Below the pieces are notes generated by a model. The model was given only the letters and a program-made list of their open reading frames with translations, had not been told where the DNA came from and ran no database searches. A DNA stretch of 64,000 nucleotides, from contig NZ_CP036276.1 in NCBI RefSeq assembly GCF_007747995.1, positions 1,913,001 to 1,977,000 on the forward strand. Reading direction: 5' to 3'. The position numbers and the translations under genes are program-made. This DNA is from Symmachiella dynata. Its GTDB lineage: Bacteria; Planctomycetota; Planctomycetia; Planctomycetales; Planctomycetaceae. Position 1 is the stretch's first letter, and every line of letters starts with the position of its first letter. Positions 1-64,000 of the stretch are shown here, one piece after another.

Positions 1-225
1 GTGGTCTACATTGCTGCTGTCTGTAGTCGTCGCACGCGGCTACCGATCGTTTTGGCGGTGATTAGCATGCACGTGGGCATCGCACTGTTTTTGGGGCTGG
101 TGTCGTTCGCGTCGCTGATGATCGTGCTCAACGTTTCGGCCTTTCTCATTCCCTCGGAACCGACCGGTTTGAAGCAAACCGCTGCCTCGTTTGACCCGCA
201 ATCAATGGTCGCCGTAGCGGCTTAA
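1..225 (+). CDS. C-terminal end of a membrane protein, possibly HTTM-domain family (partial)
   Basis: Only the last 74 residues lie in the window; the true start is upstream. The fragment has a basic stretch (CSRRTRLP), then one or two strongly hydrophobic segments (about residues 15-51) containing MHVGIALFLGLVSF, then a polar tail. A basic segment followed by a His-containing hydrophobic helix near the C-terminus resembles the last helices of HTTM (vitamin K-dependent gamma-carboxylase-like) membrane proteins, which are common in planctomycetes. The fragment is too short to be sure. It ends in TAA 113 bases before the sulfatase gene on the same strand. Any other multi-pass membrane protein remains possible. 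Confidence 0.5.
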   Translation: MVYIAAVCSRRTRLPIVLAVISMHVGIALFLGLVSFASLMIVLNVSAFLIPSEPTGLKQTAASFDPQSMVAVAA

Positions 226-337
226 TGCAGCGGGGAAGGGTGAGGCGTTTGTGCCGCGGCGACATCGTGCGTAGAATCAGAAGCATGACCGTGAGGCGTT
301 CGCGCCGTTGGCCCGATGTTTCTGAGGATGACACACG

Positions 338-1756
338 ATGTTGCGAATCTTGTTTTTCGTGGGATGTTTGACCGTTGGTTTCGCAAGCACACTGTCGGCT
401 GCGGAGGCGCCGCCGAATATTGTATTGATCATGGCTGACGATCTCGGCTATGGCGAACTGGGGTGTTACGGCCAAAAAATCATCCGCACGCCGAACATCG
501 ACCGGTTGGCGGCCGAAGGAATGCGATTCACGCAGTGTTACTCCGGCAGCCCGGTCTGCGCGCCGTCACGGTGTGTGTTGATGACGGGCAAGCACACGGG
601 GCACTCGTTTATTCGCAACAACAGGGCGACCAAGCCGGAAGGGCAATGGCCGATGGACGCCGCCGAATTGACGGTGGCTGAGTTGCTCAAAGCGCAAGGC
701 TACGCCACGGCGGCGATTGGCAAATGGGGGCTGGGTATGGTCGATACGCCCGGCGATCCCAACCGGCAAGGCTTTGATTTGTTCTTTGGTTTCAATTGCC
801 AAACCCATGCACACAATCATTATCCGGTGTATCTGCGGCGCAACGATCAGCGGGTGGAACTGGAAGGCAACACCCGTAGCCTGACCGGCAAGCAGTATTC
901 GCAGGATCTGTTTATTGACGAAGGGCTGCAATTCATTCGCGCGCATCGCGAACAGCCGTTTTTCTTATACCTGCCATTCGCTGTTCCACATTTGTCGATT
1001 CAAGTCCCCGAAGAATCTCTGGCGGAATATACCGACGAGATTCGCGAAGAGGACTACATCCACAAGGGGTATCTTAAGCACCCCGCGCCGCGAGCGGGGT
1101 ATGCCGCGATGGTGACACACATGGATCGGGGCATGGGGCAAATCATGGAATTGCTCAAAGAGTTGAAGCTCGACGACAACACGCTGGTAATTTTCACGTC
1201 GGACAATGGGCCGACTTACAATCGGCTCGGTGGTTCAGATTCCGACTTCTTCCATTCCGCCGGACAGTTCCGCGGATTGAAGGGCAGTGTCTATGAAGGG
1301 GGAATCCGCGTACCGCTCGTCGCCCGCTGGCCGGGACATATTGCTGCGGGAACCGTGAGCGATCATCTCTGCGCGCTGTGGGATATGTTGCCGACATTGA
1401 TGGACGTTGTCGGAGCCGGCGAAAAAACGCCGACTGATATCGACGGCATCAGTTTGGCGCCCACTTTGTTGGCTGGTGGTGATCAACCCGTGCATGACCA
1501 TCTGTATTGGGAATTCGCCGCCTACCGTGGACAACAGGCAGTTCGCTGGGGCCGGTGGAAGGGGGTGCGGCAGAATATGTTTCAGGGAAATCTGGCGATC
1601 GAACTCTATGATCTTCAAAACGATCCCGGTGAATCGAATGACGTGGCCGCTGAGCATCCGGAGGTGGTGAAAAAAATCGAGCAGCTCATGCAGTCACAGC
1701 GGACTGTCTCGGCAGCGTTTCCCTTCCCACAACTCGACGGGGATACGGCCCCGTAA
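338..1756 (+). CDS. Secreted sulfatase (arylsulfatase A-like, formylglycine type)
   Basis: Hydrolyses sulfate esters, probably of sulfated polysaccharides, outside the cytoplasmic membrane. A signal peptide is visible (residues 1-21, hydrophobic [17 protein letters not shown]). The metal-binding MADDLGYG motif is at 32-39 and the CAPSR motif at 74-78, whose Cys is the residue that becomes formylglycine; the following LMTGKHTGH matches the rest of the signature. The length of 472 residues is normal for the family. The natural substrate cannot be read from sequence. The gene is followed 31 bases later by an MFS transporter on the same strand, which suggests joint use, for example uptake of a desulfated sugar acid, but this is inference. 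A second, distinct sulfatase lies at 33875-35185. Confidence 0.93.
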
Positions 1757-1787
1757 ACGCCCTCTAAAACAACGTTAGGACCTGCGG

Positions 1788-3599
1788 ATGCCTCAAGCGG
1801 TTCAGAGTGGTGAGGATCGGTCTCCTGCGGCACAGCGGCCGACGAATGTGCGGTTGCTCGTCGTGATCATCGCAGCGGCAACGTCGGTGTTGTTGTATCT
1901 CGATCGGTTTTGCGTCAGCTTTGCGGCGGATTATATCAAGGAGGATTTGCACCTCACGCAGGAGCAGGTGGGGTATTTTCTGAGCGCCTTCTTTTTCTCA
2001 TATGCATTGGCGCAGGTGCCGGCGGGGTGGCTCAGCGACCGTTACGGCGCGCGGATTATGCTGGCGATATACATCCTCGTCTGGTCGGTCTTCACCGCCA
2101 TGATCGGAGCGGTGCATAGTTTTGCGCTGCTGTTGCTGACGCGGTTGGCGTGTGGATTAGGGCAGGCAGGAGCCTATCCCACGTGTGCCAGCGTGTTGAG
2201 CAAATGGGTACCGTTTCGCAAACGGGGGGCGGCCAGTGCCTGGATTTCACTCGGCGGACGCTTTGGAGGTGCAATTGCGCCGCTGCTGACCGCGTTTTTG
2301 ATCGTGCAGTTTGTTCCCAGCGATACGCCTGTTGAGTTTCAAGCGGACGATATTAAAAATGGGCCGCGACTGTGTGCCAAGATCTTCCCCGGTGATGAAA
2401 CCGCCGCCGATGGTTTGTCTGGTGTGAATGCTGATGCAGTGGGGCGGCATGTGTGGTCGCTGCTGAACGAAGAATCGCAGCACGTGGTTCGCCGCGGGGC
2501 AGCGGATTTCGAAAAACCACAACTCGCGCCGCAAGATACGGTGAAGTTGGTGGCGGCAATGAATGAACTATTGGCATCGCCGCAGCTTTACAATGAAGAG
2601 GCATTCAAATCGGCGAACTTGGCGCGGGAAACGCTGAGCACATTGAGTCGGGGGGACGACCAACGACCGCTGAGCGGTATGCAACTACGGCGGTTCAACC
2701 GGTTGCTGCTCGAAGCGGGATTTCCCAACGAGGTCAGCAAACTCTATGTGCGTGGATGGCGGCCGGTGATGTATGTGTACGGCTTCGCGGGCATCATCGT
2801 GGCAGCTGCCGTGTGGATCGTGTATCGCAATCGGCCGGAGGTGCATCCCTGGTGCAATGCGGCGGAGTGCAAGTTGATCGCTGCCGAACGTCCCGCCAAT
2901 GCGCCCAGCCCGCACGGCAAGGCGGGGATGATTCCGATTGGCCGGTTATTAAAAAGCCGTAGCATGTGGCTGTCCTGCTTGGCACAGTTGGGGACCAATA
3001 TCGGTTGGGTGTTTTTGGTGACATGGTTCCCGCGGTATTTGATTTCGCAACACAACGTACCGATCTTGCAGCGCGGGCTGATGGCGATGACGCCGCTGAT
3101 GGTGGGAATCGCCGGGATGTATTGCGGAGGGTGGTTGACCGACAATTTGACACGGCGTTTGGGGGTACGGTGGGGGCGGCGGTTGCCGATGTCGGTCACA
3201 CGATTCGCAGCGGCTGGGGGTTACGGATTGTGCTTGTGGTTTTCGACGTTTGGGGCGGAGTCGGCGATGAATTCTCCCTGGATGTATGTTGCAGCCTTTT
3301 CGCTGGTGGCGTTTTCGACCGACATGGGTGTCCCTGCCGCTTGGGCATTTAATCAAGATGTCGGCGGGCGGTACGTCGGCTCGATCCTGGGCTGGGGCAA
3401 TATGTGGGGCAACTTGGGAGCCTCATTTTCGCCGCCGATCTATAATTATTTTCTGGGCGAAACACCGGGGCCGAACCAATGGAATGCGATGTTTGTCTGT
3501 TGTCTGACAGCGTTCGTGTTTTCCGGAATCTGTGGACTCGGTATCGACGCCTCGACACCCATCGCGCCGCCGGATGAAGTCTCCGTTGAGGAGGGATAG
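1788..3599 (+). CDS. MFS transporter (anion:cation symporter-like) with a large TM5-TM6 loop insertion
   Basis: Inner-membrane secondary transporter, 603 residues. TM1 starts near residue 22 and carries YLDRFCVSF, followed by the MFS loop motif GWLSDRYGAR at 80-89 and GLGQAGAYPT around 123-132. These features resemble the anion:cation symporter group (hexuronate, glucarate, sialate transporters). Family members are usually 420-450 residues; here about 145 hydrophilic residues (about 177-324, containing PRLCAKIFPGDE and MNELLASPQLYNEE) separate TM5 from TM6, so the insertion should face the periplasm. The second half is a normal six-helix MFS domain. It probably shares a transcript with the sulfatase 31 bases upstream. 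Substrate unknown. Confidence 0.88.
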   Translation: MPQAVQSGEDRSPAAQRPTNVRLLVVIIAAATSVLLYLDRFCVSFAADYIKEDLHLTQEQVGYFLSAFFFSYALAQVPAGWLSDRYGARIMLAIYILVWSVFTAMIGAVHSFALLLLTRLACGLGQAGAYPTCASVLSKWVPFRKRGAASAWISLGGRFGGAIAPLLTAFLIVQFVPSDTPVEFQADDIKNGPRLCAKIFPGDETAADGLSGVNADAVGRHVWSLLNEESQHVVRRGAADFEKPQLAPQDTVKLVAAMNELLASPQLYNEEAFKSANLARETLSTLSRGDDQRPLSGMQLRRFNRLLLEAGFPNEVSKLYVRGWRPVMYVYGFAGIIVAAAVWIVYRNRPEVHPWCNAAECKLIAAERPANAPSPHGKAGMIPIGRLLKSRSMWLSCLAQLGTNIGWVFLVTWFPRYLISQHNVPILQRGLMAMTPLMVGIAGMYCGGWLTDNLTRRLGVRWGRRLPMSVTRFAAAGGYGLCLWFSTFGAESAMNSPWMYVAAFSLVAFSTDMGVPAAWAFNQDVGGRYVGSILGWGNMWGNLGASFSPPIYNYFLGETPGPNQWNAMFVCCLTAFVFSGICGLGIDASTPIAPPDEVSVEEG

Positions 3600-3636
3600 G
3601 CTGCCGTCCGCCCGTGCGAACCGTGCGACCTGCAAA

Positions 3637-3666
3637 GCACTGCTGGGCAAGTCAGCAGTGGCACCC
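3637..3666 (+). repeat. Palindromic dispersed repeat, CACTGGC/GCCAGTG family, copy 1
   Basis: The 30 bases form a hairpin with arms GCACTGCTG and CAGCAGTG and end in GGCACCC. Related copies lie at 39582-39610, 39658-39687 and 52982-53005. It sits in the 170-base gap between the MFS and DUF1501 genes. Role unknown; it could end or attenuate transcription, or be a REP-like parasite. Confidence 0.6.
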
Positions 3667-3769
3667 GCGGTACTGCGGAGATGCTGCGCTATTGTTCCAC
3701 ACGTGCGGTGGCGGTACTCTAATGAAAGGGGACGACGCACATCTCCGGGAGCAATAGGGAGACGACTGG

Positions 3770-5128
3770 ATGTTGAGGATACCGGGAAGCGGATTTCGGC
3801 TTTGCGACGGGGTTTCCCGGCGGTCGTTCCTCCAGGTCGGCGGATTGGCGCTAGGAGGCTTGAGTCTGCCACAATTGTTGCAAGCTGAGGAGCAGGTTCC
3901 CGGCGGCAAGTCGCACAAGTCGGTGATCATGGTGTTTCTCACCGGCGGGCCGCCGCATCAAGATATGGTCGATCTGAAGCCGGAGGCGCCGGCGGAGTAT
4001 CGCGGCGAATTTTCTCCCATTCATTCCAATGTGCCGGGCCTCGACGTTTGCGAGCATTTGCCATTGATGTCGCAGCGGATGGACCGGTTGGCGGTGATTC
4101 GCACACTGGTCGGTTCCGAGGGGCGGCATGCGGCGTTTCAATGTTTGCATGGGCACCCGGTGCTGAATCAGCCGCCCGGCGGGTGGCCTTGTTTTGGGTC
4201 GGTGATTTCTAAGTTGCAAGGTCCGCTGAATCGCGAGATTCCCGCCAGTATTAGTTTGCAACCCCGCATCGGCATTCAGCCGTGGAGCGATCCCGGACAG
4301 CCGGGGTTTGCGGGCATGAAACATGCGCCGTATGCACCCAACGCCACCGGAACACAGGATCTGGTGTTGGAGGGGATGGATATGTCGAAGCTGAACGATC
4401 GCCGTGCGCTGTTGGATCGCATGGACCACTTGCGACGCACGTTGGATACCAACGACGCCGTCGACGGCATGAATACGTACTACCGGCAGGCGTTTGATAT
4501 CTTGACCTCGGGCCGTTTGGCGACCGCTTTGGATGTCGAACAGGAAGATCCGGCGGTGCGCGAGCGCTATGGACGCGGGTCCAAGGAACCGGCCGGTTAT
4601 GGCGATGCAGGTTGGATGCGGAATGAAGACTTTATCGTCGCCCGGCGGCTTATCGAAGCGGGGGCGCGGGTCGTGACGCTGTCGTTCGGACGCTGGGATT
4701 GGCACGGCCAGCCGCACGGTACGAATTTTGACAACGCTCGCGATCATCTGCCGGCGTTGGACCAAGCGTTGACGGCACTGTTGGATGATCTGCGCGACCG
4801 CGGCATGGAGGATGACGTCTCGGTCGTGGTCTGGGGTGAATTTGGTCGCACGCCGTTGATCAACAAGCGAGGCGGGCGGGACCATTGGCCCAGCGTGGGA
4901 TGTGCGCTGTTGGCCGGCGGCGGTATGCGCACAGGGCAAGTCATCGGTGCGACGAATGCGCGAGCGGAACACCCGATACAACGCCCGGTGCATTTTCAAG
5001 AGATCTTTGGCACGCTGTATCACAATCTCGGGTTGGACGTGGGCAATCTAACGATCAACGATTTGACGGGTCGCCCGCAGTTTTTAATCGACTACGGCAA
5101 ATATCAACCGTTACCGGAACTGGTTTAA
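3770..5128 (+). CDS. DUF1501 family protein, Tat-exported
   Basis: A planctomycete-expanded family related to the alkaline phosphatase/sulfatase fold; the biochemical role is unknown. The N-terminus carries a Tat-like leader (SRRSFLQVGGLALGGLSLP, about residues 16-34). The mature protein begins with SVIMVFLTGGPPHQDM, typical of DUF1501, and later has FGRTPLINKRGGRDHWP, the conserved C-terminal motif with likely metal ligands. The length of 452 residues is usual. The start is supported by GGGAG ten bases upstream. The WD40 gene follows after 6 bases, so the two are surely co-transcribed; the same DUF1501-then-WD40 order recurs at 45209-42889 on the other strand. Confidence 0.9.
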   Translation: MLRIPGSGFRLCDGVSRRSFLQVGGLALGGLSLPQLLQAEEQVPGGKSHKSVIMVFLTGGPPHQDMVDLKPEAPAEYRGEFSPIHSNVPGLDVCEHLPLMSQRMDRLAVIRTLVGSEGRHAAFQCLHGHPVLNQPPGGWPCFGSVISKLQGPLNREIPASISLQPRIGIQPWSDPGQPGFAGMKHAPYAPNATGTQDLVLEGMDMSKLNDRRALLDRMDHLRRTLDTNDAVDGMNTYYRQAFDILTSGRLATALDVEQEDPAVRERYGRGSKEPAGYGDAGWMRNEDFIVARRLIEAGARVVTLSFGRWDWHGQPHGTNFDNARDHLPALDQALTALLDDLRDRGMEDDVSVVVWGEFGRTPLINKRGGRDHWPSVGCALLAGGGMRTGQVIGATNARAEHPIQRPVHFQEIFGTLYHNLGLDVGNLTINDLTGRPQFLIDYGKYQPLPELV

Positions 5129-5134
5129 GCCACC

Positions 5135-6016
5135 ATGACGACACCTATCCTCAGCCTTGGTCACAGGAACGCCGCCTATTCGGTCGCGTTTGCTCGTGAT
5201 GCGCAGCTGTTGGCCAGTGGTTGTCTAGATAAGACGATCTCAGTGTGGGATTTGCCGTCGGGAAAACAGCGGATGCAGTTGCGTGGACATCGCGAGGCGG
5301 TGTGTGAAGTTGTCTTTTTACCCGACGGCGTCACGCTGCTGTCGGCGAGTTTGGACAAGACGTTGCGGCTGTGGGATCTGGAATCAGGCAAACTGAAATC
5401 GACGCTGACGGGAGTGCACCAGACCTATCTGACCTGCATGGACGCGTCGGCCGATTGCCGTCTGGCAGCTTCCGGCTCGCACGACAAGAGCGTGGTTGTT
5501 TGGGATATTGCTGGTGGACAGCCATTGGGGGAACTCAAGGGGCATACGGATCTGATTACCGCCATTGCGATGTCGCCCGACGGAAAAGTGATCACCTCGG
5601 GTGGACACGATGTGCTTGTGCGACTTTGGGATGCAGAGAAGCGAGAGCCGCTTAAAGAGCTCGGTCCGCACACCGCAGCCATTCAAAGCCTCGCATTCTC
5701 GCCGGACGGAACGACCGTCGCCGCTGGTGATGACGATGGTGTGATTCGAATTTGGAATACCAAGACAGGGGACTTCACAAAGATTCGCGGCGGGCATCAG
5801 CGGACGGTGAAGTCGCTAACCTTTTCTCCCGATGGAACTCAACTCGCCTCCGGCGGGGCGGACACGACGGTGCGGATTCACGACGTGGCCACGGCGCGCG
5901 AAGTGAGGAATCTCCAGGGGCATCGCAACAGCGTCTACGATGTGGCCTTTGCCCCCGACGGCAAACAGTTGGCCTCCGCCGGTTTCGATCGAACGGTGCA
6001 TGTTTGGAGCCTTTGA
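5135..6016 (+). CDS. WD40 repeat protein, seven-bladed propeller
   Basis: The 293-residue protein is almost entirely seven WD40 repeats of about 41 residues, each with a GH-type start (GHRNAAYSV, GHREAVCEV, VHQTYLTCM, GHTDLITAI, PHTAAIQSL, GHQRTVKSL, GHRNSVYDV) and a closing dipeptide such as VWDL, LWDL, VWDI, LWDA, IWNT, IHDV or VWSL. This is one complete beta-propeller with no extra domain. There is no signal peptide, so a cytoplasmic scaffold role is likely, although its partner gene 6 bases upstream encodes an exported DUF1501 protein. Binding partner unknown. Confidence 0.92.
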   Translation: MTTPILSLGHRNAAYSVAFARDAQLLASGCLDKTISVWDLPSGKQRMQLRGHREAVCEVVFLPDGVTLLSASLDKTLRLWDLESGKLKSTLTGVHQTYLTCMDASADCRLAASGSHDKSVVVWDIAGGQPLGELKGHTDLITAIAMSPDGKVITSGGHDVLVRLWDAEKREPLKELGPHTAAIQSLAFSPDGTTVAAGDDDGVIRIWNTKTGDFTKIRGGHQRTVKSLTFSPDGTQLASGGADTTVRIHDVATAREVRNLQGHRNSVYDVAFAPDGKQLASAGFDRTVHVWSL

Positions 6017-6082
6017 ACGCCAGGAAGCGCGATTGGGCTGTTGAAAAAACAGCGTGCGGATATAGCGAACCACAAAGATTTT

Positions 6083-6114
6083 CCCTCAAGCCTGTCCCCT
6101 CAAGCCTCACGCCT
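6083..6114 (+). repeat. CCTCAAGCC dispersed repeat, copy 1
   Basis: A 32-base direct double motif (CCTCAAGCCTGTC then CCTCAAGCCTCACGCC) lies 66 bases after the WD40 stop. Close relatives occur at 9099-9130, 45282-45313, 50803-50833 and 62979-63009, always between genes. The unit repeats CTCAAGCCT internally. Function unknown. Confidence 0.7.
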
Positions 6115-6207
6115 TTTTCCAGACGAAGTCCAATCAGCTCTTAGACCGAATTTCGCTACGCCACTTCTCTTTAAGCGGACTTCTCTGAAATAACAGGACC
6201 TATTCAA

Positions 6208-6597
6208 ATGGCACGTCAAAAACAGGCGCAGGTGGCGGTCACGCCGCGGGCGAAGGTCTGGTTGGAGGTCGATGGCACTTACATCTTTGGGTTGGGGATT
6301 TGCCGCATCTTGGAGGCGGTAGAAGAGACCGGTTCGATCAAGAATGCCGCTGCTGCTGTCGACAAAAGCTATCGGCACGTGTGGTCGCGCATTAAAGAGG
6401 TCGAAGCCCGGCTGGGGATCGTGCTGGTGGAAACGCAGGTGGGGGGCGGCGATCTGCGGCGGAGCACGCTGACTGAACCCGCGCGACAATTGACGGCTCG
6501 CTATCGAGAGATGCGACAACAGGTGTTTGAAATTGTCGAAGAGCAGTTTACGGCGGATATTCAGGAGATTGTGAATGGCGTGAGGAGTGAAGGGTGA
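6208..6597 (+). CDS. ModE-like winged helix transcription regulator (DNA-binding domain only)
   Basis: This 129-residue protein matches the N-terminal DNA-binding domain of the molybdate regulator ModE, a LysR-like winged helix: GICRILEAVEETGSIKNAAAAVDKSYRHVW (about residues 30-60) includes the helix-turn-helix, followed by IKEVEARLGIVLVE and a GGGDLRRSTLT wing. Full-length ModE adds two molybdate-binding Mop domains; none is present here, so it may not sense molybdate directly. The start is supported by AGGA upstream. It precedes a small membrane protein and a TiaS-like protein on the same strand, whose expression it may control. Confidence 0.85.
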   Translation: MARQKQAQVAVTPRAKVWLEVDGTYIFGLGICRILEAVEETGSIKNAAAAVDKSYRHVWSRIKEVEARLGIVLVETQVGGGDLRRSTLTEPARQLTARYREMRQQVFEIVEEQFTADIQEIVNGVRSEG

Positions 6598-6646
6598 GAC
6601 GCGCGGTCTGCTCCTCTTTCTTGCGTGTCGCGGCGGTTTGCGTTAC

Positions 6647-6686
6647 GATTCGACCAATTGGCACGGGCTTGCCATTTGGTCGAATC
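6647..6686. promoter_or_regulatory. Perfect 11-bp inverted repeat (hairpin) upstream of the 6711 membrane gene
   Basis: GATTCGACCAA at 6647-6657 is exactly mirrored by TTGGTCGAATC at 6676-6686, and inside lie TGGCA (6659-6663) and TGCCA (6670-6674), giving a two-part stem around a six-base loop. It begins 49 bases after the ModE-like stop and ends 24 bases before the next start. Only TTTG follows, so it is a weak candidate for a terminator; an operator or mRNA leader structure is equally possible. Confidence 0.55.
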
Positions 6687-6710
6687 TTTGTACGTAAATG
6701 AGAGTAACGC

Positions 6711-7331
6711 ATGACGCCGGCACTAAAACCGCATCCTGGGCTGTTGGGCAAAACCAGGTTACATCGACTGGCCCGCGCAAGCGATGTGCCATCGACCACG
6801 GAGTGGCTGATCCTGATTGGATTTGGCGTTCTCACCGCCGCCATGTCGACGCTGATTGACCTGCATCTGCGCATCCCCGGGCATGCGATTTTGAAGGTCG
6901 TCTTTCCGGTGGCGGCGGGGTTGGCATTGGTTCCGCGACAAGGGGCCGGATCGATCATCGGTGTCTCGGCGCTGGCGACGGCGATCGCTTTACGGATGCT
7001 TGGTTTTGGCGGTTCGGGTTTGGGATTTGGGGCGTTGACGAGTCTGACGGTCATCGGTCCCACGCTGGATTGGATGTTGCGGCATGCACGTTCCAGCCGC
7101 GCGGTTTATATCGGATTCGTGCTCGGCGGACTGTTCACCAATTTAGCTGCGCTGTTGGTCCGCGGGACGTTAAAGGGGGTGGGGCTGGAACACGCGGGCG
7201 GGCGTCCGCTGTCGGTCTGGCTGTCGCAAGCGGCAATCACTTATACGATCTGCGGTATCGTAGCCGGATTGTTGAGCGCCTCGGTTTGGTTTGGTGCGAA
7301 TCCGCCACAGAAGCAGGAGTCGACACCGTGA
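6711..7331 (+). CDS. Small multi-pass membrane protein of unknown function (transport-component-like)
   Basis: The 206-residue product has about five to six hydrophobic segments (near residues 28-46, 58-72, 78-98, 104-125, 135-150 and 176-195) and no export signal. The size, Gly/Ala-rich helices and lack of large loops resemble substrate-binding S components of ECF vitamin/metal transporters, but no specific signature was recognised, so this is only a suggestion. The start has GAGAG upstream. Its stop overlaps the GTG start of the next gene (GTGA at 7328-7331), implying translational coupling and a shared role with the GIDDTD protein. Confidence 0.7.
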   Translation: MTPALKPHPGLLGKTRLHRLARASDVPSTTEWLILIGFGVLTAAMSTLIDLHLRIPGHAILKVVFPVAAGLALVPRQGAGSIIGVSALATAIALRMLGFGGSGLGFGALTSLTVIGPTLDWMLRHARSSRAVYIGFVLGGLFTNLAALLVRGTLKGVGLEHAGGRPLSVWLSQAAITYTICGIVAGLLSASVWFGANPPQKQESTP

Positions 7332-8071
7332 TTATTGTCGGCATTGATGATACGGATATCATCGGCTCGCGGGGGACCAATCAACTGGCGCGGCAAATTG
7401 TCCGCGAACTTTCAGCGGATTGGAGTTGTCTGCGAATCGTCCGCCATCAACTTCTAGACGATCCCCGTGTACCGTACACCTCAAAAAACGGTTCGGCGTC
7501 GATCACGCTTCAGCGTCGGCAAGATTCGTTGCGCTCGCCGGATCTTGTCGGCGAAACGCCGTTGGCCGTCGATTCGGTGCTGCAATGTTGCCGGCGGGTG
7601 ATGCGGGACTGGTTTATCGAAGGGAGTGACCCGGGATTATGTCTGCTAACCGGGGAGTGCCCTCCGGAGGTCGTCGAATGGGGCCGCCGCTGCCAAAGCG
7701 AGTTTGTTGAGCGCGAAACCGCGTTCGCAGTTGCCGCCGCTGTCGGCGTGCACCTAGAAGCTTTGGGCGGCACCGAAGATGGAGTGATTGGAGCATTGGC
7801 TGCGGTGGGGCTGGCATGGGCACAAAACAGCGGTCGCATCATCCAGTTGGGTGAGTGGCCCGATGATCTTTCCGGAGCACAACCCGTCGACGCGCTCCGC
7901 AGTCGGGATGTGTGCGTTCAGGGATACGGGACGGACCAAAAAATCACGGATGGGACTGTCGACGTAGGAAAACATCTCCGTCCGAACGTGCGGCACGGGG
8001 CGGCGGTGCTTTTTGTTGAAGCAACCGCCACACAGTCGCCGCAGCTGTATCAAGCAGTCAAATTACCTTAA
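7328..8071 (+). CDS. TiaS-like (COG1571-type) GIDDTD protein, short bacterial form
   Basis: The 247-residue product opens with [10 protein letters not shown] and [10 protein letters not shown], the N-terminal signature of archaeal tRNA-Ile2 agmatidine synthetase TiaS, in which the Asp-rich motif belongs to the unusual kinase domain. Archaeal TiaS is about 420 residues with additional OB-fold and zinc-ribbon domains; none of these is present and no Cys-X2-Cys pair is seen. The GTG at 7328 was chosen because it gives the motif at residue 5 and overlaps the preceding stop; an upstream ATG at 7070 would bury most of the membrane gene. Bacteria normally modify this tRNA with TilS, so another substrate is likely. 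Confidence 0.7.
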
Positions 8072-8084
8072 AGGTTCAATTTCG

Positions 8085-9008
8085 ATGAAGTTCAGTGCTC
8101 CAGGTTCCACACGTTCACCGCAGCCAGCGGCTGGCAAAGGTTTTACGTTAATCGAATTGTTGGTCGTGATTGCGATCATCGCGATTTTGATTGCGTTGCT
8201 GTTGCCAGCCGTGCAACAAGCCCGTGAAGCGGCTCGGCGGACGACTTGCAAAAACAACATGCGGCAAATTGCGCTGGGACTGCACAATTATCAATCGACG
8301 CACCTCGTGTTTCCGATGGGCGTGTTGGGGACTAGCGGCAGCACGTCGAATGGACATTTGCTAACAACCTGGCAGACGCTGATTTTGCCCTACATCGAAC
8401 AAGTCGCTGTGTACAACGAATACGATTTCAATGTGCGTTTCGATGACCCCAACAATGCCGCTGCGGTCATCCATGTCATTCCGACCTACCTGTGTGCCTC
8501 ACAACCCGAAACCGATGTCGTCGATTTGCTGTACGGCCCCAGCCACTATGCCGCTGCATCCGGCACGACTCCCGGCGCGGATGACGGGATCTTGTATCCG
8601 CTCTCCGCAACACGTTTCCGGAATGTGACGGATGGCACGACCAATACCTTGGCGGCTGGAGAAATCAATTTCGAATTCGGCGGTTGGGCGCGAGGAGCGA
8701 TCAATTCCGGCGGAGGTGGCGGCGGCGGCGGTGGGGGAGGAGGCGGAGGCGGCAGTCAAGGTTTCGCACGGGGCGTGCTCCGCTGGTGGAAGGCCTCACC
8801 CAATTGCGCCCAGCCGGGAATGAATCCGCCGGGAACGAGTTGCTCCAGCAGCGCCGAGCGACGTTTCCAGTTTTCCAGCCCGCATGTAGGCGGCAGCCAC
8901 TTCTCGTTGGCCGATGGCAGCGGACGGTTTATCAGCGAGTCGATTGATGTCGACCTGTACCGCGCGCTATTCACGGTGCAGGGTGGCGAGATTGTTAATG
9001 AGTTTTAG
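8085..9008 (+). CDS. DUF1559 (SBP_bac_10) protein with pseudopilin-like N-terminus and poly-Gly tract
   Basis: A planctomycete-specific expanded family exported through a type IV pilin-like leader. [20 protein letters not shown] (about residues 18-37) is the cleavage and membrane-helix region; [20 protein letters not shown] follows. The C-terminus carries the family signature [21 protein letters not shown] run of 16 glycines (from GGCGGN codons, 8713-8754) interrupts the C-terminal half and is probably length-variable. The start at 8085 has AAGG 10 bases upstream; the reading frame is open further upstream but overlaps the preceding gene. Function unknown; surface or cell-wall roles have been suggested for the family. 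Confidence 0.92.
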
Positions 9009-9072
9009 CGGTGACCGGTTTGGCTTCTGCCTAGCCGTTTGGGTTGGGGGTATCGTTCGTCCTGCATAGAAA

Positions 9073-9130
9073 GGTGCGTCACGACGCACCCTACATTGTC
9101 CTCAGGCCTGTTCCCTCACGCCTCATGCCT
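9073..9130. terminator. Hairpin plus CCTCAAGCC-type repeat (copy 2) between convergent genes
   Basis: GGTGCGTCACGACGCACC (9073-9090) is a near-perfect palindrome; immediately after it lies a diverged CCTCAAGCC repeat (9099-9130). The two fill the 123-base gap between the convergent DUF1559 and transhydrogenase genes. There is no long T run, so intrinsic termination is a guess based on position and symmetry. Confidence 0.45.
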
Positions 9131-9131
9131 T

Positions 9132-10529
9132 CTAAAACAAGCGATTGAGTCCGTTGAGGGCGGCGACGCGGTATGCTTCGGCCATGGTGGGGTAGTTAAA
9201 CGTCGAGTTGACGAAATAGCGAAGCGAGTTTTGTTCGCCCGGCTGGGACATGATGGCTTGGCCAATGTGAATAATTTCCGACGCGTTGGCTCCGAAGCAA
9301 TGAATGCCGAGCAGTTGCAGCGTCTCACGATGGAACAGCAGCTTGAGCATGCCCACGGTTTGGCCAGTGATCTGCGCGCGGGCTAGGCTCTTGAATGTGG
9401 ATTGCCCCACTTCGTAGGGGACGCCCATCTCTGTGAGTTCGCGTTCGGTCTTGCCCAACGAACTGATTTCCGGGCTGGTGTAAATGCCTGTGGGAATATC
9501 TTCGATCAAAGCCCGCTCGCACTCGCCGTGGACCAGATGAAAGGCGGCGTAGCGGCCTTGCACATAGGCGGCGCTGGCCAGCGAAGGTTGGCCGATCACG
9601 TCGCCCACTGCATAGATGTGTTCAACGGACGTGCGGAAATGCTCGTCCACATGGAGCAGCCCGCGCGAGTCCGGTTCAATGCCGACGGACTCTAAGCCCA
9701 GGTCGTTGGTATTTCCGCTTCGTCCCGCGGCCCATAACAGGATGTCGGTTTTGATTTGTTTTCCGGACTTGAGATGCAGGATAACGCCGTTATCCACAGG
9801 TTCGACGCGCTCGTAGGACTCGCGGTGCCGGAGAATCACGCCGCGGTCCCGCAGGTGGTAGCTGAGCGCGTCAATGATTTCATCGTCGAGAAACTCCAAC
9901 AGTTTGTCCCGGGTGTTGATGAGATTGACCTTCACGCCGATGTTGCGAAACATCGAGGCATATTCACAACCGATAACGCCTGCGCCAAACACGCTGATCG
10001 AACGGGGGGTTTCCTGAAGATCCAAAATCGTGTCGCTATCGTGGACCAGCCGGTGGTCGAAGTCGATTTCGGGGGGGCGAAAGGGGCGCGAGCCGGTAGC
10101 GATCACAAACGTTTTTGCGGTTAATGTCCGTTTGCCTCCCAGTTCGTCGTAAATATCGATGGTATGTGGATCGCGGAACTTCGCGTGCCCGTCGTAAACC
10201 GGGACGCTGTTACGATCATAAAAGCTTTGCCGCATATCGACCTGCCGCTCGATGACAGATCGGGCGGAGCGGCGGAGGTTGGAAAAGGATCGCGCTTTGG
10301 CGAGCGCCTCGGAATCGACGAGCCGACTGGTGAGCAAGTTGGCCACTTGGAAGACAGCGAATCTGAGCGCTTTGCTGGGAATGGTCCCTTTGTGCGTGCA
10401 GTTTCCGCCGATCATCTCCATGCGTTCGACGACAGCAACGGACCGGCCTAGCTTGGCCGCCTGCATCACGGCCCCTTCACCGCCTGGTCCCGTTCCGATT
10501 ACAACAACATCATAAGTATGGTTATTCAA
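9132..10529 (-). CDS. sthA: Soluble pyridine nucleotide transhydrogenase
   Basis: FAD-dependent cytoplasmic enzyme that exchanges hydride between NADPH and NAD+, balancing the two pools. The dinucleotide-binding GTGPGGEGA is at residues 12-20, and CTHKGT at 44-49 matches the SthA pattern in which the redox disulfide of dihydrolipoamide dehydrogenases is absent. The C-terminus ([22 protein letters not shown] region) is nearly the same as in Escherichia coli SthA. A TTG start at 10529 gives 465 residues, matching the 466-residue E. coli enzyme; another TTG at 10580 would add 17 residues. It is transcribed away from the glutamine synthetase gene. Confidence 0.95.
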
Positions 10530-11030
10530 TGGTTTTGCCGTCCGTTCACGTATCCGATAACTTCCCGCACAGTGACGCAAAGTCGTAAAAACAATTCAAA
10601 AGGTCAGGACGCAAATCCAGTGCCGCGATGAGCGTCCGGTGCTGAAATGGCAATCCCAACCGGGCCGGGGAGGGGGGATCGGTTCACGCGCCTCAGGGAC
10701 TCCACAGGTTGTGGTCACAATCGAGTTTTCAGAATCGTGGTTGCCGGGAGCTTGGTCGTTGTGCATTGTTTGCAGGCAGTCGGTGCCAGCTTATTTGGCG
10801 TTTGATTGATGAGTTGGAGTTGGGACGATTTGTCGCAGCTTGAATTGTGCGAATTGCTGGGATTGCTGGTGATAGGTTCGGGAGTCTTCATTCCCCGCCA
10901 CAATCGTCTGATTTCTGCAGTTATTCCGGCTAAATGTGGTTTCGGAGTCGTGAGAACGTCGAGCGTGACCTGCCCTGGTGACCGTACCATCGGTCATGGT
11001 TTGAGAAATCATACACGTTGAAGCGATGTT

Positions 11031-11046
11031 TGGCACGTGCTCTGCT
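11031..11046 (+). promoter_or_regulatory. Sigma-54 (-24/-12) promoter candidate for glnN
   Basis: TGGCACGTGCTCTGCT matches the sigma-54 consensus TGGCACG-N4-TTGCW at 11 of 12 defined positions, with GG and GC exactly 12 bases apart. The predicted transcription start is near 11057, about 267 bases before the glnN start. Nitrogen-regulated sigma-54 control of glutamine synthetase is well established in other bacteria, and the window encodes two GAFTGA-type activators. Confidence 0.72.
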
Positions 11047-11079
11047 ATCAAATTGCTCAGTATGCAGTTGTTGATAGCA
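11043..11079. promoter_or_regulatory. 9-bp perfect inverted repeat across the predicted glnN transcription start
   Basis: TGCTATCAA (11043-11051) and TTGATAGCA (11071-11079) are exact reverse complements with a 19-base spacer. The left arm overlaps the -12 element of the sigma-54 candidate and the right arm lies just downstream of the predicted start, so it could be a repressor operator or the first hairpin of the mRNA. Confidence 0.5.
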
Positions 11080-11204
11080 ATAACGGCATGTTCAACAGTT
11101 AATGGGTAGTCGACGTTTGTTGAGTATTTTCTTGCGGGATCAGAAAGCACTTGGTCGGTCACCGGCAGTTTTAAGCCCCGGCATTTTTGGGCGAGGCGTC
11201 GGTA

Positions 11205-11327
11205 ATGACCAGTATGGATATCATCGCTGTTCAGGAAGAACAGCTTGTTTTGGTAGGGAGACTGACACCCGGTGGAGATGTGGGAGTCGGCGCGACGATC
11301 GCCGCGAGAAAGGTACTGACACAGTGA
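11205..11327 (+). CDS. Small upstream reading frame (40 aa) overlapping the glnN start
   Basis: An ATG-initiated frame ([20 protein letters not shown], then [20 protein letters not shown]) ends in a TGA that overlaps the glnN GTG start as GTGA. GAGG lies about 11 bases upstream. No homology recognised. The exact overlap with glnN suggests translational coupling or a leader peptide, but a chance frame of this length is possible. It lies inside the predicted sigma-54 transcript. Confidence 0.35.
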
Positions 11328-13576
11328 GTACGGTTACACACCAGAACACTAATAAAGACGGCACATACGCAACCTCCAGTAACGGATCGAAGACGACGGT
11401 TGGCACAGCGCGGGCTGCGGCGATCGCGGCGGTGACCGGCTATTCGCCGAGTCCGTCGCCGATGAATTTTAAGGATACGCCGACCGGCGAGCTCTTTAAC
11501 GCCAATGTCTTTTCCAAGGCGGTGATGAAGCAGCGGCTGCCTAAGCCCGTTTTCGCGACATTAAGCCGTACGATCGACGCTGGTGAAAAGCTGGATTGTT
11601 CTACTGCCGACGCGGTTGCGTCAGCGATGAAGGACTGGGCGATTGAAAAAGGGGCTACGCACTACGCCCACGTTTTCTACCCGTTGACCGGCTTTACTGC
11701 CGAGAAGCACGATAGCTTTCTCTCGCCGGATGGCGAAGGGGGCGCGTTGGCTGAATTCTCCGGCAAGCAGTTGATTCAAGGCGAACCGGATGGTTCCAGT
11801 TTCCCGACCGGCGGGATTCGCGTGACGTTCGAAGCCCGGGGTTATACGATTTGGGACGTCACCAGTCCCGCGTATATTATGGAAAACCCCAACGGAACGA
11901 CGTTGTGTATTCCGACGGCGTTTGTCTCCTGGACGGGCGAAGCACTGGACAAAAAGACGCCAGTACTGCGTTCGATGCAAGCGTTGAACATACAAGCCCA
12001 GCGGATTCTCAAACTCTTCGGCCACACAGACGGAGCCATGGTTTCTTCCACAGCTGGTCCGGAACAAGAGTATTTCCTGGTCGACCGGAACTTCTATTTT
12101 GCCCGTCCGGACTTGTTGAACGCCGGTCGCACGTTGATGGGGGCTCCGCCGCCAAAAGGTCAAGAATTCGACGATCATTACTTCGGTGCGATTCCCGATC
12201 GCGTCTTGGCGTTCATGCTCGAAAGTGAGCGAGAGCTGTTCAAACTGGGGATTCCGGTCAAAACGCGGCACAATGAAGTGGCTCCGGGCCAATTCGAAAT
12301 TGCGCCGATGTTTGAATTCGCCAACATTGCGACCGACCACCAACAGTTGTTGATGACCACGTTGAAACGGACGGCTGAGAAGTACGGCATGGCCTGCTTG
12401 ATGCATGAAAAACCGTTCGCGGGCGTCAACGGTTCTGGTAAGCACGTCAACTGGTCCATGGGGAGCGCCACGCAAGGCAATCTGATGGATCCGGGCGACA
12501 CGCCGCATGAAAACGCGCAGTTCCTGTTGTTCTGTGCTGCTGTCATTCGGGGCGTGCATAAATTCCAAGGCTTGCTGCGGGCTGTTGTGGCTTCGGCGAG
12601 TAACGATCATCGCTTGGGGGCCAACGAAGCTCCGCCGGCGATCATTTCGATCTTCTTGGGAGATCAACTCACCGACGTCTTCGAACAGATCAAAGGGGGA
12701 GGTGCCAATTCTTCGATTCCCAAGGGAACGTTGACCGTTGGTGTCGATGTGTTGCCGCCGCTGCCCAAGGATGCCGGCGACCGCAACCGGACCAGCCCGT
12801 TTGCCTTTACCGGAAATCGTTTTGAATTCCGTGCTGTGGGATCGAACCAGTCGATCGCCGGTCCGTTGGTGGCCATGAATACGATCGTGGCCGATTCACT
12901 GGACTACTGTGCGACGCGATTGGAAGAAGCGACCGGTGGTGATCCGAGTAAACTACACGGTGAGTTGCAAAAACTGCTGACTGAAATCATCAACGAACAC
13001 GGCGCGGTTGTGTTCAATGGTGATGGCTATAGTGACGCTTGGCACGAGGAAGCTGAAAAACGCGGCTTGCTCAATCTGAAGACCACGACCGATGCTCTGC
13101 CTGTTCTGCAATCGGAAGAGGTCAAGGAATTGTTCGGTAAGTACGCGGTACTTTCTGAACGTGAATTGTCCAGTCGTCTCGACACGTATCTTGAGCAGTA
13201 TTGCAACTCGATCAGTGTGGAAGTCAAACTGACACTCGAAATGGCCAGGACCATGATCTTCCCGGCTGCGATTCGGTATCAGAACGAGTTGGCTTCGACG
13301 TGTGCGAACTTGAAAATGTTAGGTTACGAATTCGATACCGATACGTTGGATACGATGACCAGTCTAGTGAAGGCGTTGCAAGACAGCATTGCTGAACTGG
13401 AAGCGACATTGGAAGAGCCGGAAACGGATGATCTGCTGGCAGAAGCTAGCAATTATTGCCATGTCGTGTTGCCGGCAATGGGCAAGGTTCGCTCGATTGC
13501 TGACAAACTGGAAGCAGTCGTGGCCGATGACTTGTGGCCGTTGCCCACCTACCAGGAAATGCTGTTTATCAAGTAA
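11324..13576 (+). CDS. glnN: Glutamine synthetase type III
   Basis: Makes glutamine from glutamate, ammonia and ATP in the cytoplasm. The 750-residue length is characteristic of type III enzymes (types I and II are about 470 and 350). The catalytic regions are visible: [10 protein letters not shown] near residue 246, [12 protein letters not shown] near 315, [12 protein letters not shown] near 370 and [19 protein letters not shown] near 490. The GTG at 11324 was chosen because GAGAAAGG precedes it and the sequence upstream does not look like protein; an ATG at 11102 is in frame but would add 74 atypical residues. A sigma-54 promoter candidate and a small coupled frame lie upstream; a potassium channel gene follows after 48 bases. 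Confidence 0.95.
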
Positions 13577-13624
13577 TATTCGCGATTTCAAATTGCTGAA
13601 CAGACAACGCGACCGGCTTCGGGA

Positions 13625-14836
13625 ATGTGTACACCCGTGGCCGGTCGTGTTCGGGTCTGGAGCAATACAGCGGGTCTTGAAACACCATTTTCGGTTGTAG
13701 AGTGGGATGAAACGATTGTGGGATCCGAAGCCTCCGCGCCCCCTCGGGCAACGTTATCGCCTTCCTTGACGGACTCGGGACCGTTTCGCAAGATCGTCAC
13801 GGGCATGTCATTGTTCTTGGCGATTTGCGTGATCGCAGTCACCGGCTATGTGGCAGCGGGCTGGGAATTGGATGATTCGATTTATATGGTGATTATCACC
13901 ATCTTCGGCGTCGGTTACGGCGAAGTGCACCCGATCGATTCGCCAGGTCTCAGAGCGCTGACAATTCTGGTCATCATCGCTGGTTACGGCGCGGTGATTT
14001 ATACCGTCGGTGGATTCATGCAGATGTTGATCGACGGCGAGCTGAATAAGGCATTGGGAGCCAGGAGAATGGCCAAAGAGATCGAACGCTTGGAGGGCCA
14101 TACGATTATCTGCGGTGTGGGCCGCATGGGAACGATATTGGCTCGCGATTTGGCTGCGGCAAAAAAACCGTTTGTGGTCATCGATAGTGATGAGCGGCGG
14201 ATCCAGGCGGCCGAGGCCCAGGGTTATTGGGTGATCAATGGCGATGCCACCGAGGAATATATTCTTGAACAGGCCGGCATCCGCCAAGCATCAGTGCTAG
14301 CCACGGTCCTTTCGGCTGATACCACAAACGTGTTCGTCACGATTACTGCCCGGGAAATGAATCCAGCGGTTATGATTATCGCACGCGGCGAAAATCCTCG
14401 AACCGAAAAAAAACTGCTGGGCTGTGGCGCGAATCGGGTCGTATTGCCGACGGCCATCGGTGCGACCAAAGTCGCACAGTTGATTATTCGACCCAAAGCC
14501 GAGAATATGTTGGAGCAAATGACCCATCAGGGGGACATGCAGGAGGAATTGGGCCACATTGGATTGCAGTTCGATGAGTTGGAAATTGGTCCCGGATCGA
14601 TCCTGTTAAACAAACCGTTGAGCACGATTGAGGTTCGCGGGAATCACGGTTTTTTAATCGTAGGGATTCGGCATGCGGACGGGACGATGACATTCAACGC
14701 CAAAACGGATACGAAGCTAACGCAAGGCGACGTGGTGATCGTACTTGGGCACAAATCCGACATCCCTCAACTCGAGGCAAAATTCTCAGCCCGCGCGAAT
14801 GTCCTCACCTATCGCGGAGTGAAAATAGAAAATTAA
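13625..14836 (+). CDS. Potassium channel with RCK (TrkA-N/TrkA-C) domains
   Basis: A 403-residue two-transmembrane potassium channel. Helices lie near residues 57-78 and 110-133, with the pore filter GVGYGE at 95-100 where the classic form is TVGYGD. The RCK domain follows: IICGVGRMGTILA (162-174) is the nucleotide-binding glycine motif, then a Rossmann-like fold to about residue 290 and a TrkA-C domain (LNKPLSTIEVRGNHG to the end). Ligand-gated K+ movement across the inner membrane is inferred from the family. It lies 48 bases after glnN on the same strand, so co-transcription is possible. Confidence 0.9.
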   Translation: MCTPVAGRVRVWSNTAGLETPFSVVEWDETIVGSEASAPPRATLSPSLTDSGPFRKIVTGMSLFLAICVIAVTGYVAAGWELDDSIYMVIITIFGVGYGEVHPIDSPGLRALTILVIIAGYGAVIYTVGGFMQMLIDGELNKALGARRMAKEIERLEGHTIICGVGRMGTILARDLAAAKKPFVVIDSDERRIQAAEAQGYWVINGDATEEYILEQAGIRQASVLATVLSADTTNVFVTITAREMNPAVMIIARGENPRTEKKLLGCGANRVVLPTAIGATKVAQLIIRPKAENMLEQMTHQGDMQEELGHIGLQFDELEIGPGSILLNKPLSTIEVRGNHGFLIVGIRHADGTMTFNAKTDTKLTQGDVVIVLGHKSDIPQLEAKFSARANVLTYRGVKIEN

Positions 14837-15034
14837 TGCTGCCGCACCGCAGTTTGTCAAACGAATAGCCACCAGCGAGAACAAGGTGGATTGGTCCACA
14901 GCTCAGTCGGACGGGAAACTTGGTCTTCCCGAGTCGTTGTCATGCCATTACGATCTTTTTGAGCCTACTCGATTGTACACCCGGCAATACTGTGAGTCGC
15001 GTCTGTCGTTTTCGGAAAGTGTCTAGCTAAGCAA

Positions 15035-17719
15035 ATGCCTCAAGCGGAATTGAATCGACTGGCCGCCGAGTCGCGGCGTGAAACCGGTGCGAACTGGAAA
15101 CGGTGGGGGCCTTATCTCGCAGAACGGCAATGGGGCACCGTCCGCGAAGATTATTCCAGTGACGGCAGACCCTGGCTGCATTTTACCCATGAAGAGGCAG
15201 TTTGGCGGGCCTACCGTTGGGGCGAAGATGGGCTACTGGGGATCACCGACCGGCAATGCCGACTCTGCTTTGCCGTCGCACTGTGGAATGGTCAAGATCC
15301 GATCCTGAAGGAGCGTCTGTTCGGCTTGACCGGACCGGAGGGGAATCACGGCGAGGACGTCAAAGAGGCTTATTATTACCTCGATTCCACACCGACGCAT
15401 TCTTACCTCAAAGCACTGTACAAATATCCGCAGGCCGAATATCCCTACCAGCATTTGCGGTCCGAGAATGCGCAGCGCACGCGGCACGATCCGGAATTCG
15501 AACTGACCGAAACGGGGATCTTCGACGACGGTCGTTATTTCGATGTGCAGATCGAATATGCCAAAGCGGCCTGCGAAGATATTCTCATTCGGATTCAGAT
15601 ATCGAACCGCGGGCCGGAGGATGCTCCGATTCATCTGCTGCCAACTTGGTGGTATCGCAATACATGGTCCTGGGGACCCACCGATGAACAGCCGAGCGTG
15701 AAACCGAGCCTCCGCCAAATCGACGGCAGCAGCCTATTGGCTATGCACGAAACGTTGGGCGAGTTTCAGATTCACGCAGATGCCGGGCCCGATCAGCAAC
15801 CGCCCGGTTGGATGTTTACGGAAAACGAAACCAATACCTGGCGGATCGATGACCCAGAAAGCCGTCGTCCCTCGTGTAAGGATGCCTTCCACTTGGCCGT
15901 TGCTGAGGGCATCGAAGGCGTGGTGAACCCCGAACCAGAGGGCACCAAGGCAGCGGCGCGGTACCATGCGCTGGTCCCGGCAGGCGGATCTGTGGAGTTC
16001 CGCTTGCGGATGACAGCGACGAATCAGATTCCTGACCAACCGTTCGGTGAAGAATTTGACCGGACGTTTGAGCAGCGGATAGCCGAAGCCGATTCATTTT
16101 CGGCATCACTGGTGGACCCGGGATTGTCCGTCGACGAGCAGCGCGTTTTACGACAAGCCAATGCGGGACTGCTATGGACCAAGCAGTTCTATCATTACGT
16201 CATTCCCCGTTGGCTGGATGGAAAGAGCCCGCCGGGTCAGCATACCGGACCGCGGACCGTTCGCCGCAACAGCGATTGGGGGCACCTGTTCAACCGCGAC
16301 ATTATTTCGATGCCGGACAAATGGGAATACCCCTGGTATGCCGCCTGGGATTCTGCGTTCCACATGATTCCGTTCGCCGATTTGGACCCGGATTTCGCCA
16401 AGGATCAGGCGATCCTGTTTTTGCGTGAATGGTATATGCACCCTACAGGGCAGATTCCAGCGTACGAATGGAATTTGAGCGACGTCAATCCGCCCGTGCA
16501 CGCCTGGGCCTGCTGGCGGGTGTATCAGATTACGGCGAGTCTGGGAGACCGGGACCGCATTTTTTTGGAGCGGGTCTTTCAAAAGCTATTGTTGAATTTC
16601 ACCTGGTGGGTCAACCGCAAGGATGTTCGCGGCAAGCATGTCTTTACTGGCGGATTTCTCGGACTGGATAACATCGGCATCTTTGATCGCTCCAAGCCGT
16701 TACCGACGGGCGGACATCTGGAACAGGCCGACGGAACAGCCTGGATGGCCTATTACTGTTCCAGCATGTTGTCGATCGCGTTTGACCTGGCGGACGACAA
16801 TCCGGCCTACGAGGATATGGCCTCGAAGTTTTTCGAGCATTATGTTTCGATCGCCGAAGCGATGAATTCGCTGGATGGGACAGGGCTGTGGGATGAGACC
16901 GACGGGTTTTACTATGACCATTTGCATTTGGATGGTCACAGTATGCCGCTGCGAATTCGTTCGATTGTTGGTTTGATTCCGCTATTGACCGTCGATGTGA
17001 TTTACGACCGCGTTCTGGATCAGTTGCCGGGATTCCGTAAGCGGATGGACTGGTTTTTGAATCATCGTCCCGATCTCTCGAAATTTATGACCTATATGGA
17101 ACGGGGCGATCCGAACCAGGATGGCAATGGGTTGCGATTATTGGCAATTCCGACACGGGAACGGTTATCGCGGTTGTTGTGGTATTTGCTCAACGAAGAT
17201 GAGTTTCTCTCTCCCTACGGAGTGCGGTCGCTCTCGAAATATCATGAGGAGCACCCCTTCGAATACGATTTGAACGGTGAAAAACTGCGAGTGCAGTATT
17301 TGTCCGGCGAGTCGGACAGTGGGTTGTTCGGCGGCAATTCCAACTGGCGAGGGCCGGTTTGGTTTCCGTTGAATTATCTTCTCATCGAAGCATTGGAGCG
17401 GTATCATCAGTTCTACGGAGAGACATTACGGGTTGAATGTCCTACGCGTTCCGGTCGATATATGAATTTGCGGCAGGTCGCGGATGAGATCCGCAAACGG
17501 TTGGCGAAGCTGTTTTTGGCGGATTCAGAAGGGGATCGTCCTTGTTATACGCGGGGGGAGCGTTTCCTGAATGATCCGCATTGGCGTGACTTGGTTCTGT
17601 TTTATGAGTACTTCGACGCCGAGACCGGCAAGGGCCTGGGCGCGAGCCATCAGACGGGCTGGACGGCGTTGATTTCCCCGATCCTAAAAACTTTGGCGAG
17701 TCGTCGAGAACACGATTAG
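15035..17719 (+). CDS. GH63-type glucosidase (MGH1-like (alpha/alpha)6 barrel)
   Basis: The 894-residue protein has no signal peptide. The N-terminal part contains ERLFGLTGPEGNHGEDVKE and YYLDSTPTHSY, characteristic of bacterial GH63-type glucosidases; the C-terminal two thirds form an (alpha/alpha)6 barrel with the motifs PGQHTGPRTVRRNSDWGH, PWYAAWDSAFHMIPFA and SNWRGPVWFPLNYLLIEAL, which carry the likely catalytic acids. Members act on alpha-glucosides such as mannosylglycerate-type or oligosaccharide substrates; the actual substrate is unknown. The start is not well supported by a ribosome-binding site. The amidoligase cassette begins 370 bases downstream. Confidence 0.85.
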   Translation: MPQAELNRLAAESRRETGANWKRWGPYLAERQWGTVREDYSSDGRPWLHFTHEEAVWRAYRWGEDGLLGITDRQCRLCFAVALWNGQDPILKERLFGLTGPEGNHGEDVKEAYYYLDSTPTHSYLKALYKYPQAEYPYQHLRSENAQRTRHDPEFELTETGIFDDGRYFDVQIEYAKAACEDILIRIQISNRGPEDAPIHLLPTWWYRNTWSWGPTDEQPSVKPSLRQIDGSSLLAMHETLGEFQIHADAGPDQQPPGWMFTENETNTWRIDDPESRRPSCKDAFHLAVAEGIEGVVNPEPEGTKAAARYHALVPAGGSVEFRLRMTATNQIPDQPFGEEFDRTFEQRIAEADSFSASLVDPGLSVDEQRVLRQANAGLLWTKQFYHYVIPRWLDGKSPPGQHTGPRTVRRNSDWGHLFNRDIISMPDKWEYPWYAAWDSAFHMIPFADLDPDFAKDQAILFLREWYMHPTGQIPAYEWNLSDVNPPVHAWACWRVYQITASLGDRDRIFLERVFQKLLLNFTWWVNRKDVRGKHVFTGGFLGLDNIGIFDRSKPLPTGGHLEQADGTAWMAYYCSSMLSIAFDLADDNPAYEDMASKFFEHYVSIAEAMNSLDGTGLWDETDGFYYDHLHLDGHSMPLRIRSIVGLIPLLTVDVIYDRVLDQLPGFRKRMDWFLNHRPDLSKFMTYMERGDPNQDGNGLRLLAIPTRERLSRLLWYLLNEDEFLSPYGVRSLSKYHEEHPFEYDLNGEKLRVQYLSGESDSGLFGGNSNWRGPVWFPLNYLLIEALERYHQFYGETLRVECPTRSGRYMNLRQVADEIRKRLAKLFLADSEGDRPCYTRGERFLNDPHWRDLVLFYEYFDAETGKGLGASHQTGWTALISPILKTLASRREHD

Positions 17720-18089
17720 CAGCTGGCGAGATCACTGGTTGCCTGTATTTCAGTCATGTGTGGTTGATGTGCGCGTTCAGGCTTCGGTTTCGGGCTCTGC
17801 GAATGGATGCGAGTGGCCGATCATGGTGCGGTTTCATGGCTTTCGATAGCTGTGCCTTGATGCGTGCTGCCTTTGCGTAAAGTTTGGGCATGTTGAGCGG
17901 CGCGTCTTCAGATTCCTTTCAATTGGTGTTCGCTGGTAAACACTACGGAGCGCAGAATTGTCTGAGTTGTATGCAATTCCGTTTTCTGGGCTGTGCACGG
18001 CATGTGACTTGCACATGTGAACAATATGGTTGTACGTGCGGAGGTTTTTTGGACCCTAGTATTCGTTGGAAAACTCGAGGATTTCTCAG
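17720..18089. other. Intergenic leader of the amidoligase cassette
   Basis: These 370 bases contain no credible gene. They hold a weaker sigma-54 promoter candidate (17998-18013) and the Shine-Dalgarno GAGG at 18077-18080, with nothing else recognised. Confidence 0.6.
17998..18013 (+). promoter_or_regulatory. Possible sigma-54 promoter of the amidoligase cassette
   Basis: CGGCATGTGACTTGCA has GG and GC at the required 12-base spacing; it matches 5 of 7 bases of the -24 element and all of the -12 element. The predicted start is about 65 bases before the first gene. CATGTG (18001-18006) and CACATG (18012-18017) form a small inverted repeat over the -12 region. The match is weaker than that at glnN. 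Confidence 0.4.
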
Positions 18090-19571
18090 ATGAGGCAAGC
18101 TTCCTATCAGTCGAAAGGCGTCTTCGACGAAATGTTTGCTCCCAATGGTCAACCCCGGGCCAGTGGAGCTCAATTCGTAGAACGACTGCAGACGTTGTCG
18201 GACGGCAGTTTGCAGCAACGGCAAAAAGCGGCTGAGTTGAGCCTGGAAAACATGGGGATTACTTTCAATGTCTATGGGCATGCCGCCGGGACGGAGAAGG
18301 TGTGGCCGTTTGACCTGCTACCACGAATCATCGATGCGACCGAATGGGCGATGGTCGAAAAAGGATTGCAGCAGCGCATTCGCGCGTTGAACTTTTTTGT
18401 CAACGATGTCTACAACGAACAGAAGATCTTCAAGGATGGCGTCGTCCCAGACGAACTTGTGCTGTCTTCAAAAACATTGCGGAAGCAATGCCAGGGGTTT
18501 CAACCGCCGCAGGGGGTATGGTGTCATATCACCGGTGTCGATCTAATTCGTGATAACGACGGACAGATCTACGTGCTGGAGGATAACTTGCGCTGCCCGT
18601 CGGGGGTCTCCTATGTGCTCGAAAATCGCGAAATGATGAAGCGGACGTTCGCGCATGTGTTTCAGGGCATGTCGGTTGCTCCGATCGAAGACTATAGCGA
18701 GCAATTGTTGCAGACGTTGTTAGATTGCGCTCCTCCAGGAATCAGCGATCCAATTGCCGTGGTTCTGACGCCGGGGATTTACAACTCGGCCTATTTTGAG
18801 CACACATTTCTCGCCCAGCAAATGGGTGTGGAACTCGTGCAAGGCTCGGACTTGGTTGTCGAAAACGGCTATGTGCACATGAACACGACGCGGGGACTAC
18901 GCCGCGTGGATGTGATTTATCGCCGAATCGACGATGATTTTTTGGATGCCAAGTGTTTTCGCAAAGACTCGACGTTAGGCGTCGATCATTTGATGGACGT
19001 GTATCGCGCAGGACGCGTTACGTTGGCCAATGCTCCTGGTACCGGGGTGGCGGACGATAAAGCGGTCTATGCTTACGTGCCTGAAATCATCAAGTACTAC
19101 TTGGGCGAAGATGCGATTCTGCCGAATGTTCCCACGTTTTTGTGTTCCGTGGAGAAACAGCGTAAGCACGTGCTGGCCAACTTAGACAAATTGGTGGTCA
19201 AACCGACGAACGAGTCGGGTGGATATGGGATTCTGATGGGGCCGCAAGCTTCGCAAGCGGAACGCGACAAAACGGCTGAGGCGATTCGCGCAAATCCCCG
19301 CGAATGGATCGCTCAACCGATGCTCAAGCTGTCGACCGTCCCCACGTTGGTGGGTGATGAGTTGAAGCCTCGCCATGTTGATTTGCGACCCTTTGTGTTA
19401 TGCGGCAAGGAAATCTACGTGATGCCCGGCGGACTGACGCGTGTGGCGTTGCGTGAAGGATCCATGGTCGTCAATTCCTCGCAAGGAGGAGGCAGCAAGG
19501 ATACTTGGGTGCTGCGGAACGGTGATGCCGTACCTCCGCTCCCAGCGATGGATGCCGGAGGAATGTTATAA
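18090..19571 (+). CDS. Circularly permuted ATP-grasp protein (COG2308), stand-alone
   Basis: A 493-residue ATP-dependent ligase-like enzyme expected to form amide/peptide bonds. Family: DUF404/DUF407 circularly permuted ATP-grasp, described as part of predicted peptide-synthesis operons together with alpha-E, transglutaminase and sometimes Anbu genes. The putative metal-binding segment [10 protein letters not shown] is near residues 163-172, and the nucleotide-binding lysine and glycine loop [12 protein letters not shown] near 369-380 are intact. The ATG at 18090 was chosen because GAGG lies 9 bases upstream; an ATG at 18066 would add 8 residues. The stop overlaps the start of the alpha-E gene by one base (TAATG). 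Confidence 0.92.
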
Positions 19572-20590
19572 TGCTGAGCCGCGTTGCGAATTCTGTGTAT
19601 TGGTTGAGTCGTTATATTGAGCGGGCGGAGAACGTCGCCCGTTTTATCGATGTGAATTACAACCTGACTTTGGGGGAGACCGATTCGCTCGGCAACCAGT
19701 GGGCGCCGTTGGTCTACACCACCGGTGACCAGGAGCCGTTTGAAAAAAGGTACGGGGCACCGACACGGGAAAACGTGTTGAAGTTTTTGTCGTTCGACGA
19801 GGATAACCCGAATTCAATCATCTCCTGTGCGGCCTTTGCCCGAGAAAATGCGCGGACGATTCGCGAGAGCCTGCCGTCCGTGGTTTGGGAACAACTCAAC
19901 AAATTTTTCTTCATGGTCCGCACGGCCGCCAAGGTCAGTTCGACGTTGGATCAACCTCAGGAATTCTGTGAGCGGGTCCGCTTGGCGAGCCATTTGTTGG
20001 TGGGCGCCACCGATGCCACGATGTCTCACGGCGAGGCTTGGCACTTTTTGCGGCTGGGGCGGTTGCTGGAGCGGGCTGACAAGACCTCGCGGATCGTCGA
20101 CGTGCAGTATTATATTTTGTTACCCGATGCACACGATGTGGGATCGGCGCTCGATGTGGTCCGTTGGTCGGCTTTGTTGAAATCGGCCAGTGCATTGGAA
20201 ATGTATCGTCGGCAACATGGCAAAATTGTTCCCGAGCGTGTGGCGGATTTTCTGGTGCTGGATCGCCATTTTCCACGCGCCATCCATTTTTGTCTGATGA
20301 AAGCGCAGGAGTCGTTGCGGAATATTACCGGGAGTACGTCCGGCACGTTTTGCAATCTGGCCGAACAACGCATGGGACAATTGTGTTCGGCGATGGATTA
20401 CACCAGCGTGCGGGATATCGTCCAGCACGGGTTGCATCAATATATCGACGACTTTCAAAACCGATTGAATCTGGTAGGCGCTGCAATCAGCGATGATTTT
20501 TTTACAACGCACCAGCAACGACAGGCACGCAACGCCGAAGCGTCCGGTCAATCACAGGCACAAACGCAAACACAAACACAATCGAGTTGA
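19571..20590 (+). CDS. Alpha-E domain protein (COG2307)
   Basis: A 339-residue, mainly alpha-helical protein beginning [26 protein letters not shown], the signature start of the alpha-E family. It is almost always encoded with the circularly permuted ATP-grasp protein and probably forms a complex with it; its biochemical role is unknown. Conserved stretches seen are SHGEAWHFLRLGRLLERADKTSRI and HFPRAIHFC. The last 20 residues are a low-complexity Gln/Thr tail (QSQAQTQTQTQSS). Translation is coupled to the upstream gene by a one-base overlap. A second alpha-E domain is fused to the ATP-grasp gene at 24578. Confidence 0.92.
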   Translation: MLSRVANSVYWLSRYIERAENVARFIDVNYNLTLGETDSLGNQWAPLVYTTGDQEPFEKRYGAPTRENVLKFLSFDEDNPNSIISCAAFARENARTIRESLPSVVWEQLNKFFFMVRTAAKVSSTLDQPQEFCERVRLASHLLVGATDATMSHGEAWHFLRLGRLLERADKTSRIVDVQYYILLPDAHDVGSALDVVRWSALLKSASALEMYRRQHGKIVPERVADFLVLDRHFPRAIHFCLMKAQESLRNITGSTSGTFCNLAEQRMGQLCSAMDYTSVRDIVQHGLHQYIDDFQNRLNLVGAAISDDFFTTHQQRQARNAEASGQSQAQTQTQTQSS

Positions 20591-21140
20591 GATGATCCAG
20601 CGCGTCGGTGCCGTACTCAAGCTTGAAAAAAAATAGCCACAGAGTTCACAGAGGACACAGAGAGAGCGGGCACGGTGGCTGGAGCGGTTGTTGGTTGATT
20701 CGATCTGAGGCTGCGTGTGTTGCACGATAGGGAAAGTTTGCGTGATTCGTCGCAAGGGGTTTTTCTGTGGCTAGTACCTGCGTGCGTGAACGATAGTACG
20801 AAAACCACACCGCTCGGCAATTGGGTCGCAAACAGAGAAAGTTTAAACCGCAGGAAAAAATATCCACGAAAAAAACGAAAGACACGAAAAGAACTAAGTA
20901 ATTCTATCTGGGATTTTCTTTTGATTCCTACTTCAGCGGCGTAAGTCCTCGTTGTTTTCTTTGAAGGTTTTCGTGTCTTTCGCGTCTTTCGTGGTTGTAT
21001 TTTGATGGCGGAAAAAGCCGATTCCGGGGTGTCGTGCCCCACGAAGTACTATCTGAAAATGGATTGCCAGTAGATACAGACGGATCGCATTTGAGAGTAT
21101 TTGAAACCAGTCGTTGGCATCCGTTGAACGGACAACTGAT
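20591..21140. repeat. 550-base noncoding insertion with imperfect inverted repeats inside the cassette
   Basis: Short frames here do not look like protein. An AGCCACAGAGTTCACAGAGG-type tract lies at about 20633-20665. Two 27-base arms, 20864-20890 (CCACGAAAAAAACG then AAAGACACGAAAA) and 20968-20994 (its reverse complement at 24 of 27 positions), flank about 77 bases, so the region can fold into a long hairpin. This resembles a small non-autonomous repeat element inserted between the alpha-E and transglutaminase genes. It may also terminate or attenuate the transcript. Confidence 0.6.
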
Positions 21141-24100
21141 ATGATACGCGTTGCACTGAACCACAAGTCCATTTATGAGTACGACCGCGCTGTCGAGATG
21201 AACCCGCACGTCGTACGACTGCGGCCCGCGCCGCATTGCCGTACGCCGATTAACAGCTATTCGCTGCGGGTGCTGCCCGGCAAGCATTTTCTCAATTGGC
21301 AACAAGATCCGCACAGCAACCATTTGGCGCGGCTGATCTTCAATGGAGAGACCACGCTGTTCGAGGTGGAAGTCGATCTGGTGGCGGAGATGACGGTTGT
21401 TAATCCGTTTGATTTCTTCCTCGAACCGGATGCGGAAATGTTCCCGTTCCAATACGAGGAATCGCTCGCCAAGGATCTACTGCCATTCCTGCACGTTCAT
21501 CCGGCCGGCCCGGAATTGACGGCGCTGTTTGAGTCGGTCGACATGACACCGACGAAGACGATCGACTTCATTGTCGATTTGAACCGGCGTCTACAACAGA
21601 TTGTGAGTTACGTCGTGCGGTTGGAACATGGCGTGCAAACGCCAGAGGAAACGTTAGAGTTGGGTAGCGGGTCTTGCCGGGACAGTGCGTGGTTGATGGT
21701 TCAACTATTACGGCGATTGGGGTTGGCCGCCCGCTTCGTGTCGGGGTATCTGATTCAGCTCAAGCCGGATGTCGAATCGCTGGATGGTCCCTCGGGCGCG
21801 ACGGAGGACTTTACGGATCTGCATGCCTGGGCGGAAGTCTATCTACCGGGGGCCGGTTGGATTGGGTTGGATCCCACGTCGGGGTTGTTGGCCGGCGAAG
21901 GGCACATTCCGTTGGCGTGTACGCCCGAACCAATCAATGCTGCGCCGATCACGGGAACCATCGGGGAATGCGAAGTTACTTTCCGGCATGAGATGACCGT
22001 CACGCGGGTTCACGAAGATCCCCGCGTCACTAAACCGTATACCGAGGCTGAGTGGCAGCGGATCGAAGCGACAGGACATGAGGTCGACGAACTGTTGGAG
22101 CAGGGGGATGTGCGGCTGACCATGGGGGGCGAACCGACGTTTGTGTCGATCGACGACATGGATGGCGACGAATGGAAGACCGCCGCTGTCGGGCCGAACA
22201 AACGCCGCCTCGCGGGCAATTTGATCAGTCGTCTGCGACAGCGCTATGCTGAGGGTGGGTTGATTCATTACGGACAGGGCAAATGGTATCCCGGCGAACC
22301 ATTGCCCCGCTGGGCGCTGACTTGCATGTGGAGAACGGATGGCCAACCGCTGTGGGACAATACCGCGCTACTGGCTGATCCGGATCAGGACTATGGGCAC
22401 ACAGTCGAACATGCGGAACAATTTTCTGCGGCGTTGGCAAAACGTCTGGACGTCAATCCCGACCACATTGCACCGGCGTACGAAGATGCCATGTATTACG
22501 TCTGGAAAGAGCGGCGACTGGCGGTGAATACCGAAGTGCACAAAGCCGATCTGGAAGACAAAGAGGAACGCGCACGGTTGGCCCGCGTGTTTGGACAGGG
22601 ACTCACCGCAAAGGTCGGTTGTGTGCTGCCGTTGGTGCATCAATGGTGGAATGCTCAACCGCGCTGGCTGAGCGGGCAGTGGCCCGTCCGTCCCGAGCAG
22701 ATGTTTTTAGTCCCGGGCGATTCGCCCATGGGCCTGCGTTTGCCGCTGGATTCGTTACCGGTTGAAGGGCCGGGGGATTATGTGTCGGTGCCGGTCGTTC
22801 CGTTTGAGCCATCCAAACAGCTTCCCGATTTCGAATTCTTTCGCCAAAACTACTCGGCCCGCCTCAATTCTCAATCGACCCGCGCACGGACGCGCGACCA
22901 CGCACTTCAGCCGGTCGGACCGGGAGGAGAACTCGCGGATTCCGGTGAGAATCCGTCCGAGGACAATTCGCCGCCCGAGGAGCAGACTCCCCAAAACGAC
23001 AACACACGCAAAGAATACGAGAGCGGAATTGTCCGCACGGCCATGTGCTTTGAAGTGCGAAACGGGGTTTTGCATGTGTTCATGCCTCCGGTGGACCGTT
23101 TGGAAGATTATCTCGATCTGATTACGGCAATCGAACAGACCGCTGACGAACTTGAGATGCCGGTGATCATCGAAGGCTACTTGCCGCCGTCCGATTATCG
23201 TTTGCAACACGTGAAGGTCACGCCCGATCCGGGGGTGATCGAGGTGAATGTGCAACCGGCCGAGAATTGGTCGGAGTTGGTTTCCATCGCTTCAGGGATT
23301 TACGAGGATGCCCGTTTGTCGCGGTTGGGGACCGAAAAATTTGACGTTGATGGCACGCACACAGGTACGGGAGGCGGCAACCATGTGGTTATGGGGGCGC
23401 TGACACCGGCGGACAGTCCATTTTTGCGGCGTCCCGATTTGTTGCGAAGCTTGGTGGCGTATTGGCACAATCATCCTTCGTTGTCGTATCTATTTTCAGG
23501 GCGATTTATTGGTCCGACGAGCCAAGCCCCACGAGTGGACGAAGGCCGCGGCGATGCGACATACGAATTACAAATCGCGTTTGAACAGATTCCGGAAAAG
23601 GGGCCTTGTCCTCCCTGGTTGGTCGACCGCGTTTTTCGGCATTTGCTGGTGGACCTGACGGGCAATACACACCGCGCTGAGTTTTGCATCGACAAACTGT
23701 ATTCGCCCGACAGTGCGACGGGACGATTGGGATTGGTGGAGTTTCGCGCCTTTGAGATGCCTCCACACTGGCAAATGAGTCTCACACAGCAGTTGTTGTT
23801 GCGGGCATTGGTCGCACGGTTTTGGGAAAAACCTTATCAGGCCAAGTTGATGGACTGGTACCGCTCGATTCATGATCGCTGGATGTTGCCGCATTTCATT
23901 CGGCAGGATTTCAACGATGTGATTGAAGAAACCACGAAGGCTGGGATTCCGTTGGATGCGGATTGGTTCGCGCCGCACTTTGAGTTTCGTTTTCCGGTCA
24001 TCGGTGAAATGGAGCAAATGGGGATTTCGCTGGAGTTGCGGACCGCTGTGGAACCGTGGTATGTGCTGGGCGAAGAACCAGCCGGTGGCGCTACGGCTCG

Positions 24101-24542
24101 CTACGTCGATTCGTCCGTGCAGCGACTACAAGTCAAGGCGCGGGGCATGTTCGATGCGCGTCACGTGATCACTTGCAACGGTCGCAAGGTGCCTTTGCAT
24201 CCCACCGGCACGGCGGGCGAATTTGTTGCTGGAGTACGGTATCGGGCTTGGCAACCGCCAAATTGCCTGCATCCCACAATTCCTGTGGATGAGCCGTTGG
24301 TGTTTGATGTGTTGGATACTTGGCTGGGCCGCTCGGTGGGCGGGTGCAAGTATCACGTGGGGCATCCCGGCGGTCGGAATCCGGACGATTTCCCCGTCAA
24401 TGCCTATGAAGCGGAGGGCCGCCGTGCTTCTCGGTTCTTTAAGATGGGGCATACTGGCGGAGCAACGACGATTCCAGACGACGAGCAGAACGAAGTGTTT
24501 CCGTTTACGCTTGACCTTCGCCGAAATCGCGTCAAAGTATAG
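21141..24542 (+). CDS. Transglutaminase-DUF2126 fusion protein
   Basis: The 1133-residue product has an N-terminal bacterial transglutaminase-like N domain (MIRVALNHKSIYEYDRAV onward), a transglutaminase core with Cys179 (GSGSCRD), His228 (DLHAWAE) and Asp244 (GLDPTSG), and then a long DUF2126 domain (COG4196, about 310-1130, including LTMGGEPTFVSIDD, GTGGGNHVVMGAL and SLSYLFSGRFIGPTSQAPR). GGGNH-containing DUF2126 resembles glutamine-synthetase-like/carboxylate-amine ligase folds, so it may be a second amide-forming module. An acidic Pro/Glu-rich linker interrupts it near residues 585-630. The ATG at 21141 was preferred to one at 21114 because the family begins MIRVALNH. It lies in the amidoligase cassette. 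Confidence 0.92.
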   Translation: MIRVALNHKSIYEYDRAVEMNPHVVRLRPAPHCRTPINSYSLRVLPGKHFLNWQQDPHSNHLARLIFNGETTLFEVEVDLVAEMTVVNPFDFFLEPDAEMFPFQYEESLAKDLLPFLHVHPAGPELTALFESVDMTPTKTIDFIVDLNRRLQQIVSYVVRLEHGVQTPEETLELGSGSCRDSAWLMVQLLRRLGLAARFVSGYLIQLKPDVESLDGPSGATEDFTDLHAWAEVYLPGAGWIGLDPTSGLLAGEGHIPLACTPEPINAAPITGTIGECEVTFRHEMTVTRVHEDPRVTKPYTEAEWQRIEATGHEVDELLEQGDVRLTMGGEPTFVSIDDMDGDEWKTAAVGPNKRRLAGNLISRLRQRYAEGGLIHYGQGKWYPGEPLPRWALTCMWRTDGQPLWDNTALLADPDQDYGHTVEHAEQFSAALAKRLDVNPDHIAPAYEDAMYYVWKERRLAVNTEVHKADLEDKEERARLARVFGQGLTAKVGCVLPLVHQWWNAQPRWLSGQWPVRPEQMFLVPGDSPMGLRLPLDSLPVEGPGDYVSVPVVPFEPSKQLPDFEFFRQNYSARLNSQSTRARTRDHALQPVGPGGELADSGENPSEDNSPPEEQTPQNDNTRKEYESGIVRTAMCFEVRNGVLHVFMPPVDRLEDYLDLITAIEQTADELEMPVIIEGYLPPSDYRLQHVKVTPDPGVIEVNVQPAENWSELVSIASGIYEDARLSRLGTEKFDVDGTHTGTGGGNHVVMGALTPADSPFLRRPDLLRSLVAYWHNHPSLSYLFSGRFIGPTSQAPRVDEGRGDATYELQIAFEQIPEKGPCPPWLVDRVFRHLLVDLTGNTHRAEFCIDKLYSPDSATGRLGLVEFRAFEMPPHWQMSLTQQLLLRALVARFWEKPYQAKLMDWYRSIHDRWMLPHFIRQDFNDVIEETTKAGIPLDADWFAPHFEFRFPVIGEMEQMGISLELRTAVEPWYVLGEEPAGGATARYVDSSVQRLQVKARGMFDARHVITCNGRKVPLHPTGTAGEFVAGVRYRAWQPPNCLHPTIPVDEPLVFDVLDTWLGRSVGGCKYHVGHPGGRNPDDFPVNAYEAEGRRASRFFKMGHTGGATTIPDDEQNEVFPFTLDLRRNRVKV

Positions 24543-24577
24543 GCTTCCGATTTTTTTTGAGTAGCGAATCGGGCGTC

Positions 24578-27145
24578 ATGGTACAACTTCAGGAACCGAA
24601 CGACATCGTGCCCACATCCCCTCTGTCCGTGAACGGTCTAATTCAAAATTACGCGCCGCCTGCCGGGGTTTATGATGAATTTATTGCCGCCGATGGAACT
24701 CCCCGCGCACACACCCGTGGCTTTTTGGATTCCATCAACGGGATCGGCCGCGAAGAGTTTGCGCGGCGATGGCAGCAAGCGCAGCGAACGGTGCAGGCCA
24801 ACGACTTTGCATTTGGCGGCTACGCCACACCCGAAGACAAGTTGCGTCCGTGGGAGCTGGATGCGATTCCGCTCATGATATCCGCAGCGGAATGGGATAA
24901 GGTCTCCGCGGCGCTGACGCAACGCGCCCGGTTGTTGAATCTGGTGCTGCAGGATTTGTATGGTGAGCAAACACTGGTCAAGCAAGGGTTATTGCCACCG
25001 GAATTGTTGTACGCGCATCCGGGATTTTTGCGTCCGTATCACGGACAATTGGATCCCTCTCGTCACATGCTCCACTTCTACGCGGCCGATTTGGCGCGTT
25101 CGCCCAACGGGGAATGGTGGATTCTGGCGGATCGGACGGAAGCTCCTTCGGGGCTGGGATATGCCTTGGAGAACCGGATTGTCGTCTCGCGGATGCTGCC
25201 GGACATTTTTCATCGCTGTCAGGTCGAGCGTTTGGCGCCATTTTTTATCGCGGCCCAGGAGACGTTGCACGGTCTTGCTCCGCAACATACGGAAAACCCG
25301 CGGGTAGTGTTGTTGAGCCATGGGCCGACGAGCCTGAACTATTTCGAAGATTCCTATCTGGCACGCTATCTGGAGTACACCCTGGTTGAAGGGGGGGATC
25401 TTGCCGTACGCAACGACCAAGTCATGCTCAAGACTTTGGGCGGATTGCTGCCGGTCGATGTGATCCTGCGGCGGCAGAACAGCAGTGACTGTGATCCGTT
25501 GGAGCTGGGTTCGAAATCGGGACTGGGAATTGCCGGGCTACGACAATCGACGCGAAACGGCGCGGTGGGCGTAGCTAATGCATTGGGGAGCGGTCTGGTC
25601 GAATCGGTGGCGTTTATGGCGTTCATGCCGCGCTTGTGCCAGTTGTTGCTCGGCGAGAAACTGTTGATTCCCGGGGTGGCATCCTGGTGGTGCGGACAAC
25701 CAGATGGGTTGGCGCACGTGCTCAAGAACTTGGACAACCTGATCATTCAACCGGCGTTTCGCAATCGCGGAAAAGATGGCCCCACGCGCGAGGCATTGGC
25801 GCAAATGTCATCGACGGAGTTAGCAAACACCATCAAAGCCAATCCGGTGCAATTTGCCGCTCAGGAGAAAGTGGCCCGTTCTACAGTTCCCATCTGGAGA
25901 CGTGATCTGAATCCGGCCTATTTGGCGTTGCGGAGCTATCTGGTAACCGATGGCGAAAAATATACCGTTATGCAAGGGGCATTAGCCCGCACCTCCTCAG
26001 CGCTCGATCCACTCGAACTGTCGGTTCGCAAGGGAGAAGGTAGCAAGGATGTGTGGATCTTAGCTGACGGACCGGTCGATCAGGTGACCCTGTTGGAAGA
26101 GCCGGGCCGGGCCATTACGCTGCGGCGCAGCGGAGCCGAACTTCCCAGTCGAACGGCCGACAACTTTTTTTGGCTGGGACGTCAAATGGAACGCGCCGAG
26201 GCAACAGCGCGGCTGTTACGCTCCGCGGCAAGCCGACTCAGCGGCGAAACGCGGTCGACCAGCGATGTGGAAGTCCCGGTGCTGCTGAGATGTCTGGCGG
26301 ACCAGGGGCAAATCGAACCAGGCTATGCGATCAACAAAATGCGCGGCCAACTGCCGGCGATTGAATACGATTTGCCCACGGCGGTCTTCGATTCCTCACA
26401 GCCCTCGTGCTTGCGTTCGATCTTGGACGAAGTCTATCGGTTGGGGGCCATCGTGCGCGATCGCATTTCATTGGACACATGGCGAATTATTCATGGCATC
26501 GACGAAGATTTTCGCCCGGCCGAACATGGGACGACGACCCTGTCGGACTTGCTGGCGATGACCGACGAGTTGATTGCCAAGTTCTCTGCGTTTAGCGGAG
26601 TGATTATGGAGAGTATGACGCGCACGCAAGCGTTTCATTTCCTGGAACTGGGACGGCGGCTGGAGCGTTCGTTACAAATCATAAGCTTGGTGAAAAACTG
26701 TTTCATCCCCATGCCGGAATTTCCCGGACCGATATTTGGGACGGTTTTGGAAGTTGCCGACAGCCTGATGACATATCGCGCGCGCTATCTGGCGAATCGG
26801 CAATTGGCGGCAGTTCTCGATCTGGTGCTCACAGATGAAACGAATCCGCGTGCGCTGGCGTTTCAGTTTGTGCAGTTGGTTGAACATGTGGAACAGTTGC
26901 CGCGCGACCAAACCTCACCCGATTACGCAGCCGAACAACGGCTGGCCATGTCATTGCTGCATTCCGTCCGCCTCATGGATATTCAGGCCATCGCCGAAGT
27001 TCATGCGTTGGGTGATCATGAACCGTTGGAACGACTGACGGCCGAATGGGAGTCCCAATTACCAAAACTTGCTGAAGCGATTTCGCATCGGTACCTCGTT
27101 CATGCAGCCCCATCTCACCAGCTTGCTGATATTAGCCCGCAGTGA
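24578..27145 (+). CDS. ATP-grasp/alpha-E fusion protein with degenerate ATP-grasp site
   Basis: The 855-residue fusion has an N-terminal circularly permuted ATP-grasp region (about 1-510) and a C-terminal alpha-E region (about 520-840; RTADNFFWLGRQMERAEATA is the signature). Compared by eye with the stand-alone gene at 18090, [10 protein letters not shown] is replaced by LADRTEAPSG and [12 protein letters not shown] by IIQPAFRNRGKDG (Gln391 in place of Lys), so the probable metal and ATP ligands are missing; this half may be a scaffold or pseudo-enzyme. The ATG at 24578 follows the DUF2126 gene by 35 bases; a TTG at 24557 is possible. Its TGA overlaps the next start (GTGA). Confidence 0.9.
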   Translation: MVQLQEPNDIVPTSPLSVNGLIQNYAPPAGVYDEFIAADGTPRAHTRGFLDSINGIGREEFARRWQQAQRTVQANDFAFGGYATPEDKLRPWELDAIPLMISAAEWDKVSAALTQRARLLNLVLQDLYGEQTLVKQGLLPPELLYAHPGFLRPYHGQLDPSRHMLHFYAADLARSPNGEWWILADRTEAPSGLGYALENRIVVSRMLPDIFHRCQVERLAPFFIAAQETLHGLAPQHTENPRVVLLSHGPTSLNYFEDSYLARYLEYTLVEGGDLAVRNDQVMLKTLGGLLPVDVILRRQNSSDCDPLELGSKSGLGIAGLRQSTRNGAVGVANALGSGLVESVAFMAFMPRLCQLLLGEKLLIPGVASWWCGQPDGLAHVLKNLDNLIIQPAFRNRGKDGPTREALAQMSSTELANTIKANPVQFAAQEKVARSTVPIWRRDLNPAYLALRSYLVTDGEKYTVMQGALARTSSALDPLELSVRKGEGSKDVWILADGPVDQVTLLEEPGRAITLRRSGAELPSRTADNFFWLGRQMERAEATARLLRSAASRLSGETRSTSDVEVPVLLRCLADQGQIEPGYAINKMRGQLPAIEYDLPTAVFDSSQPSCLRSILDEVYRLGAIVRDRISLDTWRIIHGIDEDFRPAEHGTTTLSDLLAMTDELIAKFSAFSGVIMESMTRTQAFHFLELGRRLERSLQIISLVKNCFIPMPEFPGPIFGTVLEVADSLMTYRARYLANRQLAAVLDLVLTDETNPRALAFQFVQLVEHVEQLPRDQTSPDYAAEQRLAMSLLHSVRLMDIQAIAEVHALGDHEPLERLTAEWESQLPKLAEAISHRYLVHAAPSHQLADISPQ

Positions 27146-28026
27146 ATTATCACATCACCCACACCACGAAATATATGTACTCCGAAGCGGTCCCGGTGTG
27201 CCATAATTTGGTGCATCTCGCTCCGCGGACGTTGCCCAATCAAGTCCCTGATGAATTCCGACTACTGATTCATCCCGAGCCGTACTCGGTCAGTTATGGC
27301 AAGGATTACTTCGGCAACGACGTCTCCTATTTTTCGATTTATCAAACCCACCGCGGTCTCACCGTGACAGCGACGAGCGATGTGGCGGTTTCCGCCGCCC
27401 CGGAAGTTGTCCCGGACGATACCGCACCTTGGGAACAGGTGGCAGCGCAATTGAAAACGGATCGCGCGGTCGAAGTGCTCGATGCGTATCAGTATGTCTT
27501 TGACTCGTCGAGCATTCAGCGATTCCCAGAATTAGCGGAGTACGTCAAACCGTCGTTTCCCGCAGGGCGACCGATTTTGGCGGGTGTGATCGACTTAACC
27601 GCACGGATCTACAACGACTTCACCTATGATCCCCGGGCGACGACAGTCCACACGCCGATTCGGGAAGTTTTTGAACAACGCCATGGTGTTTGCCAGGACT
27701 TTGCCCATTTGCAAATCGGCTGTCTGCGCTCGATTGGGTTAGCTGCACGCTATGTGAGCGGCTATTTGAGAACCGAGCCGCCACCGGGGAAACCGCGACT
27801 GGTGGGCTCGGATGCGTCGCATGCTTGGCTAGCGGTGTACTGTGGAGAGGCCGGTTGGGTCGGCATCGATCCCACGAACAATGTCTTGGCCTCGACCGAC
27901 CACATCACCATTGGATGGGGGCGTGAATACAACGACGTCTGTCCGATTCAAGGCATTATTATTGGCGGCGGCGAGCACCGCATGAGCGTCGAAGTCGATG
28001 TTGTTCCGCCCGAGGTGACGAGCTAA
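27142..28026 (+). CDS. Transglutaminase-like cysteine protease-fold protein
   Basis: The 294-residue protein has the bacterial transglutaminase-like N domain (MNYHITHTTKYMYSEAV) and a transglutaminase core with an intact triad: Cys184 (RHGVCQDFAHL), His227 (DASHAWLAV) and Asp243 (GIDPTNN). No signal peptide is seen, so it probably acts in the cytoplasm as a peptidase or amide-transfer enzyme on the product of the ATP-grasp proteins. The GTG start overlaps the upstream stop by four bases, so translation is coupled. It is the last gene of the cassette; a PTS gene is convergent 62 bases beyond. Confidence 0.92.
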   Translation: MNYHITHTTKYMYSEAVPVCHNLVHLAPRTLPNQVPDEFRLLIHPEPYSVSYGKDYFGNDVSYFSIYQTHRGLTVTATSDVAVSAAPEVVPDDTAPWEQVAAQLKTDRAVEVLDAYQYVFDSSSIQRFPELAEYVKPSFPAGRPILAGVIDLTARIYNDFTYDPRATTVHTPIREVFEQRHGVCQDFAHLQIGCLRSIGLAARYVSGYLRTEPPPGKPRLVGSDASHAWLAVYCGEAGWVGIDPTNNVLASTDHITIGWGREYNDVCPIQGIIIGGGEHRMSVEVDVVPPEVTS

Positions 28027-28088
28027 TCTTGCTTCAGACAGCGTCTGTCACCCACACTGCAGCGCGGTGTACGAACGCAACGAACGAG

Positions 28089-28658
28089 TCAGTCTTCCCC
28101 GACCAATGCGCGAGATTGCTCGTCGAGATCAGTCAGATATTCGTAAACGTCGCTGGGGCGAATTTGATGATGCAGTTGCATGTTCACGGCTTTGTTCTGC
28201 ATTAATGCGACCAAACGGCTCAGGAGAGTGATGTGCTGCTCCCGTCCGTCGCGCGGTGAGAGTGTCAGAAACACCAATTTGGTTAGCCCGCTGTCTAGCG
28301 CACTAAAGTTGATGCCGTCGGGGGCAACTCCAATGGCTCCGACAAAGTTTGTGACGTTTTGGGTGCGCAAATGAGGAAAGGCAAGTCCCTTGCCGATAGC
28401 GGATGTACCGTGCCGCTCCCGTTCCAAGAGTCCGTTGATGATCTCTTCAGCGTGGACGCGTTCGACTCGTTCTTCACAGACTAAGGTCTGAACCAGTCTG
28501 CTGATCACCGACGATTTCCCCGATGCTGAGCGAATCATCTCAATACAATTCGGTCGAAAAACACTGGTGAGATCCAAGTGAGGCGCAGCGGGCTTTTTTT
28601 CTGAAGGCGAGCCGACCGGGATGGCTCCGCTGTTTGGCATAGCGCTGGCACTGTTCAT
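28089..28658 (-). CDS. PTS EIIA-Ntr-like protein (fructose/mannitol EIIA family)
   Basis: The 189-residue product has a 30-residue Pro/Ser-rich N-terminus and an EIIA-2 domain. GLAFPHLRT places the phosphorylated His at residue 96. Standing alone without EIIB/EIIC, it is more likely a regulatory EIIA-Ntr-type protein than a sugar transporter. The ATG at 28658 has GGGGGGA upstream; the frame is open to 28850, but a sigma-54 promoter candidate at 28714-28729 lies inside that extension, favouring the shorter protein. The gene follows an NtrC-type two-component pair on the same strand. In other bacteria EIIA-Ntr genes adjoin rpoN; rpoN is not in this window. Confidence 0.88.
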   Translation of the reverse strand: MNSASAMPNSGAIPVGSPSEKKPAAPHLDLTSVFRPNCIEMIRSASGKSSVISRLVQTLVCEERVERVHAEEIINGLLERERHGTSAIGKGLAFPHLRTQNVTNFVGAIGVAPDGINFSALDSGLTKLVFLTLSPRDGREQHITLLSRLVALMQNKAVNMQLHHQIRPSDVYEYLTDLDEQSRALVGED

Positions 28659-28962
28659 CGAACGTATCCCCCCCAGAATAGAAAGCTTGCGAATGGTGAT
28701 ACTGCGTTGAAGACGCAATCGACGTGCCAAAGTCGTCGCGAAAGTTGGGTGAGGGAATTTGTTGATGTTTCTCGCTGGAATACTTGAGTTCCTTACTAGA
28801 ACGGGGCTTAAACATCGCAGTGGTTTGCAGTCCTGTGCAAGACTTTGCACGCAGTGAACCGTTAAGCAGTACTTGGACAGGGTGACCTATGCGACATTCT
28901 TCACTGAGAGACGCCGCCGCATTCTATGGGATTGGCAAGCGGCCAATGCGTGTGGAGTTGCC
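28659..28962. other. Intergenic promoter region of the EIIA-Ntr-like gene
   Basis: These 304 bases separate the NtrC-type regulator stop from the EIIA start. Apart from the sigma-54 candidate no gene or strong hairpin was seen. Confidence 0.55.
28714..28729 (-). promoter_or_regulatory. Sigma-54 (-24/-12) promoter candidate for the EIIA-Ntr-like gene
   Basis: Read on the minus strand, TGGCACGTCGATTGCG matches TGGCACG-N4-TTGCW at 11 of 12 defined bases with exact spacing; only the final W is missed. The predicted start is near 28703, about 45 bases before the ATG at 28658. It is one of the two best sigma-54 matches seen in the window. Confidence 0.75.
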
Positions 28963-30321
28963 TCAATGCAGGCCGTAACGGCTCATTTTATAATGCAGCG
29001 TCCGCACACTGACTCCGAGTGCTTTTGCGGTTTGTTCGCGGTGGCAGTCGGAGGCAGCCAAGGCGGCTTGAATGGCATCTTTTTCGGCATCTTCGGCGAC
29101 TTCCGTCAGCGAGCGGATTCGCGCCGGGGCGGTTGTGGAGGTGTGGCGAATCTCTTGTGGCAGATCCTCGACACCGATCACATCCCCCTGCACGGTCACA
29201 ACCAAGCGTTCCATGACGTTGCGAAGTTGCCGTACGTTGCCGGGCCAGCGCGCAGCTGTCAACTGATGCATGGCTTCGTCCTGGAGTTGCTTGGGAGGAC
29301 GATTGTGCCGTTGGCAAAAGTGCGTTAGGAAATGTTCGATCAACAGAGGAATGTCGTCGCGCCGCTGTCGCAAAACCGGGACGTGGATGGGGACGATATT
29401 CAACCGGTAAAACAGGTCATCCCGAAATGTGCCGTCGTCGATCAGCACCTGAATGTCTTTGTTCGTGGCTGAGATAATCCGCGCGTCGGAAGAGAGTAGT
29501 TCTTCACCACCGACACGATTGAAATGTCCCGACTCGAGGACGCGGAGCAGGTCGACTTGGCTTTTGGGCGGGATCTCCGTGATTTCATCAAGAAAAAGTG
29601 TGCCACTACGGGAGCGCTCAAAACAACCCGGTTTTTGTCGAGCAGCGCCGGTGAAGGCCCCTTTTTCGTGGCCAAAGAGTTCACTTTCCAGCAAGGTTTC
29701 CGGCAGAGCACCCAGGTTAATGGCGACAAATGGACCATTGCGGCGGTCGCTCAAATCATGCAGGGCGCGTGCGATCAGTTCCTTACCGGTGCCGCTTTCT
29801 CCTTGGATTAGCACTGTGGCATCGGTGTCGGCCACTTGGCGAATTTGATGAAAGACATCCTGCATCGCCGAACAATTTCCGATAATGCCGGAGATCTCAC
29901 CCGCATCGGCTAGGCGGTCTCGGAGTTCGCGATTTTCCACTTGCAAGCGATGATGGTCGAATGCTCGATTGACCTGTTGGCGAATGAGGTTCAAATCGAC
30001 CGGCTTGGAGATAAAATCAAACGCGCCGCGTCGCATTGCGTCCACTGCGGTTTCCACTGTGCCGTGCGCTGTGATCACAATCACCGTTGTTTCGGGCTTG
30101 CGCTCCAAGAGCAACGAGACGAGGTCCAGACCATCGCGATCACCTGGCAAGCGGACGTCGGCGATGACGAGGCGGAAATCTCCTTCATCAAACAGTTCCA
30201 GCGCCTGGTGGACGTCACGAGCAGTGGCAATGACATCCGCCTCTTTCATGAGGCCTTTGGCCAAACCGGATCGAATGTTTGGTTCGTCATCGACAATTAA
30301 AATATTGAATCCGTCGTGCAT
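28963..30321 (-). CDS. NtrC-family sigma-54-dependent response regulator
   Basis: A 452-residue activator with three domains: receiver with phospho-acceptor Asp55 (VIADVRLPG), AAA+ domain with Walker A GESGTGK (174-180) and the sigma-54-contacting GAFTGA loop (221-226), and a C-terminal Fis-type helix-turn-helix (AALAASDCHREQTAKALGVS). It should open sigma-54 promoters when phosphorylated by the upstream kinase. The ATG at 30321 was chosen over a TTG at 30342. The gene lies 29 bases behind the kinase gene and ahead of the EIIA gene that carries a sigma-54 promoter candidate. Confidence 0.94.
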   Translation of the reverse strand: MHDGFNILIVDDEPNIRSGLAKGLMKEADVIATARDVHQALELFDEGDFRLVIADVRLPGDRDGLDLVSLLLERKPETTVIVITAHGTVETAVDAMRRGAFDFISKPVDLNLIRQQVNRAFDHHRLQVENRELRDRLADAGEISGIIGNCSAMQDVFHQIRQVADTDATVLIQGESGTGKELIARALHDLSDRRNGPFVAINLGALPETLLESELFGHEKGAFTGAARQKPGCFERSRSGTLFLDEITEIPPKSQVDLLRVLESGHFNRVGGEELLSSDARIISATNKDIQVLIDDGTFRDDLFYRLNIVPIHVPVLRQRRDDIPLLIEHFLTHFCQRHNRPPKQLQDEAMHQLTAARWPGNVRQLRNVMERLVVTVQGDVIGVEDLPQEIRHTSTTAPARIRSLTEVAEDAEKDAIQAALAASDCHREQTAKALGVSVRTLHYKMSRYGLH

Positions 30322-30350
30322 AGCGGCGTGTAATTCCGTCAATAAAAACC

Positions 30351-31712
30351 TTAACCCAACGGAAGCGTCATCGTGAAGGTGGTTCCTTCATCGGAACAGC
30401 GAAAATCGAGGCTGCCGCGGTGTTGGCGGATGATTTTGTCACACAACGCAAGTCCCATGCCAGTGCCTTCACTTTTGGTCGTGAAATACGGGTCAAAGAT
30501 GCGGTCGCGGAGGTTCTGCGGGATGCCGGTCCCAGTATCGACGACTTCGATTTGAATCGCACTGCCGGTCGGGGTCTCAACAACTGAGGGGCGGATCGTC
30601 AATACCCCGCCTTCGGTCATGTTTTCCATGGCATTGACGAGTAGGTTGAGCAGTACCTGTTCTAGGCGTACGCGATCCGCTTGAATCGAGGGCAAGGTTG
30701 TCTCGGGAATTTCGGTGCGGAAAGCGATATTTTGCATGTCTGCGCGCGGCGCAATCAATTTGACTTGGCGATCAATCAATTTCGCGATTTCTACTTGAGA
30801 ATGATTCAATTGTCCCAGCGACGCGTAGTCGCGAAAGCTTTCGAGAACTCCTCCGACACGCGTCATTTCAGTTTTGATAACGCCCAGCATTTCATGGACT
30901 TCATCCAACGTCTCGTGTCCCTCCAACTCCTCTTCCATCAATTGAACGTGCAGCGACAACGCTGCCAATGGGTTTTTGATTTCATGATGCAATCCGGCTG
31001 CGAGTGACCCAAGGCCGATGTAGCGCTCCATGCGGCGCAAGCTTTCCTCAACCAGCACGCGTTCCGTGACATCGCTGATTTGGACGACGTTTCCAATATC
31101 CTCGTTTACCCGATTTCGCAGCGGATGACAAAACGCGCGCAAGGAACGCGTTCCGCCGGTTTTGGTCACGGGAAAGTCGCGGACCAAGGGCAATGTTTCA
31201 GCAGCCCGAGATTCCTGCCGGAACTCCTCCAGCGGAATTCGCTCATCCAGCTGTCGCAACGGTCTGCCGATTTGGTCCTCATGCAGTGAGAACATCTCAA
31301 TGCCGCAACGATTGATCCCGGTGACGTGACCGGTCGGATCTGTGGTGATGATCGCCTGATCGATACTGCCCAAAACGTCGTCGGCCAGGACCATGATATT
31401 TCGCAGCGATTCTTGCGAGGAGCGGTAAGCCCGCCACAGTAACACGACCGCAATTCCAGTCACAATCAGATTCAGGACGACGAGGATTGTCAGGCGGAAT
31501 TGCCAGCGAAGTTCACCGGCGAGTTCTTCGGCAGAAGTCTCCGCGGCGCCAGCGGGCAAGAGTTGGATCAGATTTTGAACAATCTCTTGTTCCCGCAGAA
31601 AATCGACCATGACCCAGATGGTGACAGCCAAAGACACCACACTCAGCGTCAATAATCCGGCAATCGCCAGCCGGTAGGTACTATCGTTCTCTGTGGATTG
31701 GACTTGGAACAT
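30351..31712 (-). CDS. PAS-containing sensor histidine kinase (NtrB-like)
   Basis: A 453-residue membrane kinase. Two transmembrane helices (about 15-37 and 71-93) frame a very short periplasmic loop of about 33 residues. A PAS domain follows (about 110-220), then the dimerisation domain with the phosphorylated His243 in HHEIKNPLAALSL, and a catalytic ATPase domain with NLLVNAMENM, DTGTGIP and GTGMGLAL. It should phosphorylate the NtrC-type regulator encoded 29 bases downstream. The small loop and cytoplasmic PAS suggest an internal signal, not identified. Confidence 0.93.
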   Translation of the reverse strand: MFQVQSTENDSTYRLAIAGLLTLSVVSLAVTIWVMVDFLREQEIVQNLIQLLPAGAAETSAEELAGELRWQFRLTILVVLNLIVTGIAVVLLWRAYRSSQESLRNIMVLADDVLGSIDQAIITTDPTGHVTGINRCGIEMFSLHEDQIGRPLRQLDERIPLEEFRQESRAAETLPLVRDFPVTKTGGTRSLRAFCHPLRNRVNEDIGNVVQISDVTERVLVEESLRRMERYIGLGSLAAGLHHEIKNPLAALSLHVQLMEEELEGHETLDEVHEMLGVIKTEMTRVGGVLESFRDYASLGQLNHSQVEIAKLIDRQVKLIAPRADMQNIAFRTEIPETTLPSIQADRVRLEQVLLNLLVNAMENMTEGGVLTIRPSVVETPTGSAIQIEVVDTGTGIPQNLRDRIFDPYFTTKSEGTGMGLALCDKIIRQHRGSLDFRCSDEGTTFTMTLPLG

Positions 31713-32033
31713 CGAGACTCATTGACCGGTTTGGGGGCCGGAATAGATAACGACCTGGAGGAAAAGAGACGCGATTCGATCGATTGTGGGCAGCAGACGC
31801 CCCAGGCCGATCCACGAATGTGCGTCGCCTGTCGCAATCGATCATACTGAGATTGCGATGTCGAGCCAATTACTCACTGCCGTTTTGTCTCGAGGGCCAA
31901 ACCTGCCCAATCAACGGAGAATCTGGACGGATTATTGACAAGTCGTTTCAAAACCCTCCGGCGCGTCTCACTGACACTGGTCTGAACGATTCGAGAACAA
32001 GCACAACCTGTTTCTGAAACTGGTTTTAGGCCC
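31713..32033. other. Intergenic region carrying 92-base repeat copy A
   Basis: These 321 bases hold no gene. The part next to the carbonic anhydrase stop (31938-32029) is a repeat whose second copy lies at 52814-52906. The remainder, upstream of the histidine kinase, shows no recognised promoter. Confidence 0.55.
31938..32029. repeat. 92-base dispersed repeat with inverted ends, copy A
   Basis: It starts ACAAGTCGTTTCAAAACCC and ends CTGAAACTGGTTTTAG; the GTTTCAAAA and TCTGAAAC ends are inverted. It aligns over its length with 52814-52906 (shared blocks TTTCAAAACCCT, GGCGCGTC, CGAGAACA/CGAACAGG and TGAAACTGGTT). It begins 4 bases beyond the carbonic anhydrase stop, so it could act as its transcription end. 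Confidence 0.7.
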
Positions 32034-32699
32034 TCAAATAGCCGGGAGCGACAAGTCGGATTGGGTTTGAGGCCGTTCCACATCTTCAACCGGCAGAAAC
32101 TGAGTCTTGTCAGGGTCAAATGCGAAGACATCACCCGTCTCAAACTTATAGACCCAACCGTGCAGTTTTAGGTCGTTGCGACTCAATGCGGCTGCCACGG
32201 TGGGATGCGTGCGCAGGTTTTCGAGTTGGACGAGTACGTTTTCTTCGACTGTCAGTGTCAGGCGTTTTTCTGGGTCGGAGATATGAGTGTAGTTTTCCTC
32301 AACGATACGGCGTGTTGCTTCGGCGTGATCCAAATAGGCCTTCACGGCCGGCATTTTTTCGATGCTCGCTTGATCCAACAGTCCACTCATGGCTCCGCAG
32401 TGAGAGTGTCCGCAGATAATGATGTCCTTCACCTTCAGGGCACTCACCGCGTATTCAATCGTCGCTGCTTCTCCCCCCATGACAGCGCCGTAGGGGGGCA
32501 CGATGTTGCCCGCCGTTCGTTGGATAAAGAGTTCCCCCGGTTTCGTTTGCGTGAGCCAATTGGGGTCGATGCGGGAGTCGGAGCAGGTGATGAATAACGC
32601 CAGCGGTGTCTGTCCATCGACGAGCGTTTCAAACAGCCGTTGGTTTTGGCTGAATAGATTTCGTTGGAAACGATGAATGCCTTCGATCAATTTTTGCAT
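32034..32699 (-). CDS. Beta-class carbonic anhydrase
   Basis: Zinc enzyme interconverting CO2 and bicarbonate in the cytoplasm. The 221-residue product has all the zinc and active-site residues of the class: Cys39, Asp41 and Arg43 in CSDSR, and His98 and Cys101 in GHSHC. The length is normal. It is a single-gene unit; the region upstream (32700-32953) shows no obvious feature and the 92-base repeat follows its stop. Function in bicarbonate supply is inferred from the family. Confidence 0.96.
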
Positions 32700-32953
32700 G
32701 TGTGTCTCCCATTGGAATTGGCTTCCCTACCGGCTCTTTTTGTGCAGAAAGTTGCATGCTTCCTGCAAATAATTGCACCCATTTTAGGGTGGACAGATCT
32801 TCACCCGTACTTTGGAGTATAACAGATGGACAGCGTCAAAGCAGGGGGGGACGGTCGTTTGGCAGTCAGTCTAATCCTCGGCAAACCCCATCGAATGCCG
32901 TTTCGGCGCGATATTGGATCCCGAAAATCCCGCTTTTTTGCTCTGAGCTGGCC

Positions 32954-33829
32954 CTACGACTCAACTGGCAGGGCGTTCAGGGCTTGGTCTACGTGCGACT
33001 GGTTCCGGGCGCCGATGAGGACGGAGGTCACGTCCGGACGGCTGAATGTCCAGGAGAGCGCCAGTTCAATCATGCTGCGACCGGTCCGTTCGGACTCAGC
33101 CCGCAATTCGTCCAATACACTGAACCCACGGTCAGTGAAGTAAATGGGTTGATGGCCGGGAATCACGTCGAAGCGGGTTCCGGCGGGGACCTCACCGTCG
33201 CGGCTGTATTTGCCGGTGAGAAATCCAGCGGCCAACGGGCTGTAGCTGATCACACCGATCTGTTGTTCGGCACACAACGGCAGCAGGTCGGCTTCGATAT
33301 CGCGTTGCACGAGATTGTAGGGCGGCTGCACCGATTCCATCCGCGCTCCGCCGGATGCTTGGGTGATTTCCAAAGCGTCGCGTAATTGTGTAGCCGTCCA
33401 ATTGCTGCAACCGATATAGCGCACCTTGCCTTGATCGACTAATGCGGACAACGCTGCCAGTGTCTCTTCCAGCGGCGTCTCGTTGTCCCAGCTGTGCAAC
33501 TGAAACAGGTCAATGCAGTCGGTCTGCAACCGTTGCAGGCTCTCTTCGGCAGAGGAGAGGACCCGTTGCCGAGTGAGCGTGCCGGAGACCTTCGTGGCTA
33601 AGACGATTTTGTCGCGCACGCCACGGTCGGCGATCCATTCACCAAGGACCGTTTCCGAGGCGCCGGCGGCGTATGCTTCGGCCGTGTCGTAGAGAGTGAT
33701 TCCCTGCTCATAGGCATGGTCCAGAATCGTGAATGAGGTCTCTCGGTCAATCTCGCGACCGAATGTCACGCAGCCCATTCCGATGGTGCTGACCTTCAAA
33801 TCCGTGTTGCCGAGCGCTCGATATTGCAC
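32954..33829 (-). CDS. Aldo/keto reductase
   Basis: NAD(P)H-dependent oxidoreductase with a TIM barrel, 291 residues. The catalytic tetrad is visible: Asp48 and Tyr53 (LYDTAEAYA), Lys80 (ATKV) and His112 (LFQLHSWD). The C-terminal ARNQSHVDQAL stretch fits the cofactor-binding end of the family. The substrate cannot be predicted. It lies 45 bases downstream of a sulfatase gene on the same strand and may share its transcript. Confidence 0.93.
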   Translation of the reverse strand: MQYRALGNTDLKVSTIGMGCVTFGREIDRETSFTILDHAYEQGITLYDTAEAYAAGASETVLGEWIADRGVRDKIVLATKVSGTLTRQRVLSSAEESLQRLQTDCIDLFQLHSWDNETPLEETLAALSALVDQGKVRYIGCSNWTATQLRDALEITQASGGARMESVQPPYNLVQRDIEADLLPLCAEQQIGVISYSPLAAGFLTGKYSRDGEVPAGTRFDVIPGHQPIYFTDRGFSVLDELRAESERTGRSMIELALSWTFSRPDVTSVLIGARNQSHVDQALNALPVES

Positions 33830-33874
33830 GTCGCGTTCCTTCGTTCTGGCAGAAAAATAGTGTTGATTGGGATG

Positions 33875-35185
33875 TCAGCGGTCGAATTGGAGTAACGATT
33901 GCCCTTCGCTGGGCATCGACTGCAGTGCGGCGGCCAGTTTTTGTTTGGCAACAGCGGCAGCGCTGCCCGCCTCGACTTGTTGTAAGGGCGATTTCTCAAG
34001 CACGTCATTCGCGACGTCATAAAACCGGCCATCGCCGTACAGTTTCCAGCGCTGGTCGCGGACGAAGCGGCTCGGCTTTGTTCTTTCCGGTCGCGAACAA
34101 TAGTAGCAATAAATCCATTCGCGCGGCGTTCCAGTTTGTCCCTGCAATTGCGGCCAAAAACTACGACCATCCAGTCCGTCGGGAACGGGTGCTCCAGCCG
34201 CTTGTAATGTGGTGGGGAGCATATCGGAAAAATCGACCAGATCCTCACACACACGTCCCGCTGGGACGGTTCCGGGCTGCAGTGCGACCAGCGCCACGCG
34301 TGTCCCGGCGTCGGTCATCAGTCCCTTGCCTCCTTGGATCTCGCGACCGTTGAGCTGAGACGTGATTTTTTTGTTCGTTCCATTGTCGCCGACAAAAAGA
34401 ATCAACGTCCGCTCAGCGATACCCAACTCCTCTGTCGTGGTGACAATCCGCCCAACGAGTTTGTCCATATAGGCGACCATGTCTTCGAAGTTCCGCTGCT
34501 TCTGTTTTTTATTGGCTGACTGGCTGTCGGGCGTCGGCACAAACGGGTTGTGCACGAGAATCATCGGGTAATACACCAAGAACGGTTCGTCCTTTGAGCG
34601 TTTCATAAAATCAATCAGATAGTCGCAAGCCACCTCTGGCCCGTAGTGGCTTTTGTCGAATTGGCGGTTCTTGCCATCGATCTGTAACAAGGGGGCTTTG
34701 TGCCGCTCCCCGAGACGATCGACTTGCCACAAACAGAAGTTCTCGAAACCCGCATCACCAGGTAGCGTCCCTTTGCCGCGGAAGCGCGGTTTGTAGTGCT
34801 CCGCGCCGTACAACTGCCATTTGCCGGCCACGGCTGTCCGAAATCCTGCGTCACCGAAGTAATCACCGATTGTTTTTTGACTTTTGTTGAGCACCGAGAA
34901 CGCCGAATAGTTGCGGGCGTTGGAGAGGCCCGTCATCAGTTTGACACGACTGGGGGTGCAGAGCGGTTGTGAATAGCAATGCGTAAACCGCATCCCCTCT
35001 GCGGCCATTGCATCGATATTTGGGGTGCTGTACTGCCGGCTGCCGTAACAGCCAAAGCATTCGTAACCAATGTCGTCGGCCATGATCAGAATCACATTGG
35101 TCCGCGGCGTCTGCTCAGCAGCTCCGGCAACCGAGGCCAAAATGGTGGCCACAATCAGGCAAGCCATGCTGGGGGCGATTCGCAT
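33875..35185 (-). CDS. Secreted sulfatase, second copy
   Basis: A 436-residue sulfatase with a signal peptide (residues 1-22), MADDIGYECFGCYG at the first metal site and CTPSR at 76-80, whose Cys is converted to formylglycine; LMTGL follows. Sequence is clearly different from the gene at 338 (shorter, with VKLMTG in place of CVLMTG), so it is a paralogue with another substrate rather than a recent duplicate. A start at residue 7 (ATG at 35167) is also possible. It lies upstream of the aldo/keto reductase on the same strand. Confidence 0.93.
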   Translation of the reverse strand: MRIAPSMACLIVATILASVAGAAEQTPRTNVILIMADDIGYECFGCYGSRQYSTPNIDAMAAEGMRFTHCYSQPLCTPSRVKLMTGLSNARNYSAFSVLNKSQKTIGDYFGDAGFRTAVAGKWQLYGAEHYKPRFRGKGTLPGDAGFENFCLWQVDRLGERHKAPLLQIDGKNRQFDKSHYGPEVACDYLIDFMKRSKDEPFLVYYPMILVHNPFVPTPDSQSANKKQKQRNFEDMVAYMDKLVGRIVTTTEELGIAERTLILFVGDNGTNKKITSQLNGREIQGGKGLMTDAGTRVALVALQPGTVPAGRVCEDLVDFSDMLPTTLQAAGAPVPDGLDGRSFWPQLQGQTGTPREWIYCYYCSRPERTKPSRFVRDQRWKLYGDGRFYDVANDVLEKSPLQQVEAGSAAAVAKQKLAAALQSMPSEGQSLLQFDR

Positions 35186-35275
35186 CGTCGATCCCTTTCA
35201 CTCACAACGGGAGGTACAAAAGTGTCCGTCTGGACTTAGCATACCCAGAGAACCAACATGATTGAAGGAGGGCGA

Positions 35276-36679
35276 CTACGGCGCCTCGATACGATGCTGG
35301 GAGAGTTTTTGTCGCAACGTCGTGCGGTGCATCCCTAACCAGCGAGCTGCGTGTGAGCGGTTCTGCGAACAGCGCGCGATCACCTCAGCAAGCAACGGGG
35401 GTTCGACGAGGTTGAGGAATCGTTCGTATAAGTCGCCCTCGTCGGACTCATTCTCCATCTGGTCAGTCAGCCAGGCCGCCATCAAGCCACGCAATCGGTC
35501 ATCGGTCGACATCGTTTCAGCGTGTGTGGGATTCGCCGGCGGTGGTAAGTGTTCTGGAGCGATGGTCTCACTGCGAGCAACAATCGAGGCATGCTCGAGG
35601 GCGTTTCGCAATTCGCGGACATTTCCATGCCAAGGTCGCGCACAGAGTTCCCGCATCGTCTCCTCACTCAGCCGCAGGTTTGGCACACCGTTGCTGAACT
35701 TCCTGAGAAACGATTCTGCAAGGAGTGGAATATCGGTCGTCCGTTGGCGAAGCGGCGGGATTTCAATATGAAATACGCTCAAGCGGTAAAACAGGTCTTC
35801 GCGAAATTCTCCGGAGGAAACCATCTTCTGCAACGGACGGTTGGTCGCGGCCACGATGCGAAAATTTGCGGCGTGCGGCGAAGCGTCTCCGACCGGTGTG
35901 ACTTCCCTGCGTTCGATGGCCCGCAATAGTTTGACTTGCAGGGGAAGGTGAATATCGCCAATTTCATCGAGGAAAACAGTCCCGGCATCGGCGATTTCTA
36001 GGAGTCCTTTGCGGTCCGTTTCTGCCCCGGTAAATGCTCCGCGGACATGTCCAAAAAGTTCACTCTCAATGACGTTGGAACTCAGCGCGGGGACACAGAC
36101 CGGCAGTAATGGCCCGTTTGCCCGGCGGCTGTGCCGGTGGATGGCGGTGGCAACGAGATCTTTCCCGGTTCCGCTTTCCCCGGTGATCAGTACTGGCGTG
36201 TCGCGCGGCGCCACCAGCGCAATCTGCTTGAAGATATTCTGCATGACGGGCGACTTGCCGATCAGCAGATCCTCATTGTCCTCGGTTGGCAATTCAGGTT
36301 GTGTCGCCGAGGCGGCATCTGTTCCTTCCGTGGCGCGCAGCAGAACCTGAATGGCGTCTTCAAGCTCGAACGGTTTGGGGAGATAGTCGAATGCGCCCGC
36401 TTCGACCGCTCGTACGGCGATATCCAGACTTCCAAATGCGGTCATCACGATGATCGGCACATGGCCAAGGCGGTCGCGGAGATGTTTGATCGCCGTCAAC
36501 CCATCCATCCCCGGCAATCGTACATCCAGCATCACCGCATCGGGAGCCTCCTCTTCGATCCGGGCCAAGGCTTCCTCGGCTGAGGGCGCCACGCTGACCT
36601 GATGGCCTTCATCCGTGAGCAACTCCCGGAACCCCCAACAGATGCTCGGCTCGTCATCAACAATCAAGACATGACTCAT
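35276..36679 (-). CDS. NtrC-family sigma-54-dependent response regulator, second copy
   Basis: A 467-residue activator: receiver with Asp52 (VMLDVRLPG), AAA+ domain with Walker A GESGTGK (167-173) and GAFTGA (214-219), and a C-terminal Fis-like helix-turn-helix (AEVIARCSQNRSHAARWLGM). The GAFTGA loop means it can work with sigma-54. The ATG overlaps the kinase stop as ATGA (36676-36679), so the pair is translationally coupled. Targets are unknown; a possible sigma-54 promoter at 38361 lies beyond the kinase gene. Confidence 0.94.
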   Translation of the reverse strand: MSHVLIVDDEPSICWGFRELLTDEGHQVSVAPSAEEALARIEEEAPDAVMLDVRLPGMDGLTAIKHLRDRLGHVPIIVMTAFGSLDIAVRAVEAGAFDYLPKPFELEDAIQVLLRATEGTDAASATQPELPTEDNEDLLIGKSPVMQNIFKQIALVAPRDTPVLITGESGTGKDLVATAIHRHSRRANGPLLPVCVPALSSNVIESELFGHVRGAFTGAETDRKGLLEIADAGTVFLDEIGDIHLPLQVKLLRAIERREVTPVGDASPHAANFRIVAATNRPLQKMVSSGEFREDLFYRLSVFHIEIPPLRQRTTDIPLLAESFLRKFSNGVPNLRLSEETMRELCARPWHGNVRELRNALEHASIVARSETIAPEHLPPPANPTHAETMSTDDRLRGLMAAWLTDQMENESDEGDLYERFLNLVEPPLLAEVIARCSQNRSHAARWLGMHRTTLRQKLSQHRIEAP

Positions 36680-38124
36680 GGGGAATTCACTCCTTGCCGC
36701 AATGGTGTCGGCGTATTCAAGCGGGGCGATGCGGCTAATTCGTGGGCGGGGGTGTCGTCGTGGGCGAGGACTGGTATGGAGAACGTAAAGACCGTGCGGT
36801 TTTCATCCCGCCGCCAGGAGAGCGTTCCCCCATTGGCGGTCGCAGCCATCTCAGCGAGGAACAACCCCAGTCCAACCCCTTCAGGTTTGCTGCTAACAAA
36901 AGGCTCTAAAATACGATCCTGCATGGCATCCGGCGGACCCGGGCCGTTGTCGGAGACTGAAATCTCTAGTATGCCGTCGTTGCAACATGCCGATAACCAC
37001 AACGATCCGCCAACCCCCGCCGCTTCAATGCCGTTGAGCAACAGGTTCAATATGGCCGCCTTAATGTCCGCTCCCGACGGGACGCTGAGACTGTCGTCCT
37101 GCAAGGTATCCGTGCGCTGAAAGTCGATTTGTGTGTGTCGGCAGACCGGATCAATCAGTGCGCTGACTTCATCGAGTAGCGGAGCAACTTCGGCGGGAGG
37201 GATTTTTTCAACACGGTCTTTGCCCAGCGCCAACAGGCCTCTCAACTGCTCTTCGGTCAGCGTCAATTGTTGCAATGCCACATTAAGGCTTTCGTCGTCG
37301 CCTTCATTGGGGAAGCGGCGTTGATGCAATTGGATCGCCATACGAGCGCCCGTAACGGCGTTGCGCAATTGGTGCGCCAAACCGCCGGCCAATTGCGCCA
37401 ACAACCGCAATCGCTCAGTTCGCGAAAATTGATCGCGCAGTGTCGAGAGTTGGTCCGAAAGACAATTGGCCGACAAGAGAAGATCTCGGATTTCATCATC
37501 GAGCTTGCCAACTTTCGCGTGATCAAAATGTCCGTCGGCCAGCTTAGCAAACAGTCCGCGTACGGCCTGAATCCGTCGATCCAAGCGACGCGATAACATC
37601 ATCGAGATGAGGCTCATGAGAAAAATGGTCACTCCGCAGACCAACAGAGGGGCCCAGATGGCATCGCGTTGAATTTGCAGCCAGTCCGCCTCGGGATAGA
37701 GGACGTACAACGAAGATGCATTTCCCATCCGCGCCGGTTTGACGTGCGCGACGAAATACCGAATACCGCCAATATCGACGGAAGGATAATCAGTCAGCGT
37801 TTCGATCGTGGCCAATTCCGGAGTGCGACTGCGGATGGCAGCGGGATCTACGGGATGGGTGAGCGTGGTGGCCAAAATTCGATCCTGCGGATCAATCGCC
37901 AGGAAATGAGACCCTGACAAGCCGCGCATTTTTTCCACAACACTTTTTGTATAGGGGAATGTTGACTGGCCGAGTGTTTCCACCACATTGCGAATTCCCC
38001 GCAAGGATTCCGCGCGGCTGCGACGGGCATCAAGGTAGGCGGTCGCCAGCGCGGTCGTGGTTACGGCAACAACCAGGGTCGCTGCGTAGGGGACCAAAAT
38101 CTGGTTGCGAATGGGCCAACGCAT
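36676..38124 (-). CDS. Membrane sensor histidine kinase with periplasmic domain
   Basis: A 482-residue kinase: TM1 about 8-30, a periplasmic sensor domain of about 125 residues (31-156), TM2 about 157-178, HAMP to about 232, phosphorylated His251 in LAHQLRNAV, and an ATPase domain with NLLLNGIEAAG, DNGPGPP and GVGLGLF. The ATG at 38124 was chosen because AGGAGG stands just upstream; the frame is open to 38184. The periplasmic domain has no recognised ligand-binding motif. It partners the NtrC-type regulator that overlaps its stop. Confidence 0.93.
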   Translation of the reverse strand: MRWPIRNQILVPYAATLVVAVTTTALATAYLDARRSRAESLRGIRNVVETLGQSTFPYTKSVVEKMRGLSGSHFLAIDPQDRILATTLTHPVDPAAIRSRTPELATIETLTDYPSVDIGGIRYFVAHVKPARMGNASSLYVLYPEADWLQIQRDAIWAPLLVCGVTIFLMSLISMMLSRRLDRRIQAVRGLFAKLADGHFDHAKVGKLDDEIRDLLLSANCLSDQLSTLRDQFSRTERLRLLAQLAGGLAHQLRNAVTGARMAIQLHQRRFPNEGDDESLNVALQQLTLTEEQLRGLLALGKDRVEKIPPAEVAPLLDEVSALIDPVCRHTQIDFQRTDTLQDDSLSVPSGADIKAAILNLLLNGIEAAGVGGSLWLSACCNDGILEISVSDNGPGPPDAMQDRILEPFVSSKPEGVGLGLFLAEMAATANGGTLSWRRDENRTVFTFSIPVLAHDDTPAHELAASPRLNTPTPLRQGVNSP

Positions 38125-38522
38125 GCGTTGCCCTCCTATACACGTCACTCGAGCAGTTTCATTGATGTCCTTACCATCATACACTCAACCTGTAGAAGAT
38201 GCACACCGGGCAGGGGGCCGGAAAGTGAAACGGTGCTGTCGCAATAATGTCCGCCCGTGTCGAAAAAATGTTCAGCAGTGTTGAGCGAATTGCCAAGCCA
38301 AAACGGCTTAGCCCCCGGGAAATTCAAGTTTTCTCGCCGTTCGTGCCCTGAACATTGGCACGGCATGAGAATTGCATCTTCTCGTGATCTAGCGCGTGGC
38401 GAACTTCGTCTGCGCGAGTTGAAAGACGCTACTCGACTCCCTGGCGCTCGCGGAGTCTTGTTGACTAGATGGAATCACCTTTAGAGCTCGACAACCAGAA
38501 AACAGGAAGAAAGTCGCTCACT
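38125..38522. other. Intergenic region between divergent kinase and DUF1559 genes
   Basis: These 398 bases hold no gene. A possible sigma-54 element lies at 38361-38376 on the plus strand, and a strong AGGAGG for the kinase lies at the left edge. Confidence 0.5.
38361..38376 (+). promoter_or_regulatory. Possible sigma-54 promoter of the DUF1559 gene
   Basis: CGGCATGAGAATTGCA has GG and GC 12 bases apart, a full TTGCA and 5 of 7 bases of the -24 element. It shares CGGCATG-N4-TTGCA with the candidate at 17998. The predicted start is about 135 bases before the DUF1559 start. Confidence 0.4.
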
Positions 38523-39539
38523 ATGCAAAAATCCGTACACCGTCGTCAGCACGGCTTTACACTCATTGAGTTGCTGGTGGTGATTGCCATCATCGCCATT
38601 CTGATCGCCTTATTATTGCCGGCAGTGCAACAGGCGCGCGAGGCGGCGCGGCGGACGCAGTGCAAAAATAACCTCAAGCAGATCGGGCTGGCGATACATA
38701 ATTATATGGATGTCGCGACCGTCTTGCCCCCCAGTGCCTGCATCAATCCCGATATCACGGCGACCGGGAACAACGGTTCATGGGGCGTGCATGGGCGGAT
38801 TCTGCCCTTTTTGGATCAAGGCAATCTGTACAACTCAGTCGACCTGACCGAAGCCTGGGACTTTCAAGCCGCCATCGATGGTTTGAAGATTCCGACTTAT
38901 GTTTGTCCGACCGATCCCCAAGGAGATAACGCCCGCGATCCTGGCAGCGGAAAAGTGACTTTGTATCCGACCTCTTATGCATTTAACTTTGGGACTTGGT
39001 TTGTGTTTGATCCGGTGACCGGCCGTGGCGGCGATGGCGCGTTCTATCCCAATGCCCGTTTGCGGTTTTCCTCATTCACCGATGGAACCAGCAACACGCT
39101 TTTGACTGCTGAGGTCAAAGTTTGGCAGCCTTATCGCCGCAATGGAGGACCGCCGGTCACGACCATTCCCGACAACGTCACCGATGCCGAAGCGGCAATT
39201 GCCAGCGGCGCCCAATTCAAAAACACCGGCCATACCGAATGGCCCGACGGCCGCGTCCATCACCATGGTTTCACGACGGCCATGACGCCCAATACGGTCG
39301 TCAATTGCACCGACGGCACGGACACCTTTGACTGTGACTACAACTCGTGGCAGGAAGGGAAAGACGGCGTTGCTGGAAATCCCAGCTATGCCATCATCAC
39401 ATCGCGGAGCCACCATACTGGAATGGTGAATGTTGTCTTGGCCGATGGTTCCACACGCTCGATTTCAGAAAATATCGACCGCTCCATCTGGAGAGGTCTT
39501 AGCACGCGATCCGGTAGCGAAATCCTCGGCGAGTTTTAG
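38523..39539 (+). CDS. DUF1559 protein with pseudopilin-like N-terminus, second copy
   Basis: A 338-residue member of the planctomycete DUF1559 family: [20 protein letters not shown] near residues 6-25 is the pilin-like leader and helix, followed by [20 protein letters not shown], and the C-terminal signature [20 protein letters not shown]. Function unknown; probably exported. The ATG at 38523 fits the usual short leader; one at 38469 would add 18 residues. It diverges from the histidine kinase pair and is followed by a hairpin-rich spacer. Confidence 0.92.
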
Positions 39540-39581
39540 TGCGACAACGCTACATGAAGTATTTGGTGATCTCAATTTGGA

Positions 39582-39610
39582 GTGCCACTGGCGTCTCGTC
39601 CGCCAGTGCG
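39582..39610 (-). repeat. Palindromic dispersed repeat, CACTGGC/GCCAGTG family, copy 2
   Basis: GCCACTGGCG and CGCCAGTGC arms form a hairpin. Read on the minus strand it gives GCACTGGCGGACGAGACGCC, aligned with the copy at 39658. Confidence 0.6.
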
Positions 39611-39657
39611 TACTCGAACCGACTGTCCCAGGGACAGGGAAACCCCATCTGACACCG

Positions 39658-39687
39658 GCACTGGCGGGCAAGCCGCCAGTGGCACCC
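39658..39687 (+). repeat. Palindromic dispersed repeat, CACTGGC/GCCAGTG family, copy 3
   Basis: GCACTGGCGG and CCGCCAGTG are inverted arms around GCAAG, followed by GCACCC as in copy 1. It lies 47 bases from copy 2 in opposite orientation, so the pair itself is a larger inverted repeat. Confidence 0.65.
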
Positions 39688-39697
39688 AATGCTGTGA

Positions 39698-39925
39698 GTC
39701 TCGTTTACGAGACTTGTCCCGCTGCAAGCGGGTATTAGGCCCGCCGTTTACGGCGGGTTCTGGGGAATTGATCTCCCAGGCATTTCAATCCTCGTTTACG
39801 GGGATTCCCGATGTGACGGCTTCAGCCATCATCGCATGTTTCCAAGCCTTGGCAGCGAGAAGCCTCGTAAACGAGGCTCTGTTGTGGTGAGTGATGCGTC
39901 GATTCAACCCGCCGTAAACGGCGGG
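39698..39925. repeat. Cluster of hairpins with a shared GTTTAC/GTAAAC core
   Basis: Five short palindromes carry the same loop: GTCTCGTTTACGAGAC (39698-39713), CCCGCCGTTTACGGCGGG (39740-39757), an ATCCTCGTTTACGGGGAT form (about 39788-39805), AGCCTCGTAAACGAGGCT (39861-39878) and CCCGCCGTAAACGGCGGG (39908-39925); a sixth hairpin, CCCGCTGCAAGCGGG, lies at 39718-39732. Units 2 and 5 are exact reverse complements. It is noncoding and between convergent genes (39540-40063). Function unknown. Confidence 0.7.
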
Positions 39926-40063
39926 CCTAAGACCGCAAAAGCGGAAACGCCGGTCAACCGGCGTCGTTGCCTCCGTTCGCCGATTGTAGTCGGAGAGCAA
40001 GCGAGTCTTCACTCCGATAGTGCGCGATGCTCCCATCCCCACACAAGCAGGACGCCAGTTCCG

Positions 40064-40678
40064 CTATTTCGTCGGCTTTTGCAGACGTCGTAACGAGGGG
40101 TAATACTGCACAAAGACATTGTCCACCGCACCATGTTCGGCGTGGCAGTCGAAGCATTTGTTGGTGGCAAAGGCTTTCGCGCTCTTTCGTAGTGCGGTTT
40201 GGCCCTCCTGCGGGGAGAAGTCGAAGTACGTCCAGGCATCCTTGGAATTCGCACGATCTTTGACGGCCAATTCCACCGCCAAGAATTCCCCTTCGAAGGC
40301 TCCTTGCAGTTTTCGTTTCCCCAGCGGCTTTTTCTTGCCTTGCCGATAGACGGCCATTGCGAGCATTGTTTTTTCGGGGAAGGTGCCGGTGCGTTGGAAT
40401 TGTGCATAGGCGGGGGGTGTGATGTAGACGTTGGTGAATTTCTCTTCGTCTTCGTACGGGCCGTGTTCCGAATACCTCAACCCCAATGCGGCGCCGACAA
40501 AAATCCATTCGCGAAATTTGCTCGGCAGTTTCAATTCGCCCTTGTCGGTGTATTGCGGGATGTCTTTTGGCGCCTCCGTTTTTCCAACGGGTTGTTCATC
40601 ACTCTGACCGCGATGTGTCCAGAATCCCAAACAAATGGCGAATGCAGCGGCGCTGATCGTGAGGCGTCGTTGGATCAT
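40064..40678 (-). CDS. Cytochrome P460-family c-type haem protein
   Basis: The 204-residue product has an N-terminal signal or anchor (about residues 4-22), a P460-like beta domain and a C-terminal haem-binding CFDCH at 175-179. It should be a periplasmic haem protein; P460 proteins oxidise hydroxylamine or detoxify NO, but many homologues have unknown roles. The ATG at 40678 was chosen; a TTG at 40693 would overlap the previous stop. It is the last of six genes on this strand, behind a Gfo/Idh/MocA dehydrogenase, so a role in sugar or related oxidation is also possible. Confidence 0.85.
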   Translation of the reverse strand: MIQRRLTISAAAFAICLGFWTHRGQSDEQPVGKTEAPKDIPQYTDKGELKLPSKFREWIFVGAALGLRYSEHGPYEDEEKFTNVYITPPAYAQFQRTGTFPEKTMLAMAVYRQGKKKPLGKRKLQGAFEGEFLAVELAVKDRANSKDAWTYFDFSPQEGQTALRKSAKAFATNKCFDCHAEHGAVDNVFVQYYPSLRRLQKPTK

Positions 40679-40689
40679 GTGTGGATCGA

Positions 40690-41844
40690 TCAATCTTCAA
40701 GGGGAATCGTGACAGGTTGTCCCTGCGCCGCCGATTGATAACCGGCCAGGATGACTTCGACCGCGTGCGCACCGAGAGCTACGGGAACGTCGCTCGGGCG
40801 GCCTTGCTGAAGGCAATCCAGAAAACTGACCGCATCGTCAGCGACCGCCGGTTGTACGGGCAGCCAATCCGTTTTCGGTTCCACTCCGCCAGCGGTTTGT
40901 GTGCTCGACCAAAATCCCATCGGATCTTCGGGATGCCCAACCGCCGGTTGCCGCCAAGCGGGGGCGTCATTGTGGATTTCTAAATGCGGCTCATACGCAT
41001 CCAGATCAACCGATTCCGCTTCACCGACCAAATGGATCTTGTGAAATCCGTGCGAGGGGTGACTCGACCAGCCCGTGCGGCCGCAGGTGACAGTTGCTGT
41101 GAGACCTCCTTCCAATTCGAGCAGCAGGCAGGAAAAATCCTCGACGTTGTTGTTTTGGTGTTCGGCGAAAAAATAGTTACTCGTCGTCGCATACACGCTC
41201 GTCACGCGCCGTCCGGTGAGCCATGGGAAAAATATCAGCGGATACCAGCCGACGCAAAACAATTCCCGTTTGGAGTCGACGAACGTAAACCGATCAGCAA
41301 CCGCTTTTTCCTGGCGCGGACGCGTCAGATCGGCCGTTCCGGCAATCCCCTTGGCGAACATTAGCTCATAGTGGATCGCTGACAAATCCCCTAGTCGGCC
41401 CGAATCGACGATCTCTTTTGCGCGGTACGCTGTTGGTGTATGCACCAAACTGAACAGTTGGTTGGTCACACCGGCGTCGTTGACGGCAGCGACGACGTGG
41501 CGCGCCTCTTCGACAGTCGTGCCGAGCGGCTTGTCGATGTACAGATGTTTTCCCGCCCGCGCGCACTGTGCGGCAATGCGTCCACGTCGTTCCGGTTCGG
41601 CGCAGACGCTGACAATCTGCACATCATCGCGCGCCAGCGCCGCGGCCAAATCGGGTAGCAGGGGGATTCCCAATTCCTCGGCCAGCATGCTGTTCAGCTC
41701 CGCTCGCCGCGGCGGAATATCCGCTTCATCCGTCAAGCCGATCAAACGGCAACGGGGATCGGCCGCCAGCGCCCGCGCATAATTTTCCTGATGCGTGAGA
41801 TTTCCGGCAATCAACAGCAGGCCATAAGGCGGTTTGTTCGGCAT
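40690..41844 (-). CDS. Gfo/Idh/MocA family oxidoreductase
   Basis: A 384-residue NAD(P)-dependent dehydrogenase-like protein. The Rossmann half has YIDKPLG (near residues 126-132) in place of the usual EKP catalytic lysine motif, with Lys retained. The glycine-rich nucleotide motif at the N-terminus is degenerate (LLIAGNLTHQ), so cofactor binding may differ. The C-terminal half is the alpha/beta sheet domain of the family. No signal peptide. It begins 4 bases after the amidohydrolase stop, so it is co-transcribed. Confidence 0.9.
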   Translation of the reverse strand: MPNKPPYGLLLIAGNLTHQENYARALAADPRCRLIGLTDEADIPPRRAELNSMLAEELGIPLLPDLAAALARDDVQIVSVCAEPERRGRIAAQCARAGKHLYIDKPLGTTVEEARHVVAAVNDAGVTNQLFSLVHTPTAYRAKEIVDSGRLGDLSAIHYELMFAKGIAGTADLTRPRQEKAVADRFTFVDSKRELFCVGWYPLIFFPWLTGRRVTSVYATTSNYFFAEHQNNNVEDFSCLLLELEGGLTATVTCGRTGWSSHPSHGFHKIHLVGEAESVDLDAYEPHLEIHNDAPAWRQPAVGHPEDPMGFWSSTQTAGGVEPKTDWLPVQPAVADDAVSFLDCLQQGRPSDVPVALGAHAVEVILAGYQSAAQGQPVTIPLED

Positions 41845-41848
41845 GCGG

Positions 41849-42799
41849 CTAGCTCAGTTTGAGGACGCGGGTCGCATTGCCTTTGAAGATCTTCTGCTCA
41901 ACGTCCGCGGGAAGTTTTAATTCGGTGAACAAATCAAACTGCGGAACGGCTTGTCCCGGGGCGAGATAGTCGGTCCCAAACATAATCCGGTCCTGCCGAC
42001 GGATGAGGAATTCGCGGCCGAATTCCAGGTCGCGGGCAATGGAATTGTTTCCCGATCCGGCGGAGAGGTCCCCATAAATGTTGGGGTAGTTTTCCATCAA
42101 ACGGTCGATGGCGCCTCCGGGTTGTACTTTGTCTTTGGGGTAGCCGCCGAGTTGTTTTTGATCCAATCCGCCGGAGATCGACGCCCACCAACCCGGCCCA
42201 TGGCCGATGAAGTTCAATTCGGGAAACGTGCTGACCGCATGTTCCAACCGCGTCAATCCAGGCACATCTTTGCCGCGTATGTTGTCGATGTGAAACAGCA
42301 GGGGAATGCCGACTTCCTGACAGGCTTCGTAGACCCGCATCATCAACGGATCATCGAAATTGAGTCCCACCTTATGTTCGCCAAAACCCTTGGCCCCTTG
42401 GTCCACCCAGGCCTGTATGATTTTCACCAACCCCTTTACACCGCCACCGACCATTTGCCGCGGGTCGATGGAACAAAAGGGAATCAAGCGATCGGGATGT
42501 GCTTTGCCGGCCGCGAGGGCCGTGTCGGTCAATTGAAGAAAGGTGGTCGATTCGGGCGAAGTCAGCGGCAATACGACCGCTTTTTCAATGTCGTGTTCGT
42601 CCATCCAGGTCAGCAGGCCGTCAACAGTCAATTTTTTTGTCGGATCGGTATAGCTGCCGATGTGTGTATGGACATCGATGTATTTCGTAGCCCGCTTGGG
42701 AGCGGGTTCAGCGGCAAACAGTCCCGGCATCGTGAGCATTCCAGCCAGCGAAGCGGCTCCGGTGGCAATCGATGACGAGAATTCGCGGCGGTTAAGCAT
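41849..42799 (-). CDS. Exported amidohydrolase-fold metal hydrolase
   Basis: A 316-residue amidohydrolase-2 protein. A Tat-like leader is present (MLNRREFSSSIATGAASLAG, residues 1-20). The mature start has YIDVHTHIG with the HXH metal site, and GHGPGWWA later; the TIM-barrel C-terminus MFGTDYLAPG holds the typical conserved Asp. Lactonase or decarboxylase activity occurs in relatives. It follows the WD40 gene by 89 bases and precedes the dehydrogenase by 4. Confidence 0.88.
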   Translation of the reverse strand: MLNRREFSSSIATGAASLAGMLTMPGLFAAEPAPKRATKYIDVHTHIGSYTDPTKKLTVDGLLTWMDEHDIEKAVVLPLTSPESTTFLQLTDTALAAGKAHPDRLIPFCSIDPRQMVGGGVKGLVKIIQAWVDQGAKGFGEHKVGLNFDDPLMMRVYEACQEVGIPLLFHIDNIRGKDVPGLTRLEHAVSTFPELNFIGHGPGWWASISGGLDQKQLGGYPKDKVQPGGAIDRLMENYPNIYGDLSAGSGNNSIARDLEFGREFLIRRQDRIMFGTDYLAPGQAVPQFDLFTELKLPADVEQKIFKGNATRVLKLS

Positions 42800-42888
42800 G
42801 GTGAAGATTCCTGGGGCAAGACATCAAAAGATGGTTGTTGGCGGATTTTTCAGTATAACGCACGTCGCAGCGGACCGCGAATGTCCGA

Positions 42889-43878
42889 CTATGCCTTGGG
42901 TGTCATGCTGCTGATGCGGATGTGTCGGTCGTAATGCGCTGTGGCAATTCGCAGACCATCGGGGTGCAGGTCCATATCGCGGACCGTGTCGGGGAGCTTA
43001 ACTGTATGAAACGGTTTGTCCTGATCCGGTTTCCAAAAGAACAACAACCCCCCGCCGCTGCCGCCGCAACCCCCGATCAAAAATGCGTCGGGATGATAAA
43101 CCACCCGCCAAATGATGCCCTTTTTACCGTCGGAAATCTGCGAGACTTTCTTCTTTTGCGATTCCCATTCAAACAATTCCACCAGCGGCTCGTTCACTGC
43201 TCCCAGCGGATTGCTCGCCTTATGCAGACCGCCGCAAGCGAAGTACTGGCCATCGGGGCTGAGCGCCATACTGCGGATTCCGCCGTAATCGACCGCTTGT
43301 CCGCCGTTGTAGGTGTGTAACGTTTTGGCATCGAATTCCCGTACCAATTTTCCGGTGCCGACCTCCCATTGTTTCACCGCGCCGAGCAACGTGCCGGACA
43401 GGACAAACTCGCCCCCCGGATGAAAAAACGTACTGTAGACATTGCTGTCGTGCGGCGGGGATTCATGAATCAGCGTGCCATCGGCGATATTCCACAGCTT
43501 TAAGCGGTTGTCATTCCCGCCGCTGGCGAGGATCTTTCCGTCGGGGCTAACAGCCAGCGCGCGAATCCAACCATCGTGCGCAGCGACCGTGCGTTGTGGC
43601 TTGGGTTGCGCCTCGGCGACGGGCCACCAGACCAGTTGCCCATCGCTGCCGGCTGAAATCATCGTTTCGCCATCGGGGGTGAAGGCAAAGGCACGGACCC
43701 AGCAGTCGTGCTCGGGCAATGTCACCTTGATGCCGGTGTCGACCTCGAAACGATGAATCGCATAATCCTCCGCCCCGGCAAATACGTAGCGTCCCTGCGG
43801 ATCGAATCGACAGCAAATGAAGCGGCTATCGTGTTTCCACTGCGTGGCGACGTGCGTTTGTTTCGGGTCGGCTGCCAT
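42889..43878 (-). CDS. WD40 repeat protein, second copy
   Basis: The 329-residue protein consists of WD40-type repeats, including HDCWVRAFAFTPDGETMISA, HDGWIRALAVSPDGKILASG and HDSNVYSTFFHPGGEFVLSG, with a final HYDRHIRI. About seven degenerate blades are likely. No signal peptide. It follows the DUF1501 gene by 38 bases, repeating the DUF1501-WD40 pairing seen at 3770-6016. Confidence 0.88.
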   Translation of the reverse strand: MAADPKQTHVATQWKHDSRFICCRFDPQGRYVFAGAEDYAIHRFEVDTGIKVTLPEHDCWVRAFAFTPDGETMISAGSDGQLVWWPVAEAQPKPQRTVAAHDGWIRALAVSPDGKILASGGNDNRLKLWNIADGTLIHESPPHDSNVYSTFFHPGGEFVLSGTLLGAVKQWEVGTGKLVREFDAKTLHTYNGGQAVDYGGIRSMALSPDGQYFACGGLHKASNPLGAVNEPLVELFEWESQKKKVSQISDGKKGIIWRVVYHPDAFLIGGCGGSGGGLLFFWKPDQDKPFHTVKLPDTVRDMDLHPDGLRIATAHYDRHIRISSMTPKA

Positions 43879-43916
43879 ATGAGGAACTTTGCTAACGGGA
43901 TTTCAGGTTGCGGATT

Positions 43917-45209
43917 CTAGACCAACAATTCGTCGATTGCCGAAACCGCGGGATCGGCCATGGGCATTTCACGACCACCCACATGGAAACTTTGCGTGGA
44001 ATCCAATCCGACCGCCTGCAAGTAGGTATGGAACAATTCTCCGTGATCGACTTCCTTGTCAGAGACGGCGGTGCCGTTCTTGTTGGTCGCACCGTAGACG
44101 GCGCCGGGATGGATGCGGCCGCCACCCAAAACCACCGACCAAGCTTTGCCCCAGTGGTCGCGGCCGTAGCGGGAGTTGATTCGTGGTGTGCGGCCGAATT
44201 CGGACATGACCACGATCAACGTGCTCTCCAACATGCCTCGCACGGCTAAGTCGTTGACGATGGCGGAAAACGAGCGGTCGAACTCGCTCACTTGTTCCAG
44301 GTGGAAATTGAAGTTTTCGTTATGCGTGTCGTAATTGGAGTGCGAGACCTGCACGAAGGTGATCCCGTTTTCCAGCAGCCGCCGTGCCAGTAAGCAATGT
44401 TTGCCGAATGCGTGTTTCCCGTAACGCTCGTGATCGGCGGCCGGTTCTTTCGAGACATCGAACACTTCGCCTTGCCGCATCAACTGTTGCGCCTGTTCGT
44501 AATTGTAGGTATAGACATCGGTCTCAGCGGTCTTACGGCGGGCCGTAAAGCGGTTGTTCAGTTGGCGGCGAAATGCGTTGCGGCGGCTGTCCGCATCCAC
44601 GGTCAGTTCCGCGGCGCGTGCCGAATTTTGCGGCGGCTTGCCGTTCCCCAAAATAATGCTGGCATACTTGGGACCTAAGTAGGCGGCGTTGTCGCTGCGA
44701 CCGCCGCTGCCGCCGGGAGTGATGTGGATGTGTCCCGGCAATGTGGCGTTTTCGGGAGCCAAGGCCTTGGCGGCCACTGCTCCGATATGCGGATATTTCG
44801 CCCCAGCCATTTGCCGGCGTCCGCACTCCATCATAAACCGGCCTTTGGAGTGCTCGTTCTCTTTGGTGTTCACGCTTCGCACGATGGCCAGATGGTGCAT
44901 CTGTTGTGCAGTGAGCGGTAGCAGTTCGGAGATATGTGTCCCCGGCACGCTGGTGGGGATGGCGCGAAACGGTCCGCCGGTGTCGGTCTTGGGCTTGGGA
45001 TCCCAACTTTCCAGTTGGCTCAAACCTCCCGACATAAAGAACAACAGCACGCGCTTTTGCGACGTTGCTAATTCCTTGGCGGCGGCTGGTTGGGTCAGAG
45101 TTCCGAGACCACCGACGATGCCCGCCGCACTCCCGGCCGCCAAGCCGCCGAGAAATTGCCGACGCGCAATCCCATGATCCGCCGTTCCACAAGCATAGTC
45201 ACAACGCAT
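43917..45209 (-). CDS. DUF1501 family protein, Tat-exported, second copy
   Basis: A 430-residue DUF1501 protein. The leader ARRQFLGGLAAGSAAGIVGG (about residues 15-34) is a Tat-type signal; the mature part begins VLLFFMSGGLSQLESWDPKP and has the C-terminal signature FGRTPRINSRYGRDHWG, as in the copy at 3770. Function unknown. It follows the DUF1549/DUF1553 gene by 108 bases, including a CCTCAAGCC repeat; DUF1549/1553 plus DUF1501 pairs are a standard planctomycete arrangement. Confidence 0.92.
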   Translation of the reverse strand: MRCDYACGTADHGIARRQFLGGLAAGSAAGIVGGLGTLTQPAAAKELATSQKRVLLFFMSGGLSQLESWDPKPKTDTGGPFRAIPTSVPGTHISELLPLTAQQMHHLAIVRSVNTKENEHSKGRFMMECGRRQMAGAKYPHIGAVAAKALAPENATLPGHIHITPGGSGGRSDNAAYLGPKYASIILGNGKPPQNSARAAELTVDADSRRNAFRRQLNNRFTARRKTAETDVYTYNYEQAQQLMRQGEVFDVSKEPAADHERYGKHAFGKHCLLARRLLENGITFVQVSHSNYDTHNENFNFHLEQVSEFDRSFSAIVNDLAVRGMLESTLIVVMSEFGRTPRINSRYGRDHWGKAWSVVLGGGRIHPGAVYGATNKNGTAVSDKEVDHGELFHTYLQAVGLDSTQSFHVGGREMPMADPAVSAIDELLV

Positions 45210-45281
45210 GACGGTGATCTCCAGTGTTTGAGAAGCGTGAGGCTTTAGGGCTCAGTAAATTTGTCGGTTACGAAAACCACC

Positions 45282-45313
45282 CCCTCAAGCCTGTCACCTC
45301 AAGCCTCACGCCT
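45282..45313 (+). repeat. CCTCAAGCC dispersed repeat, copy 3
   Basis: The 32-base unit CCCTCAAGCCTGTCACC followed by CTCAAGCCTCACGCCT differs from copy 1 (6083-6114) at one position. It lies between the DUF1549/1553 stop and the DUF1501 start. Confidence 0.75.
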
Positions 45314-45317
45314 ATCG

Positions 45318-48176
45318 TTAATGTCCAAAACGAAATTCTGCCGATGTCAGCATCGCCCAGGCAATTTCCTGAAGGGCGGCTGCCTGGTCTGTTTCCGAGT
45401 CGACCTGAAGGTACTCGACCACATCAGTCGCCTCTTGCTCGGTCGGTCGTCGGCTGAAAATTGCTAAGTAGAGTTCCTCGGCGCAGGCCGCGGGGTCTTT
45501 TAATTTTTTAAGCCGATCCGTCAAATTACCGCCGGCGGGGTTCAGCCAACTTTGAATTTTTTTGCCGTTGGTGAAAAACAGGGCTTGGTCGACCGTGGCG
45601 AAAAACTCGTTCTGTGGCTGTCCGCCACCGGCGCCAAAGGTTTTTACGAACAGACGAACATTGCCTTTTAGTTTCTCATTCACTTTGGCTTCCACCAATG
45701 TTTCTCGTTGCGGCGGGGCGGGTGGATTCTTTTTATCTAATTTTGCGACAGCTGCGGAGGATTGTTGCGCGACGACTCCTGTTGCCTGCATGATGCTCCA
45801 GGACAATTGTTCCGGCGTCAGCGGCTTCAGCGCGCTGGTTGCGAACCGGCCTGCGAATTGTTCGGTCAGATCCTGGAAACTATTGTCGACCAGTGCGGTT
45901 TGCGTTTGCTGGGCCTGGAGAGCGGCTTGTAGTTTTGCGTCCGCATCGAGAGTGAGCTGTTTGGCCTGTTGCAGTTTTTCCTGCGCCGCTGCCAGTTTTT
46001 GTTGTGCGGCTTTCAATACGGCGGCGGCTTCGGCGACCTTGGCTTCGGCCTGTTTGAGTTGCTCGGTGAGCGGCGATAGATTGTTGTTTAATTGTGCGGC
46101 CAATTCTGCCAATTGCCCAGTGCTAGACTTGAGGTCTGCGTCTTCGGGGAGCACAGCCAACGCTGCCTGTCCGGCTGTGGCCGCTTCGGCGACCTGCCGG
46201 GCGAGTTTGTGTTTGTCGGCATGCTGCGCACGAATCAGCTGCGCATTCTTTAAGGCCGTGGTATGTCGTTGCTGCGGCGTGGTTACCTTGGCCAGAGCGG
46301 TTTCAACCTCCGACTCGGCTTGGAGGGCCGCCGTTTGCACGCGGGTCAATTCATTGCGTGCAGCGGCAATCTCGGCGACCAGTGCCTGTTGTTTCTCAGT
46401 CGATTGGCGATAGGCCACGATAGCGTTGAGATGCTCCCGTTGTTGCTCGCGATGTTTGGCGAGTGTGCGTGCGTCACGATAGGCATAGAGTTTTTGCAAG
46501 TACGGCTTGCGAAGTTGCTCGACCTGCTGTGTTGCCGCTGCCAGTTTATCCGCAGCGACTTTGGCGGCACTGGCTGGTGCGACCGTTTTTTCCGCGGCGG
46601 CCTTTGCGGCAACGGTTTGTTTCTCGATGAGTGTTTTGAGCGCCGCAATTTCGCCGGTCGATGTTTTTACGCGTTTGCGATAGGTTTCAGCGGCAGCCGT
46701 GAATTCGGCATCTTTGGGGAATTGTCTGACCACTTCATCCGCTTTGGTCAAAGCCTCGTTGAGCACTTTGAGCGCTTGTTCTTGTTTTGACAGCTTTTGC
46801 TTCGAATCTGCCAAGGTTTTTGCAGCGGCGGTGCTCTTTTTTTGGACGGCGGCCAGAGCGGCGATGGCTTTGGTGTTTTCCGATTCGACGTCGAACATCG
46901 CTTCCTGTGCCGCCAGTACGCCATCGAGCAGGGTGTCGACTTCTTTTTCCAACACAGCGACAGCTGCGGCCCGTTGGGCATGGTCGGCTGTGACGCGGGA
47001 AAGATGACTTTCAATGTCCGGCGAGTCAGCAGCCAATTCCGCCGGCATGTCGAATCCGCGACGATACGTTTTTGTCAGAGCCAATTCCCGCAGAAATGCG
47101 CGCATGTCAAAATTCATGGCGACGAATTCGTCGGCAAGCAGTTCCAACAACTCGGGATGCACAGGCGGATTGCTCGGGTGATGCAGGTCGACTGGTTCGA
47201 CTAAACCACGGCCCATCATGTGTGCCCACAATCGATTGGCGATATTGCGATTGAAAACACGATTCGTGCCGTCGGTTGCGTGCTTCGCCAAGGCGGCGCG
47301 GCGGCTGTATTTGGGGACGGGGCGGACATCTTTGGCCGGCTTGACGGTGTAAGCCTCAGCAGCGGGAATGGCCGGGTCGTCGATGATCAATTGACCCGGC
47401 AACCGAGGACCGGTCTCGCCTTTCACAGCAGTGAATACCGACGTAAAGACCGCTTCGCCGGTGGCTGTTTCGGCGAAGAACGATTTCTTGGCTTTTTTGT
47501 CAACGAACAACGTGCCGCGTTGGAGGAACGCAAAAATGCCGTAGTAGTCATCTTGCAAGTAATCATCAATCAACGGGTGGTCGTGACATTGCGCGCATTG
47601 CATGTCGCGGCCGAAGAAAATGCGTCCGACATCGCGGGTGAGTAAATGCGGTTCACCCAGACGGTCCAGATAGAATTTGGCGGCCGGCCGCATCGCATCG
47701 TCCACGCCATCGGCACTGAGAATTTCGCGGGCCAGTTGATTGAACGGCTTGTTGGCGACCACCGAATCGTGCAGGTACGTGTGCCATTCGGGCGATTTGA
47801 CATGCGTATCGCGGCGACGTTCCATCAACATCACATCCAACACCGTAGTCAGATGCCGGGCGTAACGTGGCCGGTTTAGTGCGCGGTCCACCAGGGCAGT
47901 CCGTTTGTCGGGCGAGGGATCATCGAGAAACGCACGGGCTTCATCGGCGGTCGGGATGGTGCCGTTGAGGTCCAGTGTGACCCGCCGCAAGAATTCGGCA
48001 TCGGTGCAATCCCCGGCAACCGGGCCGATTTGCGTTTCGTCGATCAGCCGATCGATTCGTACATGCAGCGGATCATCGGCACGGGCTGCGGAGAGCGCTC
48101 CCAACAAAACCACCACGGTGAGACAACCGCGTCGGAGAGTCGAGGGAATGTCAAAATCCGCTTTTCGCTGCATCAT
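45318..48176 (-). CDS. DUF1549/DUF1553 protein with large coiled-coil insertion
   Basis: A 952-residue exported protein. It has a signal peptide (hydrophobic LTVVVLLGALSAARA, residues 19-33), a DUF1549 domain (about 37-240) with the haem-like CAQCH motif at 194-198, and the first half of DUF1553 (about 288-378, YSRRAALAKH to LALTKTYRRGF). From about 392 to 770 comes an Ala/Lys/Gln-rich coiled coil with no other features. The second half of DUF1553 resumes near 783 (LTPEQLSWSIMQATG) and runs to the end. Function unknown. It heads a six-gene minus-strand run. Confidence 0.9.
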   Translation of the reverse strand: MMQRKADFDIPSTLRRGCLTVVVLLGALSAARADDPLHVRIDRLIDETQIGPVAGDCTDAEFLRRVTLDLNGTIPTADEARAFLDDPSPDKRTALVDRALNRPRYARHLTTVLDVMLMERRRDTHVKSPEWHTYLHDSVVANKPFNQLAREILSADGVDDAMRPAAKFYLDRLGEPHLLTRDVGRIFFGRDMQCAQCHDHPLIDDYLQDDYYGIFAFLQRGTLFVDKKAKKSFFAETATGEAVFTSVFTAVKGETGPRLPGQLIIDDPAIPAAEAYTVKPAKDVRPVPKYSRRAALAKHATDGTNRVFNRNIANRLWAHMMGRGLVEPVDLHHPSNPPVHPELLELLADEFVAMNFDMRAFLRELALTKTYRRGFDMPAELAADSPDIESHLSRVTADHAQRAAAVAVLEKEVDTLLDGVLAAQEAMFDVESENTKAIAALAAVQKKSTAAAKTLADSKQKLSKQEQALKVLNEALTKADEVVRQFPKDAEFTAAAETYRKRVKTSTGEIAALKTLIEKQTVAAKAAAEKTVAPASAAKVAADKLAAATQQVEQLRKPYLQKLYAYRDARTLAKHREQQREHLNAIVAYRQSTEKQQALVAEIAAARNELTRVQTAALQAESEVETALAKVTTPQQRHTTALKNAQLIRAQHADKHKLARQVAEAATAGQAALAVLPEDADLKSSTGQLAELAAQLNNNLSPLTEQLKQAEAKVAEAAAVLKAAQQKLAAAQEKLQQAKQLTLDADAKLQAALQAQQTQTALVDNSFQDLTEQFAGRFATSALKPLTPEQLSWSIMQATGVVAQQSSAAVAKLDKKNPPAPPQRETLVEAKVNEKLKGNVRLFVKTFGAGGGQPQNEFFATVDQALFFTNGKKIQSWLNPAGGNLTDRLKKLKDPAACAEELYLAIFSRRPTEQEATDVVEYLQVDSETDQAAALQEIAWAMLTSAEFRFGH

Positions 48177-48243
48177 GTCCCATTCTTCCGAGCGGTCATT
48201 GTGTGTAGGTTGTGTGAACTACGACACATAAACATTTATTGAC

Positions 48244-48273
48244 ATGTTACCAGACCCACGCAGCGAGCGTCAA
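48244..48273 (-). promoter_or_regulatory. Possible housekeeping promoter upstream of the DUF1549/DUF1553 gene
   Basis: On the minus strand TTGACG and TAACAT lie 18 bases apart, close to a sigma-70 -35/-10 pair, about 65 bases ahead of the DUF1549/1553 start. The region between this gene and the kinase (48177-48438) has no other feature. Confidence 0.4.
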
Positions 48274-48438
48274 TTGTTAGATTCTATAGCGGCAATCTTT
48301 TAAACATGGTGGTGAAACAGTTTGCGCCGCTTTCGTGATTGCATTTCGGGGCGCACGCAGTAGACTCAATACCGGAGCGGCGAGCTACCAGAACAGTCTC
48401 AGCCGCGCGGTTCTTGCTAATGAATCGGGGCATACGCA

Positions 48439-50796
48439 GTGGACAGTCCGTCATCGCCATCGCCGAACGAACCGATAGACTCCGCTACCGATGTGGAGAA
48501 CAACACAGAAGTCGAGGCCAATACAAACACCGGCAGCGAAGCTTGGACGTTATTGGCCGGGCATGTCGAGGGATTTGTCGCAGCCTGGGATGGAGAAAAC
48601 GCGCCCCCTTCGATCAGTGATTTCCTTCCCGATACTGCAGGGCCGCTGCGTCGGCTGGCGCTGTTGGAAGCAATCAAGATCGACTTAGAGTACCGCTGGT
48701 TGCATCACAGTCTGCCGCGTAAGGTCGAGGAATACCTGACGGAGTTTCCCGACTTGTCCGACGAAGGGTTTCCCTGTGATCTGGTTTACGAAGAATTTCA
48801 TATTCGCAAACAGGCCGGCGAAGACGTCGATCCGCAGGAGTATTTCGAGCGTTTTCCCCAACAGGTGGAGTTGATCGGCCGACATTTGGGGATTGATACG
48901 CCCTATACGCCGACGGCGCTGTTTCAGCCCAAGGCGGCGGACAAACTTTTGGAGATTCAAGCGGGGGACCGTCTGGAGGATTTTGATCTGCTGGCGACGC
49001 TGGGCAAGGGAGCGTTTGCCACCGTGTTTCTGGCCCGCCAGATTTCGATGCATCGCATGGTCGCCTTGAAAATCTCAGCCGACCAGGGAGCCGAACCGCA
49101 GACGCTGGCGCAATTCGACCACGAAAACATCGTCCGCGTCTACGATCAACGAGCATTGCCCGATGCGGGTTTGCGGCTGCTGTATATGCAATGTGTTCGC
49201 GGCGGAACCTTGCACCCCGTCGTCAATCACGTACAGGAAACACCTGCTGAGAAACGGACGGGGCGATTGTTACTCAAGGCGGTTGATCGCGCGTTGGATG
49301 ATCATGGAGAAGCGGCACCGGCTGAATCGTCGCTACGCAAACGGCTGGCTGGCATGCGTTGGCCGGAGGTCATTTGTTGGATCGGCAGCCGCTTGGCCGA
49401 TGCGCTGGATTATGCTCATCGTCGCGGCGTATTGCATCGCGATATCAAACCAGCCAACGTGTTGCTCACCGGCGAGGGGGCACCCAAACTGGCCGACTTC
49501 AACGTCAGTTTCAGTTCCGCCGTTTCCGATGTAACACCCGCCGCCTACTTTGGTGGCAGTCTGCCCTACATGTCACCCGAACAACTCGAAGCCTTCCATC
49601 CCGGTCACGTTCGCGAAGCCGCGTCGCTGGACGAACGGAGCGATATTTATTCGTTGGGGGTCGTGTTGTGGGAACTCTTGACCGGGTACCGACCGTTTCG
49701 CGACGGGCACTTGGAAGAGGGGTGGACGGCAACACTGGATCAAATGATCGACCGCCGTCGCGCGGGCGTGGGCGAAGAAGCCCTCAAGACGCTGCCTAGC
49801 AAAATCCCGCACGGTTTGAAGACCGTGTTGCTCTCCTGTCTCGCCGCCGATCCACAGGCCCGCCCGCAATCGGGCCATGAACTGGCGCAACAACTCGAGT
49901 TGTGTTTGCAGCCCCGGTTGCAGGATATTCTCAATCCCCCCGAACGGGGATGGCAACGTTGGGTGTTGGCGTATCCAATGGTCGCGCTGATTCTGGCGGC
50001 ATTTGTTCCCAACCTCTTGGCGGCGCGTTTTAACTTTGTCGTTAACAACGTGGATATCATGCCGTTGATCGAGGCCGCTTCGCCGTTGGCCCGGCCCACG
50101 TTTGAGAAACTGGTGATGTGGATCAACGGCATCGCTTTTCCGCTCGGCCTGGGTTTGACGGGCTATTTAGCATTTCCCGTATTCAAAACTATTCGTGAGC
50201 GCGGTCGCGGCGTGAAGCACAGCGTGGAACAACTGGCGCAGATGCGCAACCGGTCTTTAGAACTGGGGCACTATGCCGCCTGCATCGGAATTCTATTATG
50301 GACGATCGCTGGGATCGCTTATCCAATTTGTTTTCGCATCGTGGTCGGCAGTAATATGCCATTGCGAGTCTATCCGCATTTTATCGCGTCCTTGTCGATT
50401 AGCGGATTGATAGCGGCTTCCTATCCGTTTTTGGTGGTGACGTTTTTTACGATCCGCGCTTATTACCCCGCCCTATTAACGCTCGATCAATTGCCGCGGC
50501 AAAACTTCGAACGGCTGTCCCGCCTGGGGCGTCGCACGCGGATTTATTTCGTGCTGTCGGTGTTGATCATTTTTGTCTCGATTTTAATTTTGGTGGCCAT
50601 CGATACAAAAGCCAAATTCGCCGTCTCCTTATTGTGCGTCGCCGGAATCGTCGGTTCCTATTTAGCATTTCTACTCTATCGCGCCATCCAAGGAGACTTA
50701 GCCGTCCTCTCCATCCCAGCAATCCAATCGGGCGAGTCAGGTGACATCCACAGCGAATCGGTCGAAGCCCTTGCCTCCGGCACATGGAATCCATGA
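48439..50796 (+). CDS. Ser/Thr protein kinase with C-terminal membrane domain
   Basis: A 785-residue eukaryote-like kinase. An N-terminal region (1-180) precedes the kinase domain (about 182-500): glycine loop GKGAFATVF at 189-197, Lys211 (VALKIS), HRDIKPAN at 333-340, and DFN at 353-355 where most kinases have DFG; the catalytic Asp is kept. A C-terminal membrane part (about 510-770) has roughly five to six hydrophobic segments without a clear sensor domain. The GTG at 48439 is the start used. It stands alone and converges with an SDR gene. Confidence 0.9.
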   Translation: MDSPSSPSPNEPIDSATDVENNTEVEANTNTGSEAWTLLAGHVEGFVAAWDGENAPPSISDFLPDTAGPLRRLALLEAIKIDLEYRWLHHSLPRKVEEYLTEFPDLSDEGFPCDLVYEEFHIRKQAGEDVDPQEYFERFPQQVELIGRHLGIDTPYTPTALFQPKAADKLLEIQAGDRLEDFDLLATLGKGAFATVFLARQISMHRMVALKISADQGAEPQTLAQFDHENIVRVYDQRALPDAGLRLLYMQCVRGGTLHPVVNHVQETPAEKRTGRLLLKAVDRALDDHGEAAPAESSLRKRLAGMRWPEVICWIGSRLADALDYAHRRGVLHRDIKPANVLLTGEGAPKLADFNVSFSSAVSDVTPAAYFGGSLPYMSPEQLEAFHPGHVREAASLDERSDIYSLGVVLWELLTGYRPFRDGHLEEGWTATLDQMIDRRRAGVGEEALKTLPSKIPHGLKTVLLSCLAADPQARPQSGHELAQQLELCLQPRLQDILNPPERGWQRWVLAYPMVALILAAFVPNLLAARFNFVVNNVDIMPLIEAASPLARPTFEKLVMWINGIAFPLGLGLTGYLAFPVFKTIRERGRGVKHSVEQLAQMRNRSLELGHYAACIGILLWTIAGIAYPICFRIVVGSNMPLRVYPHFIASLSISGLIAASYPFLVVTFFTIRAYYPALLTLDQLPRQNFERLSRLGRRTRIYFVLSVLIIFVSILILVAIDTKAKFAVSLLCVAGIVGSYLAFLLYRAIQGDLAVLSIPAIQSGESGDIHSESVEALASGTWNP

Positions 50797-50802
50797 TGGT
50801 GG

Positions 50803-50833
50803 AGGCGTGAGGCTTGAGGGGACAGGCTTGAGG
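50803..50833 (-). repeat. CCTCAAGCC dispersed repeat, copy 4
   Basis: Read on the minus strand the 31 bases repeat CCTCAAGCCTGTC and CCTCAAGCCTCACGCCT. It lies between the convergent kinase and SDR genes, beside two CCACCGGCCACT units at 50870-50895. Confidence 0.7.
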
Positions 50834-50893
50834 AGGTAGGGGATCGCCCCCAGGCACCTTCTTTTCTGGCCACCGGCCACTCACCACCGGCCA

Positions 50894-51679
50894 CTATTTC
50901 GGTGGAACGCCCAGCGATTTCCCGCCATCGATCCCGACAGCTGTGCCGGTGACCATGGTGGCGGCATCGCTGACCAGATACAGGACGCTCATGGCGATTT
51001 CGCGCGGGTCGGTCAGTCGGTTGTAGGCTTTAGCCAAGGGGCTGGCATCGATAAATTTTTGCGCCATCGCTTCCCGATCCCCGGTCGCTTGTAGGTCCGC
51101 TTCCATCATGCGTGTTTGACCGACCGGGCCGGGGCAGACGGCATTGATTCGCACGCGATCCGCCGCATGGCACAGGGCCAAGCTTTTGGTCAAGGAAATC
51201 AAAGCCCCTTTGCTGATCGAATAGACCGGATCGTGTGCCCGCGGCAGCAAGCCGGCATTGCTGGAGACATTCACGATGGCTCCCCCTCCGGCCGCGCGCA
51301 TGTGGGGAATCGCAAATTTGCAACCAAAAAATGCGGCTTTGAAGTTCGTATCCAGGCAAGCATCCCAGTCCTCTTCGCTGACGTCGTCGATCTGCTTCAC
51401 CATACCGATGCCGGCATTGTTGACGAGAACTTTCAGTGGACCAGCCGTGGCAGCTTCGTCGATGACTTGCTGTAACTCGTCGACTGCGCGGACGTCGCAA
51501 CGGCGATGCTCGATGCCCAGATCGGCGAATTGCGATTCGTTGGCATCCAGCGGATCGTAGTCGGCGACAAACACCTTGGCTCCCTGTTCAGCCAGCAAGA
51601 CGGCACACGCGCGGCCAATGCCGCTAGCGCCACCGGTCACAACGGCGACATGATTTTTTAGGTCGACAGAGAAATTCAT
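50894..51679 (-). CDS. Short-chain dehydrogenase/reductase
   Basis: A 261-residue classical SDR. TGGASGIG at 15-22 binds NAD(P); the catalytic Ser (around 140, NVSSN) and Tyr153/Lys157 (YSISK) are present, and NNAG at 87-90. Function as a 3-hydroxyacyl or sugar dehydrogenase is unknown. It follows epmA by 37 bases on the same strand and may share its transcript. Confidence 0.93.
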   Translation of the reverse strand: MNFSVDLKNHVAVVTGGASGIGRACAVLLAEQGAKVFVADYDPLDANESQFADLGIEHRRCDVRAVDELQQVIDEAATAGPLKVLVNNAGIGMVKQIDDVSEEDWDACLDTNFKAAFFGCKFAIPHMRAAGGGAIVNVSSNAGLLPRAHDPVYSISKGALISLTKSLALCHAADRVRINAVCPGPVGQTRMMEADLQATGDREAMAQKFIDASPLAKAYNRLTDPREIAMSVLYLVSDAATMVTGTAVGIDGGKSLGVPPK

Positions 51680-51716
51680 GGGTGATTTCCAGTTGCAAGT
51701 GTGTGTGATGTCCGTG

Positions 51717-52697
51717 TTAAGCGCGAGTGATTGGAAAGGCGGTCACCTCGGCGATGTTGTCTGAGCCGGTCAAGACCATCATCAACCGGTCGAACCCGAG
51801 TGCGACGCCGGAGCAGTTCGGCAACCCGTGTTCCATTGCTGCCAGCAGCCGTTGTGGTTCGGGCAACAGCGGTAAACCCTCGCGTGTTCGTTTTGCCGAT
51901 TCGCTTTCGATGCGTTGCCGCAGTTCGTCGGCGTCGGTCAGTTCATCGTACCCGTTACAGATTTCTAAACCGTTGATATACAGTTCAAACCGCTGCGCGA
52001 CCAGTGGGTCAGCAGGATCGAGCCGGGCCAATGCGGCTTGGCTGGCGGGATAATCGTAAACAAATTCCGGCCCTTGCCGACCCAGGTGCGGTTCGACAAG
52101 TTCAGCGAGCAAGAGGTTCAACCAGCCATCACGGTCATCGGCGGCGAGTGTTTCCGGAATCGTCAATTGCCTTTCAGTCGCAAGCAGTCGCAGCTCTTCA
52201 CAGCTTTTGTCTTTTACGCCACAGCCCAAGATGTCACGAAAGACTTCATCAAATGTGCGGCAGGGGAAGGGCGTGTCGGTGAGATGCAGTCCGGAGTTTT
52301 CAGCAGAATCGACGGCGACGGCGCGGATCAATTGCTCGACAAAATCCATTTGGTCATGGTACGTGTCCCCGCTGCGGTACCATTCGGCCATCGTGAATTC
52401 AGGATTGTGTAGCCGCCCTTGTTCGCCGCGACGGAAGGCGCGGGTGATTTGAAAAATCGCGTCCGCTCCGGCCGTTAGCAGCCGCTTCATTCCCAATTCG
52501 GGAGATGTCTGTAAGAAATACCGTTGTTCGACCACAAACGGATCGAGGTGCGCATCGACGACCGATTCTTGCGAGAGGAGCGGCGTCTCCACTTCCCAGT
52601 ACCCGTGGTTGTTGAACGTTTCTCGCAGACGGCGCAGTAACTCCGCACGATATATTAAGAGCCGTAAATCAGCGGTGGGTAAAAAATCGGCAGTCAT
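51717..52697 (-). CDS. epmA: EF-P-(beta)-lysylation protein EpmA (GenX/PoxA-like)
   Basis: A 326-residue truncated class II lysyl-tRNA synthetase homologue that attaches beta-lysine to elongation factor P rather than tRNA. The length equals that of Escherichia coli EpmA (325). Class II motif 2 (FRRGEQGRLHNPEFTMAEWY) and motif 3 (GVALGFDRLMMVLTG) are seen, and there is no anticodon-binding domain. The ATG at 52697 was chosen; the frame is open to 52955 but that would run into repeat B. The partner epmB and efp genes are not in this window. Confidence 0.93.
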   Translation of the reverse strand: MTADFLPTADLRLLIYRAELLRRLRETFNNHGYWEVETPLLSQESVVDAHLDPFVVEQRYFLQTSPELGMKRLLTAGADAIFQITRAFRRGEQGRLHNPEFTMAEWYRSGDTYHDQMDFVEQLIRAVAVDSAENSGLHLTDTPFPCRTFDEVFRDILGCGVKDKSCEELRLLATERQLTIPETLAADDRDGWLNLLLAELVEPHLGRQGPEFVYDYPASQAALARLDPADPLVAQRFELYINGLEICNGYDELTDADELRQRIESESAKRTREGLPLLPEPQRLLAAMEHGLPNCSGVALGFDRLMMVLTGSDNIAEVTAFPITRA

Positions 52698-52813
52698 AGC
52701 GATCGGGGCCGGCGGTACGCGGTTTTCGGGAAGACAGCAATTCCCCCCTGTCATCGCGATTTTCATCCCGGCTGTCAACCAGCATCGAACCGATCGCTGC
52801 GATCCGCAATCCC

Positions 52814-52906
52814 TACAACTGGTTTCAAAACCCTCTGGCGCGTCGCGCTCGCACTTGAGTTCTTGATTCTCGAACAGGCGCAACCGGATTTTGAAACTGG
52901 TTCTAG
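52814..52906. repeat. 92-base dispersed repeat with inverted ends, copy B
   Basis: The ends CTGGTTTCAAAACC and TTTTGAAACTGGTT are inverted; the body matches copy A at 31938-32029. It lies upstream of epmA in the opposite position to copy A, which follows a stop. No protein coding. Confidence 0.7.
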
Positions 52907-52981
52907 TCTCATGCCAAGCAGAAGAAATCGGGTGCGATTGGCTCTGCCAGTGCAACTTCCATTGAGCGTGAAACTTTCAAT

Positions 52982-53005
52982 GCACCGGCAAAGCCAGTGG
53001 CACCC
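52982..53005 (+). repeat. Palindromic dispersed repeat, CACTGGC/GCCAGTG family, copy 4
   Basis: GCACCGGCAAAGCCAGTGG followed by CACCC matches the right half of copies 1 and 3; a CTGCCAGTGC piece lies 30 bases upstream in inverted orientation. Confidence 0.5.
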
Positions 53006-53099
53006 AATTTTGGAATTAGCCCTGTGAAAGCATCAACCAAACCGTGCGCAATTGGAAGACTGGCGACGGCGCGCGATTGAGCAGGGGAGGGCGGTTTGT

Positions 53100-53981
53100 T
53101 TATTGAACCGTCTCGTGGGCGTTCGCGGTGCGCGTGTAGAACTCGCGATACAGCCAGACGAAGAAGAGGGTGAAGATGACCGCGGCCATGCCAATCATCA
53201 TCCGCACGCCCAAGATGGAATACGGGCCGGGGACGATTTCAAACCAATCCAAACCGGCGTACCAGCGAAAGGCGGCGGCGTAGACCAACATCGGCGGCAG
53301 CGTCCACAACAGCACGTGGTAGACGCACAGAAAGTCGGACATCCGGCCCGGCACGATGTATTGTCGCCAGGAGAGTTTTCCGCCGCCGGTCGTCGCTTTG
53401 AGAAACTCGGCATAGGTGAGCGGGGCATCATTCATCACATCGGCAAACCAGGCATGGCGATGCCGGAGAAATCCCGCCCAAAGCAGGATCATGATGCAGC
53501 ACAAAATCGACTGCAGGCCCAGCCCATAGACATAGATAAAATCGGGATCGTGATCGGTATACAACAGCGCGCTGATGACCATGTTGCCTTCTAGCGCAAG
53601 ATCCGGAGATTGTAGCAGCGTCGCCCAAACATCGAACGCGATCCCGCCGACGATGAAACAAAAACCCATCCAAAACGGCAGCCGTGTCACGTGGCCTTGC
53701 CCTTTAACGACAAACAGCATGGACAGCAGCAACAAGCCGACAGCTGGGATCACCAACAGGTACGCCGCCCAGACATGCCACGTCACAGGAATGTCGACAA
53801 TGAACAGCGCGGCAACGCAAGCGGTCGCGCAGACCGAGAGCAGGATCGCTAATGCCACCCATCGAGTTCGGTGGACAACATCCAGATCCGTTCCGTTATG
53901 ATCAACAGCACTGCGCTCGACACAGTGGGGATCAGTACGGTGAAGTTCAGCCGGACGAGTACGGTTCAATCGTTTCCCCAT
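53100..53981 (-). CDS. Multi-pass membrane protein of unknown function
   Basis: The 293-residue product has about six to seven transmembrane helices (near 42-63, 70-92, 102-123, 148-170, 218-236, 256-278) after a basic, His/Arg-rich N-terminus. No known domain was recognised. A hydrophilic loop between helices 4 and 5 (residues 171-215) includes FLKATTGGGKLSWRQYIVPG. It lies alone upstream of epmA, from which it is separated by the repeat-rich gap. Not annotated further. Confidence 0.65.
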   Translation of the reverse strand: MGKRLNRTRPAELHRTDPHCVERSAVDHNGTDLDVVHRTRWVALAILLSVCATACVAALFIVDIPVTWHVWAAYLLVIPAVGLLLLSMLFVVKGQGHVTRLPFWMGFCFIVGGIAFDVWATLLQSPDLALEGNMVISALLYTDHDPDFIYVYGLGLQSILCCIMILLWAGFLRHRHAWFADVMNDAPLTYAEFLKATTGGGKLSWRQYIVPGRMSDFLCVYHVLLWTLPPMLVYAAAFRWYAGLDWFEIVPGPYSILGVRMMIGMAAVIFTLFFVWLYREFYTRTANAHETVQ

Positions 53982-54567
53982 ATCTACAAAGTCAACGGGT
54001 GACGAGTTACGACGTCGATCGATTATACGCGAGAAGGTCAGGCACTGGAAAGGAAACTTTCGTCAGAATACCTGTTTCCCTAGCCAATGTGCGCAGCTTC
54101 CTCTCAATGATAACCAACGAAAAACCGGCACCAAGTTTTGCGCATTTCTGCGAAAAGTTGCAGGACTTCAGCAAAAATTTTATTCAGCACGTCATCGATT
54201 GCCGCAAAATGCAGCAGGTGCACGCGGCATAAGCAGTGCTGCGAGCCGATTCGGAAGCTTTGCCGAAAAAGGTTTCTGGGCTGCCATTGAAACGTTCAAC
54301 GCCGGGAAGTGTTTTCGCCGATCTTAATACTATTCAGTTGTGTGTTGATAAATGGGTGTCGCTAGTGGCCAGTGGTCTGTTTCAGGTTATATTTCAGACT
54401 AAGGGTGGCTGGGGACGAGTACCAACTCGCCCCCAAGTCGTTTGACATCCAAACCTCTCACGCATTGAGGGCGGACTGCGTCCGTCCCCAGCCAAGGTTG
54501 TATCAGAACGCTGTGTCGATCTCGGGAATTCGAACGAGTGCAACTGTCATTAGGGAGTTAGCCATTT
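53982..54567. other. Intergenic region upstream of the recombinase with inverted repeat
   Basis: These 586 bases show only weak frames. GGCTGGGGACG at 54407-54417 and CGTCCCCAGCC at 54483-54493 are exact 11-base inverted arms with a 65-base spacer. AGGGAG for xerD lies at 54552-54557. Nothing else recognised. Confidence 0.55.
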
Positions 54568-55518
54568 ATGCCACCACGTAAAAAACCACGTAGTGCGGCG
54601 GCGGTGGCGGCGACGGGTGGGCAAAATCCGGCGCAGTATCTCACTTCGTTTTTGCAATACCTCGAAGTCGAATGCGGCATGTCGGCCAACACACTGAGTG
54701 CTTACCGTTCGGATTTGGTCCAGTTCTTTACCTGGTACGCGACACAACGGACCGTGCGAGTTGCGGATGTCGATCTCAAATTGCTGACCGGTTATCTGCA
54801 ACATCTCAATGAACGGCAATTGGCCCCCACGACCGTGTCGCGACACTTGGTGGCGATCAAAATGTTCTTCCGCTATTTGGTGTTGGAAGGCATTTTGTTG
54901 CAAAACGTGGTCGACCTGCTCAACTCGCCCAAGTTGTGGCAGTACTTGCCGACGGTGCTTAGCCCCGGCATGGTCGACAAATTGCTGGCAGCGCCACAGG
55001 CTGAATTCGACCGGTACCCTCGACGGGATCGCGCGTTGTTGGCACTCTTGTACGCCACCGGTTGCCGGGCTTCGGAGGTCTCTGATTTAACGCTATCCGA
55101 CTTGCATTTGGATGAGAACTTTGCTCGCTGCGTCGGCAAGGGAAATAAGGAACGGATCGTGTCGCTCAATCCGCTCACCGTGGCTGCGATTCAAACCTAT
55201 TTGGAACAGGAACGCCCCGAACTGGCCCAGTTTCGTGATGCGGATTGGCTGTTCATGTCGCGGAGCGGCGGGGGACTGTCGCGGATTTCCATTTGGCGAT
55301 TGGTGAAACGCTATGCCGCACGGATTGGCGCCAGCCAGCGGGTCAGTCCACACACACTGCGGCACAGTTTTGCCACACATCTGTTGGCCGGCGGCGCGGA
55401 TATTCGCGCGGTGCAAGAACTGTTGGGGCATGCCAGCATTTCGACAACGCAGATCTATACGCAAGTCGAGCACAGTCGTCTCAAAGCAGTCCACCGTGCC
55501 TGTCATCCCCGCGGCTAA
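54568..55518 (+). CDS. xerD: Tyrosine recombinase XerC/XerD family
   Basis: A 316-residue site-specific recombinase for chromosome dimer resolution. The N-terminal SAM-like domain (about 25-115) and catalytic domain are complete, with Arg167 (GCRASEV), Lys191 (GKGNKERIV), His262 and Arg265 (HTLRHS), His288 (GHASIS) and the nucleophile Tyr297. A 20-residue basic/Ala-rich N-terminal extension is unusual. XerC and XerD cannot be separated by eye; XerD is the closer guess. The start has AGGGAG 10 bases upstream. Confidence 0.9.
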   Translation: MPPRKKPRSAAAVAATGGQNPAQYLTSFLQYLEVECGMSANTLSAYRSDLVQFFTWYATQRTVRVADVDLKLLTGYLQHLNERQLAPTTVSRHLVAIKMFFRYLVLEGILLQNVVDLLNSPKLWQYLPTVLSPGMVDKLLAAPQAEFDRYPRRDRALLALLYATGCRASEVSDLTLSDLHLDENFARCVGKGNKERIVSLNPLTVAAIQTYLEQERPELAQFRDADWLFMSRSGGGLSRISIWRLVKRYAARIGASQRVSPHTLRHSFATHLLAGGADIRAVQELLGHASISTTQIYTQVEHSRLKAVHRACHPRG

Positions 55519-55542
55519 TGGGCGAGACGTTCTCCCCGGCAG

Positions 55543-56037
55543 TCATTCCGGTTTGCGGGGTTGCGAGAATTTGATTTTCTCGATGTATTTCACCGGTTGG
55601 CCATTGGAGTTCATTTTGCCGGTGCAGGCGCTGATCGCTTGAACAGTGTAGCGATAGTGCAATCCGAAATCGGCGTCGATCTCGACCTCCATGTCTTTGG
55701 TCAGCGGATTGCCCGGTTTGCCGATGAGCCTGAGAATTTCGGTGTTGAGCCGTTCAAAGGCGACATCCGTGTTTCCCAATTGTTGGTTGTTCAACGAGAC
55801 TCCGGCCAGTTGCCCTTTTTCGTCGGCCGTCAGACGAACCTTGATGGGCAGCATGGGGAGATCGTCATTCGACGGGGCGGGAGCACCAATCGGCATATTG
55901 ATGCTGAAGTCTCCCTCGGAGGAAACGACTTTCAACGTCAACATGAAGAATATCAGCAACAGAAACACCACGTCGATCATCGGCGCCATCTGGGCTTCAA
56001 TGCGGCGATAACCGCTGCGCTGTTTAGAAAATCGCAT
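55543..56037 (-). CDS. ExbD/TolR biopolymer transport protein, second of two
   Basis: A 164-residue inner-membrane protein: short cytoplasmic start, one transmembrane helix with the proton-path Asp (MIDVVFLLLIFFML), then a periplasmic domain. It works with the MotA/TolQ/ExbB protein to use the proton gradient for outer-membrane work. Last of four genes on this strand; the preceding ExbD stop is 108 bases upstream. Confidence 0.9.
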   Translation of the reverse strand: MRFSKQRSGYRRIEAQMAPMIDVVFLLLIFFMLTLKVVSSEGDFSINMPIGAPAPSNDDLPMLPIKVRLTADEKGQLAGVSLNNQQLGNTDVAFERLNTEILRLIGKPGNPLTKDMEVEIDADFGLHYRYTVQAISACTGKMNSNGQPVKYIEKIKFSQPRKPE

Positions 56038-56145
56038 GGAATTCTTGTCCGTTCGACCAATCGTTGCAAAACCGAGTTGCGCTGCCTCCGTTGGGGAGCA
56101 CGGCGCGATGACCTAGCGACCGACTTTGTGTCAGGCTGAGGATCG

Positions 56146-56628
56146 TCAAGGCTCTTCCGACTTGGCCTTGAGGTGAAATTTTTCGAACTTGGCTTCGCGA
56201 CACAATTTAATCAATTCTTGAATCATTCCCGTGGGGACTTCGGCGTCGGCGCGGATGATCACGGTTGTTTTGATGCTGTCGTTGGCAACTTTGTTTTTGC
56301 GTTGAAAGAACTCCGCTTCGAGATTCAATTTCGCCGCCATGTCGGAGATGCGAATTTTTTCGTCACCGGCATAGAACACAAACGGTTCAGGATCGAGCGG
56401 GGTACCATCCGCATCCCGTACAAAACCGATATTGAGCACCAGTTCCTGGTCGGGCTTGACCTTTGTCGGACGGGCCAGGTCGCTACTGGGGAGTTTGACC
56501 CGCTCGTCCGCCTGAGTCGCCTCGAAGTTGATGATCACCATAAAAAACGCGATCAACTGAAACACGACGTCGATCATCGGCGTCATGTCCGCTTCAGACA
56601 AAAAAGGATCGTGTTTATGGAATCGCAT
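56146..56628 (-). CDS. ExbD/TolR biopolymer transport protein, first of two
   Basis: A 160-residue ExbD/TolR protein with the same plan: one helix holding the essential Asp (MIDVVFQLIAFFMVI) and a periplasmic domain of about 120 residues. The stop of the MotA/TolQ gene is 81 bases upstream. Two different ExbD subunits with one ExbB suggests a mixed ExbD dimer in the motor. Confidence 0.9.
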   Translation of the reverse strand: MRFHKHDPFLSEADMTPMIDVVFQLIAFFMVIINFEATQADERVKLPSSDLARPTKVKPDQELVLNIGFVRDADGTPLDPEPFVFYAGDEKIRISDMAAKLNLEAEFFQRKNKVANDSIKTTVIIRADAEVPTGMIQELIKLCREAKFEKFHLKAKSEEP

Positions 56629-56709
56629 GCGCTGTTCTCGAATTCATTTGTCGCTCGTGTGGAAACGCAATCGCCTAGCGGTCAATTGCAACCGACCACT
56701 TGTGTTCCA

Positions 56710-57603
56710 CTACTCCTTAGACGCTTGTGAGGATCCGCCCGACGATTTTCGTGAAGGGGTCAACTGGGTGATTAAACTTTCGCTCACCATGCCGACTTCG
56801 CTCGACAACCGAGCCAAGCGGTTGCGAAGTACCAGATAAGCCACCATGGCGGGGATTGCCACAATCAACCCTTCGAGTGTGGTGAACAACGCCGTCGAAA
56901 TCCCTTCGGCCAGTTGCGCCGGTTTGGGACTGGTTTCGCTGTTGGCGATCACGCGGAAGGAGGCGATCATACCGTAGACCGTTCCCATCAGTCCGAACAT
57001 GGGAGCGATTGAACCGATCAACGCCAAAAAGCTTAGCTTGTGTTCGATTTCCATCGCTTCTTGCTCGCCAGCTTCTTGCATGCCTTCCATGGCTTCTTTT
57101 TGTCCCCGGCTGATTTTCCCCAACCCGGCCGTCATCACTCGTGCGAGATAGGAGTCGTCGTTGCGAGCTGTGTCATAGGCCGTTTGATAGTCTTTTTTCG
57201 CGATCTGCTGTTCGAACGTTTCGACGAAGGCGGGGGGGATGAAAATGTCGCGGCGGATTTGTAGCGCATTCATCACCGACAAGGCCACCATCACGAACGA
57301 GAGCAGCAATAGGATTAGACCAAAGACTCCCGAAGCTTCGATCATCCAAAACAGCAAGCTGCGATCGCCTGATTTCTTGGCGGGAGCAGCCGTTTCAGCT
57401 GCGGCCGGCTCTGCGGCGGCGGGAGCGGGAGCAGCGGCAGGGGGGGCGTTATCGTTGGCAGCCGCGGGATCCGCCTGAGCCTGAACCGAGGCGGGGCCGA
57501 TTCCCGGAAGGTCGGCGGCCGCAAAGCCAAGCAAAATGGCGGAAAGTACCAACCACGACCCAAAGCGAATCCGGCCACCTGGCATACCAAAGCGGTTCAA
57601 CAT
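56710..57603 (-). CDS. MotA/TolQ/ExbB proton channel family protein
   Basis: A 297-residue channel subunit of the Exb/Tol motor. An N-terminal signal-like segment (about 14-35) is followed by an Ala/Pro-rich linker (about 42-75), then the three transmembrane helices of the family (about 82-106, 196-218 and 242-265) with GLMGTVYGMI. The long exported N-terminal extension is typical of planctomycete/delta-proteobacterial members. It begins the ExbB-ExbD-ExbD order; the TPR gene precedes it by 157 bases. Confidence 0.92.
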   Translation of the reverse strand: MLNRFGMPGGRIRFGSWLVLSAILLGFAAADLPGIGPASVQAQADPAAANDNAPPAAAPAPAAAEPAAAETAAPAKKSGDRSLLFWMIEASGVFGLILLLLSFVMVALSVMNALQIRRDIFIPPAFVETFEQQIAKKDYQTAYDTARNDDSYLARVMTAGLGKISRGQKEAMEGMQEAGEQEAMEIEHKLSFLALIGSIAPMFGLMGTVYGMIASFRVIANSETSPKPAQLAEGISTALFTTLEGLIVAIPAMVAYLVLRNRLARLSSEVGMVSESLITQLTPSRKSSGGSSQASKE

Positions 57604-57760
57604 GTTCTGTTCCCCTCATGATCCGGCCAATTGCCGGACGTCATTGCGTAGAGCAAGTTTTGAATTTGTGATTTTTCGAACCGCGGAATCGGCGGAGACT
57701 TGGAGGCTTACATTGTAAACCTGATGGTGACTCAAAATCCAGCGGAGGTGATTGCAAACC

Positions 57761-58912
57761 TCAGTTGTCGTTTAATTGCTTGACCCACTGGCTATCCGGA
57801 AAATTTGTTTCCAACTTCATGCGGGCATCTTCGCCCCGCTTTGTTTTACCGACTTGCGGCCACAATCGCGTTAAATAGTACAGTGCTTCGGCATGCGGCC
57901 CTCGGGCTTGAAACAAGAGCGTATCGACATGCAAAAACGACAAGACGGCCAATTTGTTTTGATCGGCCGCCATGTGGCATTTGCCTTGTTGAATGTAGGC
58001 GTTGGCCAGAACCTCTTCGTCGGTAATGTTCGTATCGGAAACAACTTGGTCTAGGATTTCCAGCGCTTCGGCATATTCCTTCTCGCGAACCAAGCAGCTC
58101 GCCAGTCCCAACTTCGCTTCAAACTGTTTGTTTTTTTCACTGGGGGAGGATGCATCCATTTGGATCACAGCCTCGAATGCCGCTTTGGCAGCTGCTGTGT
58201 CTTCACCACCCTGCGAGAGCAAAATACGCCCTTCGCCAATTTTGGCTGTCATCTGGTATTCGGGCAGTGAGGATTTTGCCAGCTCTTTGTAGCTACGTTC
58301 CGCGTTGTCCCAAGCTTGTTGTTGCGCATACAAACGGCCCAAGAGGTCGAGGCTTTTGTAGTAATGGTAGCTTTGGGGGTTCGCCTTGAGAAATGCTTCG
58401 AGTTTAGCCACCGCATCGGCATTGTCCCCTTCGGATTGCAGTGCCAGTTCCGCCGTGCAATTCGCGATGCCGAATTCTAGGTCGGTTTTTAATTCAGCCG
58501 ACGGAGAATCGATCGAACCTTGAATTTCCTCGTAGTCTTCCAACGCTTCGGCAAAACGTCCGCGGCGTTCATCGCCGCGCGCGATATTGAGTTTGGCCGG
58601 TTCCTTCGACCATTTGATTGCAGCCACGTCGTTGGCCGGAATTTTGACTGTTCGCGAGAGCGATTTTACCGACACCGAATCTCGGGTGATTTCAGAAACA
58701 TCGCCGCTGACGGTCTTGTTGGTGCTTTTTATCGTAACCGTGTCGGCCCCATTGACCGTTGATAATTGTCCCGTCAGCACGACGAACATGGCACACAAAC
58801 CGGCACGGAATACGCGGCCATTGGTCGCGTATGTGGTCAAAGCGACTGGCTGTTCCCGATGTTTTTGCGACGCGGGCCGACTTGTCCCGGTAGTGAAACT
58901 GATGTCTGTCAT
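57761..58912 (-). CDS. Tetratricopeptide repeat protein (Exb/Tol-associated)
   Basis: A 383-residue exported protein: a signal near residues 36-57 (LCAMFVVLTGQLSTVNGAD), a short N-terminal beta domain (VTIKSTNKTVSGDVSEIT), then several TPR units (DERRGRFAEALEDYEEIQG, LDLLGRLYAQQQAWDNAER and later). It likely serves as a scaffold for the Exb/Tol motor genes downstream, as YbgF does for Tol systems; this is inference. The ATG at 58912 with GGGAGA upstream was chosen over one at 58996. Confidence 0.85.
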   Translation of the reverse strand: MTDISFTTGTSRPASQKHREQPVALTTYATNGRVFRAGLCAMFVVLTGQLSTVNGADTVTIKSTNKTVSGDVSEITRDSVSVKSLSRTVKIPANDVAAIKWSKEPAKLNIARGDERRGRFAEALEDYEEIQGSIDSPSAELKTDLEFGIANCTAELALQSEGDNADAVAKLEAFLKANPQSYHYYKSLDLLGRLYAQQQAWDNAERSYKELAKSSLPEYQMTAKIGEGRILLSQGGEDTAAAKAAFEAVIQMDASSPSEKNKQFEAKLGLASCLVREKEYAEALEILDQVVSDTNITDEEVLANAYIQQGKCHMAADQNKLAVLSFLHVDTLLFQARGPHAEALYYLTRLWPQVGKTKRGEDARMKLETNFPDSQWVKQLNDN

Positions 58913-59120
58913 TTTGTTTTCGTCTCCCTGAAACCCAAAAAACGCCGCATATTTGTAGTAACGAGTTTTGAGGCGGCGCATTGCCGCAAAAAACAAAAAA
59001 CCGCATCGGAAATATTCGATGAGGCTCCCTCGGTGGACCGGCCTGTGCCAACGGGTTGGTCAATTTGTGACTGAATCTGAGACGGTCACCTCTTTAGTTA
59101 TACATTAGATATACACAAAA

Positions 59121-59152
59121 ACACCCCCCTCACGGTACCGCGAGGGGGGTGT
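59121..59152 (-). terminator. Strong intrinsic terminator
   Basis: ACACCCCCCTC at 59121-59131 pairs with GAGGGGGGTGT at 59142-59152 around GGTACC. Runs of T follow on both sides: TTTCTTTT after it on the plus strand and TTTTTGTG on the minus strand. It lies 41 bases beyond the stop of the 59193-60440 gene and is likely its terminator, possibly bidirectional. Confidence 0.88.
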
Positions 59153-59192
59153 TTCTTTTCTAAATTTTATGATTCAAGCTCGAAGCCCATTC

Positions 59193-60440
59193 CTAGGGGA
59201 ACGCGTAGATCATCCCCGTATAGAAGGCTCCTGTGCGGACGGCGGCGTCGGTATTCCACGGCACTTGATAGTACAAGTAAGGGGCACATGTGCCGGGACG
59301 GTACCAACCCAGAGCATATTGCTCCTCGCACATCGGATTGATTGACATCTGGTAGGGCAATCCGAAGAATTGCAGGCCGAATGTCCCAAAGGAGACAAAA
59401 GGTTGGAGCAGAGCATTGTGCGTATGGCCGTAGCGCTCCAAGCTCACATCCTCGAAATACAACGGATAATGCCAAAAGTCAGTGGCCATCCATTGAAAGT
59501 CGACGTGCGCCAAATTGCGGTGTTGATACAATTCATCCCCTAAGTCGACCACTTCAGGAAACTGTTTGCCCTGTTCGCTCTCGACGATACCATCGGGGCG
59601 CGGGAAGACGTTGCGGTAGGGATCGGTTTCCAAAACAGTCGGGTCCGGTTCGTAGTCGAAGTACGGTTGAATTCCGGACAGCGGTTTGAGGTCTTGGGGG
59701 CTGCTGATCGAATCGCCCAGCCGTTCTTGGTAGGAACGGTCTTCGAAGTTCGGAACTTGAGCAACTCGTGCCGGTTCGGCGTAGGTCGAATCGGTCGGCT
59801 CTGTTACGGGTTGTTCGACGGACAAGTATTCGTTGCCCGGTGTGTAATTTTCAATCGGTGCGTAATTCTCGACCGGTGTGTATGGCTCTACTTCAGGAGC
59901 TGCGGTCGTATTGATGCGGATCCGTGGGAATTCCTCTTCAATCTCCTGATAAATCGAGTCGTCTGCTTCGACGGGAGCTTGCGAGAACGTCGCTGTATCC
60001 TGTTCCACTCTTTCAGAAGCAGGAAAGTCGCGCGACATTTCGTCGTCTGCACCGTCGGCGTCGAATAAATCGGAGCGTTCCGCGGACAGAGACGGTTGTT
60101 CGTGCCCCGCATTGAGGAACTGATCGGCATCCGGTGCCGGTTGGCGGCGCGGTGTTTCAAACACTCCAATTGCCGCATCCTCACCCGGTGCAGGTTTTGC
60201 AGCGAAAGGCCGCTGCTGCGGATTGATTAGCGTGGCATCGTCCGCTGCGCTGTTGAGGTTTTCCCAACGTTGCTGAGGCGAACGATTTTTGAGCCGGTCC
60301 AACGGCGACAGATATTGCCGTTGGCCTGAGTTCGCGGGCGCTGCACTGCGCTGCGACTGTTCCTGGCCCTGAGTCCCGCTGGCCGTCGCAGCGACGAGCA
60401 GGAGGCACGAGGCGGTGACGGCGGCACATTTAGCCGGCAT
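59193..60440 (-). CDS. Secreted protein of unknown function with proline/glutamine-rich region
   Basis: A 415-residue product with a signal peptide (about residues 7-27, [20 protein letters not shown]) and a long low-complexity, acidic and Pro/Gln-rich part (about 30-280) that includes repeats of the type [19 protein letters not shown]. The C-terminal 120 residues are better conserved in appearance ([59 protein letters not shown]). No domain was recognised. The ATG at 60440 overlaps the guaB stop, so translation is probably coupled; a strong terminator follows. Confidence 0.8.
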
Positions 60441-61923
60441 CCACCGGAGCGTGCTCCACCGTGTAGTTTGGTGCTTCTTGTGTGATACTAATGTCATGCG
60501 GATGGTTCTCCCTCACCGTCGCCGCGGAAATCTGAATAAAGCGCGCGTCTCTCCGCAACTCGGAGATTGACCGCGTGCCGCAATAACCCATGCCGGCACG
60601 CAGGCCCCCAATCAATTGATAGAGAAAATCATGCAGAGGCCCTTTGTAAGGGACTCGGCCTTCAACTCCTTCAGGTACTAACTTTTTGTCCGTCTTTGCG
60701 CCGTCGTTTGACAGGCTTTGTCGGTAACGTTCGCTACTGCCTTTGACCATCGCCCCCAACGATCCCATGCCGCGGTACCGCTTAAAACTGCGGCCTTGAA
60801 ACAGGACCTGTTCTCCGGGACTCTCCGCCAAGCCGGCCAGCAAACCGCCCAGCATGACGGTGTGCGCTCCGGCGGCGATTGCCTTGGCAATATCTCCGCT
60901 GTATCGAATTCCTCCATCGGCGATCACCGGAATTCCGGCGTCTTCTGCAGCCTCCGTTGCGCTGGCCACTGCGGTAATCTGTGGCACTCCAACACCCGAA
61001 ATCATTCGCGTTGTGCAAATACTGCCGGGGCCGATCCCCACCTTCACCGCATCCACTCCAGCGTCAATCAAATCACGGGCGCCTTCTTTGGTGGCGATAT
61101 TTCCCGCAATCACATCAATTTCCCAACGGCGTTTGATTTCCCGTACTGTCTCCAAAACATTTTTGGAATGACCGTGCGCGCTATCAACCACGAGCACGTC
61201 GACCCCTTTATTGATCAAAGCTTCGACCCGCTCGAAATCACGAACACCGACGGCAGCCCCCACACGCAGGCGTCCTCGCAAATCCTTGGACGCCAGTGGA
61301 AACCGCAAATTCTTATCAATGTCCTTAATCGTTATTAACCCTCTCAGTTGATAATTTTCGTCAACCAGCAAGAGTTTCTCGACTTTATTTTCTCTTAAAA
61401 TCCGCTGCGCTTCCTCCAAATCGGTGTTTTCTCCCGCAGTCACCAAGTTGTCTTTGGTCATAACCTCCGAGATCCGCGTCGCTTCCGACTCAAGAAACCG
61501 CAAATCGCGGCGCGTCAAGATGCCGCGTAAAGTTCCGTTTTCTGTAATCGGAACTCCGCCGATATTGCGCGAATCCATAATCTCGCAGGCTTCCCCGACC
61601 GTTGCCGAGGGAGGCAACGTGACCGGATCGACGATCACGCCATGTTCGCTGCGTTTGACGAGGTCGACTTCGAGAGCTTGGCGGTCGATGGGCAAGTTTT
61701 TGTGCACGATGCCAATGCCCCCTTCTTGGGCCAAGGCAATTGCCATCTCGCTTTCCGTGACTGTATCCATCGGGCTACTGATCACGGGCAAATGCAAGGG
61801 AATATTTTGCGTCAGCCAGGTACTGACATCGACGTCCGATGGCATTACCTCGCTATAGGCCGGCTCCAACAGCACATCGTCAAATGTAATGCCCCGGTAA
61901 GCCAATCGATCGCTAAATTTCAT
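60430..61923 (-). CDS. guaB: Inosine 5'-monophosphate dehydrogenase
   Basis: Catalyses the NAD-dependent oxidation of IMP to XMP, the committed step of GMP synthesis. The 497-residue protein has the TIM-barrel with catalytic Cys303 (GPGSICTTR) and two CBS domains (about 95-205). The C-terminus is complete. The ATG at 61923 has AAGGAGAG immediately upstream; the frame is open to 61995. It follows rsmA by 115 bases on the same strand and overlaps the next gene by 11 bases. Confidence 0.97.
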
Positions 61924-62038
61924 GACGCTCTCCTTATAAAAAATCATCCCTCCCCGATCGCGACCATTCCGTCGATGTCGTTGGTCGAGGCTCATTTCGA
62001 GCGGGACTGGGGGGGATCTAGGTTTTTGTACTTATCGT

Positions 62039-62971
62039 TTATGTGGGGTCCGCTGCGATTCGTGCCGGCACATCTAATGCGGCGCGAAATGCGGCGGCTA
62101 AGTCCACCAAGGTTTTGACGTCCAACTCCTCCGCCCGCGCCGTCTCCTTGAATTGGAACGGGGCCAGAATGGCGTCAATGTCTGGTTTGCTGAATTGTTT
62201 ACGGTACATTCCCACCAACACGCTTCGCAGCAATTTGCGACGATGATGAAAGAGCCGGCGGACGAAATCTTGAAAAAAATCACGATCCAGAATCCGCTTT
62301 TTCAACTTCGCATCGGGCAGCAGCCGCACGATGGCGGAGGTCACCTTGGGGCGCGGCCAAAATACCGACGGCCGCAACCGTTTGAGCGTCTTCACCCTTG
62401 CCTGGGCTTGCAGCCAGACCGACAACGCGCCGTAGTGTGAAGATCCGACCCGAGCCCCCATGCGTTGTCCCAATTCCCACTGAATCGTGACGATTATCGC
62501 TGACCAGGGGAGTTCGGTCTTGACCAGATTCGAGACCACCGGCGTGGCAATCACATAGGGCAAATTGGCGACAAGCTTCAGTTTGCGACCCGGCCGCTCT
62601 TCCAGTTTTTCCGCGATCGCTGCCAGAACTTCCGGTGCGAAAGTGTTTTTGTTCTTCAGTGCGTCGCAGTTGAGCAACGTTACGTTATCGAACATCATGA
62701 CCGCTTCGCCGGCCAATTTGTGCATCACTGGGTCGACTTCGACCGAAATCACATCCCCCGCTTCAGCAGCCAGCATGGCGGTCATGCTGCCTGTGCCGGA
62801 ACCAATTTCCAGAACCAAATCGTCAGGCGTCAATCGTGCCTGTTCGACGATGTATTCCACCAGATTCAAATCGATCAAAAAGTTTTGACCAAGAATTTTG
62901 CGCGGACTGATCCCACGTGAATCAAAGAGATCTCGCAGATGTGATTGCGTTTGCCGCTCGGCTTCGGACAT
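62039..62971 (-). CDS. rsmA: 16S rRNA dimethyladenosine transferase
   Basis: Dimethylates two adjacent adenosines near the 3' end of 16S rRNA during small-subunit maturation. The 310-residue protein has the S-adenosylmethionine motif EIGSGTG at 55-61 and the catalytic NLPY at 136-139. C-terminal residues 210-300 fit the RsmA helical domain. The family name ksgA is also used. It is followed by guaB; the gene begins 53 bases downstream of the ribE stop. Confidence 0.95.
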   Translation of the reverse strand: MSEAERQTQSHLRDLFDSRGISPRKILGQNFLIDLNLVEYIVEQARLTPDDLVLEIGSGTGSMTAMLAAEAGDVISVEVDPVMHKLAGEAVMMFDNVTLLNCDALKNKNTFAPEVLAAIAEKLEERPGRKLKLVANLPYVIATPVVSNLVKTELPWSAIIVTIQWELGQRMGARVGSSHYGALSVWLQAQARVKTLKRLRPSVFWPRPKVTSAIVRLLPDAKLKKRILDRDFFQDFVRRLFHHRRKLLRSVLVGMYRKQFSKPDIDAILAPFQFKETARAEELDVKTLVDLAAAFRAALDVPARIAADPT

Positions 62972-62978
62972 TCGTAGT

Positions 62979-63009
62979 AGGCTTGAGGCTTGAGGTTTCA
63001 GGCTTGAGG
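62979..63009 (-). repeat. CCTCAAGCC dispersed repeat, copy 5
   Basis: Read on the minus strand it has three CCTCAAGCCT-like units. It lies between the ribE stop and the rsmA start, so any transcript from ribE to rsmA would cross it. Confidence 0.65.
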
Positions 63010-63024
63010 AAAGTGGCAGCGTCC

Positions 63025-63621
63025 TTAACGGGTCGCACCCAACATTTTATCCATGTATTTTCCAATGATGTCTGTTTCGAGGTTCACGCCATCGCCAACC
63101 TGTTTTTCGCCGAGCGTGGTCACCTCTAGAGTGTGCGGAATCAGGGCGACACTAAATCGGTCGGTTTCGACTTCGACAAGCGTGAGGCTCACGCCCTCGA
63201 CAGTGATCGAGCCTTTGGCGACCATTTGATGGGTCAAGGCCGGCGGCGCGGAGAACCAAATCGTGATCCATTCACCATCGGATTCGATCTTTGCGACTTG
63301 GCCGACGCCATCGACATGCCCTTGGACGAAGTGCCCGCCCAATCGTCCGTCAGCGGGCAGCGAGCGTTCCAGGTTGACGTGACTTCCAACGGTCAGTTGG
63401 CCCAGCGTTGTTTTTGCCAGGGTCTCGGGTCCCGCTTGAAAACTCCAGAGGCCATCGTGTAGCTCGATGACTGTCAAACAACACCCATTAATCGCGATGC
63501 TGTCGCCCAGTTTTCCTTCGCCGGCAAATTCGGGGGGAACCTGAATCTCCAGGCGCACACCCACGTCCTCCTGACGAATTTCCCGCACAACACCTTGGCC
63601 TTCGATCAGCCCGGTGAACAT
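63025..63621 (-). CDS. ribE: Riboflavin synthase (alpha subunit)
   Basis: Converts two molecules of 6,7-dimethyl-8-ribityllumazine to riboflavin. The 198-residue protein is the usual two-barrel form: MFTGLIEGQG at the N-terminus and GHFVQGHVDGVGQV at the second barrel. Each barrel has a conserved substrate-binding Ser/Thr and His. No FMN riboswitch was recognised upstream. It stands at the start of a ribE-rsmA-guaB line on the minus strand. Confidence 0.95.
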   Translation of the reverse strand: MFTGLIEGQGVVREIRQEDVGVRLEIQVPPEFAGEGKLGDSIAINGCCLTVIELHDGLWSFQAGPETLAKTTLGQLTVGSHVNLERSLPADGRLGGHFVQGHVDGVGQVAKIESDGEWITIWFSAPPALTHQMVAKGSITVEGVSLTLVEVETDRFSVALIPHTLEVTTLGEKQVGDGVNLETDIIGKYMDKMLGATR

Positions 63622-63914
63622 TGATGACTCGACTATCTTTGGAAGGAACGGACTGCCAACTCTGTCTCCCGAAACGGCACTGCCGCGGCCGACTTCGGGT
63701 GAATCACTTAGCTTGACGAGTTCAACACAATTCGTCTAGGCCAGCGACCGCCAAAATCCTGTTGTCGTGACGGATTTCCCGTCAGCGGACTAGATTTTTC
63801 GCAATCACCGCCAAACAATCAACCTTTCCGATTTCCCAACCGATCCATTGGCCCATGGATTGAGCTCGGTTTCTCCAATCTCTGACACCTTCAACAGAAT
63901 CAGTGTTCTCAACT
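63622..63914. other. Intergenic region between divergent ribE and LOG-family genes
   Basis: These 293 bases hold no gene. A small hairpin, TGACGG/CCGTCA, is at about 63768-63783. No riboswitch-like conserved core was seen. Confidence 0.45.
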
Positions 63915-64000
63915 ATGCGAATTTGCGTGTTTTGCGGCTCCCAAACGGGTGGTCGCCCAGAATATCAGCAGCAGGCAGCCGAATTGGGGCGACTCTTCGT
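63915..64000 (+). CDS. LOG-family protein, N-terminus (partial)
   Basis: The 28 visible codons start MRICVFCGSQTGGRPEYQQQ and end in AAELGRLF, the N-terminal signature (VFCGS) of the LOG family (cytokinin-type nucleoside 5'-monophosphate phosphoribohydrolases, sometimes misnamed lysine decarboxylases). It is cut by the window edge. The gene diverges from ribE. Confidence 0.8.
   Translation, partial: MRICVFCGSQTGGRPEYQQQAAELGRLF

Follow-up and report, generated by a model that had tools for sequence, protein, structure and literature searches.

Two circularly permuted ATP-grasp proteins are encoded in one gene cluster of Symmachiella dynata, and one of them lacks residues that likely bind metal and ATP. 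The locus raises the question whether this copy is still a ligase and, if it is not, with which other protein of the cluster it works. The window analysed here is the whole stretch of 64,000 nucleotides (positions 1,913,001 to 1,977,000 of contig NZ_CP036276.1), and all coordinates refer to it.

A five-gene cluster encodes two ATP-grasp proteins

The cluster lies on the + strand and comprises, in this order, S, Alpha-E, TG-DUF2126, F and TG2, where S is a stand-alone circularly permuted ATP-grasp and F is an ATP-grasp fused to Alpha-E. All five genes were defined by open reading frames and Pfam matches. S (18090..19571) has an intact motif set in the alignment (E164-D165-N166, K324, K371 and G377-G380) and is followed by the stand-alone Alpha-E gene (19571..20590). 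TG-DUF2126 (21114..24542; a later ATG may be the true start) encodes a protein that joins a transglutaminase/papain-like domain to a putative amidoligase, with a model resembling glutamine synthetase. F (24578..27145) encodes 855 amino acids from its ATG and matched PF14403/PF04174 as well as PF04168; its end is overlapped by TG2 (27142..28026), a transglutaminase-like gene. The frames that an earlier note on this DNA had given for S, at 18090, and for F were recovered as described, both with ATG starts. Residues of S can be numbered from the ATG at 18090 (E164, N166, K324, K371) or from a TTG at 18066 (E172, N174, K332, K379).

The Pfam family CP_ATPgrasp_2 (PF14403), which we take to be COG2308, the name used in the earlier note, was found in S with 562 bits and in F with 444 bits. 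The match in F passed the curated cut-off of 32 and covered profile positions 1-373 of 374. These are the only two matches in the whole genome (7.77 Mb, one contig). The Alpha-E domain of F, found by Pfam, spans about residues 522-840 (26141..27097) and has kept the signature residues SR and ER. Judged by F, the nearest named relatives among the best 80 of 585 loci were planctomycetes.

An MGH1/GH63-like glycosidase is encoded immediately upstream of the cluster (15035-17719). Neighbours with a nitrogen theme occur as well, with a type III glutamine synthetase further upstream (11102-13576), and downstream the other strand encodes a PTS EIIA protein, a sigma-54-type response regulator and a histidine kinase (28089-31712). 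When the window's neighbours (glutamine synthetase III, channel, glycosidase, PTS, NtrC-like, kinase) were sought beside the clusters of relatives, the NtrC-like protein alone was matched, at 2 loci of L032-L151, where flanks are short. Sigma-54 promoter-like sites numbered 46 against 36.5 (sd 6.0) expected, and 7 of 100 shuffles reached as many, which gives no evidence for an excess.

Residues likely to bind metal and ATP are missing from nearly all fused copies

Duplicate-free sets of 71 S and 174 F domains were aligned. They were drawn from a sample of 195 genomes of the window's phylum, from 80 named loci that belong to several phyla by record title, and from a sample of 249 genomes from the phylum to which an Azospirillum brasilense genome belongs. 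Only domains with at least 380 aligned residues were used, and removal of identical cores reduced the numbers from 193 to 175 and from 73 to 70 new ones. The F set consists of the window copy, 32 domains from the window's phylum, the 80 named loci and 61 domains from the second phylum, the latter taken from part of the F genes in about 85 genomes. The named loci were picked by Alpha-E patterns derived from F, as the best 80 of 585, and this set therefore favours F-like copies.

An 11-residue stretch of S reads ILADRTEAPSG in the window F, and a 12-residue stretch reads IIQPAFRNRGKDG. At the E-x-N motif, E172 and N174 (TTG numbering; E164 and N166 from the ATG) occur in all 71 S domains. Among the F domains, by contrast, Glu was found in 2 of 174 and Asn in none, and the window carries A184-D185-R186 (25127..25135). 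The place of the Asn is taken by Arg in 158 of 174 F domains (1 in the window, 29 in its phylum, 79 in the named loci and 49 in the second phylum) and by His in 11. Two F copies have kept the Glu and lost the Asn (L174:1429-3969, LEDR; L184:7393-9918, LEDH) and are possible intermediates or reversions.

The first ATP-site lysine, K332 (K324 from the ATG), is Lys in 71 of 71 S and in 2 of 174 F domains; the window has V344 (25607..25609; codon checked), a loss that the earlier note had overlooked. At the second, K379 (K371 from the ATG), all 71 S domains have Lys, and F has Lys in 82, Arg in 41 and Gln in 6 of 174. The six Gln copies are that of the window (Q391, 25748..25750) and five of its own family (L042, L044, L047, L048 and L051). 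Where S has the Gly-rich loop GGYG, the window F carries R397-D400 (RGKD; 25766..25777), and over the whole set the first Gly is present in 71 of 71 S versus 10 of 174 F domains and the last in 71 of 71 versus 16 of 174. Window F thus has neither the E-x-N motif nor either of the two lysines nor the Gly-rich loop of a catalytic ATP-grasp ligase.

Overall, 98 positions are invariant in S. At least 90% of F domains have kept 33 of them and at least 90% have lost another 25, E172, N174, K332, G385 and G388 (TTG numbering) included, with 40 in between; the window F agrees with S at 49 of the 98. Nearly the whole family of F copies has therefore lost the Glu, the Asn, the first lysine and the loop, and the step from Lys to Gln is late and limited to the window and five members of its own family. 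The earlier note, which had called for an alignment of many family members, was right about the missing Glu and Asn and the lost GGYG, and the residue difference in that alignment is far beyond chance. Its replacement of Lys by Gln391 (numbered from the ATG at 24578) is present in the window F and is no feature of the family.

Genome G421 contains a stand-alone-like match in an unusually long frame of 830 amino acids, which might have been a fused copy that retained the residues. Its Alpha-E lies in a separate frame, and the gene is therefore an ordinary stand-alone one.

What the lost residues would do may be judged from E. coli glutathionylspermidine synthetase (Gss). D159, E172-x-N174, K332 and K379 resemble Gss D318, E330-x-N332, K498 and K533 in spacing and neighbours, the motifs having been read by eye, and these Gss residues are presumably those that bind Mg and ATP. 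A comparison of the F/S family with the single E. coli Gss sequence by hhalign gave no significant profile match (E 0.34 and 0.55). Since the profile comparison did not align the Gss family, and the fold match to Gss gives no residue pairs, the correspondence rests on motif reading together with the fold match.

Other residues of the domain have been kept. At D159 (TTG numbering), which probably binds metal, 161 of 174 F domains carry Asp or Glu, and R286, R287, D294, R441, R459 and D479 are each retained in at least 161. With K or R at the second lysine place in 123 of 174 in addition, weak or metal-free nucleotide binding is conceivable. F might accordingly be a nucleotide-binding enzyme of altered chemistry, in which the conserved Arg neutralises charge and the retained K/R and D bind the nucleotide without the usual metal pair; the strong conservation of the replacing Arg would fit such an enzyme. 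However, nearly all F copies have lost the E/N pair together with the first lysine and the initial Gly of the loop, and in the window's own lineage the second lysine is lost as well. We regard an enzyme of this kind as unlikely.

The ATP-grasp fold is predicted to be retained in F

The F model, built from 43 sequences, had a mean pLDDT of 85.5 and a pTM of 0.82. Its residues 29-496 (24662..26065), the putative pseudo-ATP-grasp domain, matched 3n6x with Z 38.8 (442 residues aligned, rmsd 3.5 A, 29% identity; VIA-align, predicted model). YgiC, YjfC, glutathione synthetases and Gss were matched with Z 20.6-24.5, the E. coli Gss entries with 20.7-22.1. As modelled, F retains the circularly permuted ATP-grasp fold.

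The fused copy is ancient and maintained

A quick tree of 82 rows, made without bootstrap, separated the 46 F rows from the 36 S rows by a single branch with SH-aLRT 100. Of 13 pairs tried, six, which come from few genera, were usable for dN/dS, and in these the ratio lay at 0.023-0.047 in the F domain and at 0.011-0.045 in S. In two of the six the dS of F, 2.5 and 3.2, comes close to saturation. F is thus under strong purifying selection in the six usable pairs, an estimate that applies to relatives of the window copy and not to the window's own branch. For the window F itself synonymous sites were saturated (pS 0.73-0.84) and the ratio was unusable.

Plain decay would see in F a duplicated copy drifting toward a pseudogene, and F does diverge faster: between the window and four relatives, dN was 0.20-0.26 for F and 0.10-0.14 for S. 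Against decay, F matches in 34 genomes had no internal stops, dN/dS is low in the usable pairs, and the replacement residues of F are conserved across phyla. We therefore consider decay very improbable. The single branch between F and S together with the purifying selection argues for an ancient and maintained pseudo-ATP-grasp, and the residue loss shared by relatives in many bacterial groups suggests a long-kept non-catalytic partner rather than a freshly broken enzyme. The features of a conserved pseudoenzyme appear to come together in F, namely a fold kept in the model, lost catalytic residues and purifying selection in relatives, and on this sequence evidence F is very likely a pseudo-ATP-grasp.

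The fused copy tracks DUF2126

Among the 195 genomes of the window's phylum, S was present in 45, F in 34 and DUF2126 in 34. F and DUF2126 occurred together in 32 genomes, F only in two (G065, G072) and DUF2126 only in two (G033, G101). The lists of S and F for this sample were made by hand from 52 matched genomes, seven of which were left out as weak or short (G094 would exceed the cut-off if its pieces were summed). In the second phylum (249 genomes), among the matches listed, 75 genomes had F and DUF2126, 10 F only and 5 DUF2126 only; in the last group the gene of G255 lies at a contig end and G409 has fragments only. The F list there held 83 genomes picked by hand among the matches listed, with at most three candidates scored per genome, and G256 and G451 were included in addition, giving at least 85 F genomes. 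Fisher values for the co-occurrence were tiny in both samples, genomes being counted regardless of kinship. Pairing is not obligatory, since F occurs without DUF2126 in 2 of 34 F genomes and, among the matches listed, in 10 of 85. Genome G033, in which no F was found, carries DUF2126 matches in two adjacent frames and a stand-alone ATP-grasp (G033:C59:29355-34104).

Of 108 loci with sufficient flank, 105 have a TG gene immediately 3' of F. DUF2126 lies immediately upstream of F on the same strand in 73 of these 108 and within 3.5 kb in 84, counts that are low rather than high because some of the loci were chosen for missing DUF2126. S was found within 3.5 kb of F in 13 of 108. As S lies about 5 kb upstream of F in the window, a count with wider flanks is fairer, and of 42 named loci with at least 7 kb on each side, 37 had DUF2126 and 16 had S, S always together with DUF2126.

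Partial correlations of distances were calculated for 46 loci carrying all three proteins, a set that contains close relatives and was not thinned. F correlated with DUF2126 given S at 0.61 (a value reached in 0 of 2000 permutations; jackknife range 0.59-0.65), F with S given DUF2126 at -0.07, and S with DUF2126 given F at 0.55; because linked neighbours share history, this result may partly reflect joint inheritance. For 24 named loci the first two values were 0.70 and -0.09. Of the markers, DUF2126 is the longer one, and with F accounted for it follows S as well.

These data bear on the role that the earlier note had given to F, that of a regulatory or structural partner of the active S, for example in a pseudo-heterodimer. 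S and F share a fold and, in the window, a gene cluster; moreover, S was present in all 34 F genomes of the 195 (in G081 and G097 as fragments only) and in 12 of 12 genomes of a further check. However, F was absent from 11 of the 45 S genomes, S lay within 7-8 kb of F far less often than DUF2126 did, and the correlation of F with S disappeared given DUF2126. We conclude that F tracks DUF2126 in gene order, co-occurrence and distance, and does not track S once DUF2126 is accounted for. A partnership with the active ATP-grasp is accordingly rather unlikely, and less likely than one with DUF2126. The pseudo-ATP-grasp of the earlier note is thus well supported by sequence, and the partner it had named finds little support beside the tie of F to DUF2126 (0.61 versus -0.07).

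F copies from genomes in which no DUF2126 was detected (L059, L155, L174, L183 and L187-L193) lacked the Arg at the old metal place more often than the others, in 6 of 11 versus 10 of 163 (Fisher 8e-5, kinship uncorrected). This difference is a lead only.

A possible role beside a putative glutamine synthetase-like ligase

Pfam describes DUF2126 as a putative amidoligase. The model of TG-DUF2126 had a pLDDT of 77.9 and a pTM of 0.65, and its N-terminus resembled 3isr (Z 21.7). The remaining part of this model (pTM 0.65) resembled glutamine synthetases with Z up to 15.2 (9n4x_F, 266 aligned), YbdK with 12.9 and Dop with 12.8-13.1 in VIA-align; the Foldseek match to glutamine synthetases was weak (E about 0.05). 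Judged by the model, DUF2126 is plausibly a live glutamine synthetase-like ligase.

It seems probable to us, on balance, that F is a conserved pseudo-ATP-grasp that serves DUF2126 as a substrate-binding or scaffold partner. A circularly permuted ATP-grasp would have been duplicated in ancient times and one copy fused to Alpha-E. The Gly-rich loop, one likely ATP-site lysine and the likely Mg ligands (Glu and Asn, with Arg in place of the Asn in most copies) would then have been lost from the fused copy, and the fold, with roughly one third of the invariant residues, would have stayed; the order of these steps is our inference. The fused copy persists across phyla, as a rule in a unit of three genes, TG-DUF2126, F and TG2. 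Such a protein most likely no longer forms acyl-phosphates and presumably cannot hold Mg-ATP normally. Its substrate pocket and Alpha-E domain may bind a peptide or acyl substrate and present it to DUF2126, or may scaffold a complex in contact with it. The putative glutamine synthetase-like fold of TG-DUF2126 would carry out an ATP-dependent ligation and S a separate one, in keeping with the phosphate release from ATP by the ATP-grasp of the Yersinia bercovieri Anbu operon (PMC6376114). More tentatively, and with somewhat more doubt than confidence, we suggest that a dead ATP-grasp with a conserved Arg in the metal place became the substrate-presenting subunit of DUF2126, an ATP-dependent amidoligase of unrelated fold, so that the operon would couple two ATP-grasps, one live and one dead, with a glutamine synthetase-like ligase.

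Gene clusters of this kind are common, and PF14403 scored above its cut-off in 146 of 249 genomes of the second phylum sample. If F is dead family-wide, one of three apparent ligases drops from the pathway and DUF2126 is its likely partner.

Comparison with known systems

Operons of this type are already known, and their primary description is reportedly that of Iyer et al. (2009, Mol Biosyst). The literature searched, which did not include that paper, yielded no prior report of inactive fused copies. Pseudoenzymes with ATP-grasp-like motifs have likewise been proposed, as the available part of a report on TTLL12 states, in which a regulatory role was suggested for this inactive homologue (PMC3520985). 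TTLL12 is an animal protein that resembles tubulin ligases and has a SET-like domain, and we compare it with F as another proposed pseudoenzyme.

In Burkholderia cenocepacia such a gene cluster is under nitrogen control (PMC5491218) and in Pseudomonas putida related genes are raised on nitrate (PMC8050072), according to the available text of both papers. Together these reports suggest that the product of the cluster may be a peptide or amide metabolite of nitrogen limitation.

The Anbu operon encodes an ATP-grasp, an Alpha-E protein, a transglutaminase-like protein and Anbu, and the first three gene types stand together in the window cluster too. In the available part of a description of it, the ATP-grasp of the Yersinia bercovieri operon released phosphate from ATP, pull-down of co-expressed proteins of the operon gave no specific interaction with Anbu, F and DUF2126 were not named, and the role of the operon was said to lack experimental confirmation (PMC6376114). 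Unlike the Anbu operon, as far as that text describes it, the window cluster has DUF2126 and F, and a Pfam scan of its five genes (18066-28026) gave no match to any proteasome family.

The closest structural counterpart is 3n6x, a solved CP_ATPgrasp_2 protein and PF14403 member that shares its fold with the modelled F. It retains EDN and VVKxxxxSGGYG, whereas F lacks the E-x-N, the first lysine and the Gly-rich loop. E. coli Gss and YgiC/YjfC have the ATP-grasp fold in common with the F model as well (Z 20.7-24.5), but Gss has the Glu, the Asn and two lysines in look-alike motifs, and the window F is without the Glu, the Asn and both lysines.
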